From positions 1 through 64,000 of the IMG/VR virus record IMGVR_UViG_3300043775_000927: a DNA stretch of 64,000 bases; one strand, written 5' to 3'. A model generated the notes under the pieces. It saw only the letters and a program-made list of their open reading frames with translations, did no database searches and had not been told where the DNA came from. Numbering within the stretch: position 1 is the stretch's first letter; every line of letters begins with the position of its first letter. This DNA is from a virus. The position numbers and the translations under genes are program-made. Positions 1 through 64,000 of this stretch are shown piece by piece.

Positions 1-891
1 GACATTCGTGACGATCGTAAGTTCATGACGATGCTTGAAGACTATTGGCTACCACGCCGTGAAGGTGGTAGAGGTACGGAGGTTACTACCCTACCAGGTG
101 GCCAGACACTGGGACAAATGGACGACGTCCTATACTTCCAAAAGAAGTTTTTACAGGCGCTTAATGTTCCGGTGTCAAGACTTAATTCAGATGCTTTGTT
201 CTCTATCGGTAGAGCAACAGAAATTACAAGAGACGAACTTAAATTCGAGAAGTTTGTTGTTCGTCTAAGAAACAGATTCTCACAGTTGTTCCTAAAGCTA
301 CTTGAAAAGCAGTTAGTTCTTAAGGGTGTAACAACGGTTGATGATTGGAAAATGCTAGCAGCAAATATCCGTTTTGACTTCTCATCAGATAATTATTTTG
401 GCGAGCTTAAAGACGCTGAAATGCTTAATGGTAGAATTCAGCTTGCTGCTTCAATGCAACCAATCGCTGGTCAGTATTATTCACATCAGTGGATTCGTAA
501 GAATGTTCTTAAGCAGACTGATACTGATATGAAAGAACAAGACGGTCAGATTGGTAAGGAACAGAATTCTGGTGAATCTAGATGGATTAATCCAACTATT
601 CTCAGCAACGAACAAATGGCAATGCAAACTGATATGATGGAACAACAAGGACAGCAAGGATTGCAGCCTGGAGTTGAAGGACAAATGGGTGGACCAGACC
701 CAGAAACTCAGCAAAGAATTGAACAAGTTCGTCAGGCTGAAATTATCGTCGATCAGATGAAGAAAATGCCAAAGGGCAATAGAACTATGGCTGATGAAGC
801 CAAATATAAAGCGGCTGTTCAAGTTATCGCCAAGAATCCAGGTTTAACTACAAAGGCGCTAGCTGGTGGTGCGCCGCAACAACAACAGTAA
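1..891 (+). CDS. 20: Portal vertex protein gp20, C-terminal part (5' end outside window)
   Basis: The open frame runs from the first base of the window, so this is the C-terminal 296 residues of a longer protein. The opening (MLEDYW, RREGGRGTEV, then TLPGG and DDVLYFQKKFLQALNVP) is the conserved C-terminal region of T4 gp20. The portal forms the dodecameric ring at the special capsid vertex through which DNA is packaged and to which the neck and tail attach. The Gln/Met-rich tail (about residues 190-240) is low in complexity. gp67, gp21, gp22 and gp23 follow in the T4 order, which supports the call. Confidence 0.93.
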   Translation, partial: DIRDDRKFMTMLEDYWLPRREGGRGTEVTTLPGGQTLGQMDDVLYFQKKFLQALNVPVSRLNSDALFSIGRATEITRDELKFEKFVVRLRNRFSQLFLKLLEKQLVLKGVTTVDDWKMLAANIRFDFSSDNYFGELKDAEMLNGRIQLAASMQPIAGQYYSHQWIRKNVLKQTDTDMKEQDGQIGKEQNSGESRWINPTILSNEQMAMQTDMMEQQGQQGLQPGVEGQMGGPDPETQQRIEQVRQAEIIVDQMKKMPKGNRTMADEAKYKAAVQVIAKNPGLTTKALAGGAPQQQQ

Positions 892-902
892 GGTGAGATG
901 TA

Positions 903-1154
903 ATGTCAGAAGATAATAAATATGGAATAAATGATTTAATTTCTGCAGCTGTTCTTCAGAAACCATTAGAGTTCGAAACAGCGTTTGCTGATATTGTTAC
1001 TGATAGAATTAGAACTGCAGTAGAAAATAAAAAAATCGAAGTCGCTCAGCAGCTTTATAATTATGAACCAGAAGCTGAAAATGATGATGAGTTTGGCGCT
1101 GCTGATATGGACGTAGACAACTCAGAGGAAGAAGAAAATGGCGAAGCCGCTTAG
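903..1154 (+). CDS. 67: Prohead core protein, gp67-like
   Basis: 83 residues with a short helical N-terminal half and a very acidic C-terminal tail, the design of T4 gp67, a scaffold-core protein later degraded by the prohead protease. It sits immediately after the portal gene, exactly where T4 has gene 67. The ribosome-binding site AAGGTGAG lies before the ATG. Its last codons overlap the next gene by 17 bases. Sequence identity to T4 gp67 is weak by eye, so position and composition carry the assignment. Confidence 0.7.
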   Translation: MSEDNKYGINDLISAAVLQKPLEFETAFADIVTDRIRTAVENKKIEVAQQLYNYEPEAENDDEFGAADMDVDNSEEEENGEAA

Positions 1155-1920
1155 AGATATTACAAAGCATGGTGTAAATGCTAGTAAAGAAGTACCAAAC
1201 GATCTAACAAATCTCGCCATGTCACCTGAAGGTAACAAGGGTGAAATTGAGTTTGCAAAGAAACATAAAATTAGCAGAAAAGAAGATCCTGCTGGCAATG
1301 GCGACGAAGTGTTCAAAGGTAGTAACATAAAAGTTGCCAAATACGACAAGCAAGACGCTAAGGTTTACGAAGAAGCCGAAGAGGAGCTTGACGAAAAATA
1401 TTTGGGTTTTAAGAAGCTCAAAGCATCTATCGCTGCCAAAGGCGACGTTAGAGATCCAGGAGCCGTTGCTGCTGCTATTGGGCGTAAGAAATACGGCAAA
1501 GAAAAGTTTCAGGCAGCTGCTGCCAAGGGTAAAAAGTTAAGAGAAGCAACCTCTAAGTGCAATCATACTGGTCTTGGCGTTATGTGCGAAATGCATGGCA
1601 CAGAAAAATGCCCTCCAGGTATTGAACCAAAAGACATTCCAAAGTTTGGTCAGAAAGTTTTACTAGACAAAAAAGCAACTGTTAAAGAAGAAGTTATCAG
1701 CGAAGTCGCTCCGCCAAATCCAAAGATTGAAGCATGGGTTAAGGCCAACAAAGAGCGTTTCGTAAAAGAATATGGTAAAGAAAAAGGCACTCAGGTTCTT
1801 TATGCCAAAGCGTGGAAAATGCATGGTCAGTCAGAATCAGGTTCTGCAACAAATACAGATTATACTGGACCAGGAGCCTCTGGATGGACAACTGGTAGAT
1901 TAGATGTGGGGACTCTATAA
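1138..1920 (+). CDS. Head-region structural protein of unknown function (gp68 position)
   Basis: 260 residues, Lys/Glu/Ala-rich. A central segment (about 100-135) has the motif DPGAVAAAIGRKKYGKEKF, and a later segment (about 196-230) has WVKANKERF...AKAWKMHG. I recognise both as recurring short modules in virion proteins of T4-like phages. Between them lies a Cys/His cluster (C, H, C, H, C at about residues 140-160) that could bind zinc. The C-terminus is Gly/Thr-rich. It occupies the place of T4 gene 68 between gp67 and gp21, but I see no clear gp68 similarity. The start overlaps gp67 and the stop overlaps the next ATG (TAATG), so translation is probably coupled. Confidence 0.6.
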   Translation: MAKPLRDITKHGVNASKEVPNDLTNLAMSPEGNKGEIEFAKKHKISRKEDPAGNGDEVFKGSNIKVAKYDKQDAKVYEEAEEELDEKYLGFKKLKASIAAKGDVRDPGAVAAAIGRKKYGKEKFQAAAAKGKKLREATSKCNHTGLGVMCEMHGTEKCPPGIEPKDIPKFGQKVLLDKKATVKEEVISEVAPPNPKIEAWVKANKERFVKEYGKEKGTQVLYAKAWKMHGQSESGSATNTDYTGPGASGWTTGRLDVGTL

Positions 1921-2165
1921 TGTTTATTAAATTACTTGGCGCCGAAAGAGCAATTACTACAGCAAACAATTTTGGCAACACTGCAAATCTTTGTAGAGTT
2001 GTAAACCCAACTACTGCTGCTGTTCTTAATATTGCATATGCTAATGGTGTTGTATATGCTAACACAACGGTTACAAATACAGCTCCAATTTATGTTGTTA
2101 AATCATTAACAGATACACTTCAAGGTACTGGTTTATTAGCAACTCCAGTAGCATACAGAGGATAA
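1920..2165 (+). CDS. Small conserved head-region protein, function unknown
   Basis: 81 residues starting MFIKLLGAERAITTANNFGNT, rich in Ala, Thr, Val and Asn with no charged tail. It looks like a small beta-rich virion or decoration-type protein. Its ATG overlaps the preceding stop (TAATG). It lies between structural genes and just before the prohead protease, which suggests a virion role, but no domain can be named. Confidence 0.55.
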   Translation: MFIKLLGAERAITTANNFGNTANLCRVVNPTTAAVLNIAYANGVVYANTTVTNTAPIYVVKSLTDTLQGTGLLATPVAYRG

Positions 2166-2168
2166 GAG

Positions 2169-2837
2169 ATGAAACTCATCGCCGAATTAAACGAAGATAC
2201 TCAATATATTACTGAGAGATCTGAAGACGGTAAAAGAAGCCATTATATTACTGGTCGTTTCATGACCGCTGAAGAAAAGAATAAGAATGGTAGAATGTAT
2301 AAAAAGGATATTCTAGAAAATGAAGTTTCTAGATATCTCAGAGAAGTTGTTCAGGCCAAAAGAGCTTTCGGCGAATTGAATCATCCTTCAGGACCAACAA
2401 TTAACCTAGACCGTGTTTCACATATCATTACAGAACTATCATGGGATGGTAACTACGTAAACGGTAAAGCCAAAATTACATCAACTCCAATGGGTGAAAT
2501 TGCTAGAGGTCTCCTTGAATCAGGTGGACAGCTTGGTGTTTCTACACGTGGTATGGGTTCTTTGAAAGAAGAAAAAGGTGTAATGGTTGTTCAATCCGAT
2601 TTCAAACTTTCAACAGTTGATATTGTTTCTGACCCTAGTGGTCCTGGTTGCTTCGTAAATGGTATTATGGAAAACGTTGAGTGGATTTACGATCCAGTCA
2701 AGAACACATGGCATGAAGAAAAACTTCATGAAATTAAAAAGACTGTTCATAAGATTTCAAAAGCGCAGTTAGAAGAAAAGAAACTTGCTATATTTGAAGC
2801 ATATCTTACTTCTTTAGCAAAATCTAAATTTTTATAA
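2169..2837 (+). CDS. 21: Prohead core serine protease gp21
   Basis: 222 residues of the T4 gp21 family of herpesvirus-like prohead proteases, which cleave scaffold and capsid proteins during head maturation. Visible catalytic elements are GELNHP with His72, the GVSTRG loop with nucleophile Ser125, and an acidic STVDIVSDPSGPGC segment (Asp151/Asp155). The C-terminal helix is Lys/Glu-rich. The ribosome-binding site GAGGATAAGAG precedes the ATG. Its substrates probably include gp22, gp23 and perhaps the HExxH virion protein at 60810-61361. Confidence 0.92.
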   Translation: MKLIAELNEDTQYITERSEDGKRSHYITGRFMTAEEKNKNGRMYKKDILENEVSRYLREVVQAKRAFGELNHPSGPTINLDRVSHIITELSWDGNYVNGKAKITSTPMGEIARGLLESGGQLGVSTRGMGSLKEEKGVMVVQSDFKLSTVDIVSDPSGPGCFVNGIMENVEWIYDPVKNTWHEEKLHEIKKTVHKISKAQLEEKKLAIFEAYLTSLAKSKFL

Positions 2838-2840
2838 ATA
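2833..2840 (+). promoter_or_regulatory. T4-type late promoter (TATAAATA) for gp22
   Basis: Exact TATAAATA, the -10-only late promoter recognised by gp55-containing RNA polymerase. It lies 33 bases before the gp22 ATG and overlaps the last codons of gp21. Confidence 0.75.
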
Positions 2841-2872
2841 TATGTAAATTTCACTAATAGGAGACTATTTCA

Positions 2873-4015
2873 ATGGATAACCAAGAATTCGATCTTGAAG
2901 ATGTTGCTAACCTAGAGGATACTGCTGTATCCGAGGCAAAGCACGAAGAGGAAGAAGAAGAGGAAGAAGAGTCTTCTAAGTCTGAAAAGAAGGACAAGAA
3001 AGACAAGAAAGAAAAGATGGACGAGGAAACACTCGCTGCATCTTCACTTCATCCAAAGGCTCGTGGTTCAGAAGCTATGCCAAAGCTAAAGGCAATGACT
3101 GGCGTTATGAATGTCATGGCTGGTATGGGTAATTCTGACCTAATCAATTTCTTCAATCAGGTTCAGGCTCAGTTTGGTCCAGGTAAGGATCATGGTGTTG
3201 GCGATAAGTCAGCACAGAATCAGTCATCAATTGACATGACTACTGGTTCAGGTCCAAAGACTCGTGATGCTATGCCAAAGCTAAACGTCAAGGAAGACAT
3301 TGAAGAAATGTTCAATGGCCAGGATCTTTCCGAAGAATTTAAAGAAAACATTTCTACACTATTCGAAGCTGCAGTTTCAGCAAGAACTATTCTTGAGACT
3401 ACTCGTCTTGAAGAAGAATTCGAAACTAAGCTACAGGAAGAAATCGCTAACTTCAATGAAGAAGTAACTTCAAAGCTCGACACATATCTTGATTATTGTG
3501 TTGAAAACTGGATGAAGGAAAATGAAGTAGCTATTGAATCAACTCTACGCAACGAACTCGCAGAAGAATTCGTTGATGGATTGAAGAGCCTATTCGCTGA
3601 GCATTACATCAATGTTCCAGAGAATAAGGTTGACGTTCTAGAGGCAATGGCCGAGAAGGTTGCTGCTCTCGAAGAAAAGATGAATGAAATAATTTCTGAA
3701 AATGTTGAGCTAAAGAATAATTTGCTAGTTTCATCTGCAAATGAAATCTTTGAGAACATTTCTTCTGATCTTGCACTGACTCAGAGAGAAAAGTTCGCTG
3801 CTCTAGCAGAGGGAATTGAGTTCGACGGCGATCTAGAAGTTTTCGAAAAGAAGCTAATGATCGTTAAGGAGAACTACTTCAAGAATGACGCTACTGTAAG
3901 TTCTTCAAACATTGAAGAAGAAACTTTTGAAGGCGAGATTAATGAATCTGTTGTTAACGTTGATCCTTCGGTCAGCCGTTACGTTCAGGCTCTCGCAAGA
4001 ACAGTTAAAAAGTAA
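2873..4015 (+). CDS. 22: Major prohead scaffold protein gp22
   Basis: 380 residues with an N-terminal acidic run (Glu tract about residues 25-34), a Lys-rich patch, and long helical, Glu-rich coiled-coil segments through about residues 130-350. This is the composition of T4 gp22, the main core protein of the prohead, later cut up by gp21. It lies between gp21 and gp23 as in T4, with its own TATAAATA late promoter and an AGGAG ribosome-binding site. The sequence is largely low in complexity, so the call rests on composition and synteny. Confidence 0.85.
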   Translation: MDNQEFDLEDVANLEDTAVSEAKHEEEEEEEEESSKSEKKDKKDKKEKMDEETLAASSLHPKARGSEAMPKLKAMTGVMNVMAGMGNSDLINFFNQVQAQFGPGKDHGVGDKSAQNQSSIDMTTGSGPKTRDAMPKLNVKEDIEEMFNGQDLSEEFKENISTLFEAAVSARTILETTRLEEEFETKLQEEIANFNEEVTSKLDTYLDYCVENWMKENEVAIESTLRNELAEEFVDGLKSLFAEHYINVPENKVDVLEAMAEKVAALEEKMNEIISENVELKNNLLVSSANEIFENISSDLALTQREKFAALAEGIEFDGDLEVFEKKLMIVKENYFKNDATVSSSNIEEETFEGEINESVVNVDPSVSRYVQALARTVKK

Positions 4016-4020
4016 TATAT

Positions 4021-4028
4021 TATAAATA
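4021..4028 (+). promoter_or_regulatory. T4-type late promoter (TATAAATA) for gp23
   Basis: Exact TATAAATA in the gp22-gp23 spacer, 34 bases before the capsid ATG. It probably drives the very high late expression of the major capsid gene, which ends at a strong terminator. Confidence 0.85.
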
Positions 4029-4061
4029 GAAAAGATATTTATTTCTTAGAAAGGAAAACAA

Positions 4062-5450
4062 ATGTATCTAGCTGAGGAAATTCAAAACAAGTGGGCACCA
4101 GTTCTTGACCACGACGCTCTTGGTACCATTAAGGACCAGCACCGCCGTTCAGTAACTGCAGTTATGCTCGAGAACACAGAGAAGGCTCTTCGTGAGTCAG
4201 CTTCACATGGTCAGTATCAGACTCTAACTGAAACTGATTCATTCGTTCATAACAACCTAATGGGCGCTTCATCTTCAACTCAGGGAACTGGTGGTATCGA
4301 TACTTTCGATCCTGTCCTAATTTCTCTAGTTCGTCGTGCAATGCCTAACCTAATTGCTTACGATATCTGCGGCGTTCAGCCAATGACTGGTCCAACTGGA
4401 CTTATCTTCGCAATGCGTTCACGTTATGCTACTGGCGGAAACTCTTCAGTCCAGTCATTCAACAACTCCGGCGCAGAAACATTCTACAACGAAGTTAACA
4501 CTCAGTTCTCATCTGTTACTTCAGGAGCTAACACTCTTGGTCAGAAGCATGTTGGTACCATCCCAGGTGCTACTAACACTTCACCACTAACAGCTGTTAA
4601 CACTTATAACACTGGTTACGGTATGTCAACATTCCAGGCTGAAGCCCTAGGAACTGATGCCAATACTGCATTCCCAGAAATGGCTTTCTCAATCGAGAAG
4701 GTTACTGTATCAGCTAACACTCGTGCTCTAAAGGCAGAGTACACTATGGAACTAGCTCAGGATCTTAAGGCTATCCATGGTCTAGACGCTGAAACAGAAC
4801 TAGCAAACATTCTATCAGCTGAAATCCTAGCCGAAATCAACCGTGAAGTTGTTCGTACTATCAACATCACTGCTGAAGCTGGCGCTCAGGAAAACACAAC
4901 TACTCCAGGTATCTTCGATCTTGATACTGATTCAAACGGTCGTTGGTCAGTTGAGAAGTTCAAGGGTCTTATGTTCCAGCTAGAACGTGAAGCCAATGCT
5001 ATCGCCAAGCAGACTCGTCGTGGTAAGGGTAACATCGTTATCTGTTCTTCAGACGTTGCTTCTGCTCTACAGATGGCTGGTGTTCTAGACTACACTCCTG
5101 CCCTTAACTCAAACAACCTACAGGTTGACGATACAGGTAATACCTTCGCTGGTATCCTAAACGGACGTCTAAAGGTTTATATCGATCCATACGCTCTAGG
5201 TGGTAACTACCTAACAGTCGGCTATAAGGGTTCATCAGCATTCGACGCTGGTCTATTCTACTGCCCATACGTTCCACTACAGATGGTACGTGCTGTTGAC
5301 CAGTCATCATTCCAGCCAAAGATCGGCTTTAAGACTCGTTACGGCATGGTTGCAAACCCATTCGCCGAAGGTACTAACCAGGGTCTTGGACGTCGTGCTA
5401 TCAGCACTAACAAGTACTACCGTCGTCTTATCGTTAACAACCTTATGTAA
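4062..5450 (+). CDS. 23: Major capsid protein gp23
   Basis: 462 residues of the T4 gp23 family (HK97 fold). The segment VRRAMPNLIAYDICGVQPMTGPTG (from about residue 90) is the family signature. T4 gp23 is cut by gp21 after a [LI]-x-E motif; here LTE ends at residue 57, so the mature protein would start near 58, just before NNLMGASSS (64-72) and GGIDTFDPVL (77-86). Codon use is visibly biased to C-ending codons (AAC, TTC, TAC), typical of a highly expressed phage gene. Transcription ends at the hairpin at 5482-5506. Confidence 0.97.
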   Translation: MYLAEEIQNKWAPVLDHDALGTIKDQHRRSVTAVMLENTEKALRESASHGQYQTLTETDSFVHNNLMGASSSTQGTGGIDTFDPVLISLVRRAMPNLIAYDICGVQPMTGPTGLIFAMRSRYATGGNSSVQSFNNSGAETFYNEVNTQFSSVTSGANTLGQKHVGTIPGATNTSPLTAVNTYNTGYGMSTFQAEALGTDANTAFPEMAFSIEKVTVSANTRALKAEYTMELAQDLKAIHGLDAETELANILSAEILAEINREVVRTINITAEAGAQENTTTPGIFDLDTDSNGRWSVEKFKGLMFQLEREANAIAKQTRRGKGNIVICSSDVASALQMAGVLDYTPALNSNNLQVDDTGNTFAGILNGRLKVYIDPYALGGNYLTVGYKGSSAFDAGLFYCPYVPLQMVRAVDQSSFQPKIGFKTRYGMVANPFAEGTNQGLGRRAISTNKYYRRLIVNNLM

Positions 5451-5481
5451 GAACCACATAAGCAAGGTGGCGAAAAACTTA

Positions 5482-5506
5482 GGGGGAGCTTCGGCTCCCC
5501 CTTTTT
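5482..5506 (+). terminator. Rho-independent terminator after gp23
   Basis: A perfect 8-bp hairpin GGGGGAGC-TTCG-GCTCCCCC followed by TTTTT. It also separates the rightward capsid gene from the leftward dioxygenase gene that ends at 5505. The same core occurs after gp45 at 20662. Confidence 0.95.
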
Positions 5507-6116
5507 AGTATATAAAGGTTGAATAAGAAAATCTTCCCATCCTATTGAATGGTGTTTTGTCTTTCATAATTACTGGCTCTACTGTATGCATAGCCTTTGA
5601 CGGAAATAATATCCCTGAATTATTTTTAATTTCTACCCGATAATCAATATCGTTCAGAATCAAATCTCCTCCAGTAAATTGTTTTGGTTCTTTGAACAGC
5701 CAAAATATAAAAGTAAATTCACTAGCGTCTCTGTGTGTTAAGTAATAATCATTATCTTGATAGTAGCTAAACAGAGTCCTAGTATTATAAAAGTTCTTCG
5801 AAAAGAATTCAAAATTGTTATCCTTTTCGTTTAATTCAGAAAAAGGAAGATACTCGAATTGTTTACTTGATAACCTCAGGTAATTTGAAAACTTCATAGG
5901 TTCAGAGTAGATATCTTCCAAGAATAATCCTTTGTTAGTTTTTAAAAGATTACCCTCTTTATCTCGTGCAGCGCCAGAATTAGCAGTCAATTCTAATTTC
6001 TTTTCATCGCATAAGAATATGCATTCTTTGTATATGGTTTGTAGTTCTTCATCGTCGTAAATATTTTCATATAGGACGAAAGAAAATTTGTCAGTTTTTA
6101 GATGATTAAAGTCCAT
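5505..6116 (-). CDS. 2-oxoglutarate/Fe(II)-dependent oxygenase-like protein
   Basis: 203 residues with the prolyl-hydroxylase-like double-stranded beta-helix signature: an HxD pair at His128/Asp130 (THRDAS), a distal His177 (AMHTVEP) and Arg195 for the 2-oxoglutarate carboxylate (GRFSYSTF). A longer frame to 6239 exists, but it would overlap gp19; the ATG at 6116 has a GAGG ribosome-binding site and no overlap. It is the only leftward gene among the rightward head and tail genes, so it is a probable insertion. One of five such proteins in the window; the substrate is unknown. Confidence 0.8.
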   Translation of the reverse strand: MDFNHLKTDKFSFVLYENIYDDEELQTIYKECIFLCDEKKLELTANSGAARDKEGNLLKTNKGLFLEDIYSEPMKFSNYLRLSSKQFEYLPFSELNEKDNNFEFFSKNFYNTRTLFSYYQDNDYYLTHRDASEFTFIFWLFKEPKQFTGGDLILNDIDYRVEIKNNSGILFPSKAMHTVEPVIMKDKTPFNRMGRFSYSTFIY

Positions 6117-6126
6117 TATATCCTCA

Positions 6127-6134
6127 TATAAATA
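6127..6134 (+). promoter_or_regulatory. T4-type late promoter (TATAAATA) for the tail tube-like gene
   Basis: Exact TATAAATA in the 34-base divergent spacer, 24 bases before the ATG at 6151. Confidence 0.8.
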
Positions 6135-6150
6135 GTAGAAAGGAGTTAAA

Positions 6151-6672
6151 ATGACAGCGATAGATAACACACCATCTAATAAAAACTTTCTAAGTCCTCT
6201 GAATTTCAAGTTCACGATTAAGAAAGCACCGCATGTCAACTTCTTTATTCAGAAAGTTAATATACCAGACCTAAGTTTAAAGCCTGTTATCACATCAAAC
6301 CCAATGGTCGTTATACCGCAAATTGGGGATCACTTAGATTACGGTTTACTTAATATTACTTTTAAGGTCGACGAAGATCTACAAAATTATCTAGAGCTTC
6401 ATAATTGGATGAAGGCTCTTGGTAAGCCTAAAGATTTTGTTGAAAGAAAGGCTATCAGAGAAAACCCTTCTTATACAGGAGATGGCGAAACTTCGGATAT
6501 TTCTCTTATGGTTCTTTCTTCTACAAAAATGGCTAATTATGAAATCGTATTCACAGATGCACATCCAACAAGTTTGACTGGTGCAGTTTTCAATACAACG
6601 GACGACGATGTTAATTATATCGAAGCGTCTGCTACATTTAAATATACTTATTACGACATTAATAACGTATAA
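6151..6672 (+). CDS. Tail tube protein-like (gp19-type)
   Basis: 173 residues in the pattern of tail tube-like proteins of marine T4-like phages: FLSPLNFKFTIKKAPHVNFFIQKVNIPDLS near the N-terminus, then VPxxGDxLDYG-like and VDEDLQNYLELHNWMKALGKP segments, ending in a beta-rich domain. Tail tube subunits stack as hexameric rings inside the sheath and conduct DNA. A late promoter and a GGAG-like site precede it. T4 gp54, a tube-related baseplate protein, shares the fold and is an alternative. Confidence 0.65.
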   Translation: MTAIDNTPSNKNFLSPLNFKFTIKKAPHVNFFIQKVNIPDLSLKPVITSNPMVVIPQIGDHLDYGLLNITFKVDEDLQNYLELHNWMKALGKPKDFVERKAIRENPSYTGDGETSDISLMVLSSTKMANYEIVFTDAHPTSLTGAVFNTTDDDVNYIEASATFKYTYYDINNV

Positions 6673-6677
6673 AGATC

Positions 6678-6706
6678 TTTACTTTTTTCCAGAATTATAG
6701 TATACT
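6678..6706 (+). promoter_or_regulatory. Sigma70-like promoter upstream of uvsY
   Basis: TTTACT, 17-base spacer, TATACT; start of transcription would fall near 6713, about 24 bases before the uvsY ATG. It would serve uvsY, uvsW and gene 55. Confidence 0.55.
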
Positions 6707-6736
6707 ATTGACAGTTTAAAAGTCAAAGGCGATAAT

Positions 6737-7171
6737 ATGAAGATTGATGAAATTTTTGAGCAGTGGGAAAAAGACACTCAGGTCGATAAGACCGAGCTAG
6801 GGGATGCTTCTTTAGACACCCCTAAACTCCACCATAAATATTTTCAAATTCTAGTTAAAGAAAGATTAACTCTTCGCAAATACGAAGCAGAGTTAAAACA
6901 ACTCAAGCTAGACAAATACGAATTTTTAACGCAAGGTCCAAACGAAGAGACAAAAGATAAAGGCTGGAGATTACCAGCAAGAGGAATGGTCCTTAAAGGC
7001 GATATTCCTATGTATCTTGATGCTGATGATGATATCATTAACATTACCTTGAAAGTTGGATTACAGCAAGAAAAAATAGAACTACTTGAATCAATCATTA
7101 AACTTGTTATGAATAGAAATTATATCATTCGTAATGCAATTGATTGGCAGAAGTTCACTATGGGAGCATAA
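6737..7171 (+). CDS. uvsY: UvsY recombination mediator
   Basis: 144 residues, mostly helical and charged. In T4, UvsY loads the UvsX recombinase onto single-stranded DNA coated with gp32. The length matches T4 UvsY (137 residues), and the gene lies directly before the UvsW helicase as in T4. The N-terminal EDT..D.T.L pattern and C-terminal hydrophobic helix (LLESIIKLVMNRNYIIRNAI) fit the family. The stop overlaps the uvsW start (TAATG). Confidence 0.8.
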   Translation: MKIDEIFEQWEKDTQVDKTELGDASLDTPKLHHKYFQILVKERLTLRKYEAELKQLKLDKYEFLTQGPNEETKDKGWRLPARGMVLKGDIPMYLDADDDIINITLKVGLQQEKIELLESIIKLVMNRNYIIRNAIDWQKFTMGA

Positions 7172-8625
7172 TGGTAGATATTATCCAGGTCGAGAAATGC
7201 GACGAGACTTACATCAAGGTTAAATGCGAACCTAGTATTATGATGGAGATGAGTGACTTCTTCACCTTCTCTGTTCCAGGAGCGCAGTTCACTCCAAAGT
7301 TTAGAGCTAAAGTTTGGGACGGTAAGATTCGTTTGCTCAACACTATGACTGGACTTATCTATCATGGTTTGCTTTCTTACATCGAAGAATTCTGTCACAA
7401 AAGAGAATATCAAATAGAATATCTTTCTGATTTTTCTACAGAAGAATTTTCTATCAAAGAAGCAAAAGAATTTATCCAAAGACTAAAACCAACATTTCAA
7501 CCAAGAGATTATCAGTTAGATGCATTCGTGCATGCAGTAAGAGAACGTAGATCACTATTACTATCACCAACTGCTTCTGGTAAATCGTTTATCATTTATT
7601 TGCTTGTGAGGTATTATGCGAAAAGAACTCTCATTATTGTACCAACTACTTCTCTTGTTAGTCAGCTTTCCTCTGATTTTGCTGATTATGGTTTCGACTC
7701 TTCCACTTACGTACATCGTGTATACGCTGGAAAAGATAAGGTCACAAAACGACCAATCACAATCACAACTTGGCAGAGCATATACAAGTTACCTAAAGAA
7801 TTCTTTAATAACTTTGATGTTGTCATCGGAGACGAGGCTCATCTCTTCAAAGCAAAATCTCTTACTTCTATACTTGCTAAACTCTCCGGATGTCGCTATC
7901 GTTTTGGACTTACCGGAACACTGGATGGTAGCCAAACCCACCGCCTCGTCCTTGAAGGGCTCTTTGGGCCAGTCAGAAAAGTCATCTCAACAGCAGAGCT
8001 AATTGAGAAGAAGCATCTTGCAGATTTTAATATTAAAGGTATTGTTCTAACATATCCTGATGATATTAGAAAGATGATTGCTCGTTCGAACAAGTATCAA
8101 GCAGAGCTAGATTATATTGTAAGATGCGAAGCAAGAAATAAATTTATTAAAAACTTAGCATTATCTTTAGAAGGTAATACTCTGATACTATTTCAATTCG
8201 TTGAAAAGCATGGTAAAGATCTCTATGAGAAGATTCTCTCAGAAGCAGGAGATCGTAAGATTTTCTTCGTTCATGGTTCAGTCGATGGCGAAGAAAGAGA
8301 AGAAATTAGGAGGATTGTTGAAAATGAGTCTAATGCTATTATCGTCGCTAGTGTTGGTACTTTTTCTACCGGAGTCAATATTAAGAATCTCCATTCTATT
8401 ATTTTTGCTAGCCCAAGTAAGTCTCGCATCAGGAATCTACAGTCAATTGGCCGTGGACTACGTAAGTCTGATACGAAAACTGCTGCTACCTTATATGATA
8501 TAGCAGATGATATGTCTTGGAAATCAAAGAAGAACTTTACTCTTTTGCACTTCATGGAACGAGTAAAGATATACAATGAAGAGAAGTTTAAGTATAAACT
8601 CTATAAAGTAGAACTAAAGCTTTAA
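7171..8625 (+). CDS. uvsW: UvsW recombination/repair helicase
   Basis: 484 residues, a superfamily 2 helicase. The N-terminal about 110 residues form the double-stranded-DNA-binding domain (KFRAKVWDGKIRLL). Walker A is SPTASGKS (132-139), the DEAH box is at 221-224, motif III is GLTGT, and motif VI is QSIGRGLRKS. UvsW unwinds branched DNA and R-loops and shifts replication from origin-dependent to recombination-dependent initiation. The frame opens earlier at a TTG (7144), but the ATG at 7171 couples to the uvsY stop and has GGGAG upstream. Confidence 0.93.
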   Translation: MVDIIQVEKCDETYIKVKCEPSIMMEMSDFFTFSVPGAQFTPKFRAKVWDGKIRLLNTMTGLIYHGLLSYIEEFCHKREYQIEYLSDFSTEEFSIKEAKEFIQRLKPTFQPRDYQLDAFVHAVRERRSLLLSPTASGKSFIIYLLVRYYAKRTLIIVPTTSLVSQLSSDFADYGFDSSTYVHRVYAGKDKVTKRPITITTWQSIYKLPKEFFNNFDVVIGDEAHLFKAKSLTSILAKLSGCRYRFGLTGTLDGSQTHRLVLEGLFGPVRKVISTAELIEKKHLADFNIKGIVLTYPDDIRKMIARSNKYQAELDYIVRCEARNKFIKNLALSLEGNTLILFQFVEKHGKDLYEKILSEAGDRKIFFVHGSVDGEEREEIRRIVENESNAIIVASVGTFSTGVNIKNLHSIIFASPSKSRIRNLQSIGRGLRKSDTKTAATLYDIADDMSWKSKKNFTLLHFMERVKIYNEEKFKYKLYKVELKL

Positions 8626-8684
8626 TATTCAACTCTGGCACTAGTGATTATACCTGTGTCTTGAAAAATGTCAAGGAATATATT

Positions 8685-9236
8685 ATGGAAGTAAAGAAGC
8701 CAAAAAGAAAAACAAATTATATCAACAACAAGACTCTCTACGGAGCTATGATTCATTATAAAAATGAATTGAAAGAAGCCGTGGCTGCAGGAAAAGAAGA
8801 ACCTATCGTTCCGAAATATATCGGAGAGTCTATTCTTTTGATTTGTAACAACCTTGCCAAGAAGCCAAACTTCTCTGGATACACTTATAAATCCGATATG
8901 ATCAGCGATGGCATTATGGATTGTATTGCAGCAGTTGATAATTTCAATCCTGATAAAACAAACAATCCGTTCGCATATTTTACCCAGATTGCATGGAACG
9001 CTTTCCTTCGTCGCATTCAAAAAGAAAAGAAACAGACTTATATCAAGATGAAGAATTTTGAGAACAGCTTTATCTTCTCTGAAATGCAAGAAGAAGGACA
9101 TGCTACTCAATTGAAATCTAATGAGTATTCAGCTGATGTTGTTAGGTCGTTTGAAGATAAGTTGACAAAAAGCAAAAAACCTAGTAAGCTAGTTGGAGTT
9201 GAGAAATTTTCAGAGGTAGAAGAAAATGAAGAATGA
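8685..9236 (+). CDS. 55: Late transcription sigma factor gp55
   Basis: 183 residues, matching T4 gp55 (185). The core DNFNPDKTNNPFAYFTQIAWNAFLRRIQKEKK is sigma region 2 as found in gp55. The protein directs host RNA polymerase to TATAAATA late promoters, several of which are found in this window (2833, 4021, 6127, 26088, 50082). A TTG at 8661 extends the frame, but the ATG at 8685 has AAGGA at the right distance. Confidence 0.93.
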   Translation: MEVKKPKRKTNYINNKTLYGAMIHYKNELKEAVAAGKEEPIVPKYIGESILLICNNLAKKPNFSGYTYKSDMISDGIMDCIAAVDNFNPDKTNNPFAYFTQIAWNAFLRRIQKEKKQTYIKMKNFENSFIFSEMQEEGHATQLKSNEYSADVVRSFEDKLTKSKKPSKLVGVEKFSEVEENEE

Positions 9237-9399
9237 ACATCTCGTGCCTGTTAATATTCAGGATATTGTTAACAGATTAAACGATAAGACTATTAAAGAA
9301 AACGAAAAGGCTAATCTTCTATTACGTCTTGACGCTATTCGTGATTATGTCACCGCCGCAGTAGTGAGAGCAAATGAAAATCGCCCTTTTAACCGATAG
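9226..9399 (+). CDS. Small hypothetical protein between gp55 and gp47
   Basis: 57 residues (MKNEHLVPVNIQDIVNRLND...), helical and charged. The ribosome-binding site AGAGG precedes the ATG. It overlaps the end of gene 55 by 11 bases and the start of gene 47 by 26 bases in other frames, a packing typical of T4-like operons. Function unknown. Confidence 0.6.
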   Translation: MKNEHLVPVNIQDIVNRLNDKTIKENEKANLLLRLDAIRDYVTAAVVRANENRPFNR

Positions 9400-10432
9400 T
9401 CACGCAGGAGTCAGAAATGACTCTATTGCGTTCCATGATTATATGAAAAAGTTTTATGATGATGTGTTTTTCAAATACCTCGATACAAATGGCATTCGAA
9501 ACGTGGTTCATTGTGGGGATATTGTTGACCGTCGTAAGTATATTAATATTAATACTGCTTATCGTCTCAGAAAAGATTTGATCGAACCTGCTATTGAGCG
9601 TGGAATTACTTGGCATCAGATTCTAGGCAATCATGATGTCATGCATAAAAACACTAATAAGATTAGTTCTTTTACAGAACTTTTTAATAAGTTTCCACTA
9701 AATATTTACGAAGAAGCAACAGAAGTTGACTTTGACGGTTGCAATATTCTTCTAATGCCATGGATTAACGATGAGAACAGAGAACATGCACTCAAGTTAA
9801 TTAAGGAAACTAATGCTCAAATTTGTTTCGGACATCTTGAAATTCAAGGGTTTGAAATGTTTAAAGGATCAATCGTATCTCACGGAGACGATCCGTCTGT
9901 GTTTGGACGTTTTGATATTGTTTGTTCTGGCCATTATCATCATAGGTCACACCGTGATAACATTTATTATCTCGGTTCTCCTGCAGAGTATACTTGGTCT
10001 GATTACGATGATCCTCGAGGCTTTCATATATTTGACACAGAAACGAGAGAACTAACGTTCATCGAAAACCCTTATAAGATGTTTCATAAGTTCTGGTATA
10101 ACGACGGCGATCCAACGTTTGTGGATTCCGACATTGACTACAACCAATTTGAAGGTAAGATAATTAAAATTATTATTACTGAAAAAAATAATCCTTATTG
10201 GTTTGAAAAGTTTATTGAGAATATCGAAAAGAAAAACCCTATTGATATTCAGATAGTAGAAGATCATTTGAATCTTAATCTTGAAGACGATCAGGATATT
10301 ATCGACGAAGCAGAATCCACTATTGATATTTTTAAGAAGTATATTCAGAATACAGAAGCTAAAGGTATTGATAAGAATAAATTAGAAAATAAAATTGTTG
10401 ACTTATACCATGAGGCATTGACCTTAGAATAA
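9374..10432 (+). CDS. 47: Recombination nuclease subunit gp47 (Mre11/SbcD family)
   Basis: 352 residues, close to T4 gp47 (339). Calcineurin-like phosphoesterase motifs are in order: TDSHAG, HCGDIVDR, LGNHD (about 78-82), CFGHLE, SGHYHHRS. With gp46 it forms the Mre11-Rad50-like complex that resects DNA ends for recombination-dependent replication. Gene 46 follows after two small genes. Confidence 0.94.
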   Translation: MKIALLTDSHAGVRNDSIAFHDYMKKFYDDVFFKYLDTNGIRNVVHCGDIVDRRKYININTAYRLRKDLIEPAIERGITWHQILGNHDVMHKNTNKISSFTELFNKFPLNIYEEATEVDFDGCNILLMPWINDENREHALKLIKETNAQICFGHLEIQGFEMFKGSIVSHGDDPSVFGRFDIVCSGHYHHRSHRDNIYYLGSPAEYTWSDYDDPRGFHIFDTETRELTFIENPYKMFHKFWYNDGDPTFVDSDIDYNQFEGKIIKIIITEKNNPYWFEKFIENIEKKNPIDIQIVEDHLNLNLEDDQDIIDEAESTIDIFKKYIQNTEAKGIDKNKLENKIVDLYHEALTLE

Positions 10433-10443
10433 AGGAGAATAAT

Positions 10444-10587
10444 ATGTTCGAACTAACAGAAGAAACTAGAAATAATGTAATTGCTCTGCTTAGAGAGAAG
10501 ATGGAAATTAGTCACTATACAGACGATGAACTAAACAGCATTATTGACGACGTGGTTAGTATTGTAAAGCAGCAGTTCGGATTCTAA
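10444..10587 (+). CDS. Small hypothetical protein
   Basis: 47 residues (MFELTEETRNNVIALLREKME...), acidic and helical, preceded by an AAGGAG site. It lies between gp47 and a phosphoribosyltransferase with almost no spacing. T4 also has small genes between 47 and 46; I cannot assign homology. Confidence 0.65.
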   Translation: MFELTEETRNNVIALLREKMEISHYTDDELNSIIDDVVSIVKQQFGF

Positions 10588-10588
10588 T

Positions 10589-10954
10589 ATGAATCTATTC
10601 CAAGAAGGAAATTTTATATCCCACGCTGGTAATGAATTACAATGGAAAATCGAATGCGATGCATTATCTGATGCAGACTGGGATTGTTTAGCAAGGATTA
10701 TTCATGAACGTACTAGATTTGGTAGTGTTTACGGTATTCCTCGTGGCGGCATTAAACTGGCTACAGCGTTAGAGAAGTATATTACACCTGGACATCCACT
10801 ACGTTTGGTTGTTGATGATGTATATACTACAGGTAAGTCAATGAAAGATGTAATGAAAGGGACGGATTTAGGTTTCGTTGTATTCGCCCGTAATCGTATT
10901 CCGTTCGACCCCCAGCATTACATTCGTGCCATATTTACTATGGATATTATATAA
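10589..10954 (+). CDS. Phosphoribosyltransferase-like protein
   Basis: 121 residues. The PRPP-binding motif LRLVVDDVYTTGKSM (about residues 71-85) is the 13-residue signature of type I phosphoribosyltransferases. SVYGIPRGGIKLA (about 45-57) matches the loop that holds pyrophosphate. The protein is much shorter than metabolic enzymes, so its base substrate, or even activity, is uncertain. Comparable short PRTases occur in other T4-like phages. Confidence 0.75.
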   Translation: MNLFQEGNFISHAGNELQWKIECDALSDADWDCLARIIHERTRFGSVYGIPRGGIKLATALEKYITPGHPLRLVVDDVYTTGKSMKDVMKGTDLGFVVFARNRIPFDPQHYIRAIFTMDII

Positions 10955-10984
10955 TTATTAACAATATTTTGATATGGATATTGA

Positions 10985-12691
10985 ATGATTTATTTTAAAA
11001 AGTTACGATGGAAAAACTTTCTTTCAACAGGAAACATCTTCACAGAGATCGATCTAGCGGGCAAGGACACTACGCTTATCATTGGTCAGAATGGGGCTGG
11101 CAAATCCACGATTCTGGATGCTCTGACTTTTGGTCTTTTTGGAAAACCGTTCCGAAAGATCAACAAGCCGCAGCTTGTGAACACAATCACACAAAAGAAT
11201 TGTTTGGTAGAGATAGAATTCTCAATAGGCACGGTTAATTATAAAATTATTCGTGGTATTAAACCTAACGTATTCGAAGTTTACCAGAACGATAGCCTTT
11301 TAAATCAGTCAGCTGAAATGAAAGACTATCAAGAAATTCTAGAAAAACAAATTCTCAAAGTAAATCAAAGATCGTTTTGTCAGGTTGTCGTATTAGGTTC
11401 GGCGACCTTTCAACCGTTCATGCAATTGCCAGCTGGTCAACGTAGAGATATTATTGAAGAACTTCTAGATCTGCAGATATTTACGGTTATGAATTCGTTG
11501 TTAAAAGATAAGGTAGCAATCAATAACGACGCCATTAATAGTAAGTATGCAGAAAAAAATCTTGTTGAGTCTAAGATTGAGATGACCAACGAGCACCTTA
11601 AAGAGATTCATCATAACAATGAAAAACTTATTTCTGAAAAAGAAGTTCTCATTAAAGAAACTACAGATCATATTCTAGAAATGAGAGAAAAGTATACGTT
11701 CTTTGAAGATCAGATCTCTTCTCTCGAGATGCAAATAAAAGACAACGAGAGCGTTAATAAGAAAATTGAGAAGTTAAAGAAACTTCGTCATCAAATAGAA
11801 GCTAAAGTGGAATTGATGAAGAAGGATATGAATTTCTTTAATGATAATGATAATTGTCCTACATGTAAACAGACTATCAGTTCTGACCATAAAAAAGTTA
11901 TGGTAAAGGATAATGAGACAGAAATAGAAAAGCTGAATGCGGGGTTGACTCAGCTAACTATTGAATTTAATACTACCAAAGATCGTTTAGATAAAATCTT
12001 AGAAATTCAGAGTAACATTCAAAGATTTGAAATTAAAAAAGCTGAATGTAAAACAACGGTTAATTCATTATCCAAATATGTAAATCAACTTCAGGCTGAG
12101 ATTGATAATATCAATCAAACTCAAGAAGAAGCCAAAGAAACTAAGATTGTTGATTTTGAAAACGAGTTGAAAGAAATAGAAATAAAGTATAACGAGCTTG
12201 TAGAAGATAAACATATTCTTATGGCGGCAGGAACTTTGTTGAAGGATGGCGGTATTAAATCCAGAATTATTAAACAATATATACCAGTAATCAATAAACT
12301 TATTAACAAATATCTTTCGGCTATGGACTTTTTCGTTTCATTCGAACTTGATGGTGAGTTTAACGAAACCATTAAATCAAGATACAGAGATAATTTTACT
12401 TACGCTTCTTTCTCTGAAGGCGAGAAACAGAAGATTGATTTGGCCCTTCTGTTTACTTGGAGAGCTATCGCTAAGATGCGTAACTCTATCAACACCAATC
12501 TATTGATTATGGACGAGGTGTTTGATTCTTCTCTTGATCAGAACGCTACGGATTATTTGTTTAATATTATTAATGATGTTGCCAAGGATAATAATATTTT
12601 TATTATTTCGCATAAAGATCATATGAATGAAAAATTCAGTAATGTAATTAGATTCATAAAAAATAAAAACTTTTCGCAGATGCAGGTGTAA
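10985..12691 (+). CDS. 46: Recombination ATPase gp46 (Rad50/SbcC family)
   Basis: 568 residues, matching T4 gp46 (560). Walker A GQNGAGKS at 34-41, a long coiled coil, the zinc hook CPTC at Cys291/Cys294, the ABC signature SEGEKQK, and Walker B LLIMDEVFDSSLD near the C-terminus. It works with gp47 in end processing and recombination-dependent replication. Confidence 0.95.
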   Translation: MIYFKKLRWKNFLSTGNIFTEIDLAGKDTTLIIGQNGAGKSTILDALTFGLFGKPFRKINKPQLVNTITQKNCLVEIEFSIGTVNYKIIRGIKPNVFEVYQNDSLLNQSAEMKDYQEILEKQILKVNQRSFCQVVVLGSATFQPFMQLPAGQRRDIIEELLDLQIFTVMNSLLKDKVAINNDAINSKYAEKNLVESKIEMTNEHLKEIHHNNEKLISEKEVLIKETTDHILEMREKYTFFEDQISSLEMQIKDNESVNKKIEKLKKLRHQIEAKVELMKKDMNFFNDNDNCPTCKQTISSDHKKVMVKDNETEIEKLNAGLTQLTIEFNTTKDRLDKILEIQSNIQRFEIKKAECKTTVNSLSKYVNQLQAEIDNINQTQEEAKETKIVDFENELKEIEIKYNELVEDKHILMAAGTLLKDGGIKSRIIKQYIPVINKLINKYLSAMDFFVSFELDGEFNETIKSRYRDNFTYASFSEGEKQKIDLALLFTWRAIAKMRNSINTNLLIMDEVFDSSLDQNATDYLFNIINDVAKDNNIFIISHKDHMNEKFSNVIRFIKNKNFSQMQV

Positions 12692-12692
12692 T

Positions 12693-13190
12693 ATGGAACT
12701 TGATGATAGATACCTTACAGAAGTATGTAAAGAGTTTGATTTTAATAACCCACAAATTGACCCTTTAGAGTTCGCACAAGAACTTGTAAAAACTATGTAT
12801 GAAAAGAACGGTCTGGGATTAGCTGCTAATCAGGTAGGATATCCTTGGCGTGTGTTTGCCATGCGTGGTGCTCCAGAGAACTTTGTTTGTTTCAATCCAA
12901 AGATCGTTAAACCTAGTGAAGCAGAGATCTCTTTAGAAGAAGGATGCTTGTCTTTTCCTGGATTGTTAGTTAAGATAAAAAGACCTCAGCATGTCCGTGT
13001 TAGATTCACGACCCCTAATGGGGATACTAGAACACAACAGTTTACTGGTATGTCTGCTAGAGTATTCCAGCATGAGATGGATCATCTAGACGGTATTCGT
13101 TTCTATGATAGAGCAAATAGATTCCACAGGGAGAAAGCTCTGAACAAGTGGCGTCGTGGAGAGAAAACAGAAATGAGGATTAGAGCATGA
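12693..13190 (+). CDS. def: Peptide deformylase
   Basis: 165 residues with all three metal-site motifs: GLGLAANQ (40-47), EGCLS (83-87, metal ligand Cys) and HEMDH (127-131). It removes the formyl group from nascent proteins. Phage versions are known in marine T4-like phages. It starts 1 base after gp46 and overlaps the following small membrane gene by ATGA. Confidence 0.95.
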   Translation: MELDDRYLTEVCKEFDFNNPQIDPLEFAQELVKTMYEKNGLGLAANQVGYPWRVFAMRGAPENFVCFNPKIVKPSEAEISLEEGCLSFPGLLVKIKRPQHVRVRFTTPNGDTRTQQFTGMSARVFQHEMDHLDGIRFYDRANRFHREKALNKWRRGEKTEMRIRA

Positions 13191-13321
13191 AGTATTTTGA
13201 TTTTGATAAACTAGAACAATGGGCTGATTTGTTGGATCGTGGTCAACAAACAATTTTGCTTGCTATTATTATATTTTTAGTTTATACTTGGGTTAAATTG
13301 TTCTTGTCTTGGGATAACTAA
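13187..13321 (+). CDS. Small single-span membrane protein
   Basis: 44 residues with a charged N-terminus (MKYFDFDKLEQWADLLDRG) and one transmembrane segment (TILLAIIIFLVYTWVKLFL). Start and stop both overlap neighbours (ATGA and TAATG), which supports it as a real translated gene. Function unknown. Confidence 0.65.
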   Translation: MKYFDFDKLEQWADLLDRGQQTILLAIIIFLVYTWVKLFLSWDN

Positions 13322-13884
13322 TGAATATCTTTTATCTTTCTGATAATCCTGTAGAAGCTGCCGAGTGGATGGTAGATCGTCACGTTGTTAAGATGATCCT
13401 CGAATCTGCTCAGCTGCTTTCGACTGCACATCGTGTTCTTGATGGTAAAGAAATACAGTTAGAAGTTCAGATCGAACAAGAAGATGGCACTTTTAAAACG
13501 AAAAAGAAAAAATGGTGGTTACTTGGAGATGGTCGTGAAGACATACTATATTCAGCTACGCACATTAATCATCCGAGTTGTGTATGGACTCGGGCAAGTG
13601 TCGAGAATTATAATTGGCTCGTAGATCATTTCTTCGCTCTTATGAAGGAATATACATATCGTTATGAGAAAGAACATAAGTGTTTTGGTGAGTTGAGTTT
13701 TGCTTTGTGCACTCCTCCCAAAAATTTAGAAGAATACGATATGACTCTTATGCCATCTGCTATGGCCGATGAATATAAAATTTCAGAAGATCCTATTGTA
13801 AACTATCGTAATTATTATAAGATGGGTAAGACTCATCTTCATAGTTGGAAAAAACGTAACCCTCCGGAGTGGATGTATGTCTAA
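13321..13884 (+). CDS. Conserved phage protein of unknown function
   Basis: 187 residues starting MNIFYLSDNPVEAAEWMVDRHVVKMILESAQLLSTAHR, which I recognise as a family common in large phages, with conserved HVVKM, NHPSCVWTR and NYRNYY segments. The conserved His, Asp, Trp and Arg suggest an enzyme, but I know of no proven function. It overlaps the MazG gene by 8 bases. Confidence 0.65.
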   Translation: MNIFYLSDNPVEAAEWMVDRHVVKMILESAQLLSTAHRVLDGKEIQLEVQIEQEDGTFKTKKKKWWLLGDGREDILYSATHINHPSCVWTRASVENYNWLVDHFFALMKEYTYRYEKEHKCFGELSFALCTPPKNLEEYDMTLMPSAMADEYKISEDPIVNYRNYYKMGKTHLHSWKKRNPPEWMYV

Positions 13885-14257
13885 TATGTATCAAGATGTA
13901 AAAGAATTTCAAACAGCAGTTGGTCAGAATATTGGTCAGGCTCCAGTGTTCCCTGAACCCGCAGAACGTGAATTGCGTATTAAACTTTTGAAAGAAGAAT
14001 ACGAAGAATACATACAAGGTGAATGCAAAAATGACTTGGAAAACATCGCTAAAGAGCTTGCTGATATTATTTACATTGTCTGTGGGACTGCTGCATCTTA
14101 CGGTATTCCCTTGGATAGAGTCTTCGACGAAGTCCATAGATCGAACATGGCAAAATTAGTTGATGGTAAAGTTATTCGTCGTGATGATGGTAAGATTCTA
14201 AAGCCAGAAGGATGGACCCCTCCTGACATTAAATCTATTCTTTATGGAGTTGAGTGA
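13877..14257 (+). CDS. MazG-like nucleotide pyrophosphohydrolase
   Basis: 126 residues, all-alpha NTP pyrophosphohydrolase fold. LLKEEYEEY (EExxE type metal site) and ELADIIYIVCGTAASYGI (second acidic helix) are the MazG/dUTPase-like core, followed by the usual C-terminal KLVDGKVIRRDDGKILKPEGWTPPD. Such enzymes remove unwanted nucleotides. Position at the head of a DNA modification cluster may mean it clears a competing dNTP, which is inference. Confidence 0.85.
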   Translation: MSNMYQDVKEFQTAVGQNIGQAPVFPEPAERELRIKLLKEEYEEYIQGECKNDLENIAKELADIIYIVCGTAASYGIPLDRVFDEVHRSNMAKLVDGKVIRRDDGKILKPEGWTPPDIKSILYGVE

Positions 14258-15627
14258 TGGTAAGACGTATTGTCGCCAAGAATAAAATTGATTGCGAACA
14301 TCTTCTGGGTCAGTTTGTCGATGAAAGTAATTACGATATTCTAATCGAAGAAGACACTGATTGTTATATGCCCCCGCTCTGCGATCCTCTCGAAAAAGCT
14401 GAGTGTGGTATGGCTGCTTGCGATACTTGTGAAAAGGGCAATGACGAATTGCGTATTGCTTTCAAGTTTCGTAAAAACTATTTCAGTCAAGAAGAACAGG
14501 ATATGGCTTATCGTGGCTTGAGAGAAGCTGCGACTGAAAGCCAGAATCGTGGCCATGCTGCTGGTCCTCGTGGTGAAATGCTTGCAGCGCAAAGCCGTGG
14601 TGGTAGAGATTGGGTTACTCCATATCAGATGGAGATACTAGAGTTCCTTATGAATGATGGTGCATCTCTTATTGATGATACATCAATCGAATCCATCAGA
14701 GAAAAATATAAAAACGGTGGTCCAAAAGGTGCTGAAGAAACACGTGGTGTTGTTTGGTTGCGTTCAGAGGTAACAAAGGTTTATCCAGAATATCATGATT
14801 GGTTTGATAAATGGGTGGATGGCCTAAGTAATAAACCACAGGAGGAAATTCATGCCGAAGCAAGAATGGTCGCAGAAAAGTGGGCTTCTGCCACTAATTA
14901 CGCACAATCCGTATTCTCAGGTGTTGCTGGTTGGTACGATCGTTACCCTCGCATTCCTTACGGGCGTGCAACGTCATACACTGAAAAGCATCCAGAACTT
15001 TTCGAACTGGCATACCCATTCCTCCAATCACTGAATAAGGGTTTCAAGGAATTACTACCTTGGCGTTGGGGTAATCAGCGAGCAGCTGCAGATAAGTTAG
15101 ATCCTCGGTTCCTTGTACCAGAAACTGTATTTACCACAATTACAGTTAATAAAACTTTCCGCACTGCCTGTCATCGAGACGCTGGTGATCTTGATGCTGG
15201 TCTTTCTAATCTACTCGTTCTAGGCACAGGAGAATATACTGGTGGCTATCTCGTATTTCCTGAGTATCGTGTTGCTGTTAATGTTCGTCCCGGTGATTTG
15301 CTCCTTGTTAACAACCACGAAATCATTCATGGTAATACTCCTATTGTTCTTAACAATCCGGATGATTCTACTTGTGAAAGAATCTCAGTAATTTGTTACT
15401 TCCGTGAGAAGATGCTAGAACTAAAGTCTTATGAGTATGAAGCGTTACGTAAACAATATGTCGAAGAACGTCGTATGAATAAGGCTCATCCACTTCAGCG
15501 TCCACTATGGAATGGCGTCTCTCCTGGAATGTGGGATGACAAAGAATGGTATGAATATCTTCATGCTCATAATATGAAAGATCCATACGGTAAAGACGCT
15601 GCTGCTTCATTGGAGTCATTCTTCTAA
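14257..15627 (+). CDS. TET/JBP-superfamily 2-oxoglutarate dioxygenase (DNA base hydroxylase candidate)
   Basis: 456 residues. The C-terminal half carries the dioxygenase core: TFRTACHRDAGD with His306/Asp308, GGYLVFPEYRVAVNVRPGDLLLV, NHEIIHGN with His358, and Arg375 in ERISVICYF. The pairing of CHxDxxD with GxxTGGxLVFPE is the pattern of phage TET/JBP enzymes, which oxidise the methyl group of thymine or 5-methylcytosine in DNA. The N-terminal region has a Cys cluster (about 42-58) that may bind zinc. The start is the ATG in TGATG overlapping mazG. It heads a cluster of probable base-modification genes. Confidence 0.82.
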   Translation: MVRRIVAKNKIDCEHLLGQFVDESNYDILIEEDTDCYMPPLCDPLEKAECGMAACDTCEKGNDELRIAFKFRKNYFSQEEQDMAYRGLREAATESQNRGHAAGPRGEMLAAQSRGGRDWVTPYQMEILEFLMNDGASLIDDTSIESIREKYKNGGPKGAEETRGVVWLRSEVTKVYPEYHDWFDKWVDGLSNKPQEEIHAEARMVAEKWASATNYAQSVFSGVAGWYDRYPRIPYGRATSYTEKHPELFELAYPFLQSLNKGFKELLPWRWGNQRAAADKLDPRFLVPETVFTTITVNKTFRTACHRDAGDLDAGLSNLLVLGTGEYTGGYLVFPEYRVAVNVRPGDLLLVNNHEIIHGNTPIVLNNPDDSTCERISVICYFREKMLELKSYEYEALRKQYVEERRMNKAHPLQRPLWNGVSPGMWDDKEWYEYLHAHNMKDPYGKDAAASLESFF

Positions 15628-16310
15628 TGTGCGGAGTGCTAGGAATAGCGATCAAGAAGCCGAGCGAGCAGGAATTCGAACTTGTTCGTCGGCTTTTTGT
15701 TCAGTCAATGATCCGTGGTAAACATGCCACTGGTGTATCATATGTCAAAGATGGCAAGGTTCACACTATTAAAGAACCTGTTAATGCTTGCACATTCATA
15801 AACAATCAAGATATTCCTAGTTGGGTTAATGAAGATGGCAATCTATATTGTATTGGTCATGTTCGTTACTCAACTAGCGATCTTGCTTACAATCAACCAA
15901 TGGCAACCGAAGAACTTTCTATTGTTCATAATGGAGTTATCTCTCAGGAGAATCCAGAACAATGGAAAGAAACATTTGGTTATGATGTTATCACAAAGAA
16001 TGATAGCGAACTTATTCTTCGTTGTTTAGAGAAAGGCGAACTCCCTTTACATAAGTTCCATCCTGCAAGCATGTCGGTTTGCACTCTTGATAAAGATAAA
16101 GTAATTACTGCTTTCCGTAACGAAGCCAGACCATTGCATTATTCTTATGGAGCAAATGGTATTATATTTGCATCAACAGCAGATATTCTAAAAAGAAGCG
16201 GATTAGATATTCAAGTAGCTGCTCCTATGTTTGAACATTTCATTATTGATAATTTCAAAGTTATAAGCTATAATAGGTATGAGTTTCCATCAATCGAGGA
16301 CTTACAGTGA
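15627..16310 (+). CDS. Class II glutamine amidotransferase-like protein
   Basis: 227 residues beginning MCGVLGI, with Cys2 as the N-terminal nucleophile of Ntn-type glutaminases. IGHVRYSTSD and LSIVHNGVI are the conserved glutamine-site segments. It lacks an attached synthase domain, so it must supply ammonia to a partner or act alone. Stand-alone GATases occur in phage DNA-hypermodification loci, which fits the neighbours. It starts on the last base of the dioxygenase stop and ends in a GTGA overlap. Confidence 0.85.
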   Translation: MCGVLGIAIKKPSEQEFELVRRLFVQSMIRGKHATGVSYVKDGKVHTIKEPVNACTFINNQDIPSWVNEDGNLYCIGHVRYSTSDLAYNQPMATEELSIVHNGVISQENPEQWKETFGYDVITKNDSELILRCLEKGELPLHKFHPASMSVCTLDKDKVITAFRNEARPLHYSYGANGIIFASTADILKRSGLDIQVAAPMFEHFIIDNFKVISYNRYEFPSIEDLQ

Positions 16311-16948
16311 TATTTTTAACAGCAGATCAAGTTAATGGTATAATTGAAAAGTCTCCAGAAGGTAGAAACACAAACTTTTTAAAAGCTGCACATTCACTAT
16401 GGTTCAGGTTTAAGAACTACGATAAAGCACCGCCTGTTGCTCTTGAAGTAGATAATGAAATAGTTTCTATTATCTTTGCAACATACAATCGTTCTGGATA
16501 TACTAACCTGTATGAGATTGTAACTGTCCAAGGTAAAGAAGGTAAGGGTTACGCTTCCAAGATTTGGGAAGAATATATCTCATACGCAGTCAAAGAAAAA
16601 CGTTCTGATAGATTAAAGATATCTTGCACGCCTTCTTCTGTTACATGGCATATGAGAAATGGTCTTTTATTTTGGGCTGTTGATCCTACTGGTTCTCTTC
16701 GTTCTGATCAAAAATTATTTCCTACAAGAAAAGAGCAATTAGAATATCAACAGTATGGAGTTAATAACCCTACTCAGGTGTTGCCACCAGAAAAAGTCAT
16801 CGAACAATTTCTTTCTGAAGGTTTAGAGAATCATAATTTTGGCACAAAAAAGAAAACAAAGGTAGAAGAAGCAATAAATTCTGTTGGAAAGTATTGGTTG
16901 CGCTCTGCATTATATAACAATTCGTCCCTTGAAAGTTTCTTGAGTTGA
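16307..16948 (+). CDS. GNAT-like acetyltransferase
   Basis: 213 residues. LYEIVTVQGKEGKGYASKIWEEYISYA (about 65-91) fits the acetyl-CoA-binding motif (Q/R-x-x-G-x-G/A) of GNAT enzymes. The start is GTG at 16307, overlapping the preceding TGA, with GAGGAC upstream. GNATs are recurrent members of phage DNA base-modification clusters; here it may acetylate an attached amino group, but this is inferred from context only. Confidence 0.65.
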   Translation: MIFLTADQVNGIIEKSPEGRNTNFLKAAHSLWFRFKNYDKAPPVALEVDNEIVSIIFATYNRSGYTNLYEIVTVQGKEGKGYASKIWEEYISYAVKEKRSDRLKISCTPSSVTWHMRNGLLFWAVDPTGSLRSDQKLFPTRKEQLEYQQYGVNNPTQVLPPEKVIEQFLSEGLENHNFGTKKKTKVEEAINSVGKYWLRSALYNNSSLESFLS

Positions 16949-17922
16949 AAGTTAAACAAGACTTTATTAATTGGTATAAGTGGTCACTTTCCATTAAGGA
17001 TTGCGATCCGGCGATATTCATGACCAATTATCTTTTCAAAAGATTTGAGCATAACAGAGAACAAAAACTCTGGATTGCTTGGATCTACGGCACAACGTAT
17101 TATTTTCCAACAACATGGGTGATATGGAATGAGTTTCCTGATATGGAACTTGTTGGTCTTGATCGCCTAAAGGATTGGAACAATAAGAATTATAAACGCC
17201 TACGTTATCAAACAGACACTAAATGGAACAAAGGACATTTACCTGCGCAGTTTGAATCGTATAAGAACTGGGTTGGAGATCGTTCCCAGATAGAAGCGTT
17301 TCGTCCGTTTCTTACTGGAACGCCAAGAGAAAACTTTGATATGCTATGGGATGAAGTGAAAACCAAGTTCCATAAGTTCGGTAGATATTCTACTTGGTTC
17401 TATTTACAAACATTAAAACAGTGTTGTGATCTGCCTATTGAACCTGGTAATCTAATGCTAGAAGATCATTCAGGTTCTCGTTCTCATCGTAACGGTTTAT
17501 GCCTCGCTGTTGGATTAGATCAATGGTATGATCAAAAACTAAATGCCAAACAGATAAACTATTTGGACGGTCAGGCATATTATATTCTAAAAGAAGTTCA
17601 AGAGGAATTTCCTGACACTGATTATTTCGATATGGAAACGTGTCTTTGTTCTTTTAAAAAGTTATTCAGAGTAAAACATGGTCGTTACCTGAGTTACTAT
17701 CTTGATCGTCAGGCAGAAGAAATTGCTCAATGTGAAAAGGATGGCTGGGATGGTATTGATTGGCAACCAATGTGGGACGCTCGAAATGAAACTCTAAATA
17801 ATAAACTGTTGACAAACAAGATTGACAATAGTAAAATGGCTTTATATATTGAGAATGGCGTTCTAGATTGCACAGGTTTGTTTGTTGAACCTGAGAGTGT
17901 CGGTATTGAAAGGTTTATGTAA
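16945..17922 (+). CDS. Putative amino acid:DNA transferase (alpha-glutamyl/putrescinyl-thymine pyrophosphorylase-like)
   Basis: 325 residues, Trp/Tyr-rich. The segment GRYSTWFYLQTLKQ followed by NLMLEDHSGSRSHRNGL (about 150-192) is the hallmark I associate with this family, predicted to displace pyrophosphate from activated hydroxymethyluracil in DNA and attach an amino acid or amine. It is followed directly by the P-loop kinase that would make the activated base. The start is TTG at 16945, overlapping the previous stop (TTGA). Confidence 0.7.
   Translation: MKVKQDFINWYKWSLSIKDCDPAIFMTNYLFKRFEHNREQKLWIAWIYGTTYYFPTTWVIWNEFPDMELVGLDRLKDWNNKNYKRLRYQTDTKWNKGHLPAQFESYKNWVGDRSQIEAFRPFLTGTPRENFDMLWDEVKTKFHKFGRYSTWFYLQTLKQCCDLPIEPGNLMLEDHSGSRSHRNGLCLAVGLDQWYDQKLNAKQINYLDGQAYYILKEVQEEFPDTDYFDMETCLCSFKKLFRVKHGRYLSYYLDRQAEEIAQCEKDGWDGIDWQPMWDARNETLNNKLLTNKIDNSKMALYIENGVLDCTGLFVEPESVGIERFM
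17809..17837 (+). promoter_or_regulatory. Possible internal sigma70-like promoter before the DNA kinase gene
   Basis: TTGACA, 17-base spacer, TAAAAT, inside the 3' end of the preceding gene; transcription would start near 17845, about 77 bases before the kinase ATG. Confidence 0.4.
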
Positions 17923-18461
17923 TGAAAGTGATTGCGATTGGTGGTGAGCCAGGTGCTGGCAAGTCTACGTTAATGAAAGAAATTCTTACTAAGTTTGTTT
18001 GGTCTAAGATTTATGATAGCGTGAAGCTCGTTCCCTATCTTCAGTATGGAAAATATTATATTCTTGGTAAGTATGACGAAGGCGAAACCTTCTCGGGTAC
18101 AGACCGTATGTCAATGGCGGTTCAGCCAGAAGCAATTAAATTCCTAGCAAGTTTAGATAAAGATGCGGTCGTTCTTTTCGAAGGCGATCGTCTTTTCACG
18201 TCAACGTTCCTAGAACATTGTGTTGAGAATTACGATACTGAAATCATTTATCTAGAAACTGATAAGGAAGTTCGCCAAGAGCGATACAAGGAACGTGGTA
18301 GCAATCAGAACGAAACTTGGTTGCAGGGTCGTGAAACTAAGATTGCTAATATTATGACAAACATGACTCTGATGTTTAACACTAATAGATATAAAAATAA
18401 TAACAAAGACGATCAGAAATTTATTATTGAAGATATTATGAATAAATTGGAGAACTCATGA
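17922..18461 (+). CDS. P-loop kinase, 5-hydroxymethyluracil DNA kinase-like
   Basis: 179 residues. Walker A GGEPGAGKST at 7-16. The segment GKYDEGETFSGTDRMSMAVQP (about 50-70) and VVLFEGDRLF resemble the P-loop kinases described in phage thymine-hypermodification loci, which phosphorylate 5-hydroxymethyluracil within DNA. A generic nucleotide kinase is the alternative. It overlaps the upstream gene by one base. Confidence 0.72.
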   Translation: MKVIAIGGEPGAGKSTLMKEILTKFVWSKIYDSVKLVPYLQYGKYYILGKYDEGETFSGTDRMSMAVQPEAIKFLASLDKDAVVLFEGDRLFTSTFLEHCVENYDTEIIYLETDKEVRQERYKERGSNQNETWLQGRETKIANIMTNMTLMFNTNRYKNNNKDDQKFIIEDIMNKLENS

Positions 18462-18901
18462 CCAAAACTTATAGATTTGAGAATGGCGATTATTATGGTC
18501 AACCGCTTTCTGCGTCAGCGCAGGCAATTGGTGCAACTGGTCCTACTGGTGCTGTTGGTTCAAAGCGACAAGAAGATCCTTATGTTGGAATGAGCATGGA
18601 TCCGCCAATTGCTTCAACTTGGCCGCCTAAATATAAATATAAGGAAGACGAAATTATTCGTGACTTCCACGCCTATATCGACAAGACATATGGGCAACAT
18701 TATATGACTGAAGAGCAAAATATAGAATGTTTCGACGTGTGGCTCGCCCTCGGTGATTCTATGCCTACCTTCCGAAACACAGCTATTAAGTATCTCTGGC
18801 GCTACGGTAAGAAGAACGGTAGCAACAAAGCAGATCTTATGAAGGTTCTTCATTACACTCTTATGATGTTATACAACGATCATTATAAGGATAAGAAATG
18901 A
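18458..18901 (+). CDS. DUF3310-like conserved phage protein
   Basis: 147 residues. The C-terminal half (HYMTEEQNIECFDVW...AIKYLWRYGKKN..ADLMKVLHY) is the DUF3310 pattern found in many phages; function unknown. The N-terminal third has collagen-like Gly-Ala-Thr-Gly-Pro-Thr-Gly spacing and is probably disordered. The ATG overlaps the kinase stop, so it may belong to the same operon. Confidence 0.7.
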   Translation: MTKTYRFENGDYYGQPLSASAQAIGATGPTGAVGSKRQEDPYVGMSMDPPIASTWPPKYKYKEDEIIRDFHAYIDKTYGQHYMTEEQNIECFDVWLALGDSMPTFRNTAIKYLWRYGKKNGSNKADLMKVLHYTLMMLYNDHYKDKK

Positions 18902-19107
18902 AAGAATTGAAAGATTTTCATGATCATAACGAGCGTAGACATAGAGAATATATGTCTCATTTTATTAATCTAGGAACAGGCATTGCTTGTCCTCATTGTG
19001 GAGATGAATTACAAGATACAAATCCCTCAGTAGTAACAACTTCGCTTCCTCCACAAAAAGCAGTTCATTGTAATACTTGTAAGTTTAAAAGTTTTATAGT
19101 AGCATAA
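18898..19107 (+). CDS. Small zinc-ribbon protein
   Basis: 69 residues with CPHC (about 31-34) and CNTC (about 58-61), a zinc-ribbon arrangement, preceded by a His/Glu/Arg-rich helix. ATGA overlap with the previous gene. Role unknown; nucleic-acid or protein binding is likely. Confidence 0.65.
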   Translation: MKELKDFHDHNERRHREYMSHFINLGTGIACPHCGDELQDTNPSVVTTSLPPQKAVHCNTCKFKSFIVA

Positions 19108-19119
19108 GAAAGGTATATA

Positions 19120-19986
19120 ATGGAAATTCAGATCCCTATTGAAAAATTGAGAGAGCGTGGTCTATTCGTCGCCACGCCAATGTATGGTGGACAGTGTGCA
19201 GGTATGTTCGCAAAGTCGTCAGCTGACTTGTCTGCTTTGTGCACACAGTATGGTATTCCTCTACAGTTTTATTATTTGTTTAATGAATCACTAATTCCTC
19301 GTGCACGTAACTATTGTTGTGACGAGTTTATGCGTTCCAATATGCAGCACATGATGTTTATTGATGCTGACATCGGATTCAATCCACAGGACGTCATTGC
19401 GCTTATGGCTCTTCAGGTTCAGGAAGAAGATAAGTATGACATCATTGGCGGACCATATCCAAAGAAGTGTATTTCTTGGGAAAAGGTTAAGCACGCTGTT
19501 GATAAGGGTGTTGCTGACGAAGATCCAAACGTCCTTGAAAAGTTCGTTGGCGATTATGTCTTCAATCCAAAGGGTGGGCAGCAGTCTATTCCTCTTAGCG
19601 AACCAGTAGAAGTTCTTGAAATTGGAACTGGCTTCATGATGGTTTCTAAGAAGGCAATGCAGAAGTTTGTCGATTCTTATCCAGAATATAATTATAAACC
19701 AGATCATGTCCGTACTGAACACTTTGATGGCACTCGTGAAATCATGATGTTCTTTCAGGCAGAGATCGATCCTAAGTCTAAGCGTTATCTTTCAGAAGAT
19801 TATTGGTTCTGTCAGAAGGCTCAGGAAATTGGACTGCGTACATGGTTCTGTCCATGGATGAAGATGCAGCACGTAGGCACCTATATCTTTGGTGGTTCGT
19901 TGGCTGATCTTGCTTCAGTTGGTGCTTCTGCGACCGCCGATCCAGGTGCACTTGGTAAGTATAAAGACAAAGGCAAAAAGAAGTAA
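19120..19986 (+). CDS. GT-A-type glycosyltransferase-like protein
   Basis: 288 residues. GLFVATPMYGGQC at the N-terminus, a DxD-type metal motif in FIDADIGFNP (about residues 80-90), GGPYPKK, IGTGFMMVSKKA and LSEDYWFCQKA are the order of conserved blocks in phage GT-A-like proteins. It could glycosylate modified DNA or a surface sugar. Being next to the hypermodification genes makes DNA attractive, but there is no direct evidence. Confidence 0.65.
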   Translation: MEIQIPIEKLRERGLFVATPMYGGQCAGMFAKSSADLSALCTQYGIPLQFYYLFNESLIPRARNYCCDEFMRSNMQHMMFIDADIGFNPQDVIALMALQVQEEDKYDIIGGPYPKKCISWEKVKHAVDKGVADEDPNVLEKFVGDYVFNPKGGQQSIPLSEPVEVLEIGTGFMMVSKKAMQKFVDSYPEYNYKPDHVRTEHFDGTREIMMFFQAEIDPKSKRYLSEDYWFCQKAQEIGLRTWFCPWMKMQHVGTYIFGGSLADLASVGASATADPGALGKYKDKGKKK

Positions 19987-20000
19987 GTGGAGATTATATA

Positions 20001-20654
20001 ATGAAGATTGATACTAATACAGTAAATGTTTTGAAGAACTTCTCAAAGATTAATCCTTCGATTGTTGTTCAGCAGGGTAATGTTCTTAAGACCATTTCCC
20101 CAAATAAGACCATTATGGCAAAGGCTACTGTTCCGACAGAGTTTACTAAGAAGTTTGCCATCTATGATCTTAACCAGTTCCTTTCTAGCCTGAGTCTATA
20201 CAATGACCCAGATCTAGAAATCGATGAGACTTTTGTTTATATGAAGGACTCTTCTTCGGAACAGGGCAAGTTCCTTCTTGCTGACGAGAGCACAATCACT
20301 AAGGCTCCAGAGAAGGATATTAACATTCCATCAACGGATGTTACCTTTACTCTAAAGAACGAAGATCTTAATAAGGTCGAGAAGGCTGCTGGTGTTTTGA
20401 GTCTGCCAGAAATCGTTGTTGCTGGTGACGGCAAGACTGTTTTCCTAAAGGCAGCTAACTCAAAGAATCCAGGTAATGAGTTTTCTCTACCAATTGGAGA
20501 AACTACAAAGACTTTTAACGCAGTCTTTAAGTTTGAGAACATTAAGATTCTTCCTGGTGATTATGAGGTCACCATTTCAGCACGAGGTATTTCTAAGTTC
20601 ATTGGTAAGGACGTGGAATACTTTATTGCAGTTGAGCAGCACTCAACATTCTAA
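20001..20654 (+). CDS. 45: DNA polymerase sliding clamp gp45
   Basis: 217 residues (T4 gp45 is 228). Two repeats of the clamp fold are visible; TNTVNVLKNFSKINPSI and LEIDETFVYMKDSS belong to the first, and LPEIVVAGDGKTVFLKAANSKN to the second. It serves as processivity clamp and, in T4, as activator of gp55-dependent late transcription. Gene order 45-44-62-regA is that of T4. A strong terminator follows. Confidence 0.94.
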   Translation: MKIDTNTVNVLKNFSKINPSIVVQQGNVLKTISPNKTIMAKATVPTEFTKKFAIYDLNQFLSSLSLYNDPDLEIDETFVYMKDSSSEQGKFLLADESTITKAPEKDINIPSTDVTFTLKNEDLNKVEKAAGVLSLPEIVVAGDGKTVFLKAANSKNPGNEFSLPIGETTKTFNAVFKFENIKILPGDYEVTISARGISKFIGKDVEYFIAVEQHSTF

Positions 20655-20661
20655 TTTGAAT

Positions 20662-20686
20662 GGGGAGCTTCGGCTCCCCTCTTTTT
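20662..20686 (+). terminator. Rho-independent terminator after gp45
   Basis: GGGGAGC-TTCG-GCTCCCC followed by TCTTTTT. The core is the same sequence as the terminator after gp23. It separates high-level clamp expression from the clamp loader. Confidence 0.92.
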
Positions 20687-20705
20687 GATATGATGGAGTT
20701 ATATT

Positions 20706-20996
20706 ATGAAAATGCCAAAACGCCCAAAGAACGGCGTTGTTACTAGAAAGACTGCTGATGATCTAGCTACCACGACTATCTTTGGAACTAAAGAAGTTGT
20801 AAAGTTGAGATGTGTCACTTGTGGGAAATTGAAATTAAAATCAGAATTCTATCTTGAATCAAAGAGTAAAAGAAAATACGAAAATCAAGTTAGAAAGCAG
20901 TGCGTGATTTGTTGGGACGAACATAATGGTTATATGGGCGCTCCGAGAAATGTTTCTGGTAATACTATTGTTATGTTTTGTGAAGAGGTAAAGTAA
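20706..20996 (+). CDS. Small protein with two CxxC pairs
   Basis: 96 residues, basic at both ends, with CVTCGK (about 37-40) and CVICW (about 67-70), spaced as a treble-clef or HNH-type zinc site, but without a convincing HNH catalytic motif. It sits between clamp and clamp loader, sharing one base with gene 44. Function unknown. Confidence 0.6.
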   Translation: MKMPKRPKNGVVTRKTADDLATTTIFGTKEVVKLRCVTCGKLKLKSEFYLESKSKRKYENQVRKQCVICWDEHNGYMGAPRNVSGNTIVMFCEEVK

Positions 20997-21934
20997 TGAA
21001 CGAAGAATTTCTTTGGGTTGAAAAGTATCGTCCAAAAACTATCGAAGATACTATTCTTCCATGTGACTTGAAAGCAACATTCCAACAGTTTGTTGATCAA
21101 AAGAATATCCCCAATTTGATTTTGTCTGGTACAGCAGGTGTTGGTAAGACAACTGTTGCACGTGCCATGCTTGAACAATTGGGTTGTGATTATATCGTAA
21201 TTAATGGATCTATGAATGGAAACATCGACACACTCAGAAACGAAATCCTTAACTTTGCCAGCAGCGTATCTCTTTCAGGTGGAAGGAAATATGTCATCCT
21301 TGACGAAGCGGATTATCTTAATGCCAATTCTACTCAACCCGCACTTCGAAATTTTATGGAGGAATTCTCGAGGAATTGCGGCTTCATTCTCACCTGTAAT
21401 TTTAAAAACCGCATCATTGACCCTCTCCATTCCAGATGCTCGGTAATTGATTTTAAGATCAGCAAGAAAGCTATTGCTAAACTTGCCACGCAGTTCTTCA
21501 AGCGTGTTACTTTTATTCTAGAATCAGAAGGCATTGAATTCGATCAGAAGGTTGTTGCCGAAGTAATCAATAAGCACTTCCCAGATTGGCGTCGTGTTCT
21601 TAACGAGCTTCAGCGTTATTCAGCAACAGGTAAGATTGATTCTGGTATTCTTGTAAACCTTCAAGAAACTTCAATCAAGGAATTGGTTGGGCTTCTAAAG
21701 GAACAGAACTATACTGAGATCCGTAAGTGGGCGAAGAACAACATCGATACAGATGTTAATGCTCTCTATAATCAGTTCTATGAGATCTCTTCTGATATTT
21801 GTTCAAAGAATACAGCGCCTGTTCTTGTGCTTAATCTTGCCAAGTATCAGTATCAGAACGCTTTCGCTGCCAATCCAGAAATTAACTTCGTAGCATTCTT
21901 AGTTGAAATAATGATCAACTGCGAGTTTGTGTAA
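20996..21934 (+). CDS. 44: Clamp loader large subunit gp44
   Basis: 312 residues (T4: 319). N-terminal WVEKYRPKTIEDTILP, Walker A GTAGVGKT (45-52), Walker B YVILDEADYL, and sensor-1/arginine region LTCNFKNRIIDPLHSRCSVIDF are standard for the AAA+ clamp loader family. It loads gp45 at primer-template junctions with gp62, the next gene. Confidence 0.96.
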   Translation: MNEEFLWVEKYRPKTIEDTILPCDLKATFQQFVDQKNIPNLILSGTAGVGKTTVARAMLEQLGCDYIVINGSMNGNIDTLRNEILNFASSVSLSGGRKYVILDEADYLNANSTQPALRNFMEEFSRNCGFILTCNFKNRIIDPLHSRCSVIDFKISKKAIAKLATQFFKRVTFILESEGIEFDQKVVAEVINKHFPDWRRVLNELQRYSATGKIDSGILVNLQETSIKELVGLLKEQNYTEIRKWAKNNIDTDVNALYNQFYEISSDICSKNTAPVLVLNLAKYQYQNAFAANPEINFVAFLVEIMINCEFV

Positions 21935-22431
21935 TGTCTAAGAAGTTCGTCAACGTATTGGGAGAAGAAAGAGATTTCGAGAAAGAAGCAGTAGGATTCT
22001 TTGGTAATTGGGCCAAATGGGCAGAGGAACAGAAGCAACCCAAACCGAGGTATGATTGGCGTTATGAAAATTCAATTACGAGTGGGAAGAAGGTCGAACT
22101 TGACGGTGATTATAGTCAATGGAGAACCAATAACATACTTTCTAATTACAAGGAGTTAATATTTTACACCAATGAAATGAATTGTCATTATGGCGTAACA
22201 GATCAAATGCATTATGACTACTTGTATAATAGTATTCGTAAAACAAAACGTTGGTCAAAAGCAGAAACCAAGGAAGAAAAGAAAGCCAGAGAGAAGAAAG
22301 AAGCACTAATAGACCTTATTTCCACCCATTATAAATATAACGCAATCCGTGCAAAAGAAGCATTGAAAGTTTTAACGGAGGCGCAAATTAATGAAATAAA
22401 GAAAAAACAAGAAAAAGGTGGAATGAAATGA
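21934..22431 (+). CDS. 62: Clamp loader small subunit gp62
   Basis: 165 residues. It follows gene 44 with a one-base overlap, as in T4. DYSQWRTNNILSNYKELIFYTNEMN, HYDYLYNSIRKTKRWSKA and LISTHYKYNAIRAKEAL correspond to conserved blocks of gp62. It completes the 4:1 gp44-gp62 clamp loader. Confidence 0.88.
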   Translation: MSKKFVNVLGEERDFEKEAVGFFGNWAKWAEEQKQPKPRYDWRYENSITSGKKVELDGDYSQWRTNNILSNYKELIFYTNEMNCHYGVTDQMHYDYLYNSIRKTKRWSKAETKEEKKAREKKEALIDLISTHYKYNAIRAKEALKVLTEAQINEIKKKQEKGGMK

Positions 22432-22829
22432 ACGAACTCTTAGACTCTCTTGTAGAAGTCAAAATTGCAGAAGAAGAAGACTTCTTGAAGATTAAAGAGA
22501 CGCTCACTCGTATTGGTGTCGCTTCTCGCAAGGAAAGAAAACTATATCAATCTTGTCATATTTTTCATAAGCAAGGTAGATATTACATTGTGCACTTTAA
22601 GGAAATGTTTTTGATCGACGGTAAACCATCAGACTTCTCAGAAGAAGATAAAGGTCGTCGTAATAAAATTGCCATGTTACTACAGGACTGGGGACTACTT
22701 AAAGTAGTAGAACCAGATCGCATAGGCGAACCACAAGCATCGATGAGTCAGATTAAGATTATCAATCATAAAGAAAAGCATGATTGGACTCTAGAAGCCA
22801 AGTATAACATGGGTCGTAAGAAAAAGTAA
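22428..22829 (+). CDS. regA: RegA translational repressor
   Basis: 133 residues. EEDFLKIKETLTRIGVASRKERKLYQSCHI and YYIVHFKEMFLIDG are almost the T4 RegA sequence. RegA binds initiation regions of early mRNAs and blocks translation, including its own. ATGA overlap with gp62, same order as T4. Confidence 0.97.
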   Translation: MNELLDSLVEVKIAEEEDFLKIKETLTRIGVASRKERKLYQSCHIFHKQGRYYIVHFKEMFLIDGKPSDFSEEDKGRRNKIAMLLQDWGLLKVVEPDRIGEPQASMSQIKIINHKEKHDWTLEAKYNMGRKKK

Positions 22830-22845
22830 TTGAAGGGATTATATT

Positions 22846-23184
22846 ATGTGGCCGTTTAAAATTGAGAAAAGACCAAACACTCCGGCAGAAGAAAAGCTCG
22901 AGCAAATTAAACAGATTCTATTTCCTCCATGTAAACTTATGGAAGATATGGATGAAGGCGGAGAGTTTCATAAATGGCAAGTGGATTACTCTGCTGATTT
23001 AAATTTAAATGCTGCTTTGATCGATCTTCAAGAAGGTCATAATGATAAGGCGGTTCACAATACCATTACTGATATTGAAGATCGTCTTATTAAAGTCAGG
23101 GATATTCTCGACGAGCATATGCAGATAAGTAAAGAAGCAGAATATATTGTCGTAGAGAACTTGAAGGAAGAGGTTGATGAGTGA
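22846..23184 (+). CDS. Hypothetical protein downstream of regA
   Basis: 112 residues starting MWPFKIEKRPNTPAEEKLEQIKQILFPPC, acidic and mainly helical; contains HKWQVDYSADLNLNAAL. I do not recognise a family. It lies in the regA operon and overlaps the next gene by 8 bases. Confidence 0.6.
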   Translation: MWPFKIEKRPNTPAEEKLEQIKQILFPPCKLMEDMDEGGEFHKWQVDYSADLNLNAALIDLQEGHNDKAVHNTITDIEDRLIKVRDILDEHMQISKEAEYIVVENLKEEVDE

Positions 23185-23383
23185 CAAAGTATTCAGCAAC
23201 GGCGAAACATTTGTGAAAATGTCGGATCTACTTCCGTTAGTGATAGAGGCTGTTGTCGATTCTAGATTTAAATATCTTAAAGAATTAGAATACGAAAATC
23301 ATCGTCATGCGAGAAAAATTCTCGACGAAGAATATAAACCAGCTGTTGAAAAATTAAAACAGATCATAGAAATATTGACGTGA
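23177..23383 (+). CDS. Hypothetical protein
   Basis: 68 residues (MSDKVFSNGETFVKMSDLLPLVIEAVVDSRF...), predicted two helices. The ATG at 23177 is preferred over an earlier TTG because AGAGG lies upstream. The stop overlaps the GTG of the next gene. Function unknown. Confidence 0.6.
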   Translation: MSDKVFSNGETFVKMSDLLPLVIEAVVDSRFKYLKELEYENHRHARKILDEEYKPAVEKLKQIIEILT

Positions 23384-24108
23384 TAAAAATAAAAGAATCG
23401 TTCGATGACAAATCGAAAACATATAACAAATATTATGTTTTTGACGAACAGATATATGAAAAAGAATTATTCGGCGATCAATATAGAAATGAAATGGGGA
23501 ACCATTGGGATTTAGATGGCGAAAAACAATTAAATATGTTGATAGATAATGGCCTGAAAAAAGATATGAATTTTTTGGAGATTGGCTGCGGGTATATGAG
23601 GGCAGGATCTCACATAATAAATTTTTTAGATCCGTTTAAATATTATGGAATAGACGTAAATAAAAAATCTCTAATAATAGGTGTGAACAACGAGTTATAT
23701 AAAAAAGGTTTAATAGATAAAATAACAGAAAACAATTTTTTAGCTACTGATAATTTTCATATCAACAATTTCGATATAAAATTTGACATGGCTCTGGCAA
23801 ATTCGGTTTTCACTTTTTTGCCTATAGAAAAATTAAAAATGTTTTTGAAAGATTCTTATAATAGCTTTAACGAAAAATCTAAAATCATTATATCTTTTTG
23901 GATCGTTGAAGATTCTTTTGATACATCTAAACCTTTTGAGTTTTCAGAAGAGAACTATTTCTCAAGAACAACATATTATAACAGACCACCATATTATACA
24001 AAGATTTCGGATATTGAAAAAAGTTGCGATGGGCTTTGGAAATTCAAACAAATAAACGTTTTTCGATACCAATTAGGACAATCTTTTTTCTTGTTTGAAA
24101 GATTGTAA
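23380..24108 (+). CDS. SAM-dependent methyltransferase-like protein
   Basis: 242 residues. Motif I is NFLEIGCGYMRAG (about 64-76), followed by YYGIDVNKKSL (motif II) and FDMALANSVFTFLP (motif IV region), a class I Rossmann methyltransferase. Substrate unknown. The GTG start overlaps the preceding stop. The gene is visibly more A/T-rich (runs of AAA and ATA codons) than its neighbours, suggesting recent acquisition. Confidence 0.78.
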   Translation: MIKIKESFDDKSKTYNKYYVFDEQIYEKELFGDQYRNEMGNHWDLDGEKQLNMLIDNGLKKDMNFLEIGCGYMRAGSHIINFLDPFKYYGIDVNKKSLIIGVNNELYKKGLIDKITENNFLATDNFHINNFDIKFDMALANSVFTFLPIEKLKMFLKDSYNSFNEKSKIIISFWIVEDSFDTSKPFEFSEENYFSRTTYYNRPPYYTKISDIEKSCDGLWKFKQINVFRYQLGQSFFLFERL

Positions 24109-24152
24109 TTTTCTAATTTTGTAGTAGAATAGAAATTCGATTGGAGATTTCT

Positions 24153-24572
24153 ATGTCTATGCATATCTTACCTGCTTATTATACCACGACTGTTAGTAAA
24201 CGTAAGCTCAACCGTAAGAGTAAGGCTAAGACTAAGCTAGTCTCTGACCACGATAGGTGGTTGTTATCGAAGGGTCTTCATCCCGATCAGATAAAGTTGA
24301 AAAAAGGTGTTGACAAAAACTGGAAAAAGAAGTATACTGAGGATATGAAGGTTGATCGTGAGGGTTACGTTTCCTCAGGTTTGTCAGGTTCTAAGTCTGC
24401 CTGTGCTAAACGGGACATCATGACCAACCTTCATAAAGAACCAGAGCATGTTCAGAAGGAAATTCTGAAGAAGGCTAGTCTAGTTATGCCGCTCTATAAC
24501 AAGGGCGGTCTGCAGTATGCTGGTCCAGACGTAGATCTTACTACTGTTGGATCAAAATCTCGAAGAGGATGA
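24153..24572 (+). CDS. Conserved small phage protein, unknown function
   Basis: 139 residues, very basic N-terminal half (KRKLNRKSKAKTKLVSDHDRWLLSKGL), then KKGVDKNWKKKY and a Ser/Gly-rich C-terminus. No domain recognised; RNA or DNA binding would fit the charge. The ATG at 24153 has TTGGAG upstream and is preferred to the TTG at 24141. An internal promoter-like sequence lies at 24310. Confidence 0.6.
   Translation: MSMHILPAYYTTTVSKRKLNRKSKAKTKLVSDHDRWLLSKGLHPDQIKLKKGVDKNWKKKYTEDMKVDREGYVSSGLSGSKSACAKRDIMTNLHKEPEHVQKEILKKASLVMPLYNKGGLQYAGPDVDLTTVGSKSRRG
24310..24338 (+). promoter_or_regulatory. Near-consensus sigma70 promoter inside a coding region
   Basis: TTGACA, exactly 17 bases, TATACT, inside the gene at 24153-24572. 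It could transcribe the downstream small genes 24581-25263 or a shorter product from the ATG near 24346. Confidence 0.5.
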
Positions 24573-24580
24573 CTAAATAG

Positions 24581-24781
24581 ATGGCTACGAATATTAAACT
24601 TTCAGAAGTATTCATGAATGTTTCAGAGGGTATCACACTCAATCGTTATGAGAACGGTTGGATGGTGGAGGTCTCTGGCAACGATCACGACGATCGGTGG
24701 CAGAATAAAAAGTTTATCTTCTCTGATCTAAAATCAGTGTTGACTTTTGTGGAAGAATATAGTAAGATTAATCTATCCTAA
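24581..24781 (+). CDS. Small hypothetical protein
   Basis: 66 residues (MATNIKLSEVFMNVSEGITLNRYENGWMVEVSGND...), beta-rich with conserved-looking WMVEVSG and KKFIFSDL segments. Unknown function; member of a run of small early-type genes before the tRNA cluster. Confidence 0.55.
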   Translation: MATNIKLSEVFMNVSEGITLNRYENGWMVEVSGNDHDDRWQNKKFIFSDLKSVLTFVEEYSKINLS

Positions 24782-24793
24782 GAGGAGAAAACG

Positions 24794-24976
24794 ATGAGTG
24801 GTATGGGAAATATCTACATCCAGAGACAAGATGATACTGGTAACTGGAGAACCTATACTGTTACATCTAATAATGATTTGCTGATTATTTCGGCAATGAA
24901 AAGCCTCAAAGATCAGTTTCCGGACAGTCGTGTCCGTGCTATCGATGAGAAGGGTATGTTAGTTAACATAATTTGA
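24794..24976 (+). CDS. Small hypothetical protein
   Basis: 60 residues (MSGMGNIYIQRQDDTGNWRTYTVTSNND...), preceded by an AGGAG site. The WRTYTVTSN...ISAMKSLKDQFPDSRVRAID pattern suggests a small alpha/beta domain. No family recognised. Confidence 0.55.
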   Translation: MSGMGNIYIQRQDDTGNWRTYTVTSNNDLLIISAMKSLKDQFPDSRVRAIDEKGMLVNII

Positions 24977-24999
24977 CTTGAGAAAGAAAGAGGTATATA

Positions 25000-25263
25000 A
25001 TGGTTCAGAATGCAACTCAGCTAGATAAGGTTTTCGAGGCTCTTGTTAATCGTGGCGAGGAACTTACTGCAGCGCAGATTAAGGCTCGTTATGGTGCAGG
25101 CAATCCGCACGATCTTGTCTATAAGATTCGTCAGATGGGTTATGCTATCTATCTAAACGAATCGAAGAATTCAAAGGGCGAAACTGTCGCTAAGTATCGC
25201 TGTGGTAAACCAAGCCGCAAGATTATCGCTGCTGGTTATCGAGCGTTGGCCGCTGGTCTCTGA
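25000..25263 (+). CDS. Small winged-helix-like hypothetical protein
   Basis: 87 residues. TQLDKVFEALVNRGEELTAAQIKARYGAGNPHDLVYKIRQMGYAIYL reads like a winged helix-turn-helix (helix, helix, recognition helix, wing), so a DNA-binding role is plausible. Followed by a strong terminator. A promoter-like pair overlaps its start codon, discussed under rejected items. Confidence 0.6.
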   Translation: MVQNATQLDKVFEALVNRGEELTAAQIKARYGAGNPHDLVYKIRQMGYAIYLNESKNSKGETVAKYRCGKPSRKIIAAGYRALAAGL

Positions 25264-25273
25264 TTAATAGAGG

Positions 25274-25298
25274 GGCGGTCCTAGTGGCCGCCTTTTTT
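25274..25298 (+). terminator. Rho-independent terminator before the tRNA cluster
   Basis: GGCGGTC-CTAGT-GGCCGCC hairpin followed by TTTTTT. It ends the early operon just upstream of the first tRNA. Confidence 0.9.
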
Positions 25299-25300
25299 AT

Positions 25301-25380
25301 GGGAGTGTGTGTCCGGAATTGGTTACGGCAAGGTCTGCAAAACCTAAAATATGTGGGTTCGAGTCCCATCACTCCCTCCA
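25301..25380 (+). tRNA. tRNA-Cys(GCA)
   Basis: Acceptor GGGAGTG/CACTCCC, T-arm GTGGG-TTCGAGT-CCCAT, anticodon loop CTGCAAA, encoded CCA. It starts two bases after the terminator T-run. Confidence 0.88.
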
Positions 25381-25388
25381 AAAAGTTG

Positions 25389-25417
25389 TTGACTTCTTCG
25401 GAAGTTTAGGTTATAAT
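25389..25417 (+). promoter_or_regulatory. Sigma70-like promoter of the tRNA cluster
   Basis: TTGACT, 17-base spacer, TATAAT. The transcript would start near 25424, just 6 bases before the first stem of the structured RNA at 25430. Confidence 0.85.
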
Positions 25418-25429
25418 GAATATATAATG

Positions 25430-25558
25430 CTTAGATAGGTACAGGCTCGTGCGAGCAAGGCGCCAGTAAATACTGATGCTCAAACCTTGTATCTTTATCC
25501 GTGGGCTCTGGTTGCAACCATCTCCGTCCGAGATATAGTAAACCTGTATCTTTCTAAG
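25430..25558 (+). ncRNA. Structured non-coding RNA with a 16-bp terminal helix
   Basis: The ends CTTAGATAGGTACAGG and CCTGTATCTTTCTAAG pair over 16 positions with one mismatch. Inside are hairpins GCTC-GTGC-GAGC, CAGT-AAAT-ACTG, a CAAGG/CCTTG helix around it, and the palindrome GGTTGCAACC. There is no open reading frame or tRNA cloverleaf. A strong promoter places the 5' end next to the helix, so a stable RNA of about 130 nt is likely. Role unknown; T4 also makes stable non-tRNA species from its tRNA region. Confidence 0.7.
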
Positions 25559-25567
25559 TGTTATTAT

Positions 25568-25642
25568 TGTTCCATAGCACAACGGTTAGTGCAAACGACT
25601 GATAATCGTTAGATCCAAGTTCGATTCTTGGTGGAACAACCA
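25568..25642 (+). tRNA. tRNA-Ile(GAT)
   Basis: Acceptor TGTTCCA/TGGAACA (7 perfect pairs), D-stem GCAC/GTGC, anticodon loop CTGATAA, T-arm CCAAG-TTCGATT-CTTGG, encoded CCA. Its anticodon loop is identical to that of the RNA element at 33478. Confidence 0.93.
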
Positions 25643-25715
25643 GAATACTCCGAGGCTACAACTACCATTTTAATGGTCTCGGGAAGGGTTGGGTGGTAGC
25701 AACCCGAGAGTTTAT
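25643..25715 (+). other. Structured spacer RNA with two mutually exclusive hairpins
   Basis: No gene. CTCGG (678-682) can pair upstream with CCGAG (649-653) around the hairpin ACCAT-TTTA-ATGGT, or downstream as CTCGGG/CCCGAG around GGGTT...AACCC. The two folds exclude each other. Confidence 0.4.
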
Positions 25716-25790
25716 GGCTCCTTCGTCTATCGGTTAGGACACAAGACTTTCAATCTTGGTAGGGGGGTTCGATTCCCCCAGGAGTCACCA
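25716..25790 (+). tRNA. tRNA-Glu(TTC)
   Basis: Acceptor GGCTCCT/AGGAGTC, anticodon loop CTTTCAA, T-arm GGGGG-TTCGATT-CCCCC, encoded CCA. Confidence 0.93.
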
Positions 25791-25794
25791 TATA

Positions 25795-25905
25795 TTCGGT
25801 CCGTGTGGTACCGTGCGAATCCTCGATGGAGGAGTGTCCGAATTAAAATAACCCGCAAGGGCGCTGTCTTTTCTCGCCATGGAAGGGTAAGATGGAAACG
25901 GTACA
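25795..25905 (+). other. Structured spacer RNA of unknown function
   Basis: ATTCGG/CCGAAT close a 50-base domain (25795-25844), and GTACCGT can pair with ACGGTAC near 25899 over long range; CCCGCAAGGG is a small hairpin. No reading frame or tRNA fold is convincing. Confidence 0.4.
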
Positions 25906-25915
25906 AGGAATTTAT

Positions 25916-25991
25916 GGACCTGTAGCTGAGTTGGTTTTAGCAGGAGACTCTTAATCTCTTGACGGGGGTTCGAATCCCTCCAGGTCTACCA
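25916..25991 (+). tRNA. tRNA-Lys(CTT)
   Basis: Acceptor GGACCTG/CAGGTCT, anticodon loop CTCTTAA, T-loop TTCGAAT, encoded CCA. Confidence 0.9.
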
Positions 25992-25994
25992 TTT

Positions 25995-26071
25995 GGATCC
26001 TTAGTTCAGTAGGTTAGAACATCCGACTTTTAATCGGTATGTCCTGGGTTCGAATCCCAGAGGATCCTCCA
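25995..26071 (+). tRNA. tRNA-Lys(TTT)
   Basis: Acceptor GGATCCT/AGGATCC, anticodon loop CTTTTAA, T-arm CTGGG-TTCGAAT-CCCAG, encoded CCA. Confidence 0.93.
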
Positions 26072-26087
26072 TTAAACACCGTGGTTT

Positions 26088-26095
26088 TATAAATA
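26088..26095 (+). promoter_or_regulatory. T4-type late promoter (TATAAATA) for the HNH gene
   Basis: Exact TATAAATA 39 bases before the HNH endonuclease ATG, inside an otherwise early-type tRNA cluster. It suggests that the mobile gene brought its own late promoter. Confidence 0.7.
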
Positions 26096-26126
26096 AAGCA
26101 AAAGGCGTCAGTTTATGAGGTATTAG

Positions 26127-26519
26127 ATGCATTGCTTAAATTGCGGTAAAGAAATAAAAGCTGGTAAGTATTGTAATAATAAATGCCAGGGAGAGTTAAG
26201 AACCAAGAAACTATTACAAGAATGGTTTGATGGTAATGACAAAGGATATAAAGCTGGATTAAGAGTTAAGTCTCATATCAGAAGATATATGTTAGAGAAA
26301 TCTAATTATAGTTGTTCTGAATGTGGATGGAATAAAATAAATCCAGTGACTGGTAATTCTCCTCTAGAAATAGATCATATAGATGGAGATTGTGCTAACT
26401 GTAAAGAAGAGAATTTAAAAGTTCTTTGTCCTAATTGTCATTCTTTAACTCCAACTTGGAAAGCCTTAAATAAAGGCAATGGTAACAAAGAAAGACACAA
26501 GTATTCTAAATTGATTTAA
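26127..26519 (+). CDS. Free-standing HNH homing-type endonuclease
   Basis: 130 residues. An N-terminal zinc ribbon (CLNCG...CNNKC, residues 3-19) is followed by the HNH core: CSECGW, LEIDHIDGD (catalytic His), NLKVLCPNCHSLTPTWK. Such genes spread between phage genomes by double-strand breaks. It lies between tRNA-Lys and tRNA-Asp and does not interrupt a gene, so it is free-standing rather than intron-encoded. It has its own late promoter. Confidence 0.88.
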   Translation: MHCLNCGKEIKAGKYCNNKCQGELRTKKLLQEWFDGNDKGYKAGLRVKSHIRRYMLEKSNYSCSECGWNKINPVTGNSPLEIDHIDGDCANCKEENLKVLCPNCHSLTPTWKALNKGNGNKERHKYSKLI

Positions 26520-26520
26520 T

Positions 26521-26596
26521 GGGGGCGTAGCTCAATTGGGAGAGCGCAGCACTGTCACTGCTGAGGTAGCGAGATCGAAACTCGTCGCTCCCGCCA
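26521..26596 (+). tRNA. tRNA-Asp(GTC)
   Basis: Acceptor GGGGGCG/CGCTCCC, anticodon loop CTGTCAC, D-stem GCTC/GAGC, encoded CCA. It starts two bases after the HNH stop codon. Confidence 0.92.
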
Positions 26597-26601
26597 TATA
26601 T

Positions 26602-26693
26602 GGGGGATGGTGTTGGTACACAGGGAGGTTTTATAAACCTTTCAGCGCCCGATTAGCGTTCTCGACTCGGTTCGAATCCGGGATCCCCTACCA
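26602..26693 (+). tRNA. Class II tRNA with apparent anticodon TAT (Leu-like body)
   Basis: Acceptor GGGGGAT/ATCCCCT, T-arm CTCGG-TTCGAAT-CCGGG, a long variable arm of about 20 bases, encoded CCA. The D-region GGATGGTG resembles bacterial tRNA-Leu. The anticodon stem GAGGT/ACCTT frames the loop TTTATAA, giving TAT (codon AUA, Ile) where a Leu body would have TAA. Assignment of the amino acid is therefore open. Confidence 0.75.
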
Positions 26694-26696
26694 ATT

Positions 26697-26786
26697 GGAG
26701 AGTTGGCCGAGTGGTCGAAGGCACTTCACTGCTAACGAAGCGAGGGCGAAAGTCTTCCGAGAGTTCGAATCTCTCACTCTCCGCCA
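26697..26786 (+). tRNA. tRNA-Ser(GCT)
   Basis: Class II with long variable arm; acceptor GGAGAGT/ACTCTCC, anticodon loop CTGCTAA, T-arm GAGAG-TTCGAAT-CTCTC, encoded CCA. Confidence 0.92.
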
Positions 26787-26795
26787 AAAAAGTTA

Positions 26796-26824
26796 TTGAC
26801 TTGTTAGAAAATTTATAGTATTAT
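26796..26824 (+). promoter_or_regulatory. Sigma70-like promoter before the 19-bp-stem RNA
   Basis: TTGACT, 17-base spacer, TATTAT. The start would fall near 26831, nine bases before the terminal helix of the RNA at 26840. Confidence 0.75.
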
Positions 26825-26839
26825 GACTAAATAGAATAC

Positions 26840-27004
26840 TTGATAATACGCCAACGGATCAGACTACGGTTCGAAACGTTGACAAATGATACGGTAAGAA
26901 TTGATCCAGACTAACCTGCGATGGTTAGCACCCGATGAGGGTGTAATAGCAAACGGTGATAAGGCTACCTATTGGTCATTGTTGGTCCGTTGGCGTATTA
27001 TCAA
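26840..27004 (+). ncRNA. Structured non-coding RNA with a perfect 19-bp terminal helix
   Basis: TTGATAATACGCCAACGGA (26840-26858) is the exact reverse complement of 26986-27004, giving a 19-bp closing helix around a 127-base interior. Interior hairpins include CTAACC-TGCGAT-GGTTAG and CACCC-GATGA-GGGTG. No reading frame fits. The unit is preceded by a strong promoter and ends one base before tRNA-Ala. Length is 165 nt. Function unknown. Confidence 0.8.
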
Positions 27005-27005
27005 T

Positions 27006-27081
27006 GGGGGTGTAGCTCAACTGGGAGAGCAGCTGCCTTGCACGCAGCAGGTTGCAGGTTCGATGCCTGTCACTTCCACCA
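27006..27081 (+). tRNA. tRNA-Ala(TGC)
   Basis: Acceptor GGGGGTG/CACTTCC, anticodon loop CTTGCAC, D-stem GCTC/GAGC, encoded CCA. Confidence 0.92.
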
Positions 27082-27084
27082 ATT

Positions 27085-27168
27085 GGAGGATGGCGTGCCT
27101 GGGGCACACAGAGTCTTGAAAACTCCGCCACCGAAAGGTTGATGGTTCGATTCCTTCATCCTCCGCCA
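27085..27168 (+). tRNA. tRNA-Ser(TGA)
   Basis: Class II; acceptor GGAGGAT/ATCCTCC, anticodon loop CTTGAAA, variable arm with CCGAAAGG, encoded CCA. Confidence 0.9.
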
Positions 27169-27170
27169 GT

Positions 27171-27244
27171 ATCAGTGAAGTGTTACGGTAGCACGGGAGT
27201 CTCCAAAACTCTAGGCGAGGGTTCGACTCCTTCCACTGGTGCCA
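27171..27244 (+). tRNA. tRNA-Trp(CCA)
   Basis: Acceptor ATCAGTG/CACTGGT, anticodon loop CTCCAAA, T-loop TTCGACT, encoded CCA. Confidence 0.88.
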
Positions 27245-27251
27245 ATTTAAT

Positions 27252-27295
27252 GAGTCGGGGATGTATGACACAATTTGTGCCCTGACTCTATTTTT
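27252..27295 (+). terminator. Hairpin with T-run, terminator-like
   Basis: GAGTC...GACTC with inner GGG/CCC and CACAATTTGTG hairpin, followed by TATTTTT. It contains the motif GACACAATTTGTGCC that recurs at 27759. Confidence 0.45.
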
Positions 27296-27386
27296 CGCTG
27301 GACTGCTAATCGATGGTTCCTAGGTCTGTCGAGGTGTTTACCAGTAGAGGGTCCCGATACCTCTATAATAACAGGGAAGCTATTTC
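27296..27386 (+). other. Structured tRNA spacer, unknown
   Basis: About 90 bases without a gene. CTGG/CCAG and AGAGG/CCTCT hairpins are visible. GGACTGCTAATC resembles the anticodon loop of tRNA-Ser(GCT), but no cloverleaf forms. Confidence 0.3.
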
Positions 27387-27461
27387 GCTGGTAGGTCGGC
27401 AAGATGTCGAGGAGTCCTCATAAGGCTTTAAAGGTTGGTTTGATTCCAACTATCAGCACCA
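27387..27461 (+). tRNA. tRNA-Met(CAT)
   Basis: Acceptor GCTGGTA/TATCAGC, anticodon loop CTCATAA, T-arm GTTGG-TTTGATT-CCAAC, encoded CCA. The D-loop lacks an obvious GG. Confidence 0.85.
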
Positions 27462-27543
27462 GGTTTGATCTAGATACACAGCCTTTATGGAGTGTCGTAA
27501 TACTAGACAACATTCGTCCCAAGGCGTGAGGGACAGCGAGTTT
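27462..27543 (+). other. Structured tRNA spacer, unknown
   Basis: Contains CTAG...CTAG closing a hairpin with ACAC/GTGT, and a GTCCC/GGGAC hairpin. No gene seen. Confidence 0.3.
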
Positions 27544-27619
27544 TGCGGGCGGGAGGTATAGTATCTCGCTGGTCTCATAAACCAGTAGAAGTTGGTGCAA
27601 TTCCAACGCATCGCATCCA
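27544..27619 (+). tRNA. Atypical tRNA with CAT anticodon
   Basis: Anticodon arm CTGGT-CTCATAA-ACCAG and T-stem GTTGG/CCAAC are perfect, but the T-loop is TGCAATT (G where the conserved second T should be), and the acceptor TGCGGGC/CATCGCA has two mismatches. CCA is encoded. It may be a diverged Met or lysidine-type Ile tRNA, or a non-decoding tRNA-like RNA. Confidence 0.6.
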
Positions 27620-27626
27620 GTATAAT

Positions 27627-27703
<77 letters not shown>

Positions 27704-27832
27704 ATTCGCCCGCTTCGGCGTAGAAAAATAGAGCGCATGTAGGACCGAGTGCAGACAGGACACAATTTGAGCCATACTGCGAAAGTGCACTAGTAGCAGG
27801 AAGGCGGACGAGTCTTCGGTCCAGGGAATTTT
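27704..27832 (+). other. Structured tRNA spacer RNA, unknown
   Basis: 129 bases without a gene. GGACCGA/TCGGTCC close a domain holding GTGCA/TGCAC; CGC-TTCG-GCG is a small hairpin. It contains GACACAATTTGAGCC (27759-27773), 14 of 15 bases identical to 27267-27281. Confidence 0.4.
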
Positions 27833-27908
27833 GGGGGATTAGCTCAGCTGGGAGAGCAACGCTTTTACACGGCGAAGGTCGGCAGTTCAATCCTGTCATC
27901 CCCTACCA
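27833..27908 (+). tRNA. tRNA-Val(TAC)
   Basis: Acceptor GGGGGAT/ATCCCCT, anticodon loop TTTACAC, T-loop TTCAATC region, encoded CCA. The permuted tRNA-like RNA at 33360 has the same anticodon loop. Confidence 0.92.
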
Positions 27909-27997
27909 TATGTTCCAGTAGGACGGTCATAGACGTATGGCTTAGTCTCTGGCAGGGTGCTGGTTAGCTCGTAACTATCACAGACCCGTAAGTTTAT
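27909..27997 (+). other. Structured tRNA spacer, unknown
   Basis: About 90 bases without a gene; an AGAC/GTCT hairpin and Gly-rich stretches are visible but no clear fold. Confidence 0.25.
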
Positions 27998-28074
27998 GCC
28001 CCAATAGCCCAATTGGTAGAGGCGTCGGTCTTAGGAACCGAAGGTTGGGAGTTCGAATCTCTCCTGGGGCACCA
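27998..28074 (+). tRNA. Class I tRNA with TAG anticodon (Leu, CUA codon)
   Basis: Acceptor GCCCCAA/CTGGGGC (last pair mismatched), anticodon arm TCGGT-CTTAGGA-ACCGA, short variable loop, encoded CCA. Bacterial tRNA-Leu normally has a long variable arm; this one does not. Confidence 0.75.
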
Positions 28075-28075
28075 T

Positions 28076-28151
28076 GCTTCTCTGGTGTAGCTGATGCGCA
28101 CGCTCGTCTGAAGAACGAGAGGACTCTGTTTGATTCTGAGGGGAAGCACCA
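28076..28151 (+). tRNA. tRNA-Phe(GAA)
   Basis: Acceptor GCTTCTC/GGGAAGC, anticodon arm CTCGT-CTGAAGA-ACGAG, encoded CCA. The T-stem has one mismatch. Confidence 0.87.
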
Positions 28152-28155
28152 TTAT

Positions 28156-28257
28156 AGGTCAGTGACGTAATAGTAACCGTGGCGCTAACGCTGGGCGCTG
28201 TTGTCTATTATCCGGATAATGGATAACGTGTAGGTGCAACTCCTACCTGGCCTACCA
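28156..28257 (+). ncRNA. tRNA-like RNA with long variable arm and non-canonical anticodon loop
   Basis: Acceptor AGGTCAG/CTGGCCT (7 pairs), T-stem GTAGG/CCTAC, encoded CCA. The T-loop is TGCAACT, as in the atypical RNA at 27544. The variable arm is a 12-13-bp helix (GTTGTCTATTATC with GATAATGGATAAC). The anticodon-position loop AACGCTG lacks the T33 required for decoding. Probably a tRNA mimic rather than a working tRNA; a strange class II tRNA cannot be excluded. Confidence 0.65.
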
Positions 28258-28263
28258 TATAAT

Positions 28264-28341
28264 GCTCCTATATCCCAACTGGTAGAGGACGTTGACTCAA
28301 AATCATCGCTAGTGTCAGTTCGAATCTGACTAGGAGTACCA
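28264..28341 (+). tRNA. Class I tRNA with CAA anticodon (Leu, UUG codon)
   Basis: Acceptor GCTCCTA/TAGGAGT, anticodon loop CTCAAAA, T-arm GTCAG-TTCGAAT-CTGAC, encoded CCA, short variable loop although the anticodon is Leu. It ends 4 bases before the phosphoesterase ATG. Confidence 0.78.
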
Positions 28342-28345
28342 TATT

Positions 28346-28846
28346 ATGACTATCTTTGTTGTTAGTGATACGCACTTTGGTCATGCTAATATACTCAACT
28401 TCAAACAGGCAGATGGTTCTCCTGTTAGAAACTTTTCTTCTGTTGAAGAAATGGATGAGCATATGGTTGAACGTTGGAACAGTGTTGTTTCTGACTCTGA
28501 CATTGTGTATCATCTAGGTGATGTTTATTTTGGTAAAGGTCATCAGCATCTTTACAGATTGAAAGGGCGTAAGCGTCTTATTCTTGGCAACCATGATAAT
28601 GCTAAGAACGAACACATACAGAATGTCTTTCAAAAGATTATGGTCTGGAGAATGTTTCCGGAATACAATGCTACTCTGTCGCATATTCCATTGCATGTTT
28701 CTAGTCTGTATAAAACAAAGTATAATGTTCATGGACATGTGCATCGTAATAGTTTGCCCGATGAAGCATATAAGAATGTTTCCGTTGAGGTAATTGATTA
28801 CACACCTGTTCCATTACTGGATTGTCTCGATAGCTCAACTGAATAG
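28346..28846 (+). CDS. Calcineurin-like metallophosphoesterase
   Basis: 166 residues with the metal-site motifs in order: SDTHFGH (7-13), HLGDVYF, LGNHDN, LSHIPLH, VHGHVH. A small stand-alone phosphoesterase, common in phages; the substrate (nucleotide, RNA end or protein phosphate) cannot be deduced. It lies inside the tRNA cluster, and its last 23 bases overlap tRNA-Arg, with the stop codon in the tRNA D-loop. Confidence 0.88.
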   Translation: MTIFVVSDTHFGHANILNFKQADGSPVRNFSSVEEMDEHMVERWNSVVSDSDIVYHLGDVYFGKGHQHLYRLKGRKRLILGNHDNAKNEHIQNVFQKIMVWRMFPEYNATLSHIPLHVSSLYKTKYNVHGHVHRNSLPDEAYKNVSVEVIDYTPVPLLDCLDSSTE

Positions 28847-28900
28847 AGCATCGGTCTACGAAACCGAAGGCTACAGGTTTGAATCCTGTTCGGGACTCCA
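28824..28900 (+). tRNA. tRNA-Arg(ACG)
   Basis: Acceptor GTCTCGA/TCGGGAC, anticodon arm TCGGT-CTACGAA-ACCGA, encoded CCA. The first 23 bases are also the coding end of the phosphoesterase gene. Confidence 0.9.
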
Positions 28901-28905
28901 TTAAT

Positions 28906-28989
28906 GCCGAGACCGCCTGAGTGGACGGGCACCCGACTGTAAATCGGACGCTTATAGCACGGTAGGTTCGAACCCTACTCTCGGCACCA
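28906..28989 (+). tRNA. tRNA-Tyr(GTA)
   Basis: Class II; acceptor GCCGAGA/TCTCGGC, anticodon loop CTGTAAA, encoded CCA. Confidence 0.93.
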
Positions 28990-28996
28990 TTTTTGT

Positions 28997-29071
28997 TCGG
29001 GGATAGTTTAATTGGTAGAACGGCAGATTTTGGTTCTGTCTATCAGGGTTCGAGTCCTTGTCCCCGATCCA
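28997..29071 (+). tRNA. tRNA-Gln(TTG)
   Basis: Acceptor TCGGGGA/TCCCCGA, anticodon loop TTTTGGT, T-loop TTCGAGT, encoded CCA. Confidence 0.92.
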
Positions 29072-29075
29072 GTTT

Positions 29076-29149
29076 GCTGGGATAGTGTAGTGGTAGCACA
29101 CGAGTTTGTGGAGCTTGTAGTTCAGGATCGATACCTGGTCCCAGTACCA
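29076..29149 (+). tRNA. tRNA-His(GTG)
   Basis: Acceptor GCTGGGA/TCCCAGT, anticodon loop TTGTGGA, D-stem GTGT/ACAC, encoded CCA. Confidence 0.9.
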
Positions 29150-29160
29150 TTGAGGTTGTT

Positions 29161-29895
29161 ATGAAAGTTTATTGGACAGCAGTAAATACATTCAATGTAA
29201 ATGAGAGTGATAATCATTCGCTCCAGTTTTTGAATTATTACGAACCGATGAAAACTTCGGAACTGTTTAATAAATTACCTTCGAACGATCTAAAACCGTT
29301 GGACAATTTTAAGTATTGTCCTAGTATGAAAAGAAGAATTCATAATTCGTATGAGTTAAGATTTCCTATTGATTACACTTTAAAATTTACTGACGATGGC
29401 GATGTCTATTCTGATATGTATGATCAGAAATTTTTTGATGATGTTGTTAGAGTTAGAATGGCAAAAGAGAGATTGATCTCTCTTAATTTATACTATTGGT
29501 TTATTCCAGAACAAAGCGTAGAGATTCAGACGACTCCTACGTATCTCGGCGATACCGAGTTTGGTAAAACAACCATTGGTATGCCAGGACAGTTTAATAT
29601 ATATGAATGGATTAGAAACATAGAGTTTGCCTTTTTCGTGAGGAACGGATATAATGAGGTAACTTTAAAACGTGGAGATCCTTATCTTAATGTAAAGTTT
29701 ATGACCGATGAAAATGTAGAACTGGTAAAGTTCTATCCATCAGAGAAAATTTTACATTTGATGCAACGAAATTTGTCTGCAAGAAATAATAAATATCCTT
29801 TGATTAGTCCTTTAGAATATTATTATGACTTGTTTAGAAAATCAAAACTTAGAAAACAGTTTATGGAAGAGGTTTTAGATAATCTCTTAGAATGA
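29161..29895 (+). CDS. Hypothetical protein in the tRNA cluster
   Basis: 244 residues starting MKVYWTAVNTFNVNESDNHSLQFLNYYEP, rich in Tyr, Phe and Asn. Blocks such as SYELRFPIDYTL and PGQFNIYEWIRNIEFAF look conserved, and I believe similar proteins occur in other large phages, but I cannot name a family or function. It lies between tRNA-His and tRNA-Asn. Confidence 0.6.
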   Translation: MKVYWTAVNTFNVNESDNHSLQFLNYYEPMKTSELFNKLPSNDLKPLDNFKYCPSMKRRIHNSYELRFPIDYTLKFTDDGDVYSDMYDQKFFDDVVRVRMAKERLISLNLYYWFIPEQSVEIQTTPTYLGDTEFGKTTIGMPGQFNIYEWIRNIEFAFFVRNGYNEVTLKRGDPYLNVKFMTDENVELVKFYPSEKILHLMQRNLSARNNKYPLISPLEYYYDLFRKSKLRKQFMEEVLDNLLE

Positions 29896-29899
29896 ATAT

Positions 29900-29974
29900 T
29901 CCCTGGTAGCTCAGTGGTAGAGCAGGTCGCTGTTAACGACTTGGCCGGAGGTTCGAATCCTTCTCAGGGAGCCA
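29900..29974 (+). tRNA. tRNA-Asn(GTT)
   Basis: Acceptor TCCCTGG/TCAGGGA, anticodon loop CTGTTAA, T-loop TTCGAAT, encoded CCA. It starts 5 bases after the upstream stop codon. Confidence 0.93.
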
Positions 29975-29989
29975 TTTTTAGGATGTTGT

Positions 29990-30574
29990 ATGTCTGCCTT
30001 CATACATGATTATTGCAAGGTCTATCCCAATCATTTGGGAGAAGATATTTGCGATGAATTGATTGCGATGTTTAAATGGAAACCAGATCTTCATATCAGA
30101 TATGATGATGACGGTTTTCCGAATATGACGCAGATGAATTTTAGTCGTCATAAACTAATACATCCTACACTACATCAGCATCTAGTTGAACGTGCATTCG
30201 ATGGTATCGAGAGATATCGTAAGGAAGTTCCGGAGACTAGGTTCTGGCCAAAGAATTTCGCATTCGAAGAGTTTAGAATCAAACATTATTCGGATGGCAG
30301 AGAGTATCCTAACAGACAGTCAATAGATCGGTTCGATGAACATATCGATTCGAATGATCTTATTTCTGGCAAACGGTTTATGATTTTCTTTTGGTATCTA
30401 AACAGACCAGAGAGTGGCGGAAATACCTGTATAACGAATATCAATCTGCATTACGAACCAGCAAAAGGTAAGCTGTTAATGTTCCCTCCTTTCTGGATGT
30501 ATCCGCATGCAGGCGAGGCAGTATTAAGAGGCGATAAGTATTTACTAAGTTCGTATATGCATTACAGCGAGTGA
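29990..30574 (+). CDS. 2-oxoglutarate/Fe(II)-dependent oxygenase-like protein
   Basis: 194 residues. HxD at His118/Asp120 (RFDEHIDSND), distal His173 (MYPHAGEAV) and a basic residue at Arg180 or Lys183 for 2-oxoglutarate; MIFFWYLNRPESGGNT is the conserved strand between them. Probably a prolyl-hydroxylase-like enzyme; substrate unknown. The ATG follows tRNA-Asn, and the gene is closely followed by an unknown protein. Confidence 0.78.
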   Translation: MSAFIHDYCKVYPNHLGEDICDELIAMFKWKPDLHIRYDDDGFPNMTQMNFSRHKLIHPTLHQHLVERAFDGIERYRKEVPETRFWPKNFAFEEFRIKHYSDGREYPNRQSIDRFDEHIDSNDLISGKRFMIFFWYLNRPESGGNTCITNINLHYEPAKGKLLMFPPFWMYPHAGEAVLRGDKYLLSSYMHYSE

Positions 30575-30576
30575 TT

Positions 30577-31503
30577 ATGACAACTGTTCCAATTTATAAT
30601 TCTGTTGGCCAAGTAGTAGACAAACTAGAGATTGATGATGACCTGCAGCATGTAAATGGAAGAGTGTCGAAAGGTAAAGAGTATTATTACAAAGGCGCTG
30701 GTGCTCCATATCATGGCCAGTTTTTGGATAGTAATCCAATCGTAAATACTTACGGTTATGATGTTGTAGATTTCTCTGACGTTTTTTATATGGGACCATA
30801 CGCTCGTAAGTGGGCGTTCAATAATAAGAGTGGTATCTTTCAAGAGAAATATCAGCCACAGTTTACAGACTTCATTGGCTCTTGTGGCGTAAAAGAATTA
30901 TCTATTATTGAAAACTCAGAAGAATTTGATTTGTCTTCTGTTAAAGTTATCAAAGCAGTAAATTACGATAAAGATAATCAGCAATACTATTTTGTTTTAA
31001 ATTATAAATGTGATAGGATTAAATATCTAGAACTGGGCGAACCAAGCTGTTTGTATATGTTACTAGAGTATATGATCAAGAACGATTGGAACTTTATCTG
31101 GGACAAGACTTCTATAGAGGATATCTCATACAATGGCCTTGTATCGGATGTGGGCGACATTTTTAAATCCGGAAACCTTGGTAATAAACTTGGTACCGTT
31201 TATTCTGTTCTTTATAGTCTTGGTAAGTTATCTCCTGATAAATACGCAGAGTTTCTCCGAGAATGTAAACTTGACCATAACTCAGATATGTATTACATTG
31301 ATAACTCTATATCTTTGTTACATCGGTTTGGGGTTGATGTGAGAGCTCTTAATGTTGGAGACCGCATAGCAAATTATAAAAATGCTGTCCTTAACTATCT
31401 CGTTACTGGTAGGAATTGCGGCGATTGTTGTTATATAGAACTTGGCGATAAAATTAGAGAGCAGTATCTTTTTCAGACAAAAAGACAGTTACTTGTTGAC
31501 TAG
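30577..31503 (+). CDS. Hypothetical protein
   Basis: 308 residues starting MTTVPIYNSVGQVVDKLEIDDDLQHVNGR. The N-terminal third is beta-rich with several GxxY/HG segments; the C-terminal part is helical and ends GRNCGDCCYIELGDKIREQYLF. No family recognised. The ATG at 30577 is preferred to the GTG at 30571. A strong promoter for the next operon overlaps its last codons. Confidence 0.6.
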   Translation: MTTVPIYNSVGQVVDKLEIDDDLQHVNGRVSKGKEYYYKGAGAPYHGQFLDSNPIVNTYGYDVVDFSDVFYMGPYARKWAFNNKSGIFQEKYQPQFTDFIGSCGVKELSIIENSEEFDLSSVKVIKAVNYDKDNQQYYFVLNYKCDRIKYLELGEPSCLYMLLEYMIKNDWNFIWDKTSIEDISYNGLVSDVGDIFKSGNLGNKLGTVYSVLYSLGKLSPDKYAEFLRECKLDHNSDMYYIDNSISLLHRFGVDVRALNVGDRIANYKNAVLNYLVTGRNCGDCCYIELGDKIREQYLFQTKRQLLVD

Positions 31504-31523
31504 TAGGATAAATAGGGTATAAT
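31496..31523 (+). promoter_or_regulatory. Sigma70-like promoter
   Basis: TTGACT, 16-base spacer, TATAAT. Transcription would begin near 31530 and run into the secreted-protein genes, tRNAs and probably the RNA array. Confidence 0.85.
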
Positions 31524-31531
31524 AGAATTAT

Positions 31532-31581
31532 AGATTGGGATGGACGCCAGAAATAGTCTCGTGTAGATCAAAGGTTAATCT
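31532..31581 (+). promoter_or_regulatory. Structured 5' leader
   Basis: AGATT and AATCT close a 50-base leader directly after the transcription start and before the ribosome-binding site at 31592. The helix is short; regulatory meaning is uncertain. Confidence 0.3.
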
Positions 31582-31601
31582 GCTATCTTATGGAGATGAA
31601 G

Positions 31602-31886
31602 ATGAAAAAGATTGTTGCTATTGCCGCTGTTTTAGGTATACTTACTACTCCTGCTAATGCCTGGTATCGTGGCGGATGGGGCTATGGCGGAGGATGGGGT
31701 TACGGTGGTGCTGCCATTGCTGGTTTTGCTCTTGGTGGTCTCATTGGTGGTCTAGCTTCTGGTCCGTATTATCGTGGCGCTCCGTATCCATATTACTCGA
31801 CTGGTCCAGGCTATGCGTATGGTCCCTATCCGGGAGTTCGCTATCAGTATTACTCTGGTCCGTCAGGATACTACTATGGATATTAA
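31602..31886 (+). CDS. Secreted Gly/Tyr-rich protein
   Basis: 94 residues. A signal peptide (MKKIVAIAAVLGILTTPANA, probable cleavage before WYRGG) is followed by repeats of Gly-Trp-Gly-Tyr and Pro-Tyr/Gly-Tyr, with a short hydrophobic Gly-rich stretch (IAGFALGGLIGGL). It resembles small surface or periplasmic proteins of proteobacteria rather than phage proteins, which suggests transfer from a host. The ATG at 31602 has GGAG at the correct distance; two upstream ATGs do not. Confidence 0.65.
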   Translation: MKKIVAIAAVLGILTTPANAWYRGGWGYGGGWGYGGAAIAGFALGGLIGGLASGPYYRGAPYPYYSTGPGYAYGPYPGVRYQYYSGPSGYYYGY

Positions 31887-32235
31887 GAAGCTCGCTCTCG
31901 CTCTTATTCTCTTCGCTACTCCTGCTTATGCAGGTCAAGAGATCGATGTATGTAATGGTTGCACTATCACATACAAGACAACTCGAGTTGTTAAGAAGGT
32001 CGTAAGACCTGCTCCTGTTGTAGTTGCTCCAGCACCAGTTGTGCAGGTTATTCCTCCACAATACGTTCCCAATGGAGTTGGCATTGTCAGTAATCAAGTT
32101 TACATGATGCCAGTTACGCCAACGGTAGTTGTTCAGCAAGTTCCTGTTCAACCAGTTTGCACTTCATATCCTGATCCATGGGATACGCTGGGATATATTT
32201 TTGGTGATCCTATTATGATCACCGTGTGTCAATAA
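31876..32235 (+). CDS. Secreted Pro/Val-rich protein
   Basis: 119 residues with signal peptide MDIKKLALALILFATPAYA, then a CNGC pair (cysteines near residues 26 and 29), a Val/Pro/Ala-rich repeat region and a C-terminal Cys-containing tail. The start overlaps the previous gene by 11 bases, so both are one translation unit. Function unknown; perhaps an envelope or superinfection-exclusion factor. Confidence 0.65.
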   Translation: MDIKKLALALILFATPAYAGQEIDVCNGCTITYKTTRVVKKVVRPAPVVVAPAPVVQVIPPQYVPNGVGIVSNQVYMMPVTPTVVVQQVPVQPVCTSYPDPWDTLGYIFGDPIMITVCQ

Positions 32236-32236
32236 C

Positions 32237-32312
32237 GCTGGTATAGCTCAGACGGTAGAGCAGTTGCCTTGTAAGCATCAGGTCGAGGGTTCGATTCCTT
32301 CTGCCAGCACCA
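32237..32312 (+). tRNA. tRNA-Thr(TGT)
   Basis: Acceptor GCTGGTA/TGCCAGC, anticodon loop CTTGTAA, D-stem GCTC/GAGC, encoded CCA. It starts one base after the upstream stop. Its anticodon loop is repeated in the RNA element at 33239. Confidence 0.93.
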
Positions 32313-32313
32313 T

Positions 32314-32388
32314 TCAGGAATAGTTTAATCGGTAAAACCACGGACTCTGACTCCGTTAATCTTGGTTCGAGTCCAGGTTCCTGATCCA
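32314..32388 (+). tRNA. tRNA-Gln(CTG)
   Basis: Acceptor TCAGGAA/TTCCTGA, anticodon loop CTCTGAC, T-loop TTCGAGT, encoded CCA. Confidence 0.9.
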
Positions 32389-32402
32389 ATCGAGGATATA
32401 TT

Positions 32403-32504
32403 ATGAATCATAAATTGAGCGCAATAATCAAAATTATTTGTTTCTTTGGACTGATGATAGTCGCTGGTTTTATTCTTTCTGATATAAATATGTTATCTCA
32501 ATGA
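32403..32504 (+). CDS. Small single-span membrane protein
   Basis: 33 residues (MNHKLSAIIKIICFFGLMIVAGFILSDINMLSQ), nearly all one hydrophobic helix, with a GAGG ribosome-binding site. Its TGA overlaps the ATG of the next membrane gene (ATGA). Confidence 0.6.
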   Translation: MNHKLSAIIKIICFFGLMIVAGFILSDINMLSQ

Positions 32505-32710
32505 TACAAGAAACTCATAAACGTACAGTAGTAAGAATGATTAGTTATCGTTTAACCGCATGGGTGTTTACGATATTCTGGACTTTCGTTTTTACTGGTG
32601 ACATTGGCAAGTCTACAGGATTTGCTACAATACTTCATCTTCTTCTTAGTATAGATTATTATATTCATGAAAGGATTTGGTTGAAAATTAAATGGGGTTT
32701 GCGGGTGTAA
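32501..32710 (+). CDS. DUF2061-like membrane protein
   Basis: 69 residues. RTVVRMISYRLTAWVFTIFWTFVFTGDIGKSTGFATILHLLLSIDYYIHERIWLKIKWG follows the DUF2061 pattern (R..K..SWR..., two membrane helices, YYxHERxW). Function unknown. The stop codon lies inside tRNA-Gly, a 10-base overlap. Confidence 0.75.
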   Translation: MIQETHKRTVVRMISYRLTAWVFTIFWTFVFTGDIGKSTGFATILHLLLSIDYYIHERIWLKIKWGLRV

Positions 32711-32775
32711 CTCAGGGGTAGAGTCACAGTCTTCCAAACTGTTGGTCGCCAGTTCGATTCTGGTCGCCCGCTCCA
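32701..32775 (+). tRNA. tRNA-Gly(TCC)
   Basis: Acceptor GCGGGTG/CGCCCGC, anticodon loop CTTCCAA, encoded CCA. Its first 10 bases are coding sequence of the upstream gene. It is the last plus-strand tRNA before the RNA array. Confidence 0.93.
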
Positions 32776-32781
32776 AATTTT

Positions 32782-32836
32782 AGGATCAGTTCAGCAATAA
32801 CTACTTTTCTTTGAACGAAAAATGCAAGTTGATCCT
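32782..32836 (+). ncRNA. Array RNA 1: CAGCAA-family RNA with Ser-type anticodon-arm hairpin
   Basis: Closing helix AGGATCA/TGATCCT extended by G-T pairs, conserved box CAGCAA (32792-32797), then a hairpin TTTTC-TTTGAAC-GAAAA. The 7-base loop has T at the position of T33 and TGA at the anticodon position. 55 nt. Preceded by TTTT and followed by GTTT like its siblings. Confidence 0.75.
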
Positions 32837-32845
32837 GTTTTATTG

Positions 32846-33046
32846 TGGATGGATACAGCAAACCACTCGGAGTCGTAAGGCTCCTCCGATGTAAGAACTT
32901 TGGTTCTTACTGTTCAGAGAGTTTCTCCACTACGGTGAGAGAAAATATTGCTAGTGAGAATCATTAGATAGGGAGAGTTGAAGGATATACTCGTACGAGT
33001 TAATCGGTCTCTCCAGAACAATAATAAAAATTCCTTCAACCATCCA
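32846..33046 (+). ncRNA. Array RNA 2: large CAGCAA-family RNA with possible pseudoknot
   Basis: Closing helix TGGATGG/CCATCCA and box CAGCAAA (32856-32862). The 201-nt unit holds an 8-bp hairpin GTAAGAAC-TTTG-GTTCTTAC, TTTCTC/GAGAAA, ACTCG-TA-CGAGT, and two interleaved helices: GGAGAG/CTCTCC, with GTTGAAGGA (32977-32985) pairing to TCCTTCAAC (33032-33040). This would be a pseudoknot. Confidence 0.7.
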
Positions 33047-33056
33047 GTTTAGTTTT

Positions 33057-33163
33057 AGGATATTTTCAGCAAACACTTCGGTCGAAGCATCTGTATTATT
33101 ACAGAAGATAATAGGTTCAAATCCTATCGTGGTTAATAGCCATGGAGCTAAAAAATATATCCT
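33057..33163 (+). ncRNA. Array RNA 3: CAGCAA-family RNA with a permuted tRNA-like module
   Basis: Closing helix AGGATAT/ATATCCT, box CAGCAAA (33067-33073). The insert contains a canonical T-arm ATAGG-TTCAAAT-CCTAT, a 5-base variable loop, an anticodon-like arm TCTGT/ACAGA with a 6-base loop, and an acceptor helix CGTGGTT (33128-33134) with AGCCATG (33138-33144), joined in reversed order by AAT. The D-arm appears split by the closing stem. Confidence 0.75.
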
Positions 33164-33178
33164 GTTGTATAAAGTTTT

Positions 33179-33229
33179 GGGATCAGTTCAGCATTCAACT
33201 GTTGCTCACAAACAAGCCAAGTTGATCCC
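33179..33229 (+). ncRNA. Array RNA 4: short CAGCA-family RNA
   Basis: Closing helix GGGATCA/TGATCCC; the first pair is G-C where siblings have A-T or T-A, a compensatory change. The box is CAGCATT. The insert can form TGTT-GCTCACA-AACA, a 7-base loop without T33. 51 nt. Confidence 0.7.
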
Positions 33230-33238
33230 GTTAGTTCT

Positions 33239-33304
33239 AGGATAACTACAGCAAACCATCGCTGAATAAGCACTCGACTTGTAATCGAAGAAAGATGTTA
33301 TCCT
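33239..33304 (+). ncRNA. Array RNA 5: CAGCAA-family RNA with Thr-type anticodon-arm hairpin
   Basis: Closing helix AGGATAAC/GTTATCCT (8 pairs), box CAGCAAA (33249-33255), a D-arm-like hairpin GCT-GAATA-AGC, and TCGA-CTTGTAA-TCGA, whose loop equals that of the phage tRNA-Thr(TGT). 66 nt. Confidence 0.75.
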
Positions 33305-33315
33305 GTTATTTTTGC

Positions 33316-33343
33316 TTGACTTCTAAGCAAAGTGTAGTATAAT
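33316..33343 (+). promoter_or_regulatory. Sigma70-like promoter inside the RNA array
   Basis: TTGACT, 16-base spacer, TATAAT. The start near 33350 lies about 10 bases before array RNA 6; it would transcribe RNAs 6 and 7 and the Ro60-like gene. Confidence 0.85.
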
Positions 33344-33359
33344 AGTAATATAGAGTTTT

Positions 33360-33468
33360 AGGATAGTTTCCGCAATGTTTTGCTTTTACACAGCCGTGGT
33401 CGTGGGTTCGAGCCCCACCTTCCCTATGGGGGAGTAGCTCAGTCGGTAGAGCACGTAAAATCTATCCT
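33360..33468 (+). ncRNA. Array RNA 6: CAGCAA-family RNA containing a circularly permuted tRNA-Val(TAC)
   Basis: Closing helix AGGATAG/CTATCCT, box CCGCAA (33370-33375). The 3' part of a tRNA (33382-33425: anticodon loop TTTACAC, AGCCG, variable TGGTC, T-arm GTGGG-TTCGAGC-CCCAC, acceptor CTTCCCT) precedes its 5' part (33428-33455: acceptor GGGGGAG, TA, D-arm GCTC-AGTCGGTA-GAGC, A, CG). Joining 33455 to 33382 restores the stem CGGCT/AGCCG exactly. The two acceptor strands are linked by AT; no CCA is encoded. Confidence 0.82.
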
Positions 33469-33477
33469 GTTAATTTT

Positions 33478-33536
33478 AGATTGAGTTCAGCAATCCAATG
33501 AAAATCAAACTGATAATTTGACTCAAAGTTCAATCT
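33478..33536 (+). ncRNA. Array RNA 7: CAGCAA-family RNA with Ile-type anticodon-arm hairpin
   Basis: Closing helix AGATTGA/TCAATCT (extended by G-T pairs), box CAGCAA (33488-33493), and a perfect hairpin TCAAA-CTGATAA-TTTGA with the loop of the phage tRNA-Ile(GAT). 59 nt. It ends 18 bases before the Ro60-like ATG, so it also forms part of that gene's 5' leader. Confidence 0.75.
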
Positions 33537-33554
33537 GTAGAAAAGGAAAGTGAA

Positions 33555-34979
33555 ATGTCTACTTTTGTTAATGCCGTGAAGAATCAGGAAGCACGTACTG
33601 AAAATGGTATGAAGGCTCTGAAGTCAACTGCGTCTCCGCTAGTTGATCTATACTTCAACATTGGTGCTTCTCGTGGTAAGGATATCATCCCTGCTTTCGT
33701 AGCTGCATATGTTACCAACAAGGAACTTGCAACTCGTATTGCTCTATGGGCACGTGATGCTCGTGGTGGATCTGGTGAACGTAAGATCTTCCGTGATATT
33801 TTCCAGTACCTATGCGACAACGATCCTGCACTTGCTGCTCGTATCGTGCATAAGGTTCCGGAACTTGGTCGTTGGGATGATCTCCTAACTGCAAAGGGCG
33901 ATGTCCGTAAGGAAGCGTTCGAGTTTATCCGTGAAGGATTGTCTAACCAGAATACTGCTGGTCTAGTTGCTAAGTGGATGCCTCGTAAGGGTGAAGTGGC
34001 TGCAGAGCTACGTGCATTCCTTGGTATGACTCCAAAGCAGTATCGTAAGACTTTGGTTAATCTAACCAACGTTGTTGAAACTCAGATGTGCGCAAAGCAG
34101 TGGGAAGAGATCGACTACAACAAGGTTCCTTCTCTTGCTGCTTCTCGTTACAAGAAGGCATTCAACAAGCACTCTGTAAAGTTTGCTGAGTATGTTCAGA
34201 AGCTCGTAAAGGGCGAAGCTGGCGTAAAGGTGAACGCTGGTGCTGTGTATCCTTACGATGTTCTAAAGGGTCTATGTTCATATCGTTGGTCAAACGACTA
34301 TGATGCCACTGAACTTGGACATCTTCAGGCTCAGTGGGATGCTCTTCCTAACTTCGTTGGGGATGCCCGTATCCTACCTTTGGTTGACGTTTCTGGTTCA
34401 ATGACCACTCCTGCTGGTGGATACAACTCAAAGAGTGGTACTACTTGCATTGACGTTGCTGTGTCTCTTGGTCTGTATCTTGCAGACAAGAACACTGGAG
34501 CGTTCAAGGATACCTTCTTGACTTTCAGCGACAACCCACAGTTGCTGCACCTAAACGGTAATATCGTTCAGAAGTGCCAGCAGATGGTTCAGTCTAAGTG
34601 GGCTATGTCTACTGATCTGCACCGTGCTCTGGATAAGGTTCTTGATGTAGCTAAGAAGGGTAATGTGCCTCAGGAAGAAATGCCTGACATGCTGCTTATT
34701 CTATCAGACATGCAGTTCAACCAGTGCACTCGTTTCGACGATAGCGCATTACAGATGATTGCTCGTAAGTATCAGGATGCTGGTTATGATCTACCAAAGA
34801 TCGTGTTCTGGAATCTAAATGCTGCGTATGGTAATCAGCCTGTGAAGTATGATACTTCTGGAGTTGCTCTTGTTTCTGGATTCTCGCCAGCACTGGTGAA
34901 GGGTTTGGCTAACGTAGAGACCTTTACTCCCGAATCGATTATGCTCGACACTATCATGAACGAGCGTTATGATTACTAA
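33555..34979 (+). CDS. Ro60-like RNA-binding protein (TROVE/DUF2828-type, HEAT repeats + vWA domain)
   Basis: 474 residues. The N-terminal about 265 residues are helical repeats with RDARGGSGERKIFRDIFQYLC and VPELGRWDDLL, the signature of the DUF2828/TROVE-like group. The C-terminal half is a von Willebrand A domain with MIDAS motif DVSGS (278-282), LTFSDNP and LILSDMQF. Ro60 has this HEAT-ring plus vWA architecture and binds Y RNAs and misfolded RNAs. Codons are strongly biased like those of highly expressed genes. Directly upstream lie seven structured RNAs, its probable ligands. Naming it strictly TROVE or DUF2828 needs a profile search. Confidence 0.78.
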   Translation: MSTFVNAVKNQEARTENGMKALKSTASPLVDLYFNIGASRGKDIIPAFVAAYVTNKELATRIALWARDARGGSGERKIFRDIFQYLCDNDPALAARIVHKVPELGRWDDLLTAKGDVRKEAFEFIREGLSNQNTAGLVAKWMPRKGEVAAELRAFLGMTPKQYRKTLVNLTNVVETQMCAKQWEEIDYNKVPSLAASRYKKAFNKHSVKFAEYVQKLVKGEAGVKVNAGAVYPYDVLKGLCSYRWSNDYDATELGHLQAQWDALPNFVGDARILPLVDVSGSMTTPAGGYNSKSGTTCIDVAVSLGLYLADKNTGAFKDTFLTFSDNPQLLHLNGNIVQKCQQMVQSKWAMSTDLHRALDKVLDVAKKGNVPQEEMPDMLLILSDMQFNQCTRFDDSALQMIARKYQDAGYDLPKIVFWNLNAAYGNQPVKYDTSGVALVSGFSPALVKGLANVETFTPESIMLDTIMNERYDY

Positions 34980-35529
34980 TGTAGAGGGGGATCTTCCCCC
35001 TCTTCTCTTTGTTCATATACCTAAGACTGGTGGCATCGCTATCAGGTCTCAACTTAGAGAACAACCATGGTTAAGAACATGGCATATCGGTCACGATCCT
35101 TATCATGTTCTCAAACTTAATAATAACATTACTCCAGAAGTCTTCAAGTTCTCTGTCGTAAGAAATCCCTTCACAAGAGCGTATAGTTATTATCATCATT
35201 TTTTGCGATTCAATCAAATACAAATATCTTTTAAAAACTTTTTGTCCATGATTATGGTAGGAGAAGTTACCGAGAAAACTCCTCTTATGAAATACGATCA
35301 ATCTTTTTATATCTTTGAAGAAGATATAACAGAGATGGATAAGATCTACAGATACGAAGAGCTCTGGGAGCTCGAGGTAGATCTAAACATTCGTATACCA
35401 AAAATAAACGTTGGCTCTTATTCAAAAGAAGAGTATAATAATGATTATGATTCGGAAAGCGTGGATATGGTTCGAAAGATCTACGCCCGAGACTTTCGTA
35501 ATCTAGGATACTCAGATGAGTTCTCGTGA
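34969..35529 (+). CDS. Sulfotransferase-like protein
   Basis: 186 residues. The PAPS-binding 5' loop is HIPKTGG (16-22), and the 3'-phosphate motif is VVRNPFTRAYS (62-72), as in carbohydrate sulfotransferases of the Sulfotransfer_2 type. It may modify host or phage surface sugars. The ATG overlaps the Ro60-like gene by 11 bases, and a GC hairpin lies at codons 5-12. Confidence 0.82.
   Translation: MITNVEGDLPPLLFVHIPKTGGIAIRSQLREQPWLRTWHIGHDPYHVLKLNNNITPEVFKFSVVRNPFTRAYSYYHHFLRFNQIQISFKNFLSMIMVGEVTEKTPLMKYDQSFYIFEEDITEMDKIYRYEELWELEVDLNIRIPKINVGSYSKEEYNNDYDSESVDMVRKIYARDFRNLGYSDEFS
34984..35002 (+). terminator. Hairpin after the Ro60-like stop codon (possible terminator or attenuator)
   Basis: GAGGGGGA-TCT-TCCCCCTC followed by TTCTCTTTG. 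It is a strong hairpin but has an imperfect T-run and lies within the first codons of the sulfotransferase gene. Confidence 0.45.
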
Positions 35530-35926
35530 TAAGAAATATATGGACTTTGTCCGTAGACTAGCTACTTCCAATAATATGAAGATGAAACTGGCAGCGTGTC
35601 TCGTTCTTCGTAACGAGATTATCTCTGTCGGTTTCAACTCAGATAAATCCCATCCTCTGCAGAAAAGGTTCGCAAAGAATATCGATGCGATCTTTAAACA
35701 CGCAGAGGTGGATTGTATTATCAAAGCATTGAAAGTTGTCGAAGAAGATGATCTAAAAGATGCCACCCTATATGTCTACCGTGTTAAGAAACAAAACAAG
35801 GGAGACACTGGGTGGGTAAGTGGACTGGCCGAACCTTGTCCGGGGTGCCAGAAAGCGATCGAACACTTTGGTATTAAGAGAACAGTATTCTCTCTCGAAG
35901 AAGAAAACGCCTACGGCTCTATGTAG
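35516..35926 (+). CDS. Cytidine/deoxycytidylate deaminase-like zinc protein
   Basis: 136 residues. HAEVD (His62, Glu64) and PCPGC (Cys108, Cys111) form the deaminase zinc site. It is shorter than T4 dCMP deaminase and lacks its N-terminal zinc region, so the substrate (dCMP, cytidine or a base in nucleic acid) is open. The ATG overlaps the preceding gene; its 3' end overlaps the leftward nuclease gene by 8 bases. Confidence 0.8.
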   Translation: MSSRDKKYMDFVRRLATSNNMKMKLAACLVLRNEIISVGFNSDKSHPLQKRFAKNIDAIFKHAEVDCIIKALKVVEEDDLKDATLYVYRVKKQNKGDTGWVSGLAEPCPGCQKAIEHFGIKRTVFSLEEENAYGSM

Positions 35927-36605
35927 GTTGTGTAAAGATCTCTAATACTCTATTAACATATTCCGCACGATCCTTTACAAATAGTTGTGGCTGCTCGTTG
36001 TCCACTGCTATTAGTATTGCGATCTGCGGGATTTTTATTTTATAGATCCATTCGAACATCATCGAGTAACAAGTTGTCTGGAGGAAGTAGGATTCAATCC
36101 ACTCCTCCTTTTTTGTTTTACGACTTGTTTTGAAATCAATCACAGAAGGTATACCATTAAACTCTGCAATAAGATCGCAGCGCCCAGCAGTTCTCATGGC
36201 AACAGAATATAAAGGCAACTCGATACCAAGAATGTTATCGACGTGTTTGTCTAAGAGCGATTGAATACCTTTAAAAGAATCAATTCCAGAAGGCATAGCA
36301 CCCCGAAGATAATTCTCTTCATTGAGGACATAACGCTCTGCGATGGAATGTACGGCGGTTCCACGACGAGCAGCTTGGACAGTAATCTTTTGAGCTTCTT
36401 CGTGACCGACACGTTTCTTCCACTCCATTAGTGCAGTTTTGTCTAGGGCTGAATCTAATACAGTAGTTACCGAACGAAACTTTTGTCCATTCGGTAACAC
36501 ATAATATCTTTTACCGTCAATAGTCTCAGTAGTAATATCTACTTCTGGGACTATATTATGTTTGAATATCTTTCGCAAATCCGTTTTCCATTCTATATTT
36601 CGCAT
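35919..36605 (-). CDS. PD-(D/E)XK exonuclease, RecB/Cas4-like
   Basis: 228 residues. Motifs: GTAVHSIAERY, then GRCDLIAEFNGIPSVIDFKTSRK (Asp, then Asp-x-Lys) and a following QTTCYSMMFEW helix (QxxxY). These are the RecB-type nuclease motifs of phage single-domain exonucleases. Role in recombination or host DNA degradation likely. Its start lies 50 bases inside the upstream gene's 3' end. Confidence 0.85.
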   Translation of the reverse strand: MRNIEWKTDLRKIFKHNIVPEVDITTETIDGKRYYVLPNGQKFRSVTTVLDSALDKTALMEWKKRVGHEEAQKITVQAARRGTAVHSIAERYVLNEENYLRGAMPSGIDSFKGIQSLLDKHVDNILGIELPLYSVAMRTAGRCDLIAEFNGIPSVIDFKTSRKTKKEEWIESYFLQTTCYSMMFEWIYKIKIPQIAILIAVDNEQPQLFVKDRAEYVNRVLEIFTQPT

Positions 36606-37266
36606 CCATTCTATTAGTTATATATATCTTATTTCCAGACGCTTCTTTAACGGTTGAGATCCACTGAACTGCTACGGGGCCAATACCTCTGGCCATCCAA
36701 TATCTGGCACCACCAACCTTAGATCCCCATGCTTGTTGATACACTAATGTGACGACGTCTTTATATGTTTCGCCGAATGCATTGGTCCACTTATCAATCT
36801 TTCTCTCATAAACGAAAGACTGTATACCATTTAGTAACTGTGGTGGCGAACAAGCAAAGAAGTCTGACCTAGGATTGTTCTCATATTCTTTACCAATCTC
36901 GCAATAGTTGCCCCACCATATAGGATTCTTATCTTGGAATACAATCTTGTTTCTGTTTCCAAAGATCTTAGTAAAGATACTTTCTTTATCAACGATATTA
37001 TCGTCTCGCCATTCAGCAATACCATAACCAAGTTTGTAACGTAGATACCAAGTGTCTTTCCATTTCATATCCTTGTCATAATCGACATATAAAATAGACT
37101 GACTGCTCTGATCCCAAGCAAACCAAGAATGCATATCTGGCATTGTAGCAGTTAGATTGGTGTCTGGTTCTCTACCGACATCGATGTAATGGAACTTAGC
37201 AATCTTATCTATTGGCGGCGCTGGCCAATAGTCCCATGCTTTGATAATGTCTTTTGCTTCTGTCAT
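36556..37266 (-). CDS. Hypothetical protein
   Basis: 236 residues starting MTEAKDIIKAWDYWPAPPIDKIAKFHYIDVGREPD, rich in Trp and Tyr, no recognised domain. The ATG at 37266 (GGAG upstream) is preferred to the longer frame because it only just overlaps the glycosyltransferase stop. It lies between a nuclease and a glycosyltransferase. Confidence 0.6.
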   Translation of the reverse strand: MTEAKDIIKAWDYWPAPPIDKIAKFHYIDVGREPDTNLTATMPDMHSWFAWDQSSQSILYVDYDKDMKWKDTWYLRYKLGYGIAEWRDDNIVDKESIFTKIFGNRNKIVFQDKNPIWWGNYCEIGKEYENNPRSDFFACSPPQLLNGIQSFVYERKIDKWTNAFGETYKDVVTLVYQQAWGSKVGGARYWMARGIGPVAVQWISTVKEASGNKIYITNRMDAKYRMENGFAKDIQT

Positions 37267-38249
37267 GATAGGTTCTCCAAGAACTGATCTGTCGCCGCTT
37301 CCCAAGAGAATTTAGCTGCACGAGCAACAGCGTCCTCTGGTTTTAGTGTTTTGGCGACCAATATACCTTCTTCAAAATCCCAATCCATCAACGCACCTGA
37401 CTTTTCGTCTATGATATATTCGTTGACATCATTTCTAAATGCTGCTACAGGTAATCCGCATGCCATTCCTTCTAACACCACTAAACCAAAAGTGTCTGTT
37501 AGAGAAGGCCAAGCAAACACGTCATGCTTTGGTAGTTCTGCAGCAATTTGTTTAGCGTTCATCTTACCGAGAAAGATAGCTTCTGGATATTTAGATTTGT
37601 ATTCTTCTAATTGTGGTCCATCGCCAATAAGAGTTTTGCTGATTGACGGATTATTGATAGAAAGAAATGCTTCTAAATTTTTCTCGGCTGATATTCTACC
37701 GCAATATACAGCCGAGATATGTTCGGACTTTGGCTTTGGGTAAATTGGATGGAACAGTTTTGTATCAACGCCACGTGACCAAATCTTTAGATGTTTGATA
37801 CCCAATTCTTTACAGTAATCAACCATACTGGGGGTTGTAACCATAACAGCACTGCTGTCTCTATGGAACCAACGAAAATACTCACCGCTAACTCTTGGTG
37901 AAATACCAGTATGTATCTTAACGTATTCCGGATACTTAGTGTGAAAGGAAGTTGTAAAAGACTTCTTGTATTTTTTACAGCTATATCTAGCGGCAAGACC
38001 TATGGCTCCTTCTGTTGAGATGTGAATCTTGTCAGCATTCTTTACTTCTTCATCAGCAATACCCATGGGCAAAACTGGCATAAAAATGCCAGTAGATGGT
38101 TGTAGTGGTATCGTTAGTTTATAGAGACCAGGATGAATCACCTTCACTACGTGACCTCGTGATTCGAGATGCTTGATCGTTGTCTTCAGCGTAGTGACAA
38201 CGCCATTGATCTGCGGATCCCAAGCATCAGTAAAAATAGTAATATTCAT
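37263..38249 (-). CDS. GT4-family glycosyltransferase
   Basis: 328 residues, GT-B fold. N-terminal TDAWDPQINGVVTTL, then AVYCGRISAEKNLEAFL, IGDGPQ, and the EX7E region SLTDTFGLVVLEGMACGLPVAA. Similar to alpha-mannosyltransferase or sulfoquinovosyl/glycolipid transferases of proteobacteria. It overlaps the LpxH-like gene by one base; this pairing is also seen in alphaproteobacterial genomes, suggesting joint acquisition. Confidence 0.87.
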   Translation of the reverse strand: MNITIFTDAWDPQINGVVTTLKTTIKHLESRGHVVKVIHPGLYKLTIPLQPSTGIFMPVLPMGIADEEVKNADKIHISTEGAIGLAARYSCKKYKKSFTTSFHTKYPEYVKIHTGISPRVSGEYFRWFHRDSSAVMVTTPSMVDYCKELGIKHLKIWSRGVDTKLFHPIYPKPKSEHISAVYCGRISAEKNLEAFLSINNPSISKTLIGDGPQLEEYKSKYPEAIFLGKMNAKQIAAELPKHDVFAWPSLTDTFGLVVLEGMACGLPVAAFRNDVNEYIIDEKSGALMDWDFEEGILVAKTLKPEDAVARAAKFSWEAATDQFLENLS

Positions 38250-38992
38250 TATAGTTTCCTTATGATCTCAAATTTACCATTGTAATGTTCAACAATGGCA
38301 GTGCAGGATTCCACCCAGTCACCGCAGTTTACGTATTCAATACCATCAATAGTAGATATATTAACAGAATGTATATGACCGCAAATAACCCCATCGACGC
38401 ATCTCCTTTTGGCTGCATCGGCAACTACCTTTTCGTAGTCTCCAATGAAGTTTACTGCTTCTTTGACATTAGATTTCGCCCAAGCAGATAGAGAGAAACC
38501 ATTTATGTTAAGAGCATTATAAACCCATTGTAAATAACGGTTTATGTCAATCATTCGATCATACATCCAGCCGCCAATATATGCTAACCATCTTGCGTTT
38601 TTAGTGACAAGGTCGAACTGATCGCCATGTATGACTAGATATTTTTTATTATTTTCTCCATGATGTATTACTTCGTTAACCAGTTTAATATTACCCATCT
38701 CGGTTCCCGAATATTCACGAAGGAACTCATCATGGTTACCTATGACAAAAATAACTTCAACAGATTTCTTTGACTGTTTTAAAAAGAATTGCACGACTTC
38801 GTTATGTTCTTGTGGCCAGTAAACGTTTTTGCGCATCATCCAGCCATCAATGATATCACCAACAAGATAATATCTGTCGGCTTCTGTTTCTTTTAAAAAT
38901 TCTAATAACAATTTTGCGTTAGAGTGACGGGTTCCAAGGTGCACATCAGATATAAAGATCGAACGATAACTTTTCTTTTTATCTTTTGACAC
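38249..38992 (-). CDS. UDP-2,3-diacylglucosamine hydrolase-like metallophosphoesterase
   Basis: 247 residues. SDVHLGTRHSN, LVGDIIDGW, IGNHDEF, VIHGDQFD and CGHIHS are the LpxH-type motif series. The GTG start at 38992 has GAGGAG upstream. With the neighbouring GT4 enzyme it may alter host lipid or envelope glycans; a direct lipid A role is unproven. Confidence 0.82.
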   Translation of the reverse strand: MSKDKKKSYRSIFISDVHLGTRHSNAKLLLEFLKETEADRYYLVGDIIDGWMMRKNVYWPQEHNEVVQFFLKQSKKSVEVIFVIGNHDEFLREYSGTEMGNIKLVNEVIHHGENNKKYLVIHGDQFDLVTKNARWLAYIGGWMYDRMIDINRYLQWVYNALNINGFSLSAWAKSNVKEAVNFIGDYEKVVADAAKRRCVDGVICGHIHSVNISTIDGIEYVNCGDWVESCTAIVEHYNGKFEIIRKL

Positions 38993-39000
38993 AACTCCTC

Positions 39001-39762
39001 CTACGTTATAATTCTCATCTTGTCTTTAAGGATGATGTATTCTTTAACAAGAGCAGAACGAACAATATCTTTGGCTTCGAATTCTACTAGATCAAAAGAT
39101 TTCATAGAGCGAACCACTCTCATGAAGTCGGTTAGACCGCTCTTCTCGTGTTCTCTTGTGAAGTCTGACTGTCTGAAGTCTCCGCAGAATACTACCTTAC
39201 AGTTGTGACCAATACGAGTAATAACAGAATCCAACTCGTGAAGAGTAGCATTCTGCATCTCATCAACAACGACAATACAATCGTTGAGTGTAATGCCTCT
39301 GATAAAAGAAGTAGAGATAAACTCAACTACGTTTCTCTTCTTTAGATACTCGTATGCATCACCTCTACCGAACAACTCGGTACAGATGGCATAGTAAGGC
39401 GCTTCATAAACTTTAGTCTTTTCTCTGTCACTACCAGGAAGGAATCCCATATCTCTAGTAGGAACAACAGATCTTACAATAACAACTTTCTTATAGATAC
39501 ATTCTGGATCGCTGAGGATCTGTTTCAAAGAAAGGTATAATGCCATAAAGGATTTACCAGTACCAGCAATACCATGTAGCATTAGATTTTTATCGTCATC
39601 AAAAGAATCAAATGCTAATTTCTGATTCTCTGTAAGAGGATGAAAATGTTTTAGATTAAAATTTAATTTCTCTTGGTAATTTTCCTTTGGTTCTTTACCT
39701 TGTTGACGAAGAAGTCTTTTTTCTTTGCGAGTTAATCGACGTGTTCTTGTTTCTTCTTCCAT
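39001..39762 (-). CDS. phoH: PhoH-like P-loop ATPase
   Basis: 253 residues. Basic N-terminus, Walker A GIAGTGKS (64-71), VIVRSVVPTRDMGFLPG, Walker B IVVVDEMQN and the sensor CGDFRQSDF. PhoH-like proteins are frequent in marine and other large phages; they are linked to RNA metabolism, and the exact function is unsettled. Confidence 0.92.
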   Translation of the reverse strand: MEEETRTRRLTRKEKRLLRQQGKEPKENYQEKLNFNLKHFHPLTENQKLAFDSFDDDKNLMLHGIAGTGKSFMALYLSLKQILSDPECIYKKVVIVRSVVPTRDMGFLPGSDREKTKVYEAPYYAICTELFGRGDAYEYLKKRNVVEFISTSFIRGITLNDCIVVVDEMQNATLHELDSVITRIGHNCKVVFCGDFRQSDFTREHEKSGLTDFMRVVRSMKSFDLVEFEAKDIVRSALVKEYIILKDKMRIIT

Positions 39763-39772
39763 TTTTCCTCTA

Positions 39773-40015
39773 CTAGAATGTGTTAATAGTGCTCCTCGAA
39801 ATACCTTTTTGGTTTCCCTTCTTCATATGTTTAAGCAGATCACGGAAACCCTGATCGGGTTTACCCATGCCTCTGCCAGAATGGATCATAGGAGCGCCAT
39901 TTACGAGTTGTGTTACATTTGGATTCTCTTCAAGGTAAACTTCAAGTGCACTGATGCTCATGAAGTCCTCATATTCTTCGCCAGTCTCATTATTTAAAAA
40001 CTTATATGTAGGCAT
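39773..40015 (-). CDS. Small FmdB-like protein (paralogue A)
   Basis: 80 residues starting MPTYKFLNNETGEEYEDFMSISALEVYLEENPNVTQLVNGAPM. The N-terminus looks like FmdB-type regulatory proteins, but the usual zinc cysteines are absent. It is clearly paralogous to the gene at 40340-40573. The ATG at 40015 overlaps the upstream stop. Confidence 0.65.
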   Translation of the reverse strand: MPTYKFLNNETGEEYEDFMSISALEVYLEENPNVTQLVNGAPMIHSGRGMGKPDQGFRDLLKHMKKGNQKGISRSTINTF

Positions 40016-40335
40016 TAGCAAATACTCATTGTTGAGTTATTACAAGTAACCGTATATGGGGTAGTTGGAGGCGATACATTTGGACCATACCAAACAGGTG
40101 GCAAATTTATTCTATTTGGATATGGATTTTCTGGAGCAGAACTTGGATTAGGCTTCCAATCTTTAATGATTTCCTTTTGCCAATCAGGACCAAGTCCAGG
40201 ATATGATGGAGTAACCTTATTAAAGACTGTTGCTAGATGATCTCTAATAGCTTTCCACTGCATATCGTTTGGTGGTGTGCCACTGTTTAATTCTGCAAAA
40301 CCTTGCAGCCAATAACAAAACTGTAAAGGATCCAT
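40015..40335 (-). CDS. Conserved phage protein, unknown function
   Basis: 106 residues starting MDPLQFCYWLQGFAELN, an N-terminal signature I associate with small conserved phage proteins, followed by a Pro-rich C-terminus. CAGGAAAC precedes the ATG at 40335; an upstream ATG at 40365 would overlap the neighbouring gene. Enclosed by two paralogous FmdB-like genes. Confidence 0.6.
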   Translation of the reverse strand: MDPLQFCYWLQGFAELNSGTPPNDMQWKAIRDHLATVFNKVTPSYPGLGPDWQKEIIKDWKPNPSSAPENPYPNRINLPPVWYGPNVSPPTTPYTVTCNNSTMSIC

Positions 40336-40339
40336 TGAT

Positions 40340-40573
40340 TTAGTTTCCTGAATAACTTGTAGCATCTAGAACAGGTTTCTTTACTGAAGTAGAGTCCTTA
40401 TACTTAGTCTTCATGGGAGTGTTCTTTCCCATGGTTCCAGTAACCATAGGTGCTCCATTGATAAGAAGTTCGACATGAGGATGATCGGCTAACTTCTGTT
40501 CCATCTCAGAGATAGAAATTAGCTCTTCCCATTCTTCTTCAGTCTGCGTATTGCGTAGCTTATAGATAGGCAT
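40340..40573 (-). CDS. Small FmdB-like protein (paralogue B)
   Basis: 77 residues starting MPIYKLRNTQTEEEWEELISISEMEQKLADHPHVELLINGAPMV, matching paralogue A through the same MPxYK...T.EE.E..ISIS..E..L...P.V..L.NGAPM pattern. The C-terminus differs. TAATG coupling to the upstream gene. Confidence 0.65.
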   Translation of the reverse strand: MPIYKLRNTQTEEEWEELISISEMEQKLADHPHVELLINGAPMVTGTMGKNTPMKTKYKDSTSVKKPVLDATSYSGN

Positions 40574-40779
40574 TAGTCAGTTTCCTGATTCCAAATAAAC
40601 TGGTAATCATCACCAGATTCATAATCTTCCTCGACAAGAGAAGAAATATCTTTTGTCTTTAGCGCACGTTGTTCACGCTTTGCCTTGCGCTTGTTCTCAC
40701 GTTCACGAGGATCATCATGATACTCGTCACGGTCTGAATAATCATTCTTCTTGAACTTCTTTAATGCTGACTTACTCAT
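40573..40779 (-). CDS. Small highly charged protein
   Basis: 68 residues (MSKSALKKFKKNDYSDRDEYHDDPRERENKRKAKREQ...), basic middle, acidic end. Unknown; coupled to both neighbours by overlapping start and stop codons. Confidence 0.55.
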   Translation of the reverse strand: MSKSALKKFKKNDYSDRDEYHDDPRERENKRKAKREQRALKTKDISSLVEEDYESGDDYQFIWNQETD

Positions 40780-41195
40780 TCTGCGATTAATCCTGGTAGT
40801 GCTTCTTTAACATGTCCGATTGTAATGCCAGGGAATGGCATCTTCTTGTCCTTGATTGCGACTAGAAGTTTTGCATCGAGAGGATCTACACGTTCAAGCA
40901 TTTCAATGAACATCATCTCTCGCTTATTCTGGTTGAGGTCTGGATAGAAACCTTCTACGAAGTAACGTAGCTTTTCTGCTTCTCTGTGGAGCACATGCTG
41001 CTGATCAACTACTTCGGTTGGCTTATATGGAGGCTCGCCTTCTGGGAGAAGGAACTTAATAGATGGGTCAAACGCAGCTTGAAGAATAATTCTTAGTGCG
41101 AATGTATCATTAGCTTTTAGATTGTCTACTTTTTCTTGTGTCTTTTTTAGTTTAGATACACGATGTAAAAATTCATACATGCCGAGAACAGCCAT
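40776..41195 (-). CDS. Conserved T4-like phage protein of unknown function
   Basis: 139 residues. LKANDTFALRIILQAAFDPSIKFLLPEGEPPYKP...EAEKLRYFVEGFYPDLNQNKREMMFIEMLERVDP is a segment I recognise from T4-like cyanophage genomes, always without assigned function. The frame opens at a GTG (41216), but the ATG at 41195 has AAGGAG at ideal distance. Confidence 0.7.
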   Translation of the reverse strand: MAVLGMYEFLHRVSKLKKTQEKVDNLKANDTFALRIILQAAFDPSIKFLLPEGEPPYKPTEVVDQQHVLHREAEKLRYFVEGFYPDLNQNKREMMFIEMLERVDPLDAKLLVAIKDKKMPFPGITIGHVKEALPGLIAE

Positions 41196-41205
41196 TATTT
41201 TCTCC

Positions 41206-42063
41206 TTAGAACTCACTCAAGTGGTCAGTTAGATTTTTTAGTTTGTTTGCGATAAAGTAATTTAGTAGTTTACTGCGATCACGTCCTTCTTGAGCATTGT
41301 ATTGTTCCATAACTTTCTCACGAATAGTATCTGGGGTAAAACTGAGATCAATAAGGTTAGCATTACGAGAATAATTTCGGGCAAGAGTAGTATCCATTTC
41401 TTCTAGGTCTGTGCCCATAATCTTTTCTAGCTTCTTTGCTGTCAGGGGTCGCTGGCGATCACCCACAACAAAAACATTATCAGGAGAAAGAACATTAGGA
41501 ATACCATCTCCTGCATCTCCCTTTAGAATATGTTCGTGTAGATATCGTTCTGGATCATCATGTTTAATCCACTTCTTACGGGTGGGGTCATACTGTTCTA
41601 CGTTGGCATAAACATGCAACTGAATGAAGTCCTTGTCACCAGAAAGAATTAGAATCTTCTCGCCAGTATTTAGTTCTGTACCGAATTTAGAGACAAGAGT
41701 TGCGATAATATCGTCAGCCTCTGCGGACTCTACATCAAGAACTCGGTAGGGGAAATACTCTTTTAGCTCTGCACGAATCTTATTCATGCATTCGAAAATG
41801 CTCTTCCAATTAAGCTCAGAAGCCTCAATATTCTTTTTACGATTAGCTTTATAGTAAGGGAAGCGCTGCTTACGCCAGTAGTTGGTATTGTCGCAAGCGA
41901 TAACCATCTCGCCATATTCGTCGCCGAACTTTACCTTATAAGAACGGAGAGAGTTTAAGATCATATGGCGAACCATATTTTCTTCTACTTGAGCATTGGT
42001 ATGATTACCAAGCTGCATGAGTAGATTGGATAACATAACCTGATTCAAGTCAACAATAATCAC
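41206..42063 (-). CDS. rnh: RNase H (FEN-1-type 5'-3' nuclease, T4 rnh-like)
   Basis: 285 residues. VIACDNTNYWRKQRFPYYKANRKK, VESAEADDIIATLV, LSGDKDFIQL and KGDAGDGIPNVLSPDNVF are the acidic metal-site clusters and helix-turn-helix of the FEN-1 family, in T4 RNase H order. It removes primers from lagging-strand fragments. GTG start with AGGTG upstream. Confidence 0.9.
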   Translation of the reverse strand: MIIVDLNQVMLSNLLMQLGNHTNAQVEENMVRHMILNSLRSYKVKFGDEYGEMVIACDNTNYWRKQRFPYYKANRKKNIEASELNWKSIFECMNKIRAELKEYFPYRVLDVESAEADDIIATLVSKFGTELNTGEKILILSGDKDFIQLHVYANVEQYDPTRKKWIKHDDPERYLHEHILKGDAGDGIPNVLSPDNVFVVGDRQRPLTAKKLEKIMGTDLEEMDTTLARNYSRNANLIDLSFTPDTIREKVMEQYNAQEGRDRSKLLNYFIANKLKNLTDHLSEF

Positions 42064-42070
42064 AAATCAC

Positions 42071-42472
42071 CTATTCGGTTTCAGTTTCTGTTTCTTCTGG
42101 TTCAGTTAGATCTAATTCTAGATAATCCACAATCTTATAAGAACCTTCTTCGGTTAATTTATCTTCGAAGATATTCTCGATGATTGTTTGGAACGGATGG
42201 TAGATACCATAATACTTACACATAACTGCTCTTAATGCTTCAACAATAAAAGCGCCATCCCTTACATCCTCGTCTTCATCGTCGGTCATTCCAAAACCTG
42301 CGATGTCTAACTGGTTGAAAAGGATTGGCGCCATATTAAGAATTGTCTCTTGAATGTGATAATGTTTCATCATCTCGAGATTGTTATGAATATGTTCTAC
42401 AGTCTCCGCTGCCATAACAATCTTCTTGTTAGACTTTGGAAAAGATATAACGTTGTTCGAACTATCAGACAA
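42071..42472 (-). CDS. Conserved phage protein, unknown function
   Basis: 133 residues with NVISFPKSNKK near the N-terminus, a helical middle and a very acidic end (EPEETETETE). The full frame starts at TTG (42472), only 4 bases after the -10 of a strong leftward promoter, so translation may instead start at the ATG at 42415 (114 residues). The N-terminal NVISFP looks protein-like, so I keep the long version with doubt. Confidence 0.55.
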   Translation of the reverse strand: MSDSSNNVISFPKSNKKIVMAAETVEHIHNNLEMMKHYHIQETILNMAPILFNQLDIAGFGMTDDEDEDVRDGAFIVEALRAVMCKYYGIYHPFQTIIENIFEDKLTEEGSYKIVDYLELDLTEPEETETETE

Positions 42473-42475
42473 ATT

Positions 42476-42504
42476 ATAATACCTTATCTTGACTAAAATG
42501 TCAA
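42476..42504 (-). promoter_or_regulatory. Sigma70-like leftward promoter
   Basis: On the minus strand TTGACA, 17-base spacer, TATTAT, with the start near 42469. It would serve the 42071 gene, rnh and genes further left. Confidence 0.7.
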
Positions 42505-42513
42505 CAGTATTTA

Positions 42514-43503
42514 TTAATTAGTATAGACCATATGAGATCCAGACCCGTAGAACTCGAAGTCATAGATCCTACAATCTTTGTGTTTGGTAGAGATCGCTCC
42601 CTCAACCTTTGTTCTACTTTTTTCTGGAACGTAGAAGATAAAGAATCCTCCACCACCAGCACCGAGTAGCTTACCACCAAGAGCGCCTGCATCTATAGCT
42701 GTCTGATAGATCTCGTCGAAATAGTCCTGCGTAATTTCTTCACAGACACCCTTCTTATCAATCCAAGACTCGTGTAACAGTCTACCGAAGTCATCGATCT
42801 TTCCCTTGTGGATTAAGTTCAATGCTTCGAATGCTTTATCCTTTGATCGTTTAACCTTGTTGAACTTATCTGCATCTAGCATCGCCTTCTGTTGCTTCTG
42901 TAGAATGTTATTAGCATTTCTACTTCTGCCAGAATAAACAAGCATTAGATTCTTTTCAAGAGCCATTACATTAGGATTGGTTAGTCTAAGTTCTTCAACT
43001 TCTACTTCACCATTCTTACGGAAACGGAATAGATTAAACCCACCCCAAGCTGCAGCGTACTGATCCTGCTTACCAACAGGATAGCCACACCTTTCCATTT
43101 CTATCTGACATGCAATGTCGGCAACATATTTACGTGTGCTGTTATCGTATTTTGTGGTAGATAATGCTTTAACAAGACCCACTGTAAAAGCAGAAGAGCT
43201 ACCAAGGCCAGAACCCTTAGTAACAATATCAGATATTGAAGCAACGGTCATCTCCTTTTTGATGTCATAATACTTCAAAGTCTCACGAGTGATTGCATGC
43301 TGCATCTGTTCGATATCATGTTGCTCTTCAACGTCATCATACATACAACGCACTCCCATATGTGGAACCTTATGAGCAAATACGTAAATGAATTTGTTGA
43401 TGGTGACGGAGAGAGCAGCGCCGTCCTCCTGTTCATAGAAGGACGGCATATCACTTCCTCCACTAAAGAACGATACACGTAGCGGAGTCTTTGTTAGAAT
43501 CAT
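42514..43503 (-). CDS. GHMP-family sugar kinase, heptose 7-phosphate kinase-like
   Basis: 329 residues. TPLRVSFFSGGSDMPSFYEQ at the N-terminus, GSGLGSSSAFTVGLVKAL (GHMP ATP loop) and GKLLGAGGGGFFIFY (C-terminal motif) match D-glycero-D-manno-heptose 7-phosphate kinases (HddA type). It would make heptose 1,7-bisphosphate for the GmhB-like phosphatase encoded nearby. The ATG at 43503 (AAGG upstream) is preferred to the long frame. Confidence 0.85.
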   Translation of the reverse strand: MILTKTPLRVSFFSGGSDMPSFYEQEDGAALSVTINKFIYVFAHKVPHMGVRCMYDDVEEQHDIEQMQHAITRETLKYYDIKKEMTVASISDIVTKGSGLGSSSAFTVGLVKALSTTKYDNSTRKYVADIACQIEMERCGYPVGKQDQYAAAWGGFNLFRFRKNGEVEVEELRLTNPNVMALEKNLMLVYSGRSRNANNILQKQQKAMLDADKFNKVKRSKDKAFEALNLIHKGKIDDFGRLLHESWIDKKGVCEEITQDYFDEIYQTAIDAGALGGKLLGAGGGGFFIFYVPEKSRTKVEGAISTKHKDCRIYDFEFYGSGSHMVYTN

Positions 43504-43507
43504 TTCA

Positions 43508-44509
43508 TTATGCCTTGTAAGTAAACATTTCCTTTGGAAACTTTCTTGATTCCTCGTCGGGATAATGAGCAAGTAGCTTTTCTAGATTTGCTTGCCAACG
43601 AGTCTTAACATAATCGATATTGTAACGGCTGTCAACAAAGATTTTGTTAAAGCGAATCATCTTGTCGTGGTTCTTTGTTCTAACAAAATCAATAGCAGCG
43701 TTTAGATTACCAGCAAAGGCAGCTGCATGATTATTAATGTTAGTAAGATCACCCTGGAACATTACGTTTAACCCACCGGAAGATTCCGGTAGAGCGCCAA
43801 GATTAGGATGAACACAAACCAAACCAGCGGACATAGCTTCGAGCATGGCTCGGCAGGATGTCTCTGTCCAAATAGAGGGGTAAGCGAAGATATGAGACTT
43901 GTTAAGGTGCTCTTTGAGTTGTTCATTCGGAACGAATCCATGATATGTCATTTGTGGATGATTACGAATCTCGTCGTACAACGGTTCGAACTGCTTGTCA
44001 GCATCATCCCAACCATAAATCTTAAACGAAGAGAATACATCAAGGTGAATATCTGGATGCTTCTCTGCTAGCTCCTTGAATACATGAACAAGAATATCAA
44101 GACCACGTTGTGGAGTTGATGTGTATACTAAACGAATCTTGTCGTCTGGCTTATCAAAACAAGTTTCAGGAGCAGGAACAATACCTGATTCTAGAATTAG
44201 AGAATTCTGATCATAAGGTAGTCCATGCACTAACTGATAGCGTTGATACTGCCAGTTAGAAATAAAGATAAACTTATGAAACTTAGAACGCCAATTAGCG
44301 TCACGGAACTTAGCAGACTCTGGATCTTCTGGAAGATCATGACACCAGAATAAACGAATCTTGCTTTCGTCTAGATCACGAGGACGTGAACAGATAATCT
44401 GGAAATTCTCGAGCAAATCTTCTGGTAGAATCTCTGCCAACTTACGCTTGGCAATCTCTGTACCACCAAACGCCTTTTCGGAAATTTCGTTTTCTTCAAA
44501 CCCCTTCAT
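43508..44509 (-). CDS. GT4-like glycosyltransferase
   Basis: 333 residues. FGGTEIAKRKL near the start, IRLVYTSTPQRGLDILVHVFKEL, and SIWTETSCRAMLEAMSAGLVCVHPNLGALPES (nucleotide-sugar site) mark a GT-B glycosyltransferase. Its place between transaldolase and heptose kinase suggests it transfers the heptose or a linked sugar. ATG adjoins the transaldolase stop. Confidence 0.82.
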   Translation of the reverse strand: MKGFEENEISEKAFGGTEIAKRKLAEILPEDLLENFQIICSRPRDLDESKIRLFWCHDLPEDPESAKFRDANWRSKFHKFIFISNWQYQRYQLVHGLPYDQNSLILESGIVPAPETCFDKPDDKIRLVYTSTPQRGLDILVHVFKELAEKHPDIHLDVFSSFKIYGWDDADKQFEPLYDEIRNHPQMTYHGFVPNEQLKEHLNKSHIFAYPSIWTETSCRAMLEAMSAGLVCVHPNLGALPESSGGLNVMFQGDLTNINNHAAAFAGNLNAAIDFVRTKNHDKMIRFNKIFVDSRYNIDYVKTRWQANLEKLLAHYPDEESRKFPKEMFTYKA

Positions 44510-45249
44510 TATACTTCAATCCTATATCCAGATGCAACAGCATCATTATAAAACATTTCAACAGTTTCCTGAGAAAACTTTGTTAGATCTTTACCTTGTA
44601 GGTTTAACTTCTTGATCTGATCATGAAGCATGGTAATGATATCACAACCAGCAGCTTCTGCCATCTGCAGATGATAGATTTCTCTACAAGAAGCCCAAAG
44701 GAACTTAATCTTATCGAACTCTGCTGGCTTGTTGTTTGATTCACCAATACACTGCTTAGTCCAAGTAATAGGATTGCGTAGAGTATCAGCAACACGGCCA
44801 GAGAAAATAGAGATAATAACGGGAACATCTGGGTTAGTAATGTTCTCTATAATATTGTGAGTTTGGTTAGGAGTAAAGACCGCAGTAACGTTTACCTTTA
44901 CGCCTTCTTCGTTAAGCAATCTAATTAAACCATAATTTGGTTCGCCCTTTGTATTCATAACTGGAATCTTTACGAACACATCGTAGTTACATTCTGCTCC
45001 CCACGAAGCAATCTTTTTTGCCTGTAGATACATATTATTTGTATCGTCAGCGAATACTTCAAGAGAGATATTAGTTCCTGGGCGCTTTTCAGCAAGAGAA
45101 CGAATTGTATTCTTTGCGAATAATTCATAGTCTGTAATACCAGCTTGCTTCATTAGTGTTGGGTTAGTAGTAAATCCTGTAACTCTTGGATTCTCAGCAG
45201 CCTTCATAATACCATCAAAGTCTGCACCGTCTGCATAAATCTCAATCAT
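44509..45249 (-). CDS. Transaldolase
   Basis: 246 residues, short transaldolase or fructose-6-phosphate aldolase type. VTGFTTNPTLM, the Schiff-base lysine region YDVFVKIPV, VNVTAVFTP and SIFSGRVADT are characteristic. Transaldolase interconverts sedoheptulose 7-phosphate with hexose phosphates. In cyanophages the related TalC redirects host carbon flow; here, next to gmhA-like and gmhB-like genes, it may supply sedoheptulose 7-phosphate. Confidence 0.9.
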   Translation of the reverse strand: MIEIYADGADFDGIMKAAENPRVTGFTTNPTLMKQAGITDYELFAKNTIRSLAEKRPGTNISLEVFADDTNNMYLQAKKIASWGAECNYDVFVKIPVMNTKGEPNYGLIRLLNEEGVKVNVTAVFTPNQTHNIIENITNPDVPVIISIFSGRVADTLRNPITWTKQCIGESNNKPAEFDKIKFLWASCREIYHLQMAEAAGCDIITMLHDQIKKLNLQGKDLTKFSQETVEMFYNDAVASGYRIEV

Positions 45250-45788
45250 TGTCCACCTACATTTTGTTGAATAATTGTTACTGCTTCAAGAAGGTTTTTG
45301 GCATAGAAATCTGGAGTAATATGCAAATATTCTTGAGGCGCATTGTATATATCACCAAGGTATATAGTCTTGACGCCAGCACGATTTCCTGCAACAACGT
45401 CACGCCATGTATCACCAATCATCCAGCTACGTTCCTTACTTACCATCCATTCTTTGATGATCTTATTCAACATACCAGGATTAGGTTTATACTCTTCAGT
45501 ACCACGTGTTCTTGCTGCCTGAATTGTATCAACCTTTAAGTCGTTCTTTAAACAATCATGAATGACATTCATAGTTTCTTCGGTTGTGTATCCATCATCA
45601 ACGTCTGGCTGATTGGTCACAACGTGTAGAGAAAATCCAAGAGATCTCAATCCCTTAATTGCTTCCTCTACACCATTGATGTAATTGAACTCAGAGAAAT
45701 ACCAAGGACAAACGTGCTTTGGATTATCTCTACCATGGACTAGCTCGTTGAGCGTGCCATCACGATCAAGGAATACTGCTTTTACCAT
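45246..45788 (-). CDS. gmhB: HAD phosphatase, heptose 1,7-bisphosphate phosphatase (GmhB-like)
   Basis: 180 residues. HAD motif I FLDRDGTLNE, motif II VVTNQPD, and KPNPGML plus MIGDTWRDVVAGNRAGVKTIYL. The usual zinc-binding cysteine loop of GmhB is replaced by RTRGTEEYKPNP. Overlaps both neighbours, so it is tightly coupled with gmhA-like and transaldolase genes. Confidence 0.85.
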   Translation of the reverse strand: MVKAVFLDRDGTLNELVHGRDNPKHVCPWYFSEFNYINGVEEAIKGLRSLGFSLHVVTNQPDVDDGYTTEETMNVIHDCLKNDLKVDTIQAARTRGTEEYKPNPGMLNKIIKEWMVSKERSWMIGDTWRDVVAGNRAGVKTIYLGDIYNAPQEYLHITPDFYAKNLLEAVTIIQQNVGGQ

Positions 45789-46366
45789 TTGGTTTTGTTC
45801 TTCTGTAGGACAGGATTAGAAACTAAGCAATGCCAGACTACGCCCTGGAATGCTTCGGAGTGAGGAGTAACTCTATCAGGAGATAGTTGCGGGACAACTA
45901 CAACAATGTCACCATTCTTAGCAGCATAACCATCTTTCTTACCAACAATACCGAATACCTTCGCACCGTATTCTTTTGCTAGATCAATGGCATTAACTAG
46001 ACCAACTGATACATTCTTCTCTTTATTACCACCGCCTACTGATAAGACGAACAGCGCATCACGTGAAGAAAAATTGCTGACTTTGAGGTATTCTGTAAAG
46101 ATGGTGTCGAAGCCCTCATCGTTAGTCCTTGCGGTAAGTTCCGACACGTTGTCTGTTGGAGAGTATGATTCGATTCCGCATAGTTTACGTAGATCATTAA
46201 CCATATGGGAAGCGTTGCCAGCGCTACCACCAACGCCAAGAACAAACACACGACCAGCATGCGCACCGACATCTGCAACAGCTTTAGCCAGCTTATCAAT
46301 TTTGTTCTTATCGATTGCATTTGCGATGTCTACTACTTCGTTAAAATATTGATCACTAAATGTCAT
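45782..46366 (-). CDS. gmhA: Sedoheptulose 7-phosphate isomerase (GmhA-like, SIS domain)
   Basis: 194 residues. VFVLGVGGSAGNASHMVNDLRKLCG is the GmhA phosphate-binding loop (normally GNGGSAADAQHFA), followed by LSVGGGNKEKNV and a C-terminal TPHSEAFQGVVWHCLV helix with the conserved Glu and His. It catalyses the first committed step to ADP- or GDP-heptose. Confidence 0.88.
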   Translation of the reverse strand: MTFSDQYFNEVVDIANAIDKNKIDKLAKAVADVGAHAGRVFVLGVGGSAGNASHMVNDLRKLCGIESYSPTDNVSELTARTNDEGFDTIFTEYLKVSNFSSRDALFVLSVGGGNKEKNVSVGLVNAIDLAKEYGAKVFGIVGKKDGYAAKNGDIVVVVPQLSPDRVTPHSEAFQGVVWHCLVSNPVLQKNKTKW

Positions 46367-46372
46367 TATGCC

Positions 46373-46927
46373 TCACTTATAAATTCTAAACGCCACGCTT
46401 TCTGCATGAGCTCTACCGAGCACTTCATACTTATACTTAGTCTTTTCTAAGAATTCATTCCATGCTTTCCATTCATGATGCTGATAATTATTATATATGA
46501 TAAATTCGTCAAAGACAATAACAGAACCATCTTGGAACTTCTTTTCGAACTTATCAAGAACATATTTTGCAGAAGAATAGATATCGCAATCAACATGCAT
46601 GAATGCAACTTTTTCTTCTTTGTGTTGTTTGATAAATCCTGGAACAGTTTTCTTGAATAGACCTTCTACGATTACTACATTCTCTGGTAGGTCTGATGGT
46701 TTCTCACAAGAAAAATGCCCAGCGTTGTAACCGTTAGTCCAATCTTCTGGCAAACCTTGGAACCAATCAAATCCATACACAGTTCTGTCTGGTAATGTTG
46801 ATGCAATTCTTTTGATAGTTCCGCCTGTAGCTACACCAAACTCTAGAACCAAACCATCAAGGTTCTGAGCTTGTTGTGCGAAATATTCAAGATGGATTAT
46901 TGGAGCGTTTAGACAACTCTCTAGCAT
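46373..46927 (-). CDS. TylF/macrocin-type sugar O-methyltransferase-like protein
   Basis: 184 residues. LVLEFGVATGGTIKRIAS (SAM site), VYGFDWFQGLPEDW, and FMHVDCDIYSSAKYVLDKF...VIVFDEF (metal-binding Asp residues) are TylF-family motifs. It may methylate the heptose-containing glycan. Overlaps the nucleotidyltransferase gene by 41 bases. Confidence 0.82.
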   Translation of the reverse strand: MLESCLNAPIIHLEYFAQQAQNLDGLVLEFGVATGGTIKRIASTLPDRTVYGFDWFQGLPEDWTNGYNAGHFSCEKPSDLPENVVIVEGLFKKTVPGFIKQHKEEKVAFMHVDCDIYSSAKYVLDKFEKKFQDGSVIVFDEFIIYNNYQHHEWKAWNEFLEKTKYKYEVLGRAHAESVAFRIYK

Positions 46928-47393
46928 ATACTTTGCCTCTTAAATTTGATGAAGAATAATAGTGTTTGCGATCAATATATACGACTTCAATCTCTCGCTG
47001 TCTGCAGACATCAGCGGCATATACGAATTGTCCCTTATATTCTTCGCCAAGGAATCTCTTTTTAACGTCCAGGATACTTAGCATATTTGCTAAATCCTCT
47101 TCTGTGTCGTAGGGAATGATCTGGTCTACGAACCGACAAGCAGATAACTGCGCATATCTTTCAAAAAGAGATTGAACTGGCTTGTTCTTTGTATCTGGAC
47201 GGTCGATCGTTGGGTCAGACTGCAACCCAACGATTAGATGATCACACTGCGCTCGACATACCTCGAGCATTGTAACATGGCCAGCATGCATCAGATCAAA
47301 CGTTCCGAATGTAATACCATTATTAGGACGCCACTTTTCTGCATGGTTATAACAAGGTTCTGCCATAGGATAAGTTGAACGAACGTTAAGCAT
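46887..47393 (-). CDS. Cytidylyltransferase-fold nucleotidyltransferase, heptose 1-phosphate adenylyltransferase-like
   Basis: 168 residues. GTFDLMHAGHVTMLEVCRAQCDHLIVGL is the HxGH nucleotidyl-transfer motif, and SSSNLRGKV near the C-terminus matches the STT.LR element. In this setting it most likely makes ADP-heptose (HldE C-domain role), although glycerol-3-phosphate cytidylyltransferases look similar. Confidence 0.82.
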   Translation of the reverse strand: MLNVRSTYPMAEPCYNHAEKWRPNNGITFGTFDLMHAGHVTMLEVCRAQCDHLIVGLQSDPTIDRPDTKNKPVQSLFERYAQLSACRFVDQIIPYDTEEDLANMLSILDVKKRFLGEEYKGQFVYAADVCRQREIEVVYIDRKHYYSSSNLRGKVYARELSKRSNNPS

Positions 47394-48223
47394 TAATCCC
47401 TCACAACATAATAATTGTTATCACCATCCCACTGCTTCATCTGCTCTGAACCAAGTGGAATCTTTGTCATGTTCTTATCTTTGAAGAAGTTAGTAAAATA
47501 TTCGTCATTTACCTTCTGTCCAAAGATTTCAGACTGTGCCATGATTAGCCAGTTCTTTGACTGGTCGATCTTTGGCATTAGCTGCGCACGATATTCGAGT
47601 GGCGTTTCTGATAGAGACCAAGTAGCAATTACAAGATCAGCATGAGAGACGTTGTCGTCTTCGAAAGACCACTTTGGAGTAATGCCCTGCTTACCAAGAT
47701 AGAATTCCTGAATTGGCTGAGTCTCTGGAATATCAACGATAGTATATTCGCCCTCGAAACCAAGGTCGTGGATTAGTGAACACATGTCACCATAGCCAGC
47801 ACCAATTTCAACAATTGACTTGATAGAACGTAGCTTCTCCTTACCGAACCCAGTAATCATAAGATGACCAAGGTTCTGGATACGCTGCGTTGATGTATCA
47901 AAATCATTAGTTGGGCGAAGTGCTTCTGCCATACCTTCTGGAATACCAATCCAGTTTTCTAGCAGAGCATTATAGATTTCTTCGTCACGATAAGCATGAT
48001 AGAATGCTTCGCCAAAGAAACGAGATGTTCTGTACTGTGTTACAAGAGGAACGTTGTGGATACTAGCCCACAAACGAAAACGATTGAGCGGGAGTGTAGC
48101 ACAATCATGCTTGAACACTTCCCGCATCGTTGGCCAATAATCTGACCCGTTTACCGCTTTAGCTTCACGCTGCTTCACAGACCATTCTGAATTCGGATCA
48201 AAGTCCGACCAAATAATATTCAT
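47393..48223 (-). CDS. Putative sugar O-methyltransferase
   Basis: 276 residues. SIVEIGAGYGDMCSLIHDLGFEGEYTIVDIPE is a class I SAM-binding site; the long N-terminal extension and ATWSLSETPLEYR match the putative sugar O-methyltransferase group. The ATG at 48223 (GGAG upstream) replaces a TTG six bases earlier. It opens the run of surface-sugar genes. Confidence 0.75.
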   Translation of the reverse strand: MNIIWSDFDPNSEWSVKQREAKAVNGSDYWPTMREVFKHDCATLPLNRFRLWASIHNVPLVTQYRTSRFFGEAFYHAYRDEEIYNALLENWIGIPEGMAEALRPTNDFDTSTQRIQNLGHLMITGFGKEKLRSIKSIVEIGAGYGDMCSLIHDLGFEGEYTIVDIPETQPIQEFYLGKQGITPKWSFEDDNVSHADLVIATWSLSETPLEYRAQLMPKIDQSKNWLIMAQSEIFGQKVNDEYFTNFFKDKNMTKIPLGSEQMKQWDGDNNYYVVRD

Positions 48224-48241
48224 TACCAAACTCCAATTATG

Positions 48242-48604
48242 TTATGCTTGTCTTTCTAGATATGTAGTATTTGATCTAGTAGGTAGGAAATAGTCATCAA
48301 CAAGTTGAGCAACTACGTTTTTATCAAAAGGCTTGCACGAAAAGACGTCTAGGTACATATCACCTGAATCGTCGCAGAAATGTGCACAAATGTTACTTGT
48401 TTCGATTAGCTGGACAAGAGTATATCCAGACTTATTACCGTCGCCAAAGTGAACGATCTGTGGTTCGCCATAAGCAACCATGTCAATCTTCTCAACTAGA
48501 TCGGTAACGAATTCGTAAATTGTTGCTGGACTTGTTACTGCTGCTCTATCGCAATCGCCCGCATTGATGATTAGGTGATAACCCCAGTAGGTCTTTTCGT
48601 TCAT
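48242..48604 (-). CDS. S-adenosylmethionine decarboxylase-like protein (SpeD family)
   Basis: 120 residues with the SpeD pattern: WGYHLIINAGDCDR at the N-terminus and LIETSNICAHFCDDSGDMYLDVFSCKPFD in the centre. The usual self-cleavage site (Glu-Ser before His-Ile) reads Thr-Ser-Asn here, so processing and substrate may differ. Phage SpeD relatives with altered decarboxylase specificity are known. Could supply polyamines for DNA packing. Confidence 0.78.
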   Translation of the reverse strand: MNEKTYWGYHLIINAGDCDRAAVTSPATIYEFVTDLVEKIDMVAYGEPQIVHFGDGNKSGYTLVQLIETSNICAHFCDDSGDMYLDVFSCKPFDKNVVAQLVDDYFLPTRSNTTYLERQA

Positions 48605-48613
48605 TCTTGACTC

Positions 48614-48895
48614 CTAAAAATATTGATATGGATCTAAAACTTGAACATATTCAATAGAGTCGATACGGAATGAACGCCATCCACCCTTCATCACGTCCCA
48701 TACAGCAAGAACTTCTTTGTTCTCGTCATGGAATTTCTTTACGTCTTTTTCTTCTTCGACATATGTCGGAGGAAGTAGACCTGGCATGAGAGTGCAACGC
48801 ATCTCTCGCTTTTCGCCATTAACCTTTGTGAAATAAACTGCAACAACATTCTTGCGTAGGTCTTCTAGCAGAGTGTCACGATCGTAGGTAGCCAT
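48614..48895 (-). CDS. Small SH3-like conserved phage protein (DUF2693-like)
   Basis: 93 residues. VYFTKVNGEKREMRCTLMPGLLPP and LAVWDVMKGGWRSFRIDSIEYV form the small beta-barrel pattern typical of DUF2693 proteins in T4-like phages. Function unknown. Confidence 0.7.
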   Translation of the reverse strand: MATYDRDTLLEDLRKNVVAVYFTKVNGEKREMRCTLMPGLLPPTYVEEEKDVKKFHDENKEVLAVWDVMKGGWRSFRIDSIEYVQVLDPYQYF

Positions 48896-48898
48896 AAT

Positions 48899-49174
48899 TT
48901 ATGCTCCGTGGTAATTATTTTCCAATAGAACCTTGCGAGTGTCTGAAGTTTCTTCAACAAGATGCTGCTTTAGCTGCTCATATCCGCCGATGTTAAAACC
49001 ATCAACGACTACGACAGGAAAAGTCTTAGCTTCTGGAAACTTTGATAGTAGAATCTCACGAGTAAAGTCTTCGTCTAACTTATACTCAATGAAATCTTTA
49101 CCGTGTGTGCGTAGGATTTGCTTTGCTTGATCGCAATGCACACAATTAGTCTTTGAATAAATCTCAATGGCCAT
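48899..49174 (-). CDS. grx: Glutaredoxin
   Basis: 91 residues, thioredoxin fold. Active site CVHC (Cys11, Cys14), cis-Pro region KTFPVVVVDG and IGGYEQL helix. It probably reduces the ribonucleotide reductase encoded further along. The ATG at 49174 has GGAGG upstream. Confidence 0.92.
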   Translation of the reverse strand: MAIEIYSKTNCVHCDQAKQILRTHGKDFIEYKLDEDFTREILLSKFPEAKTFPVVVVDGFNIGGYEQLKQHLVEETSDTRKVLLENNYHGA

Positions 49175-49283
49175 TAAAGTAATCCTCCCAATACAAATTG
49201 ACATCAGCAGGGTTATACGGATTATAGCCCAGCAAAATCATGTCCGTCTCAACCATAAATTCTAGATCACTGCTCATATTCAT
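49164..49283 (-). CDS. Tiny hypothetical protein upstream of glutaredoxin
   Basis: 39 residues (MNMSSDLEFMVETDMILLGYNPYNPADVNLYWEDYFNGH), acidic, with GGAGG before the ATG. Its end overlaps the glutaredoxin start by 11 bases. Unknown function, but the ribosome-binding site and coupling argue for translation. Confidence 0.5.
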   Translation of the reverse strand: MNMSSDLEFMVETDMILLGYNPYNPADVNLYWEDYFNGH

Positions 49284-49340
49284 GACAACCTCCAAGTTAG
49301 ATCAGAACATTATAACTTATTTTTTAGTGGAAAGCAATAT

Positions 49341-50063
49341 TTATTTTAGCGAGAGCTCTTGATCTTGGACGCCCTTATCATAGGCATTCATCTTATCCAG
49401 ATATCCTCTGTTACGTAGCTCTTTGAATACTAGGTTCTCTCTGGAATATTCACCATACTGCTGGATGCCAGCGGCTCGCATGTTCTTTAGTTTTGTTTTC
49501 AAAACATTGACTGCACCCTCGCCCATCTTATTTTTGATTAGATGGTCAATGGCGTGCATATAGTGCTTAACCTTCTGTTTAAGAAGGTGATCGTTCTGAT
49601 AATCGTAGTCGCACTTACCAGGTTTCTTTAACCATTCATCGTTTTTAAGAGAATAGACGCCCTGATCTTTCGGATATTTAATACTATTATCTTGAGCGTA
49701 AGGTTCTAGCGGATATCCATATACATTAACATCGTGAGATAGAGTCCAGAGAGATTTTTTATCCTGGAGATATTCCTCTACGAATTTTGGATCGCTAAAC
49801 AATTTAGAACGGTCGACGATAAGATGAACATCAATATCAGATTTAGAAGTGTAATTGAAGTTAGTGTTACCACCTGTCATTACGATATCTTCAATCATAC
49901 TCTTGGGAATCTTAGCAAAGTCAGCCCAAGTCTCGCCGAATTTTATAAGAGCCTTACGAACTTCTGGCTTTATTTTATCGCCATCCCAGAGCTTCTCATT
50001 AAGCTCTTCGTGACATTTTAGAGTTATTTTTAACTCGGCAATAAATTCTGAGAAGTTCTGCAT
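49341..50063 (-). CDS. Nucleotidyltransferase-fold protein
   Basis: 240 residues. IVMTGGNTNFNYTSKSDIDVHLIVD (about 61-84) follows the polymerase-beta nucleotidyltransferase pattern (GGS-like loop, then Ser-Asp-Ile-Asp). The rest is Lys/Tyr-rich without a recognised partner domain. It could modify a protein or RNA. It has its own late promoter. Confidence 0.72.
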   Translation of the reverse strand: MQNFSEFIAELKITLKCHEELNEKLWDGDKIKPEVRKALIKFGETWADFAKIPKSMIEDIVMTGGNTNFNYTSKSDIDVHLIVDRSKLFSDPKFVEEYLQDKKSLWTLSHDVNVYGYPLEPYAQDNSIKYPKDQGVYSLKNDEWLKKPGKCDYDYQNDHLLKQKVKHYMHAIDHLIKNKMGEGAVNVLKTKLKNMRAAGIQQYGEYSRENLVFKELRNRGYLDKMNAYDKGVQDQELSLK

Positions 50064-50081
50064 ATTGATTCCTTTTTGGAT

Positions 50082-50089
50082 TATTTATA
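50082..50089 (-). promoter_or_regulatory. T4-type late promoter (TATAAATA), leftward
   Basis: TATTTATA on the plus strand is TATAAATA on the minus strand, 19 bases before the ATG of the nucleotidyltransferase-fold gene. Confidence 0.7.
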
Positions 50090-50321
50090 AGAACCAATAC
50101 TTCCACAACCCAACTGCATATATACCAGTAACTATAATTTGGATTGTGATTAGAGACAATTTTCTCCAGTGCCAACCTATCACAAACCACAATAGATTAC
50201 CAGCAGCACTTACGTATATATTAGCTGGATAGATATTCCATGAAGTCAGAGCAACACCTACGATTAGAACAACAGTTGCTACCCACTCAATAAAAATCCA
50301 CAATTTCGTCTGCGATTCCAT
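50085..50321 (-). CDS. Small membrane protein with two to three spans
   Basis: 78 residues. Hydrophobic segments WVATVVLIVGVALTSWNIY, YVSAAGNLLWFVIGWHW and LITIQIIVTGIYAVGLWKYW. Unknown function; similar small inner-membrane proteins are common in T4-like phages. Overlaps the ClpP gene by 35 bases. Confidence 0.65.
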   Translation of the reverse strand: MESQTKLWIFIEWVATVVLIVGVALTSWNIYPANIYVSAAGNLLWFVIGWHWRKLSLITIQIIVTGIYAVGLWKYWFL

Positions 50322-50853
50322 ATTTCACTGCTTCCTTTGGAGTTAACCAAACATCTTCTGGTGGTAGTAGATACTTCTTAATAGTTGCTTCGGTTTGACC
50401 AGTGCACTTCTTATAATGATCTACAATGCGCTGACTGGTATTATTAAATTCTTTGACTGATGCCATCAATTCATGTTCTTTACCCATAGATCCCCATGAG
50501 AACTGGTGGGATAGAATTGCGGTATTTCTAGTAATGTAACGATGTCCTTTTGCTCCCGCCATAAACGTAAGTAGACCACAAGAAGCAATTTCACCAAGTC
50601 CATATGTATATACCGGAATCTTTGAACCCTTCATCGTATCGATGAGAGAAAAGGCTGAGGGAACTTCGCCGCCAGGAGAGTTAATAATAAATTTCATAAA
50701 CTTCGGGCGGTCTTTTTTCATTAGGTTACGGGCAAGAATAAACTTTAATGCTTCGCCCGTAGAACTTGCGTCGAATGTTGAGTTGAATAGATAATAGTGG
50801 TGGTCTTCGATATTCGGAATGTCTATTGTTTTGTCTTCTTTTTCTAAATTCAA
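50287..50853 (-). CDS. clpP: ClpP-like serine protease
   Basis: 188 residues. Ser91 in GEIASCGLL, His116 in AILSHQFSW, and Asp167 in PPEDVWLTPKEAVKYGIADE form the ClpP catalytic triad; INSPGGEVPSAFSLIDTM is the family oxyanion region. Several T4-like phages encode ClpP; targets may be host or phage proteins. GGAGG at the frame's beginning lies 5 bases before TTG 50853, which I take as the start. Confidence 0.87.
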   Translation of the reverse strand: MNLEKEDKTIDIPNIEDHHYYLFNSTFDASSTGEALKFILARNLMKKDRPKFMKFIINSPGGEVPSAFSLIDTMKGSKIPVYTYGLGEIASCGLLTFMAGAKGHRYITRNTAILSHQFSWGSMGKEHELMASVKEFNNTSQRIVDHYKKCTGQTEATIKKYLLPPEDVWLTPKEAVKYGIADEIVDFY

Positions 50854-50865
50854 AATAGCCTCCAA

Positions 50866-50895
50866 GAAAAAAGGGTGGCACGGACATTGCCACCC
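50866..50895 (-). terminator. Rho-independent terminator, leftward
   Basis: On the minus strand GGGTGGCA...TGCCACCC followed by TTTTTT. It ends the secreted M15-like peptidase gene. Confidence 0.88.
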
Positions 50896-50901
50896 TCGTT
50901 G

Positions 50902-51429
50902 TTATTTTTGAATATGCATATGATTATAGTGACCTGGAACTCTCCAGAGCACTGTGTAACCTTCTGATCTTAACTGAGCAGCAAGGTGATCAAAATTGTG
51001 TGCATACGCTGAGTGAGCCTCGAAAACGCCACGACCAACATTTACGTCGATCGCACGCCCTGCGTAGTGTGCCCAACCATGATGAACATGGTGCACTCCA
51101 CCGAATGATGGATGCTCAGACACACGGAGACCCTGATGCTGAAGCTGATGACCAAGAGCTACGATCGAACCTGAGTATCCATCGTCCGCACGCTCAAAGC
51201 CATAAGTTGCTTCTCTACGCTCGCTGTAAATGCGAGCCTGTCGTTTGTTTTTAAAACGTAGCTGAGGAGTAACGTCTCCCCAACCATCGAAGATCGATCC
51301 AATCGGATCTGGTTCTTCGAGATTTGCTGAATACTGACTATGTTTGCCAGGATGAACTTTTGCTTCTGCCACACTTGCATACGCAAGCACAGCAGCTGCT
51401 GTCATCGCAGCTAGAATAATCTTCTTCAT
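50902..51429 (-). CDS. Secreted M15-like peptidoglycan peptidase
   Basis: 175 residues with an N-terminal signal peptide (MKKIILAAMTAAAVLAYASVAEA). The C-terminal domain has HHGWAHYAGRAIDVNVGRG and WRVPGHYNHMHIQK, the His-Asp-His zinc site of M15/D-Ala-D-Ala carboxypeptidase-like enzymes. A signal sequence on a wall hydrolase suggests export to the periplasm, as a signal-peptide endolysin or wall remodeller. Confidence 0.8.
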   Translation of the reverse strand: MKKIILAAMTAAAVLAYASVAEAKVHPGKHSQYSANLEEPDPIGSIFDGWGDVTPQLRFKNKRQARIYSERREATYGFERADDGYSGSIVALGHQLQHQGLRVSEHPSFGGVHHVHHGWAHYAGRAIDVNVGRGVFEAHSAYAHNFDHLAAQLRSEGYTVLWRVPGHYNHMHIQK

Positions 51430-51464
51430 TTGGGATTTACCTTTCTGTTATGTGCAACCGACCC

Positions 51465-51872
51465 TTAACACGGATGGTAATTTAGATGTGCGGTTCCTCG
51501 GAAACCAAGGGCACGAGCCACGTTTTGATTGACGTCAATTGTTCTTCCTCTGACGAATGGCCCTCTATCGGTTACAACGGCTTCTACTTGCCTACCATTC
51601 GACGGGTTGTGGATACAAACCGTTGTTCCAAATGGTAAGGTTCTATGCGCCACCCCATAGTGATGACGCATACCGGATGCTGTCCGTCCGCTCCGGTCGT
51701 TATACCACGAGGCGTTATGTCCGCCACCAGTGGAATAGGTATTTATATGCTTGGAATGCTTGCCATAGGCGACTTGCTGGTGTTGATTCCAACCACCAAA
51801 TAGATCATCCAAGAAGCCAGCGTTTGCTGTTGTAGAGAAAAGCGCAAATGCTAGCACAATAATATAACGCAT
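51465..51872 (-). CDS. Secreted RlpA-like double-psi beta-barrel protein
   Basis: 135 residues. Signal peptide MRYIIVLAFALFSTTANA, then ASWYNDRSGRTASGM, HRTLPFGTTVCIHN and VVTDRGPFVRGRTIDVNQNVARALGF, the RlpA lytic-transglycosylase core with its conserved Asp. It probably acts on naked glycan strands in the periplasm. The ATG at 51872 has AAAGGA upstream. Confidence 0.85.
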   Translation of the reverse strand: MRYIIVLAFALFSTTANAGFLDDLFGGWNQHQQVAYGKHSKHINTYSTGGGHNASWYNDRSGRTASGMRHHYGVAHRTLPFGTTVCIHNPSNGRQVEAVVTDRGPFVRGRTIDVNQNVARALGFRGTAHLNYHPC

Positions 51873-51888
51873 AATATATCCTTTCAGA

Positions 51889-52479
51889 TTATAAAGGGAA
51901 CCAGGAAGCAGTACAAGGCAAAACACCTGTATACTTAGATGAAACTATGTTAAAAGGAATAGTTATTCTGGTTCTATTGTATGGCCAAGGATAAGTTCTA
52001 TGTTCATCGTTATCGTTTTTGGCCATAATCAGAAGATTATCTTTGTCTTCTAATTCGTAAATATCTTCTGTGTCCAAGAATTTATAGTATGTCGAAGAAG
52101 GTTCAACGTCTACGCAAAAGAAACCATGCATACCAAGAAGCATAGCAAATCTATACGAATGGTTATGCCATGGAAAATTACCATTTTGATCGCAAAGGTT
52201 TAACCAACAATGTATATAATGTTGCTCTCGGGAATTAGGATTTATTTCAAAGAACATATCTCTAATTTGTTCATGTAATAAACTAAACCCTGGATACCCT
52301 AACCTGAATAAATTATATTTGTAACTGACATATCCTAAAGACCACTGTCTGTTGTGTTTAGAATTTTTATCTATATAATTTTCTTTGATTATATCGTATG
52401 CAGACCAACATTCTTGTTTGATAAGGTTAAGATCTAAAGATAATTGTTTTTTGAAAATATAATTATTGATCGATTGCAT
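51889..52479 (-). CDS. 2-oxoglutarate/Fe(II)-dependent oxygenase-like protein
   Basis: 196 residues. WHNHSYRF gives the first metal His pair (about 105-107), followed by a distal His160 (NDEHRTYPW) and Arg171 in RTRITIPFNI. IHCWLNLCDQNGNFPWHNH matches small putative 2OG oxygenases of phages (no clear HxD aspartate, so activity is less certain). Start ATG 52479. Confidence 0.68.
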   Translation of the reverse strand: MQSINNYIFKKQLSLDLNLIKQECWSAYDIIKENYIDKNSKHNRQWSLGYVSYKYNLFRLGYPGFSLLHEQIRDMFFEINPNSREQHYIHCWLNLCDQNGNFPWHNHSYRFAMLLGMHGFFCVDVEPSSTYYKFLDTEDIYELEDKDNLLIMAKNDNDEHRTYPWPYNRTRITIPFNIVSSKYTGVLPCTASWFPL

Positions 52480-52493
52480 TATCAAACCTTTGG

Positions 52494-52569
52494 TGGTACT
52501 CCGGGAGGGATTCGAACCCCCGATGGAACCGTTATGAGCGGCTGGCCTTAACCACTTGGCTACCGGAGT
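52494..52569 (-). tRNA. tRNA-Met or lysidine-type tRNA-Ile (CAT), leftward
   Basis: On the minus strand: acceptor ACTCCGG/CCGGAGT, anticodon loop CTCATAA, T-loop TTCGAAT, encoded CCA. It stands alone, 23 kb from the main cluster and on the other strand. Confidence 0.9.
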
Positions 52570-52575
52570 TTATTA

Positions 52576-53034
52576 TTACGCCAGCAATCTATCTGCAGCA
52601 ATAGAAGCTGCGAAGGCGTTTGGTTTTACAAAAGGAATGACATTACACATTCCCTTGATGTATCCAACTGCTTCTAAAATAACGCATGAAGATCCATGCT
52701 TTTCGTCAGGGTTGATGTCCAGATGTATTTCTGTTTTTCTTTGACCAATAGCTTCTGCTAGATCCAAATACATCTGCGCAGTACGCTGCACTTCATTCAT
52801 CAAACGCATACGTGGGCGATTCATCTTCTGGTCATAGTCTCTTTCAGATTCTAAATGACCAAAAACTTTACATCCACGGTTGCCATCATAGTGAACAACA
52901 ACTACAGTACAGTATTCAGCAAACCAAACTTCACCCTTACGGTAACGGGCTGAATCTGAACCGATGTAGATCTTTGTTGACAATGATGTGTTGACAATGA
53001 ACTCTCTGACTTCGTCCAGATTCAGCTTTTTCAT
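52576..53034 (-). CDS. RNase H-like protein (YkuK/DUF458-type)
   Basis: 152 residues. KIYIGSDSARYRKG supplies the first acidic residue, and IHLDINPDEKHGSS, with GYIKGM further on, fits the DUF458/YkuK RNase H-like family. Nuclease activity is predicted, not shown. It adjoins the tRNA on one side and a secreted protein gene on the other. Confidence 0.72.
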   Translation of the reverse strand: MKKLNLDEVREFIVNTSLSTKIYIGSDSARYRKGEVWFAEYCTVVVVHYDGNRGCKVFGHLESERDYDQKMNRPRMRLMNEVQRTAQMYLDLAEAIGQRKTEIHLDINPDEKHGSSCVILEAVGYIKGMCNVIPFVKPNAFAASIAADRLLA

Positions 53035-53036
53035 TG

Positions 53037-53318
53037 TTACATTCCTAGAATGCCGAGACCTAGAAGGCCACGCTTACCCTTTGGAGTAATGTCAACAGAG
53101 ACATCATCACCATCGTTATCAACGTCAACATCTGCACCTGGAGGAGCAGTTACGACGGTGCCATGTGGAGTTAGCTGAATAGCTGGAGCGAACACGCCCT
53201 TGCTCTTAGCAGCGCCTGGAACAGCAACGGTTGTTCCGTTATGTGTCTCGTCCTGATATGCACCAGCGGAAACTGTTAGACCCAGAACGATTGCTGCTGC
53301 TAGAAAAAACTTATTCAT
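53037..53318 (-). CDS. Small secreted protein
   Basis: 93 residues. Signal peptide MNKFFLAAAIVLGLTVSAGAY, then a Val/Pro-rich stretch and an Asp-rich repeat DVDVDNDGDDVSVD that could bind calcium, ending in a hydrophobic GLLGLGILGM. Function unknown. Confidence 0.6.
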   Translation of the reverse strand: MNKFFLAAAIVLGLTVSAGAYQDETHNGTTVAVPGAAKSKGVFAPAIQLTPHGTVVTAPPGADVDVDNDGDDVSVDITPKGKRGLLGLGILGM

Positions 53319-53342
53319 ACTTATTCACCTTTCTGATTAAAA

Positions 53343-53441
53343 TTACTTACGCTTACGACCCTTCAAACGACGAGCCTTGCGCTTCTGACTGCCGACTTTA
53401 CGGCGACCCTTGCGTGGTCGATTCTTACTTGGCCATGGCAT
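53343..53441 (-). CDS. Tiny, extremely basic protein
   Basis: 32 residues (MPWPSKNRPRKGRRKV... ending LKGRKRK); about half of the residues are Lys or Arg. GGAGG lies 6 bases before the ATG, and the upstream gene ends 2 bases earlier, so translation is credible. The charge suggests nucleic-acid binding, like small ribosomal or condensing peptides. An internal shorter frame stops after three codons. Confidence 0.6.
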   Translation of the reverse strand: MPWPSKNRPRKGRRKVGSQKRKARRLKGRKRK

Positions 53442-53442
53442 A

Positions 53443-54111
53443 TTATACCTCCAAATCAAAATTGTAGTTTACAGTTATCCTCTCCTTGATATTAGTAGGG
53501 CAGGTGCTCGAATGATACCTATTACCTTGGAATATCATGAAACGATTTTCTTTAGACTCTACTTTATCGGCGACCGTAAATCCGCCATTATCCATAATTT
53601 GTTTATAGCGCTCGGCACTATTAATTTTACGGTCTAAATTATACATTTCATTGTATAATACTGTTTCGCCATCATTGTTTGTTAGATAAAGTAATCCTGT
53701 GTAGTGAGGTATTTCATTATCCACATGAGGCATATTAATGATCTTACCATCTTCTTTGGGTAAAATCAACCCTAATCTTACTCTATAGATATTTTTGATT
53801 TTTAGATTTAATCTCGATGCAACTTGCAGTAAAGCATCTTTGCACAATCCACCAATTTCTGAGACAACTCTATTGTCTACTAGACCCATACTCGAGAAAC
53901 TATCTTTATATTTATTCTGATTGGTGTATTTTCCAGTATCTGGGTCTAAGAACCATGGATAGTTTGGATCATAATCTATGTATCGTTTTCCGACAGGCCA
54001 ATAATCCCACCTAAATTCGGGCTTACGCACGTGTTCGCATATCTTTTTAAAAGATAGGTTATCTATTGCGTTATCACAGACAAGCGAAGGACTACCATTT
54101 AATATATCCAT
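53443..54111 (-). CDS. 2-oxoglutarate/Fe(II)-dependent oxygenase-like protein
   Basis: 222 residues. HxD at His129/Asp131 (MPHVDNE), distal His200 (NRYHSSTCP) and Arg211 (KERITVNYNF) form a complete facial triad with 2-oxoglutarate arginine; YTGLLYLTNNDGETVLYN is the intervening core strand. Substrate unknown. Coupled to the tiny basic protein downstream. Confidence 0.82.
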   Translation of the reverse strand: MDILNGSPSLVCDNAIDNLSFKKICEHVRKPEFRWDYWPVGKRYIDYDPNYPWFLDPDTGKYTNQNKYKDSFSSMGLVDNRVVSEIGGLCKDALLQVASRLNLKIKNIYRVRLGLILPKEDGKIINMPHVDNEIPHYTGLLYLTNNDGETVLYNEMYNLDRKINSAERYKQIMDNGGFTVADKVESKENRFMIFQGNRYHSSTCPTNIKERITVNYNFDLEV

Positions 54112-54112
54112 A

Positions 54113-54517
54113 TTATACCTTCTTTTTCAGAAAAGTCAAATGTTTCTTATGGATCTTACAAGAGATCCAAGAATTATACCACTGATCTGATTCTAAAACA
54201 TCATACTGGAATTGAAGTTTCGCTTCAAAATATGACATCTCGCCTTTCGAAGAACAGAATCTAAGAATCTCTCTTCTAAAAGCATCTTTGCCAAAAATAT
54301 TTACGTGATGATTTAATTCTTCGTTGGAACCAAAGTAGTCTTTCCAATCAGACTCTACTTTGTATTTCTTTTTCTTACCTTTGACTTGCTTAGTCTTTGA
54401 GAAATAGAAATTTTTCTTACCGATATATTTTCTTTCGGTGCGAAGATTGGTAATTATATAGACGAATCCAATATAATTACCAATATCTTCTACGATTTCA
54501 CCTTTATATGTCCACAT
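54113..54517 (-). CDS. GIY-YIG-like endonuclease
   Basis: 134 residues. GFVYIITNLRTERKYIGKKNF is the GIY-YIG motif, followed by SDWKDYFGSNEELNHHV, a conserved Arg (FRREILRFC) and catalytic-type Glu in SYFEAKLQFQYDVL. Related to small conserved T4-like phage nucleases. Its ribosome-binding site lies in a hairpin loop (54518-54534). Confidence 0.78.
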   Translation of the reverse strand: MWTYKGEIVEDIGNYIGFVYIITNLRTERKYIGKKNFYFSKTKQVKGKKKKYKVESDWKDYFGSNEELNHHVNIFGKDAFRREILRFCSSKGEMSYFEAKLQFQYDVLESDQWYNSWISCKIHKKHLTFLKKKV

Positions 54518-54534
54518 CCCGAATCTCCTTCGGG
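54518..54534 (-). promoter_or_regulatory. Hairpin presenting the ribosome-binding site of the GIY-YIG gene
   Basis: On the minus strand CCCGAA-GGAGA-TTCGGG, directly followed by the ATG. The GGAG is the loop of a perfect 6-bp helix. It could expose or control ribosome access. Confidence 0.65.
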
Positions 54535-54541
54535 ATATTTA

Positions 54542-54727
54542 TTAGTCGTCTTCGAAGTCTAGTTCTTCTTCGTCTTCATGATAACCAATAAGATCACAAA
54601 TTTGCTCTAGTAATTCTAAACACTGTAGTTGAAGAGAATCTCTATCGTAAATCGTTTCTGGACAAGAAATTTCGTTTTCTCTTATAAAGTCCTTACATAA
54701 ATCAAATAGTTCTGAATCTATTCTCAT
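54542..54727 (-). CDS. Small acidic hypothetical protein
   Basis: 61 residues (MRIDSELFDLCKDFIRENEISCPETIYDRDS...), helical with an acidic tail (DEEELDFEDD). Sits between the GIY-YIG gene and nrdJ; unknown function. Confidence 0.55.
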   Translation of the reverse strand: MRIDSELFDLCKDFIRENEISCPETIYDRDSLQLQCLELLEQICDLIGYHEDEEELDFEDD

Positions 54728-54739
54728 TAGTTTTCCTTC

Positions 54740-56641
54740 TTAGATTTCGCAATTGCCTGATGTACATGCGAGAGTTTGAACTCCTTCTACATTATCATCC
54801 ATCTCGACAAGAGCATCCCAATCCACAGAAGTTGGAATAGTTTTATTTAGATCTTCGTAATCGGCTTCGGTAATGGTTTCATATGGAGCCTGACGATAAG
54901 TTCCACCATCATAAGGTAGGAACGAAACACCTGACATTTCGTCAAAGTGATCATAAACCCAAGCACCAACACGTGGCCATTCGTCTTCAGTTACGTTAAT
55001 TGTTACTGATGGCTTATGCTCGCACCAATGACGCTGATACTTCAACCAAAGTTCTAGATGATCAATAGCAGATACATTCTCTCTTGTGATTGAAGTTTCT
55101 GGTAGTCTCATTGGGAAACTAAAGACAGTAGTAGAATGAGGTTTAGTAACGTCTGGCTCATGAGGAACGCCAGCATCAATAAGATGCTTTGTAAGGGGAT
55201 CCTTGTTGTCGCTACGAACACGGCGGATATAGTGCCTATCATGACCTGGATGAATACCAGAAGGACTAAGGACCAATTGACTGACTGTTCCACTTGGCTT
55301 AACGCAAGTAATGGCGACTGATTGATTAATACCAAGTTTCTCGCTCCATTCCTTATTTGTATCAATAGCGACCTGTCGTAGACGTTCTAGGCGTGCAGGT
55401 AACTCTGGATCATTATAGTCGTTCATGATTGGGCAATCATAGATGCCAGTGAATGATACACCGAGCAATCTTTCTTCTTCTGTATTCTTCTGCCAAATCT
55501 TACGTAGATATGGGAAATAAGTCATAGTCGATTGGAAAGTTCCCAATATCGTTGCGACTCTAATCTTTCTAGCAAGAGATTTCTCACTATCAGTGCTTCG
55601 AATAACGACCTCTGTAAGATTGCAAAATTGGTAGGGTCGAAGGATAATCTCTGAGCAGGGGTTAGTTCCGAATTCAAACGATGAATCTCTGCGACCACTT
55701 CTTTTAGCAACTTTTTGGCTTGCTTCTCTGGAAAAGATTCCACGCTCGCCCGACTTAGATTCATAGATTGCAAGCCATTCAGACATAAACTGCCCGACTT
55801 CTGGCTTTTCTGTATAGACTGCTGAGTTGTTTGAAAGAGCTCTTTGAACATTTGCTTCCCACCACTGTCCTGCTTTTGCATGGCGCATGCGATCATCTGA
55901 TAAGTTAGATAGGGAGATCATTGCTGAACGTCGCACTCCACCAACTACAACAACTTCACCAATTTTACACATAATGTCATGGCATTCTAACGATGTTAGT
56001 TTACGACCATGTGCATTCTTGAAAACACGAATAACGAACTTGAATAGATCGTTCAATGGATCTGGACCAGAAGAACGGCCACCAAACACCTTTAGTGGTG
56101 CACCAGCAGGACGAAGGTTTGATAAATCCCACTTTGGAACTTCACCAGCGTAAAGGAGTGAAATAAGCATACGTAATGCTTTTGCCCAACCTTCCTTGCT
56201 GTCACGTACTGTGATCATGGTATCACAGTCAAAAAGCTGTTCTGGAATTTCTGGTAGCTTATTCACATACTGACGCTCAACAGAGAAGCCAACACCAGTG
56301 CCATTCATAAGAATGCACATGGCTTCATCAAAAGCCTTTGGATCGTCAATAGGAAGATAAGAACAATTGTAGCCAGCGACGTTATCACGATCTAGAGCCT
56401 TACCAGCAGTCATCAATGCTCTCATTGATGGCATTACTTCAAGATTATAAATTGCGTCAAATACTTCTTGCTTTAGCTTTTGATCAACCGTCCATCCCTG
56501 GCCTGTTGAAACTTTTGTGAACATATAATCCACATAACGCTGGACCGTTTCATTCCAGTGTTCACGACGATTCTTCTCTGGAAGGAAACGTGCATAACGG
56601 GATTTGTGGATGTACTGCTGGTAAACTGTAAAGTCTGTCAT
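54740..56641 (-). CDS. nrdJ: Class II (adenosylcobalamin-dependent) ribonucleotide reductase NrdJ
   Basis: 633 residues, monomeric class II type. CSYLPIDDPKAFDEAMCILMNGTGVGFSVE, GTNPCSEIILRPYQFCNL (substrate site with radical Cys) and the C-terminal redox pair CTSGNC are visible. It makes deoxyribonucleotides with coenzyme B12 and without an NrdB partner, replacing the class I NrdAB of T4. B12-dependent enzymes are also known in T4-like rhizobial phages. Glutaredoxin at 48899 may reduce it. Confidence 0.93.
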   Translation of the reverse strand: MTDFTVYQQYIHKSRYARFLPEKNRREHWNETVQRYVDYMFTKVSTGQGWTVDQKLKQEVFDAIYNLEVMPSMRALMTAGKALDRDNVAGYNCSYLPIDDPKAFDEAMCILMNGTGVGFSVERQYVNKLPEIPEQLFDCDTMITVRDSKEGWAKALRMLISLLYAGEVPKWDLSNLRPAGAPLKVFGGRSSGPDPLNDLFKFVIRVFKNAHGRKLTSLECHDIMCKIGEVVVVGGVRRSAMISLSNLSDDRMRHAKAGQWWEANVQRALSNNSAVYTEKPEVGQFMSEWLAIYESKSGERGIFSREASQKVAKRSGRRDSSFEFGTNPCSEIILRPYQFCNLTEVVIRSTDSEKSLARKIRVATILGTFQSTMTYFPYLRKIWQKNTEEERLLGVSFTGIYDCPIMNDYNDPELPARLERLRQVAIDTNKEWSEKLGINQSVAITCVKPSGTVSQLVLSPSGIHPGHDRHYIRRVRSDNKDPLTKHLIDAGVPHEPDVTKPHSTTVFSFPMRLPETSITRENVSAIDHLELWLKYQRHWCEHKPSVTINVTEDEWPRVGAWVYDHFDEMSGVSFLPYDGGTYRQAPYETITEADYEDLNKTIPTSVDWDALVEMDDNVEGVQTLACTSGNCEI

Positions 56642-56949
56642 TATTTTGCCTCTTTGTTCTCTTTAGCCTTGTATATATATCTCTTCTTTTCGTCTACTGT
56701 CCATATAGGAGCGGCATATGGATTATGTTGATCAAAAAGTTCTAAGTATTCTTCTTCAGTTACTACACGATGTGATAAGATGTTTTCACCAACATGTTCT
56801 TGTGCTACTTCATCAAATTCTGTTTCACCACCAGTAGTAAAATACATAACATCTTCTACAGCATAATCTGCTGGTTGGTCATCTTCAAGTTCTACAGCGT
56901 ATATATGCCTGAACGTGGAGACGGTTTCAACTAATACGATTTTAGGCAT
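56641..56949 (-). CDS. Hypothetical protein upstream of nrdJ
   Basis: 102 residues starting MPKIVLVETVSTFRHIYAVELEDDQPADYAVEDVMYF. HRVVTEEEYLELFDQHNPYAAPIWTVDEKKRYI is a segment found in other phage small proteins; function unknown. Stop and nrdJ start share a base, so co-translation is likely. ATG at 56949 with GGAG upstream. Confidence 0.65.
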   Translation of the reverse strand: MPKIVLVETVSTFRHIYAVELEDDQPADYAVEDVMYFTTGGETEFDEVAQEHVGENILSHRVVTEEEYLELFDQHNPYAAPIWTVDEKKRYIYKAKENKEAK

Positions 56950-57097
56950 CAAGAATCTCCGTGATTTTCAAATATAAAGGTAGCTCTGGATATAGATAAC
57001 CAGAATATAGCTGTCTGATTTCTCTACCCATGAACCTGCTATTCACTTTGCGAACGGCTCTGGCGAATTTCTTAAAGTCATATCTATCGAACAGCAT
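56942..57097 (-). CDS. Small hypothetical protein
   Basis: 51 residues from the ATG at 57097 (MLFDRYDFKKFARAVRKVNSRF...), basic. A GTG at 57124 would lengthen it, but it lacks a ribosome-binding site. Overlaps both neighbours. Confidence 0.5.
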   Translation of the reverse strand: MLFDRYDFKKFARAVRKVNSRFMGREIRQLYSGYLYPELPLYLKITEILDA

Positions 57098-57234
57098 TAT
57101 AAACCAAACTTCTTTCTTGACCACGGAAAATTATGATATTCGTCGTGCCAGATAAACCACCTGCCATCATCAAGCGCCTTTATAGACCTGATTGTTTCTC
57201 CATGGATATTGATCATCGTTACGATTCTATTCAT
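57097..57234 (-). CDS. Small hypothetical protein
   Basis: 45 residues from the ATG at 57234 (MNRIVTMINIHGETIRSIKALDDGRWFIWHDEYHNF...), probably one small beta domain. ATGA overlap with the upstream membrane gene. Confidence 0.5.
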   Translation of the reverse strand: MNRIVTMINIHGETIRSIKALDDGRWFIWHDEYHNFPWSRKKFGL

Positions 57235-57359
57235 GACCAGAACTTCCATGTAGCAACCGTGGCAACTACCAGTGAAAATACACCTATGCAAATTAGATAA
57301 AGAATCTTATATATGTCATGAATTGCTGTGACAATAAGCATTGCATCTTCGTGTGTCAT
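57231..57359 (-). CDS. Small membrane protein
   Basis: 42 residues (MTHEDAMLIVTAIHDIYKILYLICIGVFSLVVATVATWKFWS) with one membrane helix. It overlaps both neighbours by ATGA junctions, which makes a translated chain from thyX onward likely. Confidence 0.55.
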   Translation of the reverse strand: MTHEDAMLIVTAIHDIYKILYLICIGVFSLVVATVATWKFWS

Positions 57360-58120
57360 GACCAAAATCTCCACCACCATGATTTAGGTTCTTCTTCCGA
57401 CTTATTCACAGGAACACCATGAAACCAAGGCTCTGGAAACCAATATTCTTTCAATGACGGGAAGTGTTTTAGAATCTCTTCCTGTGCAGCAAGAGCAACC
57501 TGACGGTGTTCTTTCTGTGTGCCTTCTTCGGCTCTAACGTCAATGTAATGAATCCAAGAACGAAGCGTCCCTGACATATATAGACGGGTTGTGGTTAGAC
57601 CTTCTGGTAGAATTGCTCTTGCTTGTTCCTTTGCTATGCCAAGTTCAATAGCCTTTTTATAAGAATATTCTGCCTGACTTTTTACTAGGTGTTGATGAAC
57701 ATCCCATTCTTCTTCCAAATCTTTATCATCAACCTCAATACTATTCTGACGGTTCTTGGCGTCCTGTAGTCTTGCTTCTCTCGTTACAAACTGCATGTCC
57801 TTAGTGGGATCGGCATAACGCTGGCTAAATTCCTGAAACGAAAAAGAACGATGGCGAATGATCTGGTGAGAGATATCACGAGTTGTATTGATTTCCATTG
57901 TGATAGAAACCATCTCAAACGGAGACCAGTGCTTATGTTCGATTAGATACTTGAGGAGTTTTTCTGATGTTAGTGTGTTATGCTGATTGGATGGATTAGA
58001 TACTCGGGCGGTGTATGCGATAAATTCGTTGGGTGTCATCTTATCACAACGAATTTGCCCAACATCGTTTTTGTTTTCAATAAGCGGTTGTGTTACTGCA
58101 ATAATCTTAGCGTCGTTCAT
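57356..58120 (-). CDS. thyX: Flavin-dependent thymidylate synthase ThyX
   Basis: 254 residues. The ThyX signature RHRSFSFQEFSQRY is at 89-102; LPEGLTTTRLYMSGTLRSWIHYIDVR holds the nucleophile Ser region and substrate residues. It makes dTMP from dUMP using FADH2 and methylenetetrahydrofolate. No dUMP hydroxymethylase is visible in the window, so thymine oxidation for any base hypermodification would have to happen in DNA. Confidence 0.95.
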   Translation of the reverse strand: MNDAKIIAVTQPLIENKNDVGQIRCDKMTPNEFIAYTARVSNPSNQHNTLTSEKLLKYLIEHKHWSPFEMVSITMEINTTRDISHQIIRHRSFSFQEFSQRYADPTKDMQFVTREARLQDAKNRQNSIEVDDKDLEEEWDVHQHLVKSQAEYSYKKAIELGIAKEQARAILPEGLTTTRLYMSGTLRSWIHYIDVRAEEGTQKEHRQVALAAQEEILKHFPSLKEYWFPEPWFHGVPVNKSEEEPKSWWWRFWS

Positions 58121-58338
58121 CGTGCTTCTTCCAGTTTTTTCTTCATATCAAGAAATTCAATCACTCTCTCATACTTGAGTTTTTCAGCAGTATCTTTAGG
58201 AAGAAGATTATATATGGGCGATTCCACAATCTGCTTTACAAGTTCTTCTCTTGACATATTAATAACGTCACCAAAGAAACGGTTAGCAACGTCTTTGCTA
58301 ACATAGTTGAGGTCCATTCCTCTCCAAGTCATAGTCAT
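58117..58338 (-). CDS. Small hypothetical protein
   Basis: 73 residues (MTMTWRGMDLNYVSKDVANRFFGDVINMSREELVKQIVESPIYNLL...), helical, with GAGGAAG before the ATG. ATGA overlaps on both sides with thyX and the upstream small gene. Unknown. Confidence 0.6.
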   Translation of the reverse strand: MTMTWRGMDLNYVSKDVANRFFGDVINMSREELVKQIVESPIYNLLPKDTAEKLKYERVIEFLDMKKKLEEAR

Positions 58339-58514
58339 TTGTTATCTTCCTCTATCAGTTTCTTACAACGCTTCTTCCAATCGTCACGTTGCCATTGTGC
58401 TTTGTCGTGCGACAGTTCATGATAATCATTAGCGATGAACTGAACCAGCTTCTCATACTTTTCAAGTCGATGCAATTCATTTCTAACTACATATGCTATA
58501 TCAATCTTGTTCAT
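58335..58514 (-). CDS. Small helical hypothetical protein
   Basis: 59 residues (MNKIDIAYVVRNELHRLEKYEKLVQFIANDYHEL...), highly charged coiled-coil-like, with GGAG at good distance. ATGA coupling to the next gene. Confidence 0.6.
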   Translation of the reverse strand: MNKIDIAYVVRNELHRLEKYEKLVQFIANDYHELSHDKAQWQRDDWKKRCKKLIEEDNK

Positions 58515-58741
58515 ATTTTAATCTCCAATGTAGCTTCTTTTACGCAATAACCACGATCGATCCAATATGTCTGTTTCCTATCCCATTCATAATCATTAGG
58601 ATGAATATTCATAAATCGAATCCATGCTTCTGTTGCAGTCTTACCAAAAGAATGTTCACGAGGAATCCACGGAAACTTGTCATCGCTCTTGGCCCAAACG
58701 CTGCTGGGCATGCAGATGACATATCCTTTAACCTTGATCAT
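58511..58741 (-). CDS. Small hypothetical protein
   Basis: 76 residues starting MIKVKGYVICMPSSVWAKSDDKFPWIPREHSFGKTATEAWIRF. FGKTATEAWIRF resembles a segment of small phage proteins of unknown role. Overlaps neighbours at both ends. Confidence 0.6.
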   Translation of the reverse strand: MIKVKGYVICMPSSVWAKSDDKFPWIPREHSFGKTATEAWIRFMNIHPNDYEWDRKQTYWIDRGYCVKEATLEIKI

Positions 58742-58895
58742 CTTTTAAATATCCATCTCTTGGTCGGCGTTTTATCTTGCGCCATTTTTTACAGTTAGGA
58801 AACTTCAAAAGAATCATAAGACTATCCCAATGAATCGCTTTTAGATATTTGCGATGCTTTTTGACATAATCTTTATATTCTTTTGATCCTTTCAT
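58728..58895 (-). CDS. Small basic hypothetical protein
   Basis: 55 residues (MKGSKEYKDYVKKHRKYLKAIHWDSLMILLKFPNCKKWRKIKRRPRDG...), very basic. ATGA overlap with the upstream gene and 14-base overlap with the downstream one. Possibly nucleic-acid binding. Confidence 0.55.
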   Translation of the reverse strand: MKGSKEYKDYVKKHRKYLKAIHWDSLMILLKFPNCKKWRKIKRRPRDGYLKDDQG

Positions 58896-59146
58896 TCCGA
58901 AATTACCTCATAAGTCTTTTCAAAGATAGCAGGAGCGCATGGATAAAACTCTCCGGCAACTCCCTTAATAATATAATCATTAAGACGAGCAGTCATCATA
59001 CCCTCTAGAGTCATGATCTGAATAAATGGTTCTGTGTTTTCTCCACGAGAGATTAACAAACCATTACACCAATCAGAGATTTCTTTTGCTTTCTTCTCAG
59101 TAAAAAGAAATGCTTCCACTTCAACTGGCTTCTTACGAACGATCAT
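58892..59146 (-). CDS. Conserved small phage protein
   Basis: 84 residues. The segment LNDYIIKGVAGEFYPCAPAIFEKTYEVI is a widespread phage and prophage motif; function unknown. Overlaps the next gene by 4 bases on each side. Confidence 0.7.
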   Translation of the reverse strand: MIVRKKPVEVEAFLFTEKKAKEISDWCNGLLISRGENTEPFIQIMTLEGMMTARLNDYIIKGVAGEFYPCAPAIFEKTYEVISE

Positions 59147-59355
59147 TTACTTGCCTCTTCAATTTTACGCAAAACTTCTTTAGCAGATTCTTCTACAATC
59201 CACCGTGTGCCATTTCCTGGACCACCAAAAACGATAGTCGATAATGAACCATACTGTTCGCTGGATTCTTCGAAAACGCTGGTAATCCAATCAATGTTAA
59301 TATAAATCGGATCGCCCCTATACTTACCAGTATTAGAAAGTTTAACAAACTTCAT
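59143..59355 (-). CDS. Small hypothetical protein
   Basis: 70 residues (MKFVKLSNTGKYRGDPIYINIDWITSVFEESS...), a beta-rich N-terminus followed by a helix, similar in design to FlbD-like small phage proteins. Coupled to the primase by an ATGA overlap. Confidence 0.6.
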   Translation of the reverse strand: MKFVKLSNTGKYRGDPIYINIDWITSVFEESSEQYGSLSTIVFGGPGNGTRWIVEESAKEVLRKIEEASK

Positions 59356-60377
59356 ACCTTACTCCATTTCTGTAATGCCAGTTTCGCTGACAAATCTCTA
59401 TATGTATTCGTTTTAATAATATGTTCGATAAACTCCGGAGATAATCCTGCTAGGACCATATCATTAACGTCTTTGTGTTCCATTGTTTCCGGCCAAATAC
59501 AGACATTATAACCATTCATGATAGCTTTGTCAAGTTTCTTTTTAGTCTCTACAGACCGAGGCTCGTTGTCATATACGATCGTAAGTCCTGATTTGTCAAA
59601 ATCTCTAATTGCGCTAACCAGATCACCTCCAGCAGTAGCAATACTATTAGGAACGAACATACTATCAATCGGACCTTCAAGGACTGGTATAATACGGTTA
59701 CGATCCACAGTGTCCAAGCCATAAAGTTTAGGTACTGACTCATTAAGTATAATTGTAATATATTTAATTCCATTAGACGATTTGAGGGATCTACCTTGGA
59801 AGGCATGCACGCTCTTATCAGAATCCAGAAAAGGGATAAGCAACCTTGTCTCATCCCGAGCCAAAGACTCAACTGGAAACTTGTTGGGAACCAAATTATT
59901 AACATAATGCTTAAAATTAGGACATGCGAATAACTTGGCATGGTAAACATTAGGGATCTTTCTCTCAACTACGAATTTCTTAATAGGATGATCAGGAGAA
60001 AGTTGGCTAACCTTCTTAAGACCTTTCAATGGACCAGATGTCATAAACACTGGCTTACGCATCTTCTCAACGAACTTTTCGTATTCATCTTGTTCTGGAG
60101 GCTTTTTATCCTGCAGCCTCTCCAGCTGATATTCATTATATAGGTTGACGTCTAGCATCTTAATGAAGTTTGGAATACCCATCGTCGCATTACAATTATG
60201 ACAATGGAACATCATCTTACCGTCTTTCTGGTAGATGTATCCTCGTGCTTTATTTTGATGTGATTCTGAATCTCCGCAGATAGGGCAACGGAAATTGTAA
60301 AGGTTCGAACTTTTACGTTTGAATTTCTCTAGACGTGTAGAAACAATACCAATATACTTGTGAACAAGCCAATCCAT
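59352..60377 (-). CDS. 61: DNA primase gp61
   Basis: 341 residues (T4 gp61: 342). Zinc finger Cys31/Cys34/Cys59/Cys62 (CPICGD...CHNC), then the Toprim region with VLEGPIDSMF and LTIVYDNEP. It synthesises RNA primers with the gp41 helicase. The frame opens at TTG 60401, but the ATG at 60377 has GGAG at the right distance. Confidence 0.92.
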   Translation of the reverse strand: MDWLVHKYIGIVSTRLEKFKRKSSNLYNFRCPICGDSESHQNKARGYIYQKDGKMMFHCHNCNATMGIPNFIKMLDVNLYNEYQLERLQDKKPPEQDEYEKFVEKMRKPVFMTSGPLKGLKKVSQLSPDHPIKKFVVERKIPNVYHAKLFACPNFKHYVNNLVPNKFPVESLARDETRLLIPFLDSDKSVHAFQGRSLKSSNGIKYITIILNESVPKLYGLDTVDRNRIIPVLEGPIDSMFVPNSIATAGGDLVSAIRDFDKSGLTIVYDNEPRSVETKKKLDKAIMNGYNVCIWPETMEHKDVNDMVLAGLSPEFIEHIIKTNTYRDLSAKLALQKWSKV

Positions 60378-60406
60378 AACAACTCCATAATATAACCTCA
60401 AATATG

Positions 60407-60434
60407 ATTATACTGGGTTTTTCAAAAAAGACAA
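60407..60434 (-). promoter_or_regulatory. Sigma70-like leftward promoter before primase
   Basis: On the minus strand TTGTCT, 16-base spacer, TATAAT, start near 60400. It would drive primase, the small-gene chain and thyX. Confidence 0.6.
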
Positions 60435-60435
60435 A

Positions 60436-60810
60436 TTAATTTTTTAGGAGAAGTTTGGCTACATCGCCCCAGTTTGCGATAATGAATGCAGCAAGAGCAA
60501 ATCCACCACCATACACCCACATCATCTTCTCAAGAGCATCTATCTTTTTCGAAACGCTTTCAAAAGATTCATCCATTTTTCTAGTGAATTCATTTTTTTC
60601 TTTTTCAATAGTTTCGTAAATAGCTTCTTCTTTAGCTTCTACTTCATCTCTTCTTTTTTCAAGAATGATCTCGATGCTATCGGTCATTTTCTCTTGTTGA
60701 GTTATACGTAGTTCGTGCACTGCAACCATCTTGTTGAGGTCTGCAGAGATCTCAGTAAGTTTAGTTATAGCATCTTCGATTTTAGCTTGTCTGAATTCTA
60801 GGTCTGCCAT
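60436..60810 (-). CDS. Coiled-coil protein with C-terminal membrane anchor
   Basis: 124 residues: a long Glu/Lys coiled coil (about 1-95), then one hydrophobic segment (MMWVYGGGFALAAFIIANW) and a basic end. The layout resembles XhlA-type holin-associated proteins, so a role in lysis or the envelope is possible. Its ATG overlaps the metallopeptidase stop. Confidence 0.65.
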   Translation of the reverse strand: MADLEFRQAKIEDAITKLTEISADLNKMVAVHELRITQQEKMTDSIEIILEKRRDEVEAKEEAIYETIEKEKNEFTRKMDESFESVSKKIDALEKMMWVYGGGFALAAFIIANWGDVAKLLLKN

Positions 60811-61361
60811 TATTGAGTTCTCTTGAATTTAGTGTTTAACTTTTTCAGAGTAGAATTACTACCAATAATGTCGGATAGTTTTTTCATATCATGAACACGT
60901 TGAGTAAGGAATGTGTTCTGAGTGTTTTTCTTTTTTCCCAATAAAGGTTCAAAAGTTGCAATGCCGCCTTTACTGTCAGAGGCGGAACTAGAAGCGCCCA
61001 TCAAATTGTTTGGAACGTTTGATGCGACTTCTTCTGGAATAGGAGAATCTTTAAAAACTTCTGGATTTTCTGTATTGAATTTTCTCATTAGTCTGCCAGC
61101 AAGAGCATTAGCTTGATCTTCTCTCATTTTCTCGCCCTTTGCTCCTCTGTGATTCTGACTATAATGTGTTAATTCGTGTGCAATAGTTCTCATAATATCC
61201 CCTGGATGTCTACCAGTAACTCTCACCCAGATTGCATCGCCTTTAGAATGACCAAAGGCTGAATATTTGTCCTCTTCTTTACCAACCAAATGTATTTTTG
61301 GTAACGAAGGTAACTGTAACTCTTTCGCAGCAAATTTAATAAATTTGTTAATGTTTTCCAT
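60810..61361 (-). CDS. HExxH virion metallopeptidase-like protein with a capsid-type insert
   Basis: 183 residues. The N-terminal domain has a zinc-peptidase motif HELTH (62-66) in DIMRTIAHELTHYSQNHRG and a downstream EDQANALAGRLMRKF helix, as in a family I know from T4-like virion gene blocks. Residues 118-126 are NNLMGASSS and 132-141 GGIATFEPLL, strikingly like the mature N-terminus of gp23 (64-72, 77-86). IPE at 108-110 fits the gp21 cleavage pattern. It may be an internal head protein processed with the capsid. Confidence 0.75.
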   Translation of the reverse strand: MENINKFIKFAAKELQLPSLPKIHLVGKEEDKYSAFGHSKGDAIWVRVTGRHPGDIMRTIAHELTHYSQNHRGAKGEKMREDQANALAGRLMRKFNTENPEVFKDSPIPEEVASNVPNNLMGASSSASDSKGGIATFEPLLGKKKNTQNTFLTQRVHDMKKLSDIIGSNSTLKKLNTKFKRTQ

Positions 61362-61750
61362 TAAACTTTCCTTAACCTTGCTACGATTTCTTCGTCCATT
61401 TCTATCAAGTCTGTGTCAACAACGGTTTCACCACCAACATTAAAAATTCTATCAGGCAATATATTCAATAATATAAGAAATGGTTTTATGTATTTCATTT
61501 GAGGCTTTAACTTGAAATAAAGTATTTTACAACAAGCATCAGCTCCAAAACAATTATTCAGAACAATAATATGGTTGAGTATAAGTCGCTCTTTCAGTTC
61601 CCCATACTCAACATATCTAGTAATAAGTTTTTTAATATATTTAATTCTGTTAAGATCTTCTAAAAAATCTTCAGTCGATACATACTTTGCATTATCATAA
61701 TGATGAGCGCAAAATAACAAAAAGTTTTTATCATTCAAAATATCATTCAT
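61361..61750 (-). CDS. Conserved T4-like structural-region protein
   Basis: 129 residues (MNDILNDKNFLLFCAHHYDNAKYVSTEDFLEDLNRIKYIKKLITRY...). The DLNRIKYIKKLITRYVEYGELKERLILNHIIVLNNCFG block is one I associate with T4-like virion neighbourhoods; function unknown. The ATG at 61750 couples to the upstream stop (TAATG). Confidence 0.7.
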   Translation of the reverse strand: MNDILNDKNFLLFCAHHYDNAKYVSTEDFLEDLNRIKYIKKLITRYVEYGELKERLILNHIIVLNNCFGADACCKILYFKLKPQMKYIKPFLILLNILPDRIFNVGGETVVDTDLIEMDEEIVARLRKV

Positions 61751-62025
61751 TACGACCAAGTGCTAAGTTGTGCTCGTTTCCATGTGTTATTGGCCACACA
61801 GACATAGATGTAAGAAGAATCGTAACGAATCGTTCCAGGCAAACCAGAAGCGTCTGCAGTGCCTGGAACAGTATTTGATATGATTAGATTAGCAGCAAAA
61901 ATGCTCACATTAACAGTTCTTACTGATGGAGTCCCTGAAGGGTCTCGGAGGACTAAGACCCTATCAGTTGACGTCACATTAGCAGCTGTTGGTAATTCAG
62001 AAACTTTTTTGCTGTTATCTGTCAT
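61750..62025 (-). CDS. Small virion-type protein
   Basis: 91 residues. KVSELPTAANVTSTDRVLVLRDPSGTPSVRTV is a pattern seen in tail-fibre-like and cell-surface-binding proteins; the C-terminal PGTIRYDSSYIYVCVANNTWKRA resembles tail-fibre repeats. Probably a small virion component. Confidence 0.65.
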   Translation of the reverse strand: MTDNSKKVSELPTAANVTSTDRVLVLRDPSGTPSVRTVNVSIFAANLIISNTVPGTADASGLPGTIRYDSSYIYVCVANNTWKRAQLSTWS

Positions 62026-62035
62026 CTATCACCTA

Positions 62036-62665
62036 TTAAGCTGTAGCAGTAAACTTGGCTGCTGTAGAATTGACGCTTGCAGCGCCTGTAGCAGAAACGA
62101 CAGCCTTGACCCAAACGTTGGCACCAAGAGTTGCTACGTTTGCGCTTAGAGTTGCAGTTGTCTGGTTTGAGAAGCCAGATACAGCGGCTGTAGTGTTGAA
62201 TGTTACGTTGTCTGTTGAATAGTACCAAAGGTAGCTTAATGAGGCTCCTGATGGTGTTGAAGCAGCAGCAACAGTAAATGTTCTTGTTATATTACCAGAA
62301 ATACTGCCACTATTGGCTAATGGATTGGTTGTAATTGTTAAAGTATAATCTGGGAATGGCGTATCATCAGAAGCATCACCAGTGATACCACCAGCAACTA
62401 GAACTTCTGTCATTACACGGCCAGCACGTCCTCCCTGACCAACAGTTCTTAGAACCCAGCCAGTGTGAGCAACCTTGCCACCACCAGCTGCGATTTCGTT
62501 TGAGTCAACTGCATACTGTCCGACAGTTACGCCGTCGAAATAAGCATTAGCTGTTGTATTACCGAATAGAAGATCTCTATTGGCTGTGTTTGGTGCCTGC
62601 TTCATCTGCGCTGGTGCGTAGATAGTTGAATTAGAAGCAGCGTCGTTTTTACCCCATAATGGCAT
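62036..62665 (-). CDS. Virion structural protein with Ig-like C-terminal domain
   Basis: 209 residues. The N-terminal half (PLWGKNDAASN..., GGGKVAHTGWVLRTVGQGGRAGRVMTEVLVA) is a conserved virion module of marine T4-like phages. The C-terminal about 100 residues are a Ser/Thr-rich Ig-like beta domain (SLSYLWYYSTDNVTFNTT). Surface decoration or adhesion is likely. Confidence 0.75.
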   Translation of the reverse strand: MPLWGKNDAASNSTIYAPAQMKQAPNTANRDLLFGNTTANAYFDGVTVGQYAVDSNEIAAGGGKVAHTGWVLRTVGQGGRAGRVMTEVLVAGGITGDASDDTPFPDYTLTITTNPLANSGSISGNITRTFTVAAASTPSGASLSYLWYYSTDNVTFNTTAAVSGFSNQTTATLSANVATLGANVWVKAVVSATGAASVNSTAAKFTATA

Positions 62666-62696
62666 TTGATATTCCTCCTAAAAGAATTCTATTTCT

Positions 62697-62945
62697 CTAT
62701 TTATTTTTTTCGAGAGCCAACATATCATTAAGATATTCTGACTTTTTATTAATCATTTTATGAAGCTCTCCGTCTTTAATATGATGATACTTTTCTGGGG
62801 CTTCTTCAATAACAGGTTTTGGTTTTTCTTCTACAACTGAATGTTGTCTAAGTTTTTCAAAAATACTAACATGTTTTGGTGGTTCCGGAGGGGCTGCTGG
62901 TTTAGCAACCTCTCCTAGAACGATATTCTTAGCAATAACGGCCAT
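62697..62945 (-). CDS. Small Pro/Lys-rich protein
   Basis: 82 residues: hydrophobic start (MAVIAKNIVLGEV), a Pro-rich linker and a Lys/Glu helix. Located within structural genes; unknown role. Its ATG overlaps the upstream stop. Confidence 0.55.
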   Translation of the reverse strand: MAVIAKNIVLGEVAKPAAPPEPPKHVSIFEKLRQHSVVEEKPKPVIEEAPEKYHHIKDGELHKMINKKSEYLNDMLALEKNK

Positions 62946-64000
62946 TAAACCTTTAGTCCTTCTGCACTGTCATGCATTTTATTAACAGCAGCTTGACGAT
63001 CAGCTGGCTTTAGACCATTAAGGTGAGAAGTAATTCTTCTACCCATACCTGGTGTAATCTTTGAAGTTGTACCATCATTGTGATGGAAGTCAACAACATT
63101 ACCAGCAGCAGCACGTCCTGCCTCTACCTGAATATGCTTACGTGGATCACGTTCAGTTGTTTCAGGTTCTGGGTTCTTCTTTGGACGACCTTCTTCAAGA
63201 GTTTCCTCTTTCATTCCAACTGCTGCTCTTTGACTTGCAGCGTTTTTTGTAGTTCTGGCTTTATATTCTTCGTCCGATTCACCAGCTTTCATATTAGGCT
63301 TATATTTGGCCATACTAGCCGCAAGAGCTTTTCTTTTTTCTGAATCTAATCCACCACCGGATGATAAGCTCATTGGTCTTGGATGAGACATTCTTGAACT
63401 GCTCCAAGTTCCTTCTTTTAGTTTTCTTTTTCCACTTTCAGCTGTCGCAGTAAGATCATTCTGTGAAAGTTTTTCAGAAGTAGGTTTGGCCTCTGTAGTT
63501 TCTGGATCTACTGGTGCTACAGAGGCTTCAAGAAAAAAAGAGTTAATATGGTCGATTTCTGCCTGAGAGAAAGTTACTTCAGTTTCTTCTTTAGTAACAC
63601 CTTGCTTCATAAGTTTGCGACCGTGTTTAAGCATGCTGACAGGAGCGTTGTAATTATTATTACGACCTTCTGGATTATCATGCCCCAATTTCATAGCAAC
63701 AGCATCACGTTTACGACGATTTACATCGTCCTTCTTTGGACGGTCACGCATTTCGTCAATCTCGACTTCTTCCTTAACGCCTGTTTTATCAAGAGCGTTC
63801 TTTGCCTTTGAAAGAACATCACCAGCAGCGTTACCTGGCTTTGGTAGTTCTGAATAAGGAACCTTTGGTGTTGATGGATCAACGTAGCCTTTTTTATCTT
63901 TTGTGACTGAAGAAGAACCAGTTACAACTGGATCAATATTAGCTTCATCAACCTTCTTCTTACCAGCACGTAGAGCAGCAAGATCCTTAGCATCAATCTT
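62945..64000 (-). CDS. Virion structural-type protein, partial (start beyond window)
   Basis: The frame is open to the window edge, giving at least 351 residues; the ATG at 63751 is internal, because upstream codons continue in frame (...TGVKEEVEIDEM). Low-complexity Lys/Glu/Ser segments alternate with short modules such as KEETLEEGRPKKN and VEVEIDEM-like stretches, typical of large T4-like virion or internal proteins. SGGGLDSEKRKALAASMAKYKPNMKAGESDEEYKART is one conserved-looking block. Confidence 0.68.
   Translation of the reverse strand, partial: KIDAKDLAALRAGKKKVDEANIDPVVTGSSSVTKDKKGYVDPSTPKVPYSELPKPGNAAGDVLSKAKNALDKTGVKEEVEIDEMRDRPKKDDVNRRKRDAVAMKLGHDNPEGRNNNYNAPVSMLKHGRKLMKQGVTKEETEVTFSQAEIDHINSFFLEASVAPVDPETTEAKPTSEKLSQNDLTATAESGKRKLKEGTWSSSRMSHPRPMSLSSGGGLDSEKRKALAASMAKYKPNMKAGESDEEYKARTTKNAASQRAAVGMKEETLEEGRPKKNPEPETTERDPRKHIQVEAGRAAAGNVVDFHHNDGTTSKITPGMGRRITSHLNGLKPADRQAAVNKMHDSAEGLKV

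Follow-up and report, generated by a model that had tools for sequence, protein, structure and literature searches.

A run of five overlapping genes at positions 14254-18461 of a 64,000 nucleotide stretch of viral DNA (hereafter 'the window', meaning the whole stretch analysed), lying among the clustered replication genes of a T4-like phage, is likely (probability around 0.7) to encode a post-replicative DNA-base hypermodification line that docks on the sliding clamp, a reading for which there are as yet no nucleoside, enzyme or binding data. The new observation is that three of the products, a TET/JBP dioxygenase (TET), a GNAT acetyltransferase and an amino acid:DNA transferase (ADDT), end in the tail peptide of the phage's own DNA polymerase. 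The features concerned are as follows.

13877-14257, plus strand: MazG/PRA-PH-type nucleotide pyrophosphohydrolase, a conserved neighbour (PF01503, 2.5e-18; synteny)
14254-15627, plus strand: TET/JBP dioxygenase, proposed first enzyme, predicted to convert thymine to 5-hydroxymethyluracil in DNA (PF12851, 2.1e-23; invariant residues; fold search)
15598-15624, plus strand: C-terminal tail of TET, ..AAASLESFF, a match to the end of the DNA polymerase, ..STLEDFFND
15627-16310, plus strand: class II (N-terminal Cys) glutamine amidotransferase, without clamp tail (PF13522, 6.6e-11)
16307-16948, plus strand: GNAT acetyltransferase with clamp-type tail ..SSLESFLS (Pfam; alignment with relatives)
16945-17922, plus strand: ADDT with clamp-type tail ..SVGIERFM (PF18724, 8.3e-26)
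17922-18461, plus strand: P-loop kinase (Ploopntkinase3), proposed hydroxymethyl-base DNA kinase, without tail (PF18751, 5.2e-13)
18458-18901, plus strand: DUF3310-like protein, downstream border of the cassette (Pfam search; synteny)
19120-19986, plus strand: GT-A fold glycosyltransferase, kept whatever the cassette, without tail (fold)
20001-20654, plus strand: gp45-type sliding clamp, proposed docking site of the tails (RB69 clamp 1b77/1b8h, 9e-24; T4 gp45, 7e-23)
57356-58120, minus strand: ThyX flavin-dependent thymidylate synthase, making ordinary thymidylate (PF02511, 1e-43)

The five open reading frames were confirmed, with overlaps of 1-4 bases at their junctions, and they, their assigned families (by Pfam) and the preceding MazG gene stand as an earlier sequence-only reading had described them. 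The identity of the first enzyme is shown by profile, fold and catalytic residues. The Tet_JBP profile matches it at 2e-23 (82.8 bits against a Pfam cut-off of 34.9), and the top Foldseek matches to its AlphaFold model are CcTet, NgTET1, TET2 and CMD1. The metal and 2-oxoglutarate residues, in the pattern HxD..H..R, are His307, Asp309, His359 and Arg376 when counted from the GTG at 14254; the earlier numbering (His306, Asp308, His358 and Arg375) is correct from the ATG at 14257. None of the four varies among 36 relatives, nor in more remote ones, that of mycobacteriophage Heath among them. That the enzyme oxidises a 5-methylpyrimidine in DNA is inferred.

The domains of the remaining products differ in the strength of their support. 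The amidotransferase matches GATase_6 at 7e-11 and possesses Cys2 (MCGVLG), and the ADDT scores 91.6 bits against a PF18724 cut-off of 26.2. Taken by itself the GNAT is weak (Acetyltransf_1, 0.006 by Pfam); the assignment is firmer through its relatives, one of which (L134) matches at 8.8e-7, and a 16-member alignment shows the acetyl-CoA loop. The kinase carries the Walker A motif GEPGAGKST and matches Ploopntkinase3 at 5e-13, falling in PF18751 and outside the HMUD2/HMUDK_hel families of ViI-like phages; the kinase proteins of ViI and Vibrio phage D506 match PF18747/PF18723. The PF18751 type adjoins TET and ADDT in actinophages, with Heath gp4 belonging to the same family. The sequence-only reading had also proposed amidation and had linked the glycosyltransferase that follows to the operon. 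Amidation is now less supported, as the amidoligase that usually accompanies such an amidotransferase, present as partner of the GATase-GNAT module in many relatives (family c3), is missing here: the possibility that it lies elsewhere in the genome was rejected, with no Amidoligase_2 match in the two records of this phage, G000 and G001. The glycosyltransferase does follow, by its GT-A fold, but is better regarded as a neighbour than as a clear member of the operon, because it is kept whatever the cassette and lacks the tail.

Synteny among relatives identifies TET as the constant gene of the locus. The set of genes 3' of it varies, comprising a glycosyltransferase, amidoligase, inositol-phosphate synthase, PLP enzyme or adenine methylase, and the hydroxyl-using cassettes include a TAGT glycosyltransferase or ADDT plus kinase. 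The downstream cassette is thus interchangeable between relatives.

The absence of a nucleotide hydroxymethylase bears directly on where the hydroxymethyl base would be made. G000 and the larger G001 (146 kb) are both linear records, from which a small amount of sequence may be absent; they overlap by 63,555 identical bases (100% identity) and so together cover approximately 173 kb. Of the 25 predicted tRNA genes, 24 are clustered at 25303-32775. No TS-type hydroxymethylase (PF00303) was found in G000 or in 13 IMG/VR relatives, which include G001, G002 (162 kb) and G004 (152 kb), nor in phages DLP6 and C48C1; Caulobacter phage Cr30 alone holds a TS-family protein, S-CBWM1 also having been searched. 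Hence the earlier statement that the window lacks a thymidylate hydroxymethylase held, and a nucleotide hydroxymethylase elsewhere in the genome was rejected on the same searches of G000, G001 and the 12 further IMG/VR relatives. That reading had missed ThyX, which was considered as the missing hydroxymethylase and rejected, since to our knowledge no ThyX releases hydroxymethyl-dUMP. It remains conceivable that an unsequenced hydroxymethylase or a ThyX variant produces the base at the nucleotide level, with TET merely oxidising it further. In favour of this are the co-occurrence of a TS-family protein and TET in Cr30, the presence of ThyX and the small gaps that the linear records may leave; against it stand the negative searches, the lack of any known ThyX with the required activity and the constancy of TET in the locus, and we consider it very unlikely.

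A second alternative is that TET oxidises 5-methylcytosine, the kinase and ADDT then acting on 5-hydroxymethylcytosine. The phage TETs characterised biochemically use 5-methylcytosine, which is a point against our main reading, and the invariant Asp312 aligns with an NgTET1 residue; that residue of NgTET1 reads 5-methylcytosine. By contrast, a search of 14 genomes, several nearly whole, found no cytosine-C5 methylase (PF00145), so that thymine is favoured as the substrate and a phage methylase supplying TET was rejected; furthermore, ADDT and the 5-hmdU DNA kinases are families of the ViI thymine pathway (PMC7653180). A host methylase could supply the methyl groups, a caveat to the thymine reading. 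On balance the cytosine route, which the sequence-only reading had offered as its alternative, appears unlikely, and thymine remains the preferred, though inferred, substrate.

The C-terminal tails provide an independent argument for action on polymerised DNA. The hydrophobic-acidic peptide shared by TET, GNAT, ADDT and the DNA polymerase is found on these four alone of the phage's 247 proteins, the ADDT tail fitting less well than that of TET. The polymerase tail aligns with that of RB69 polymerase, the last 11 residues of which have been co-crystallised with the clamp (PMC2988020); the likeness to the T4/RB69 clamp-binding tail is one of sequence, and clamp binding itself is inferred. In a wider survey of 1361 non-redundant proteins from 159 loci, the tail was present in 131 of the 167 members of five modification families. 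Nine carriers lay outside these families, among them four GNATs, two DNA polymerases (recognised by their N-terminus), one TAGT and one GT1-type glycosyltransferase, and shuffled protein ends gave 1.4. It was absent from the amidotransferase family (0/46) and from the kinase family in this group (0/67). The gp55 of the phage was considered as a third carrier and left out of the count, its end, ..LVGVEKFSEVEENEE, being only loosely similar.

Other lineages follow the same rule with different sequences. In ViI, the modification chemistry of which is established, the polymerase, kinase and ADDT end alike, and in D506 the polymerase, ADDT and two kinase-family proteins share yet another tail; tails of at least three sequence types, that of ViI among them, thus correspond to the phage's own polymerase. 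The rule also flags family c12, which has no Pfam match, and a Dam-like methylase of phage C48C1.

It could be objected that the peptide merely reflects ribosome-binding and start-codon sequences in packed genes. The amidotransferase nearly always ends in EDLQ, coinciding with a GAGGA motif and ATGA overlap, and the TET and GNAT tails hold GGAG- or GAAAG-like stretches; the EDLQ end was itself rejected as a second docking tail, as it coincides with the ribosome-binding site and start of the next gene. However, the Ser, Leu and Phe codons vary freely while the residues do not change, and the tail is retained by seven of nine TETs for which the following gene either lies at a distance of over 15 bases or was not found. 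In addition, polymerase and TAGT bear it, and the quite different tails of ViI and D506 match their own polymerases. An artefact of overlap is accordingly very unlikely, although the tail glutamate does overlap the ribosome-binding sites of following genes, and its conservation may therefore be partly translational. RNA or a small molecule as the target of the operon is likewise very unlikely. In its favour are the generic nature of MazG, the amidotransferase and the GNAT and the presence of the tRNA cluster; against it, both TET/JBP and ADDT are families that act on DNA bases, and a tail of the polymerase type also indicates DNA.

The likeliest scheme, its chemistry, step order and added group all inferred, begins with the phage making ordinary thymidylate and incorporating it into DNA. 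TET would then oxidise the thymine 5-methyl group to 5-hydroxymethyluracil on the finished strand, the P-loop kinase would phosphorylate the hydroxyl to give a leaving group, and ADDT would exchange the phosphate for a small nucleophile, which the GNAT would acetylate once attached. This nucleophile is probably an amine or an amino acid; the amidotransferase may help make it and, having no tail, is taken to work in solution. The earlier proposal that the dioxygenase generates the hydroxymethyl base directly in DNA is supported in this respect by both the missing hydroxymethylase and the tails. TET, ADDT and GNAT would be held at new DNA by a tail copying the clamp-binding tail of the polymerase, suggesting that the disguise is applied to the bases directly in the wake of replication; this clamp-docked, post-replicative arrangement is inferred, without binding data. 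Against docking, the kinase, expected to act on DNA, is tail-less here, though those of ViI and D506 are not.

A bolder reading, which we consider fairly likely, is that large phages tether base-modifying enzymes to the clamp through a copied polymerase tail that evolves with each lineage, here driving a thymine-oxidising, TET-first line behind the replisome. Changing together with the polymerase from one lineage to another, the tail would mark proteins acting on DNA in genomes of unknown chemistry, a simple sequence guide to further DNA-modifying enzymes such as c12 and the C48C1 Dam-like methylase. It would also offer a mechanism by which modification keeps pace with replication. The locus itself would show how T4-like phages lacking a nucleotide hydroxymethylase arrive at hypermodified DNA by a TET-first route with interchangeable decorations. 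Relatives that carry this TET are in culture and can be assayed: Stenotrophomonas phage DLP6, and Caulobacter phage Cr30, whose TAGT-like glycosyltransferase has a C-terminal tail.

The trio of TET, ADDT and kinase is already known from actinobacteriophages, and has been published for Rhodococcus phage Tonitrus (PMC11955845), making the operon less novel than was implied when it was first described. In Tonitrus and in Heath (gp1-4), Tet_JBP, ADDT/aGPT-Pplase-type and Ploopntkinase3 genes adjoin, a trio also present here; these phages are of an unrelated type, a ParB-like gene precedes the trio, amidotransferase and GNAT are not annotated beside it, and the Heath proteins, unlike those here, have no T4-type clamp tails. 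The ViI (Kuttervirus) pathway likewise combines an ADDT and a 5-hmdU DNA kinase that end like their own DNA polymerase. In ViI a TS-family enzyme produces the hydroxymethyl base at the nucleotide stage. No such dUMP hydroxymethylase (PF00303) is present in G000 or G001, whereas in D506, related to ViI, a TS is annotated beside the modification locus; the ViI kinase is also HMUD2 rather than Ploopntkinase3, and the ViI stretch examined contains no TET. Hypermodification of 5-methylcytosine by phage TET systems has reportedly been described (Burke 2021; Pyle 2024). There too TET starts the pathway, and loci related to the present one use a TET-associated glycosyltransferase, but here no C5 methylase is found and conjugation by kinase and ADDT replaces glycosylation. 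Finally, T4 alpha-glucosyltransferase provides a precedent for a base-modifying enzyme that binds the sliding clamp, gp45 (PMC13216743), although in T4 clamp contact was not the chief cause of the dominance of this enzyme (PMC13216743), which counts against our reading. The T4 enzyme does not have a polymerase-like C-terminus, whereas here such a tail is common to several enzyme families.

The genes of the operon (14254-18461), in which neighbours overlap by one to four bases, match Tet_JBP (2e-23), class II amidotransferase (7e-11), ADDT (8e-26) and Ploopntkinase3 (5e-13) in Pfam, while the GNAT, matching its own profile weakly, is firmly assigned through relatives. The iron and 2-oxoglutarate residues of TET (His307, Asp309, His359 and Arg376) do not vary across 36 relatives, nor in more distant ones, and the first structural matches of its AlphaFold model (mean pLDDT 79.5) are CcTet, NgTET1, TET2 and CMD1. 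As these lines of evidence agree, the sequence-only reading of five overlapping genes for a dioxygenase, an amidotransferase, a GNAT, an ADDT-like protein and a kinase was correct; the operon very likely modifies DNA bases, the chemistry being inferred. The glycosyltransferase that it placed downstream is present and has a GT-A fold, but is regarded as a neighbour because it is kept whatever cassette of swappable genes follows TET. A protein weakly matching pyrimidine-dimer glycosylase (Pyr_excise, 0.0017) is encoded at 13321-13884; in most TET loci such a protein is encoded immediately before MazG.

The window covers bases 1 to 64,000 of a linear virus record (G000; 90,245 bases), which shares 63,555 identical bases with G001 (146,587 bases), a second record of the same phage; combined they span about 173 kb, near the size of a whole T4-like genome. 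With gp46/gp47, gp44/gp62, RegA and a gp45-type sliding clamp around the operon, the phage is T4-like by gene content. It has 25 predicted tRNA genes, two tryptophan-halogenase-family genes (G001:113542-115107 and 122235-123839, minus strand) and, outside the window, pmoC:

G000:84806-85573 (L006:7806-8573), minus strand: pmoC, methane monooxygenase subunit C (PF04896, 7e-108)

The solved structures nearest to its product are methanotroph PmoC chains, and carriage of this gene suggests that the host is a methanotroph.

The absence of a thymidylate hydroxymethylase, previously noted for the window, held and extends to the rest of G000, G001 and 12 further IMG/VR relatives; no TS-type hydroxymethylase was found in these, the Stenotrophomonas phage DLP6 or phage C48C1, and only the Caulobacter phage Cr30, among those examined, has a TS-type protein. 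Cytosine-C5 methylases were absent from 14/14 genomes searched. One gene in the window had been overlooked, indicating that ordinary thymidylate is made:

57356-58120, minus strand: ThyX, flavin-dependent thymidylate synthase

ADDT and 5-hmdU DNA kinases are known from a thymine pathway (PMC7653180), which, with these absences and ThyX, favours oxidation of thymine within the polymer; thymine is thus the likely, though chemically inferred, substrate of TET. Cytosine is not excluded, since TET Asp312 (HxD+3) aligns with a residue of NgTET1; that residue reads 5-methylcytosine. A NodU/CmcH-type carbamoyltransferase gene adjoins that of the DNA polymerase outside the window (G000:81886-83514, L006:4886-6514, minus strand). 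Such enzymes can carbamoylate hydroxymethyl bases, making a further modification step possible; the protein lacks the C-terminal tail described below.

Several operon proteins end in a hydrophobic-acidic peptide resembling the end of the phage's own DNA polymerase:

C-terminal ends in the window phage
TET: ..ASLESFF
GNAT: ..SSLESFLS
ADDT: ..VGIERFM
DNA polymerase: ..STLEDFFND

Among the 247 proteins predicted from G000 and G001, no others match; in two relatives, G002 and G004, the tail is confined to polymerase and TET. The end of the polymerase can be aligned with the RB69 polymerase tail, the final 11 residues of which were co-crystallised with the RB69 clamp (PMC2988020); the T4 gp43, gp55 and gp33 tails bind gp45 interchangeably (PMC2988020), gp43 ending KASLDFLFG and gp55 SLDFLYEAND. 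Docking on the clamp through these tails is therefore likely, as inferred from sequence, binding not having been shown. Across 159 loci (80 with TET, plus 79 others with ADDT), the tail occurs in 140 of 1361 non-redundant proteins, against 1.4 expected from shuffled ends: TET (66/75), ADDT (50/75), TAGT (10/10), GT1 (3/4), family c12 (2/3) and nine others, namely four GNATs, two DNA polymerases (by N-terminus), a TAGT, a GT1-type glycosyltransferase and one unexplained. It was found in no kinase (67), glycosyltransferase (66), amidotransferase (46), gp46, clamp, MazG or remaining family. As the regular expression was drawn up once the polymerase and TET tails were known, these counts describe specificity and are no blind test.

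In C48C1 the tail counted above recurs on the polymerase, on TET, on a D12 adenine methylase and on one further protein; the Dam-like methylase, directly after the polymerase (L266:13480-14364, record 33480-34364), ends ..STLDAFFG. More independent evidence comes from lineage-matched tails in other phages. The Cr30 polymerase (..ADLSSLFD) matches a TAGT-like glycosyltransferase (..SDLSKLF). In ViI the polymerase (VNLLSMMGKKG), HMUD2 kinase (VSLLGLMRKA) and ADDT (VNLMSLLKR) correspond, the type occurring in 4/209 proteins, while in Vibrio phage D506 [KR]LW ends the polymerase, ADDT, HMUD2 and HMUDK_hel (5/208), each count including one small protein. Pseudomonas phage Cygsa01 fits more loosely (..ASVMDFFS versus ..NDLMGFFQ, ..NVFDLF and ..SVLDLF), and Heath mycobacteriophage proteins have no such ends. 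Small cysteine-rich proteins of 70-103 residues bearing the polymerase tail (ViI 30355-30567; D506 55591-55890; Cygsa01 109399-109710) remain unidentified, and could conceivably be gp33-like coactivators.

Alternatively, the tail might be an artefact of gene overlap: the amidotransferase end, EDLQ, is such a product, and ribosome-binding sites partly coincide with the acidic position in the clamp tail. Against this, its serine, leucine and phenylalanine codons vary; of nine TETs with the following gene either far off or not located, seven keep it; and the rule extends to polymerases and, in other phages, to unrelated tail sequences.

TET is the constant gene of the scanned loci, usually between gp46/deformylase/MazG and DUF3310/glycosyltransferase/clamp, and the cassette after it varies:

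Cassettes following TET
TAGT glycosyltransferase alone
GT1-type glycosyltransferase
Kinase alone
Amidotransferase-GNAT-ADDT-kinase (the window's arrangement; near relatives of its GNAT at loci L133, L138 and L162)
Amidotransferase-amidoligase-GNAT-(nuclease-like)-ADDT-kinase
ADDT-inositol-1-phosphate synthase-HAD-kinase
N6/N4 methylase-ADDT-kinase
PLP-type enzyme-ADDT-kinase

The two main kinds, glycosylation and kinase with ADDT, both use a hydroxyl, which TET is inferred to supply. Family c12 (about 260 residues, without a Pfam match) lies between TET and ADDT, mostly with the tail, and is predicted to act on DNA:

L043:1548-2333, family c12
L053:2008-2781, family c12
L055:10320-11099, family c12

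The full scheme, considered likely (about 0.7) with all chemistry inferred, is that TET would hydroxylate thymine in DNA, the kinase activate it, ADDT conjugate and GNAT acetylate, docked on the gp45 clamp.

Within the limited literature searched, no description of the clamp-tail rule was found, and it is this rule, not the enzyme set, that appears new. T4 alpha-glucosyltransferase binds gp45 (PMC13216743), yet its own C-terminus bears no likeness to the polymerase tail. Public labels for TET and kinase are misleading in DLP6, Cr30, S-CBWM1 and mycobacteriophages Heath and Soto, with TET called an SNF2 DNA repair protein or queuine tRNA-ribosyltransferase and the kinase a terminase small subunit. 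In Heath the Tet_JBP, ADDT and Ploopntkinase3 proteins are gp2, gp3 and gp4, labelled respectively queuine tRNA-ribosyltransferase, hypothetical and terminase small subunit; this set also occurs in the window operon and is published for Rhodococcus phage Tonitrus (PMC11955845). TET-first hypermodification has been predicted since 2013; with Heath and Tonitrus, this makes the operon a variant of an already known type.
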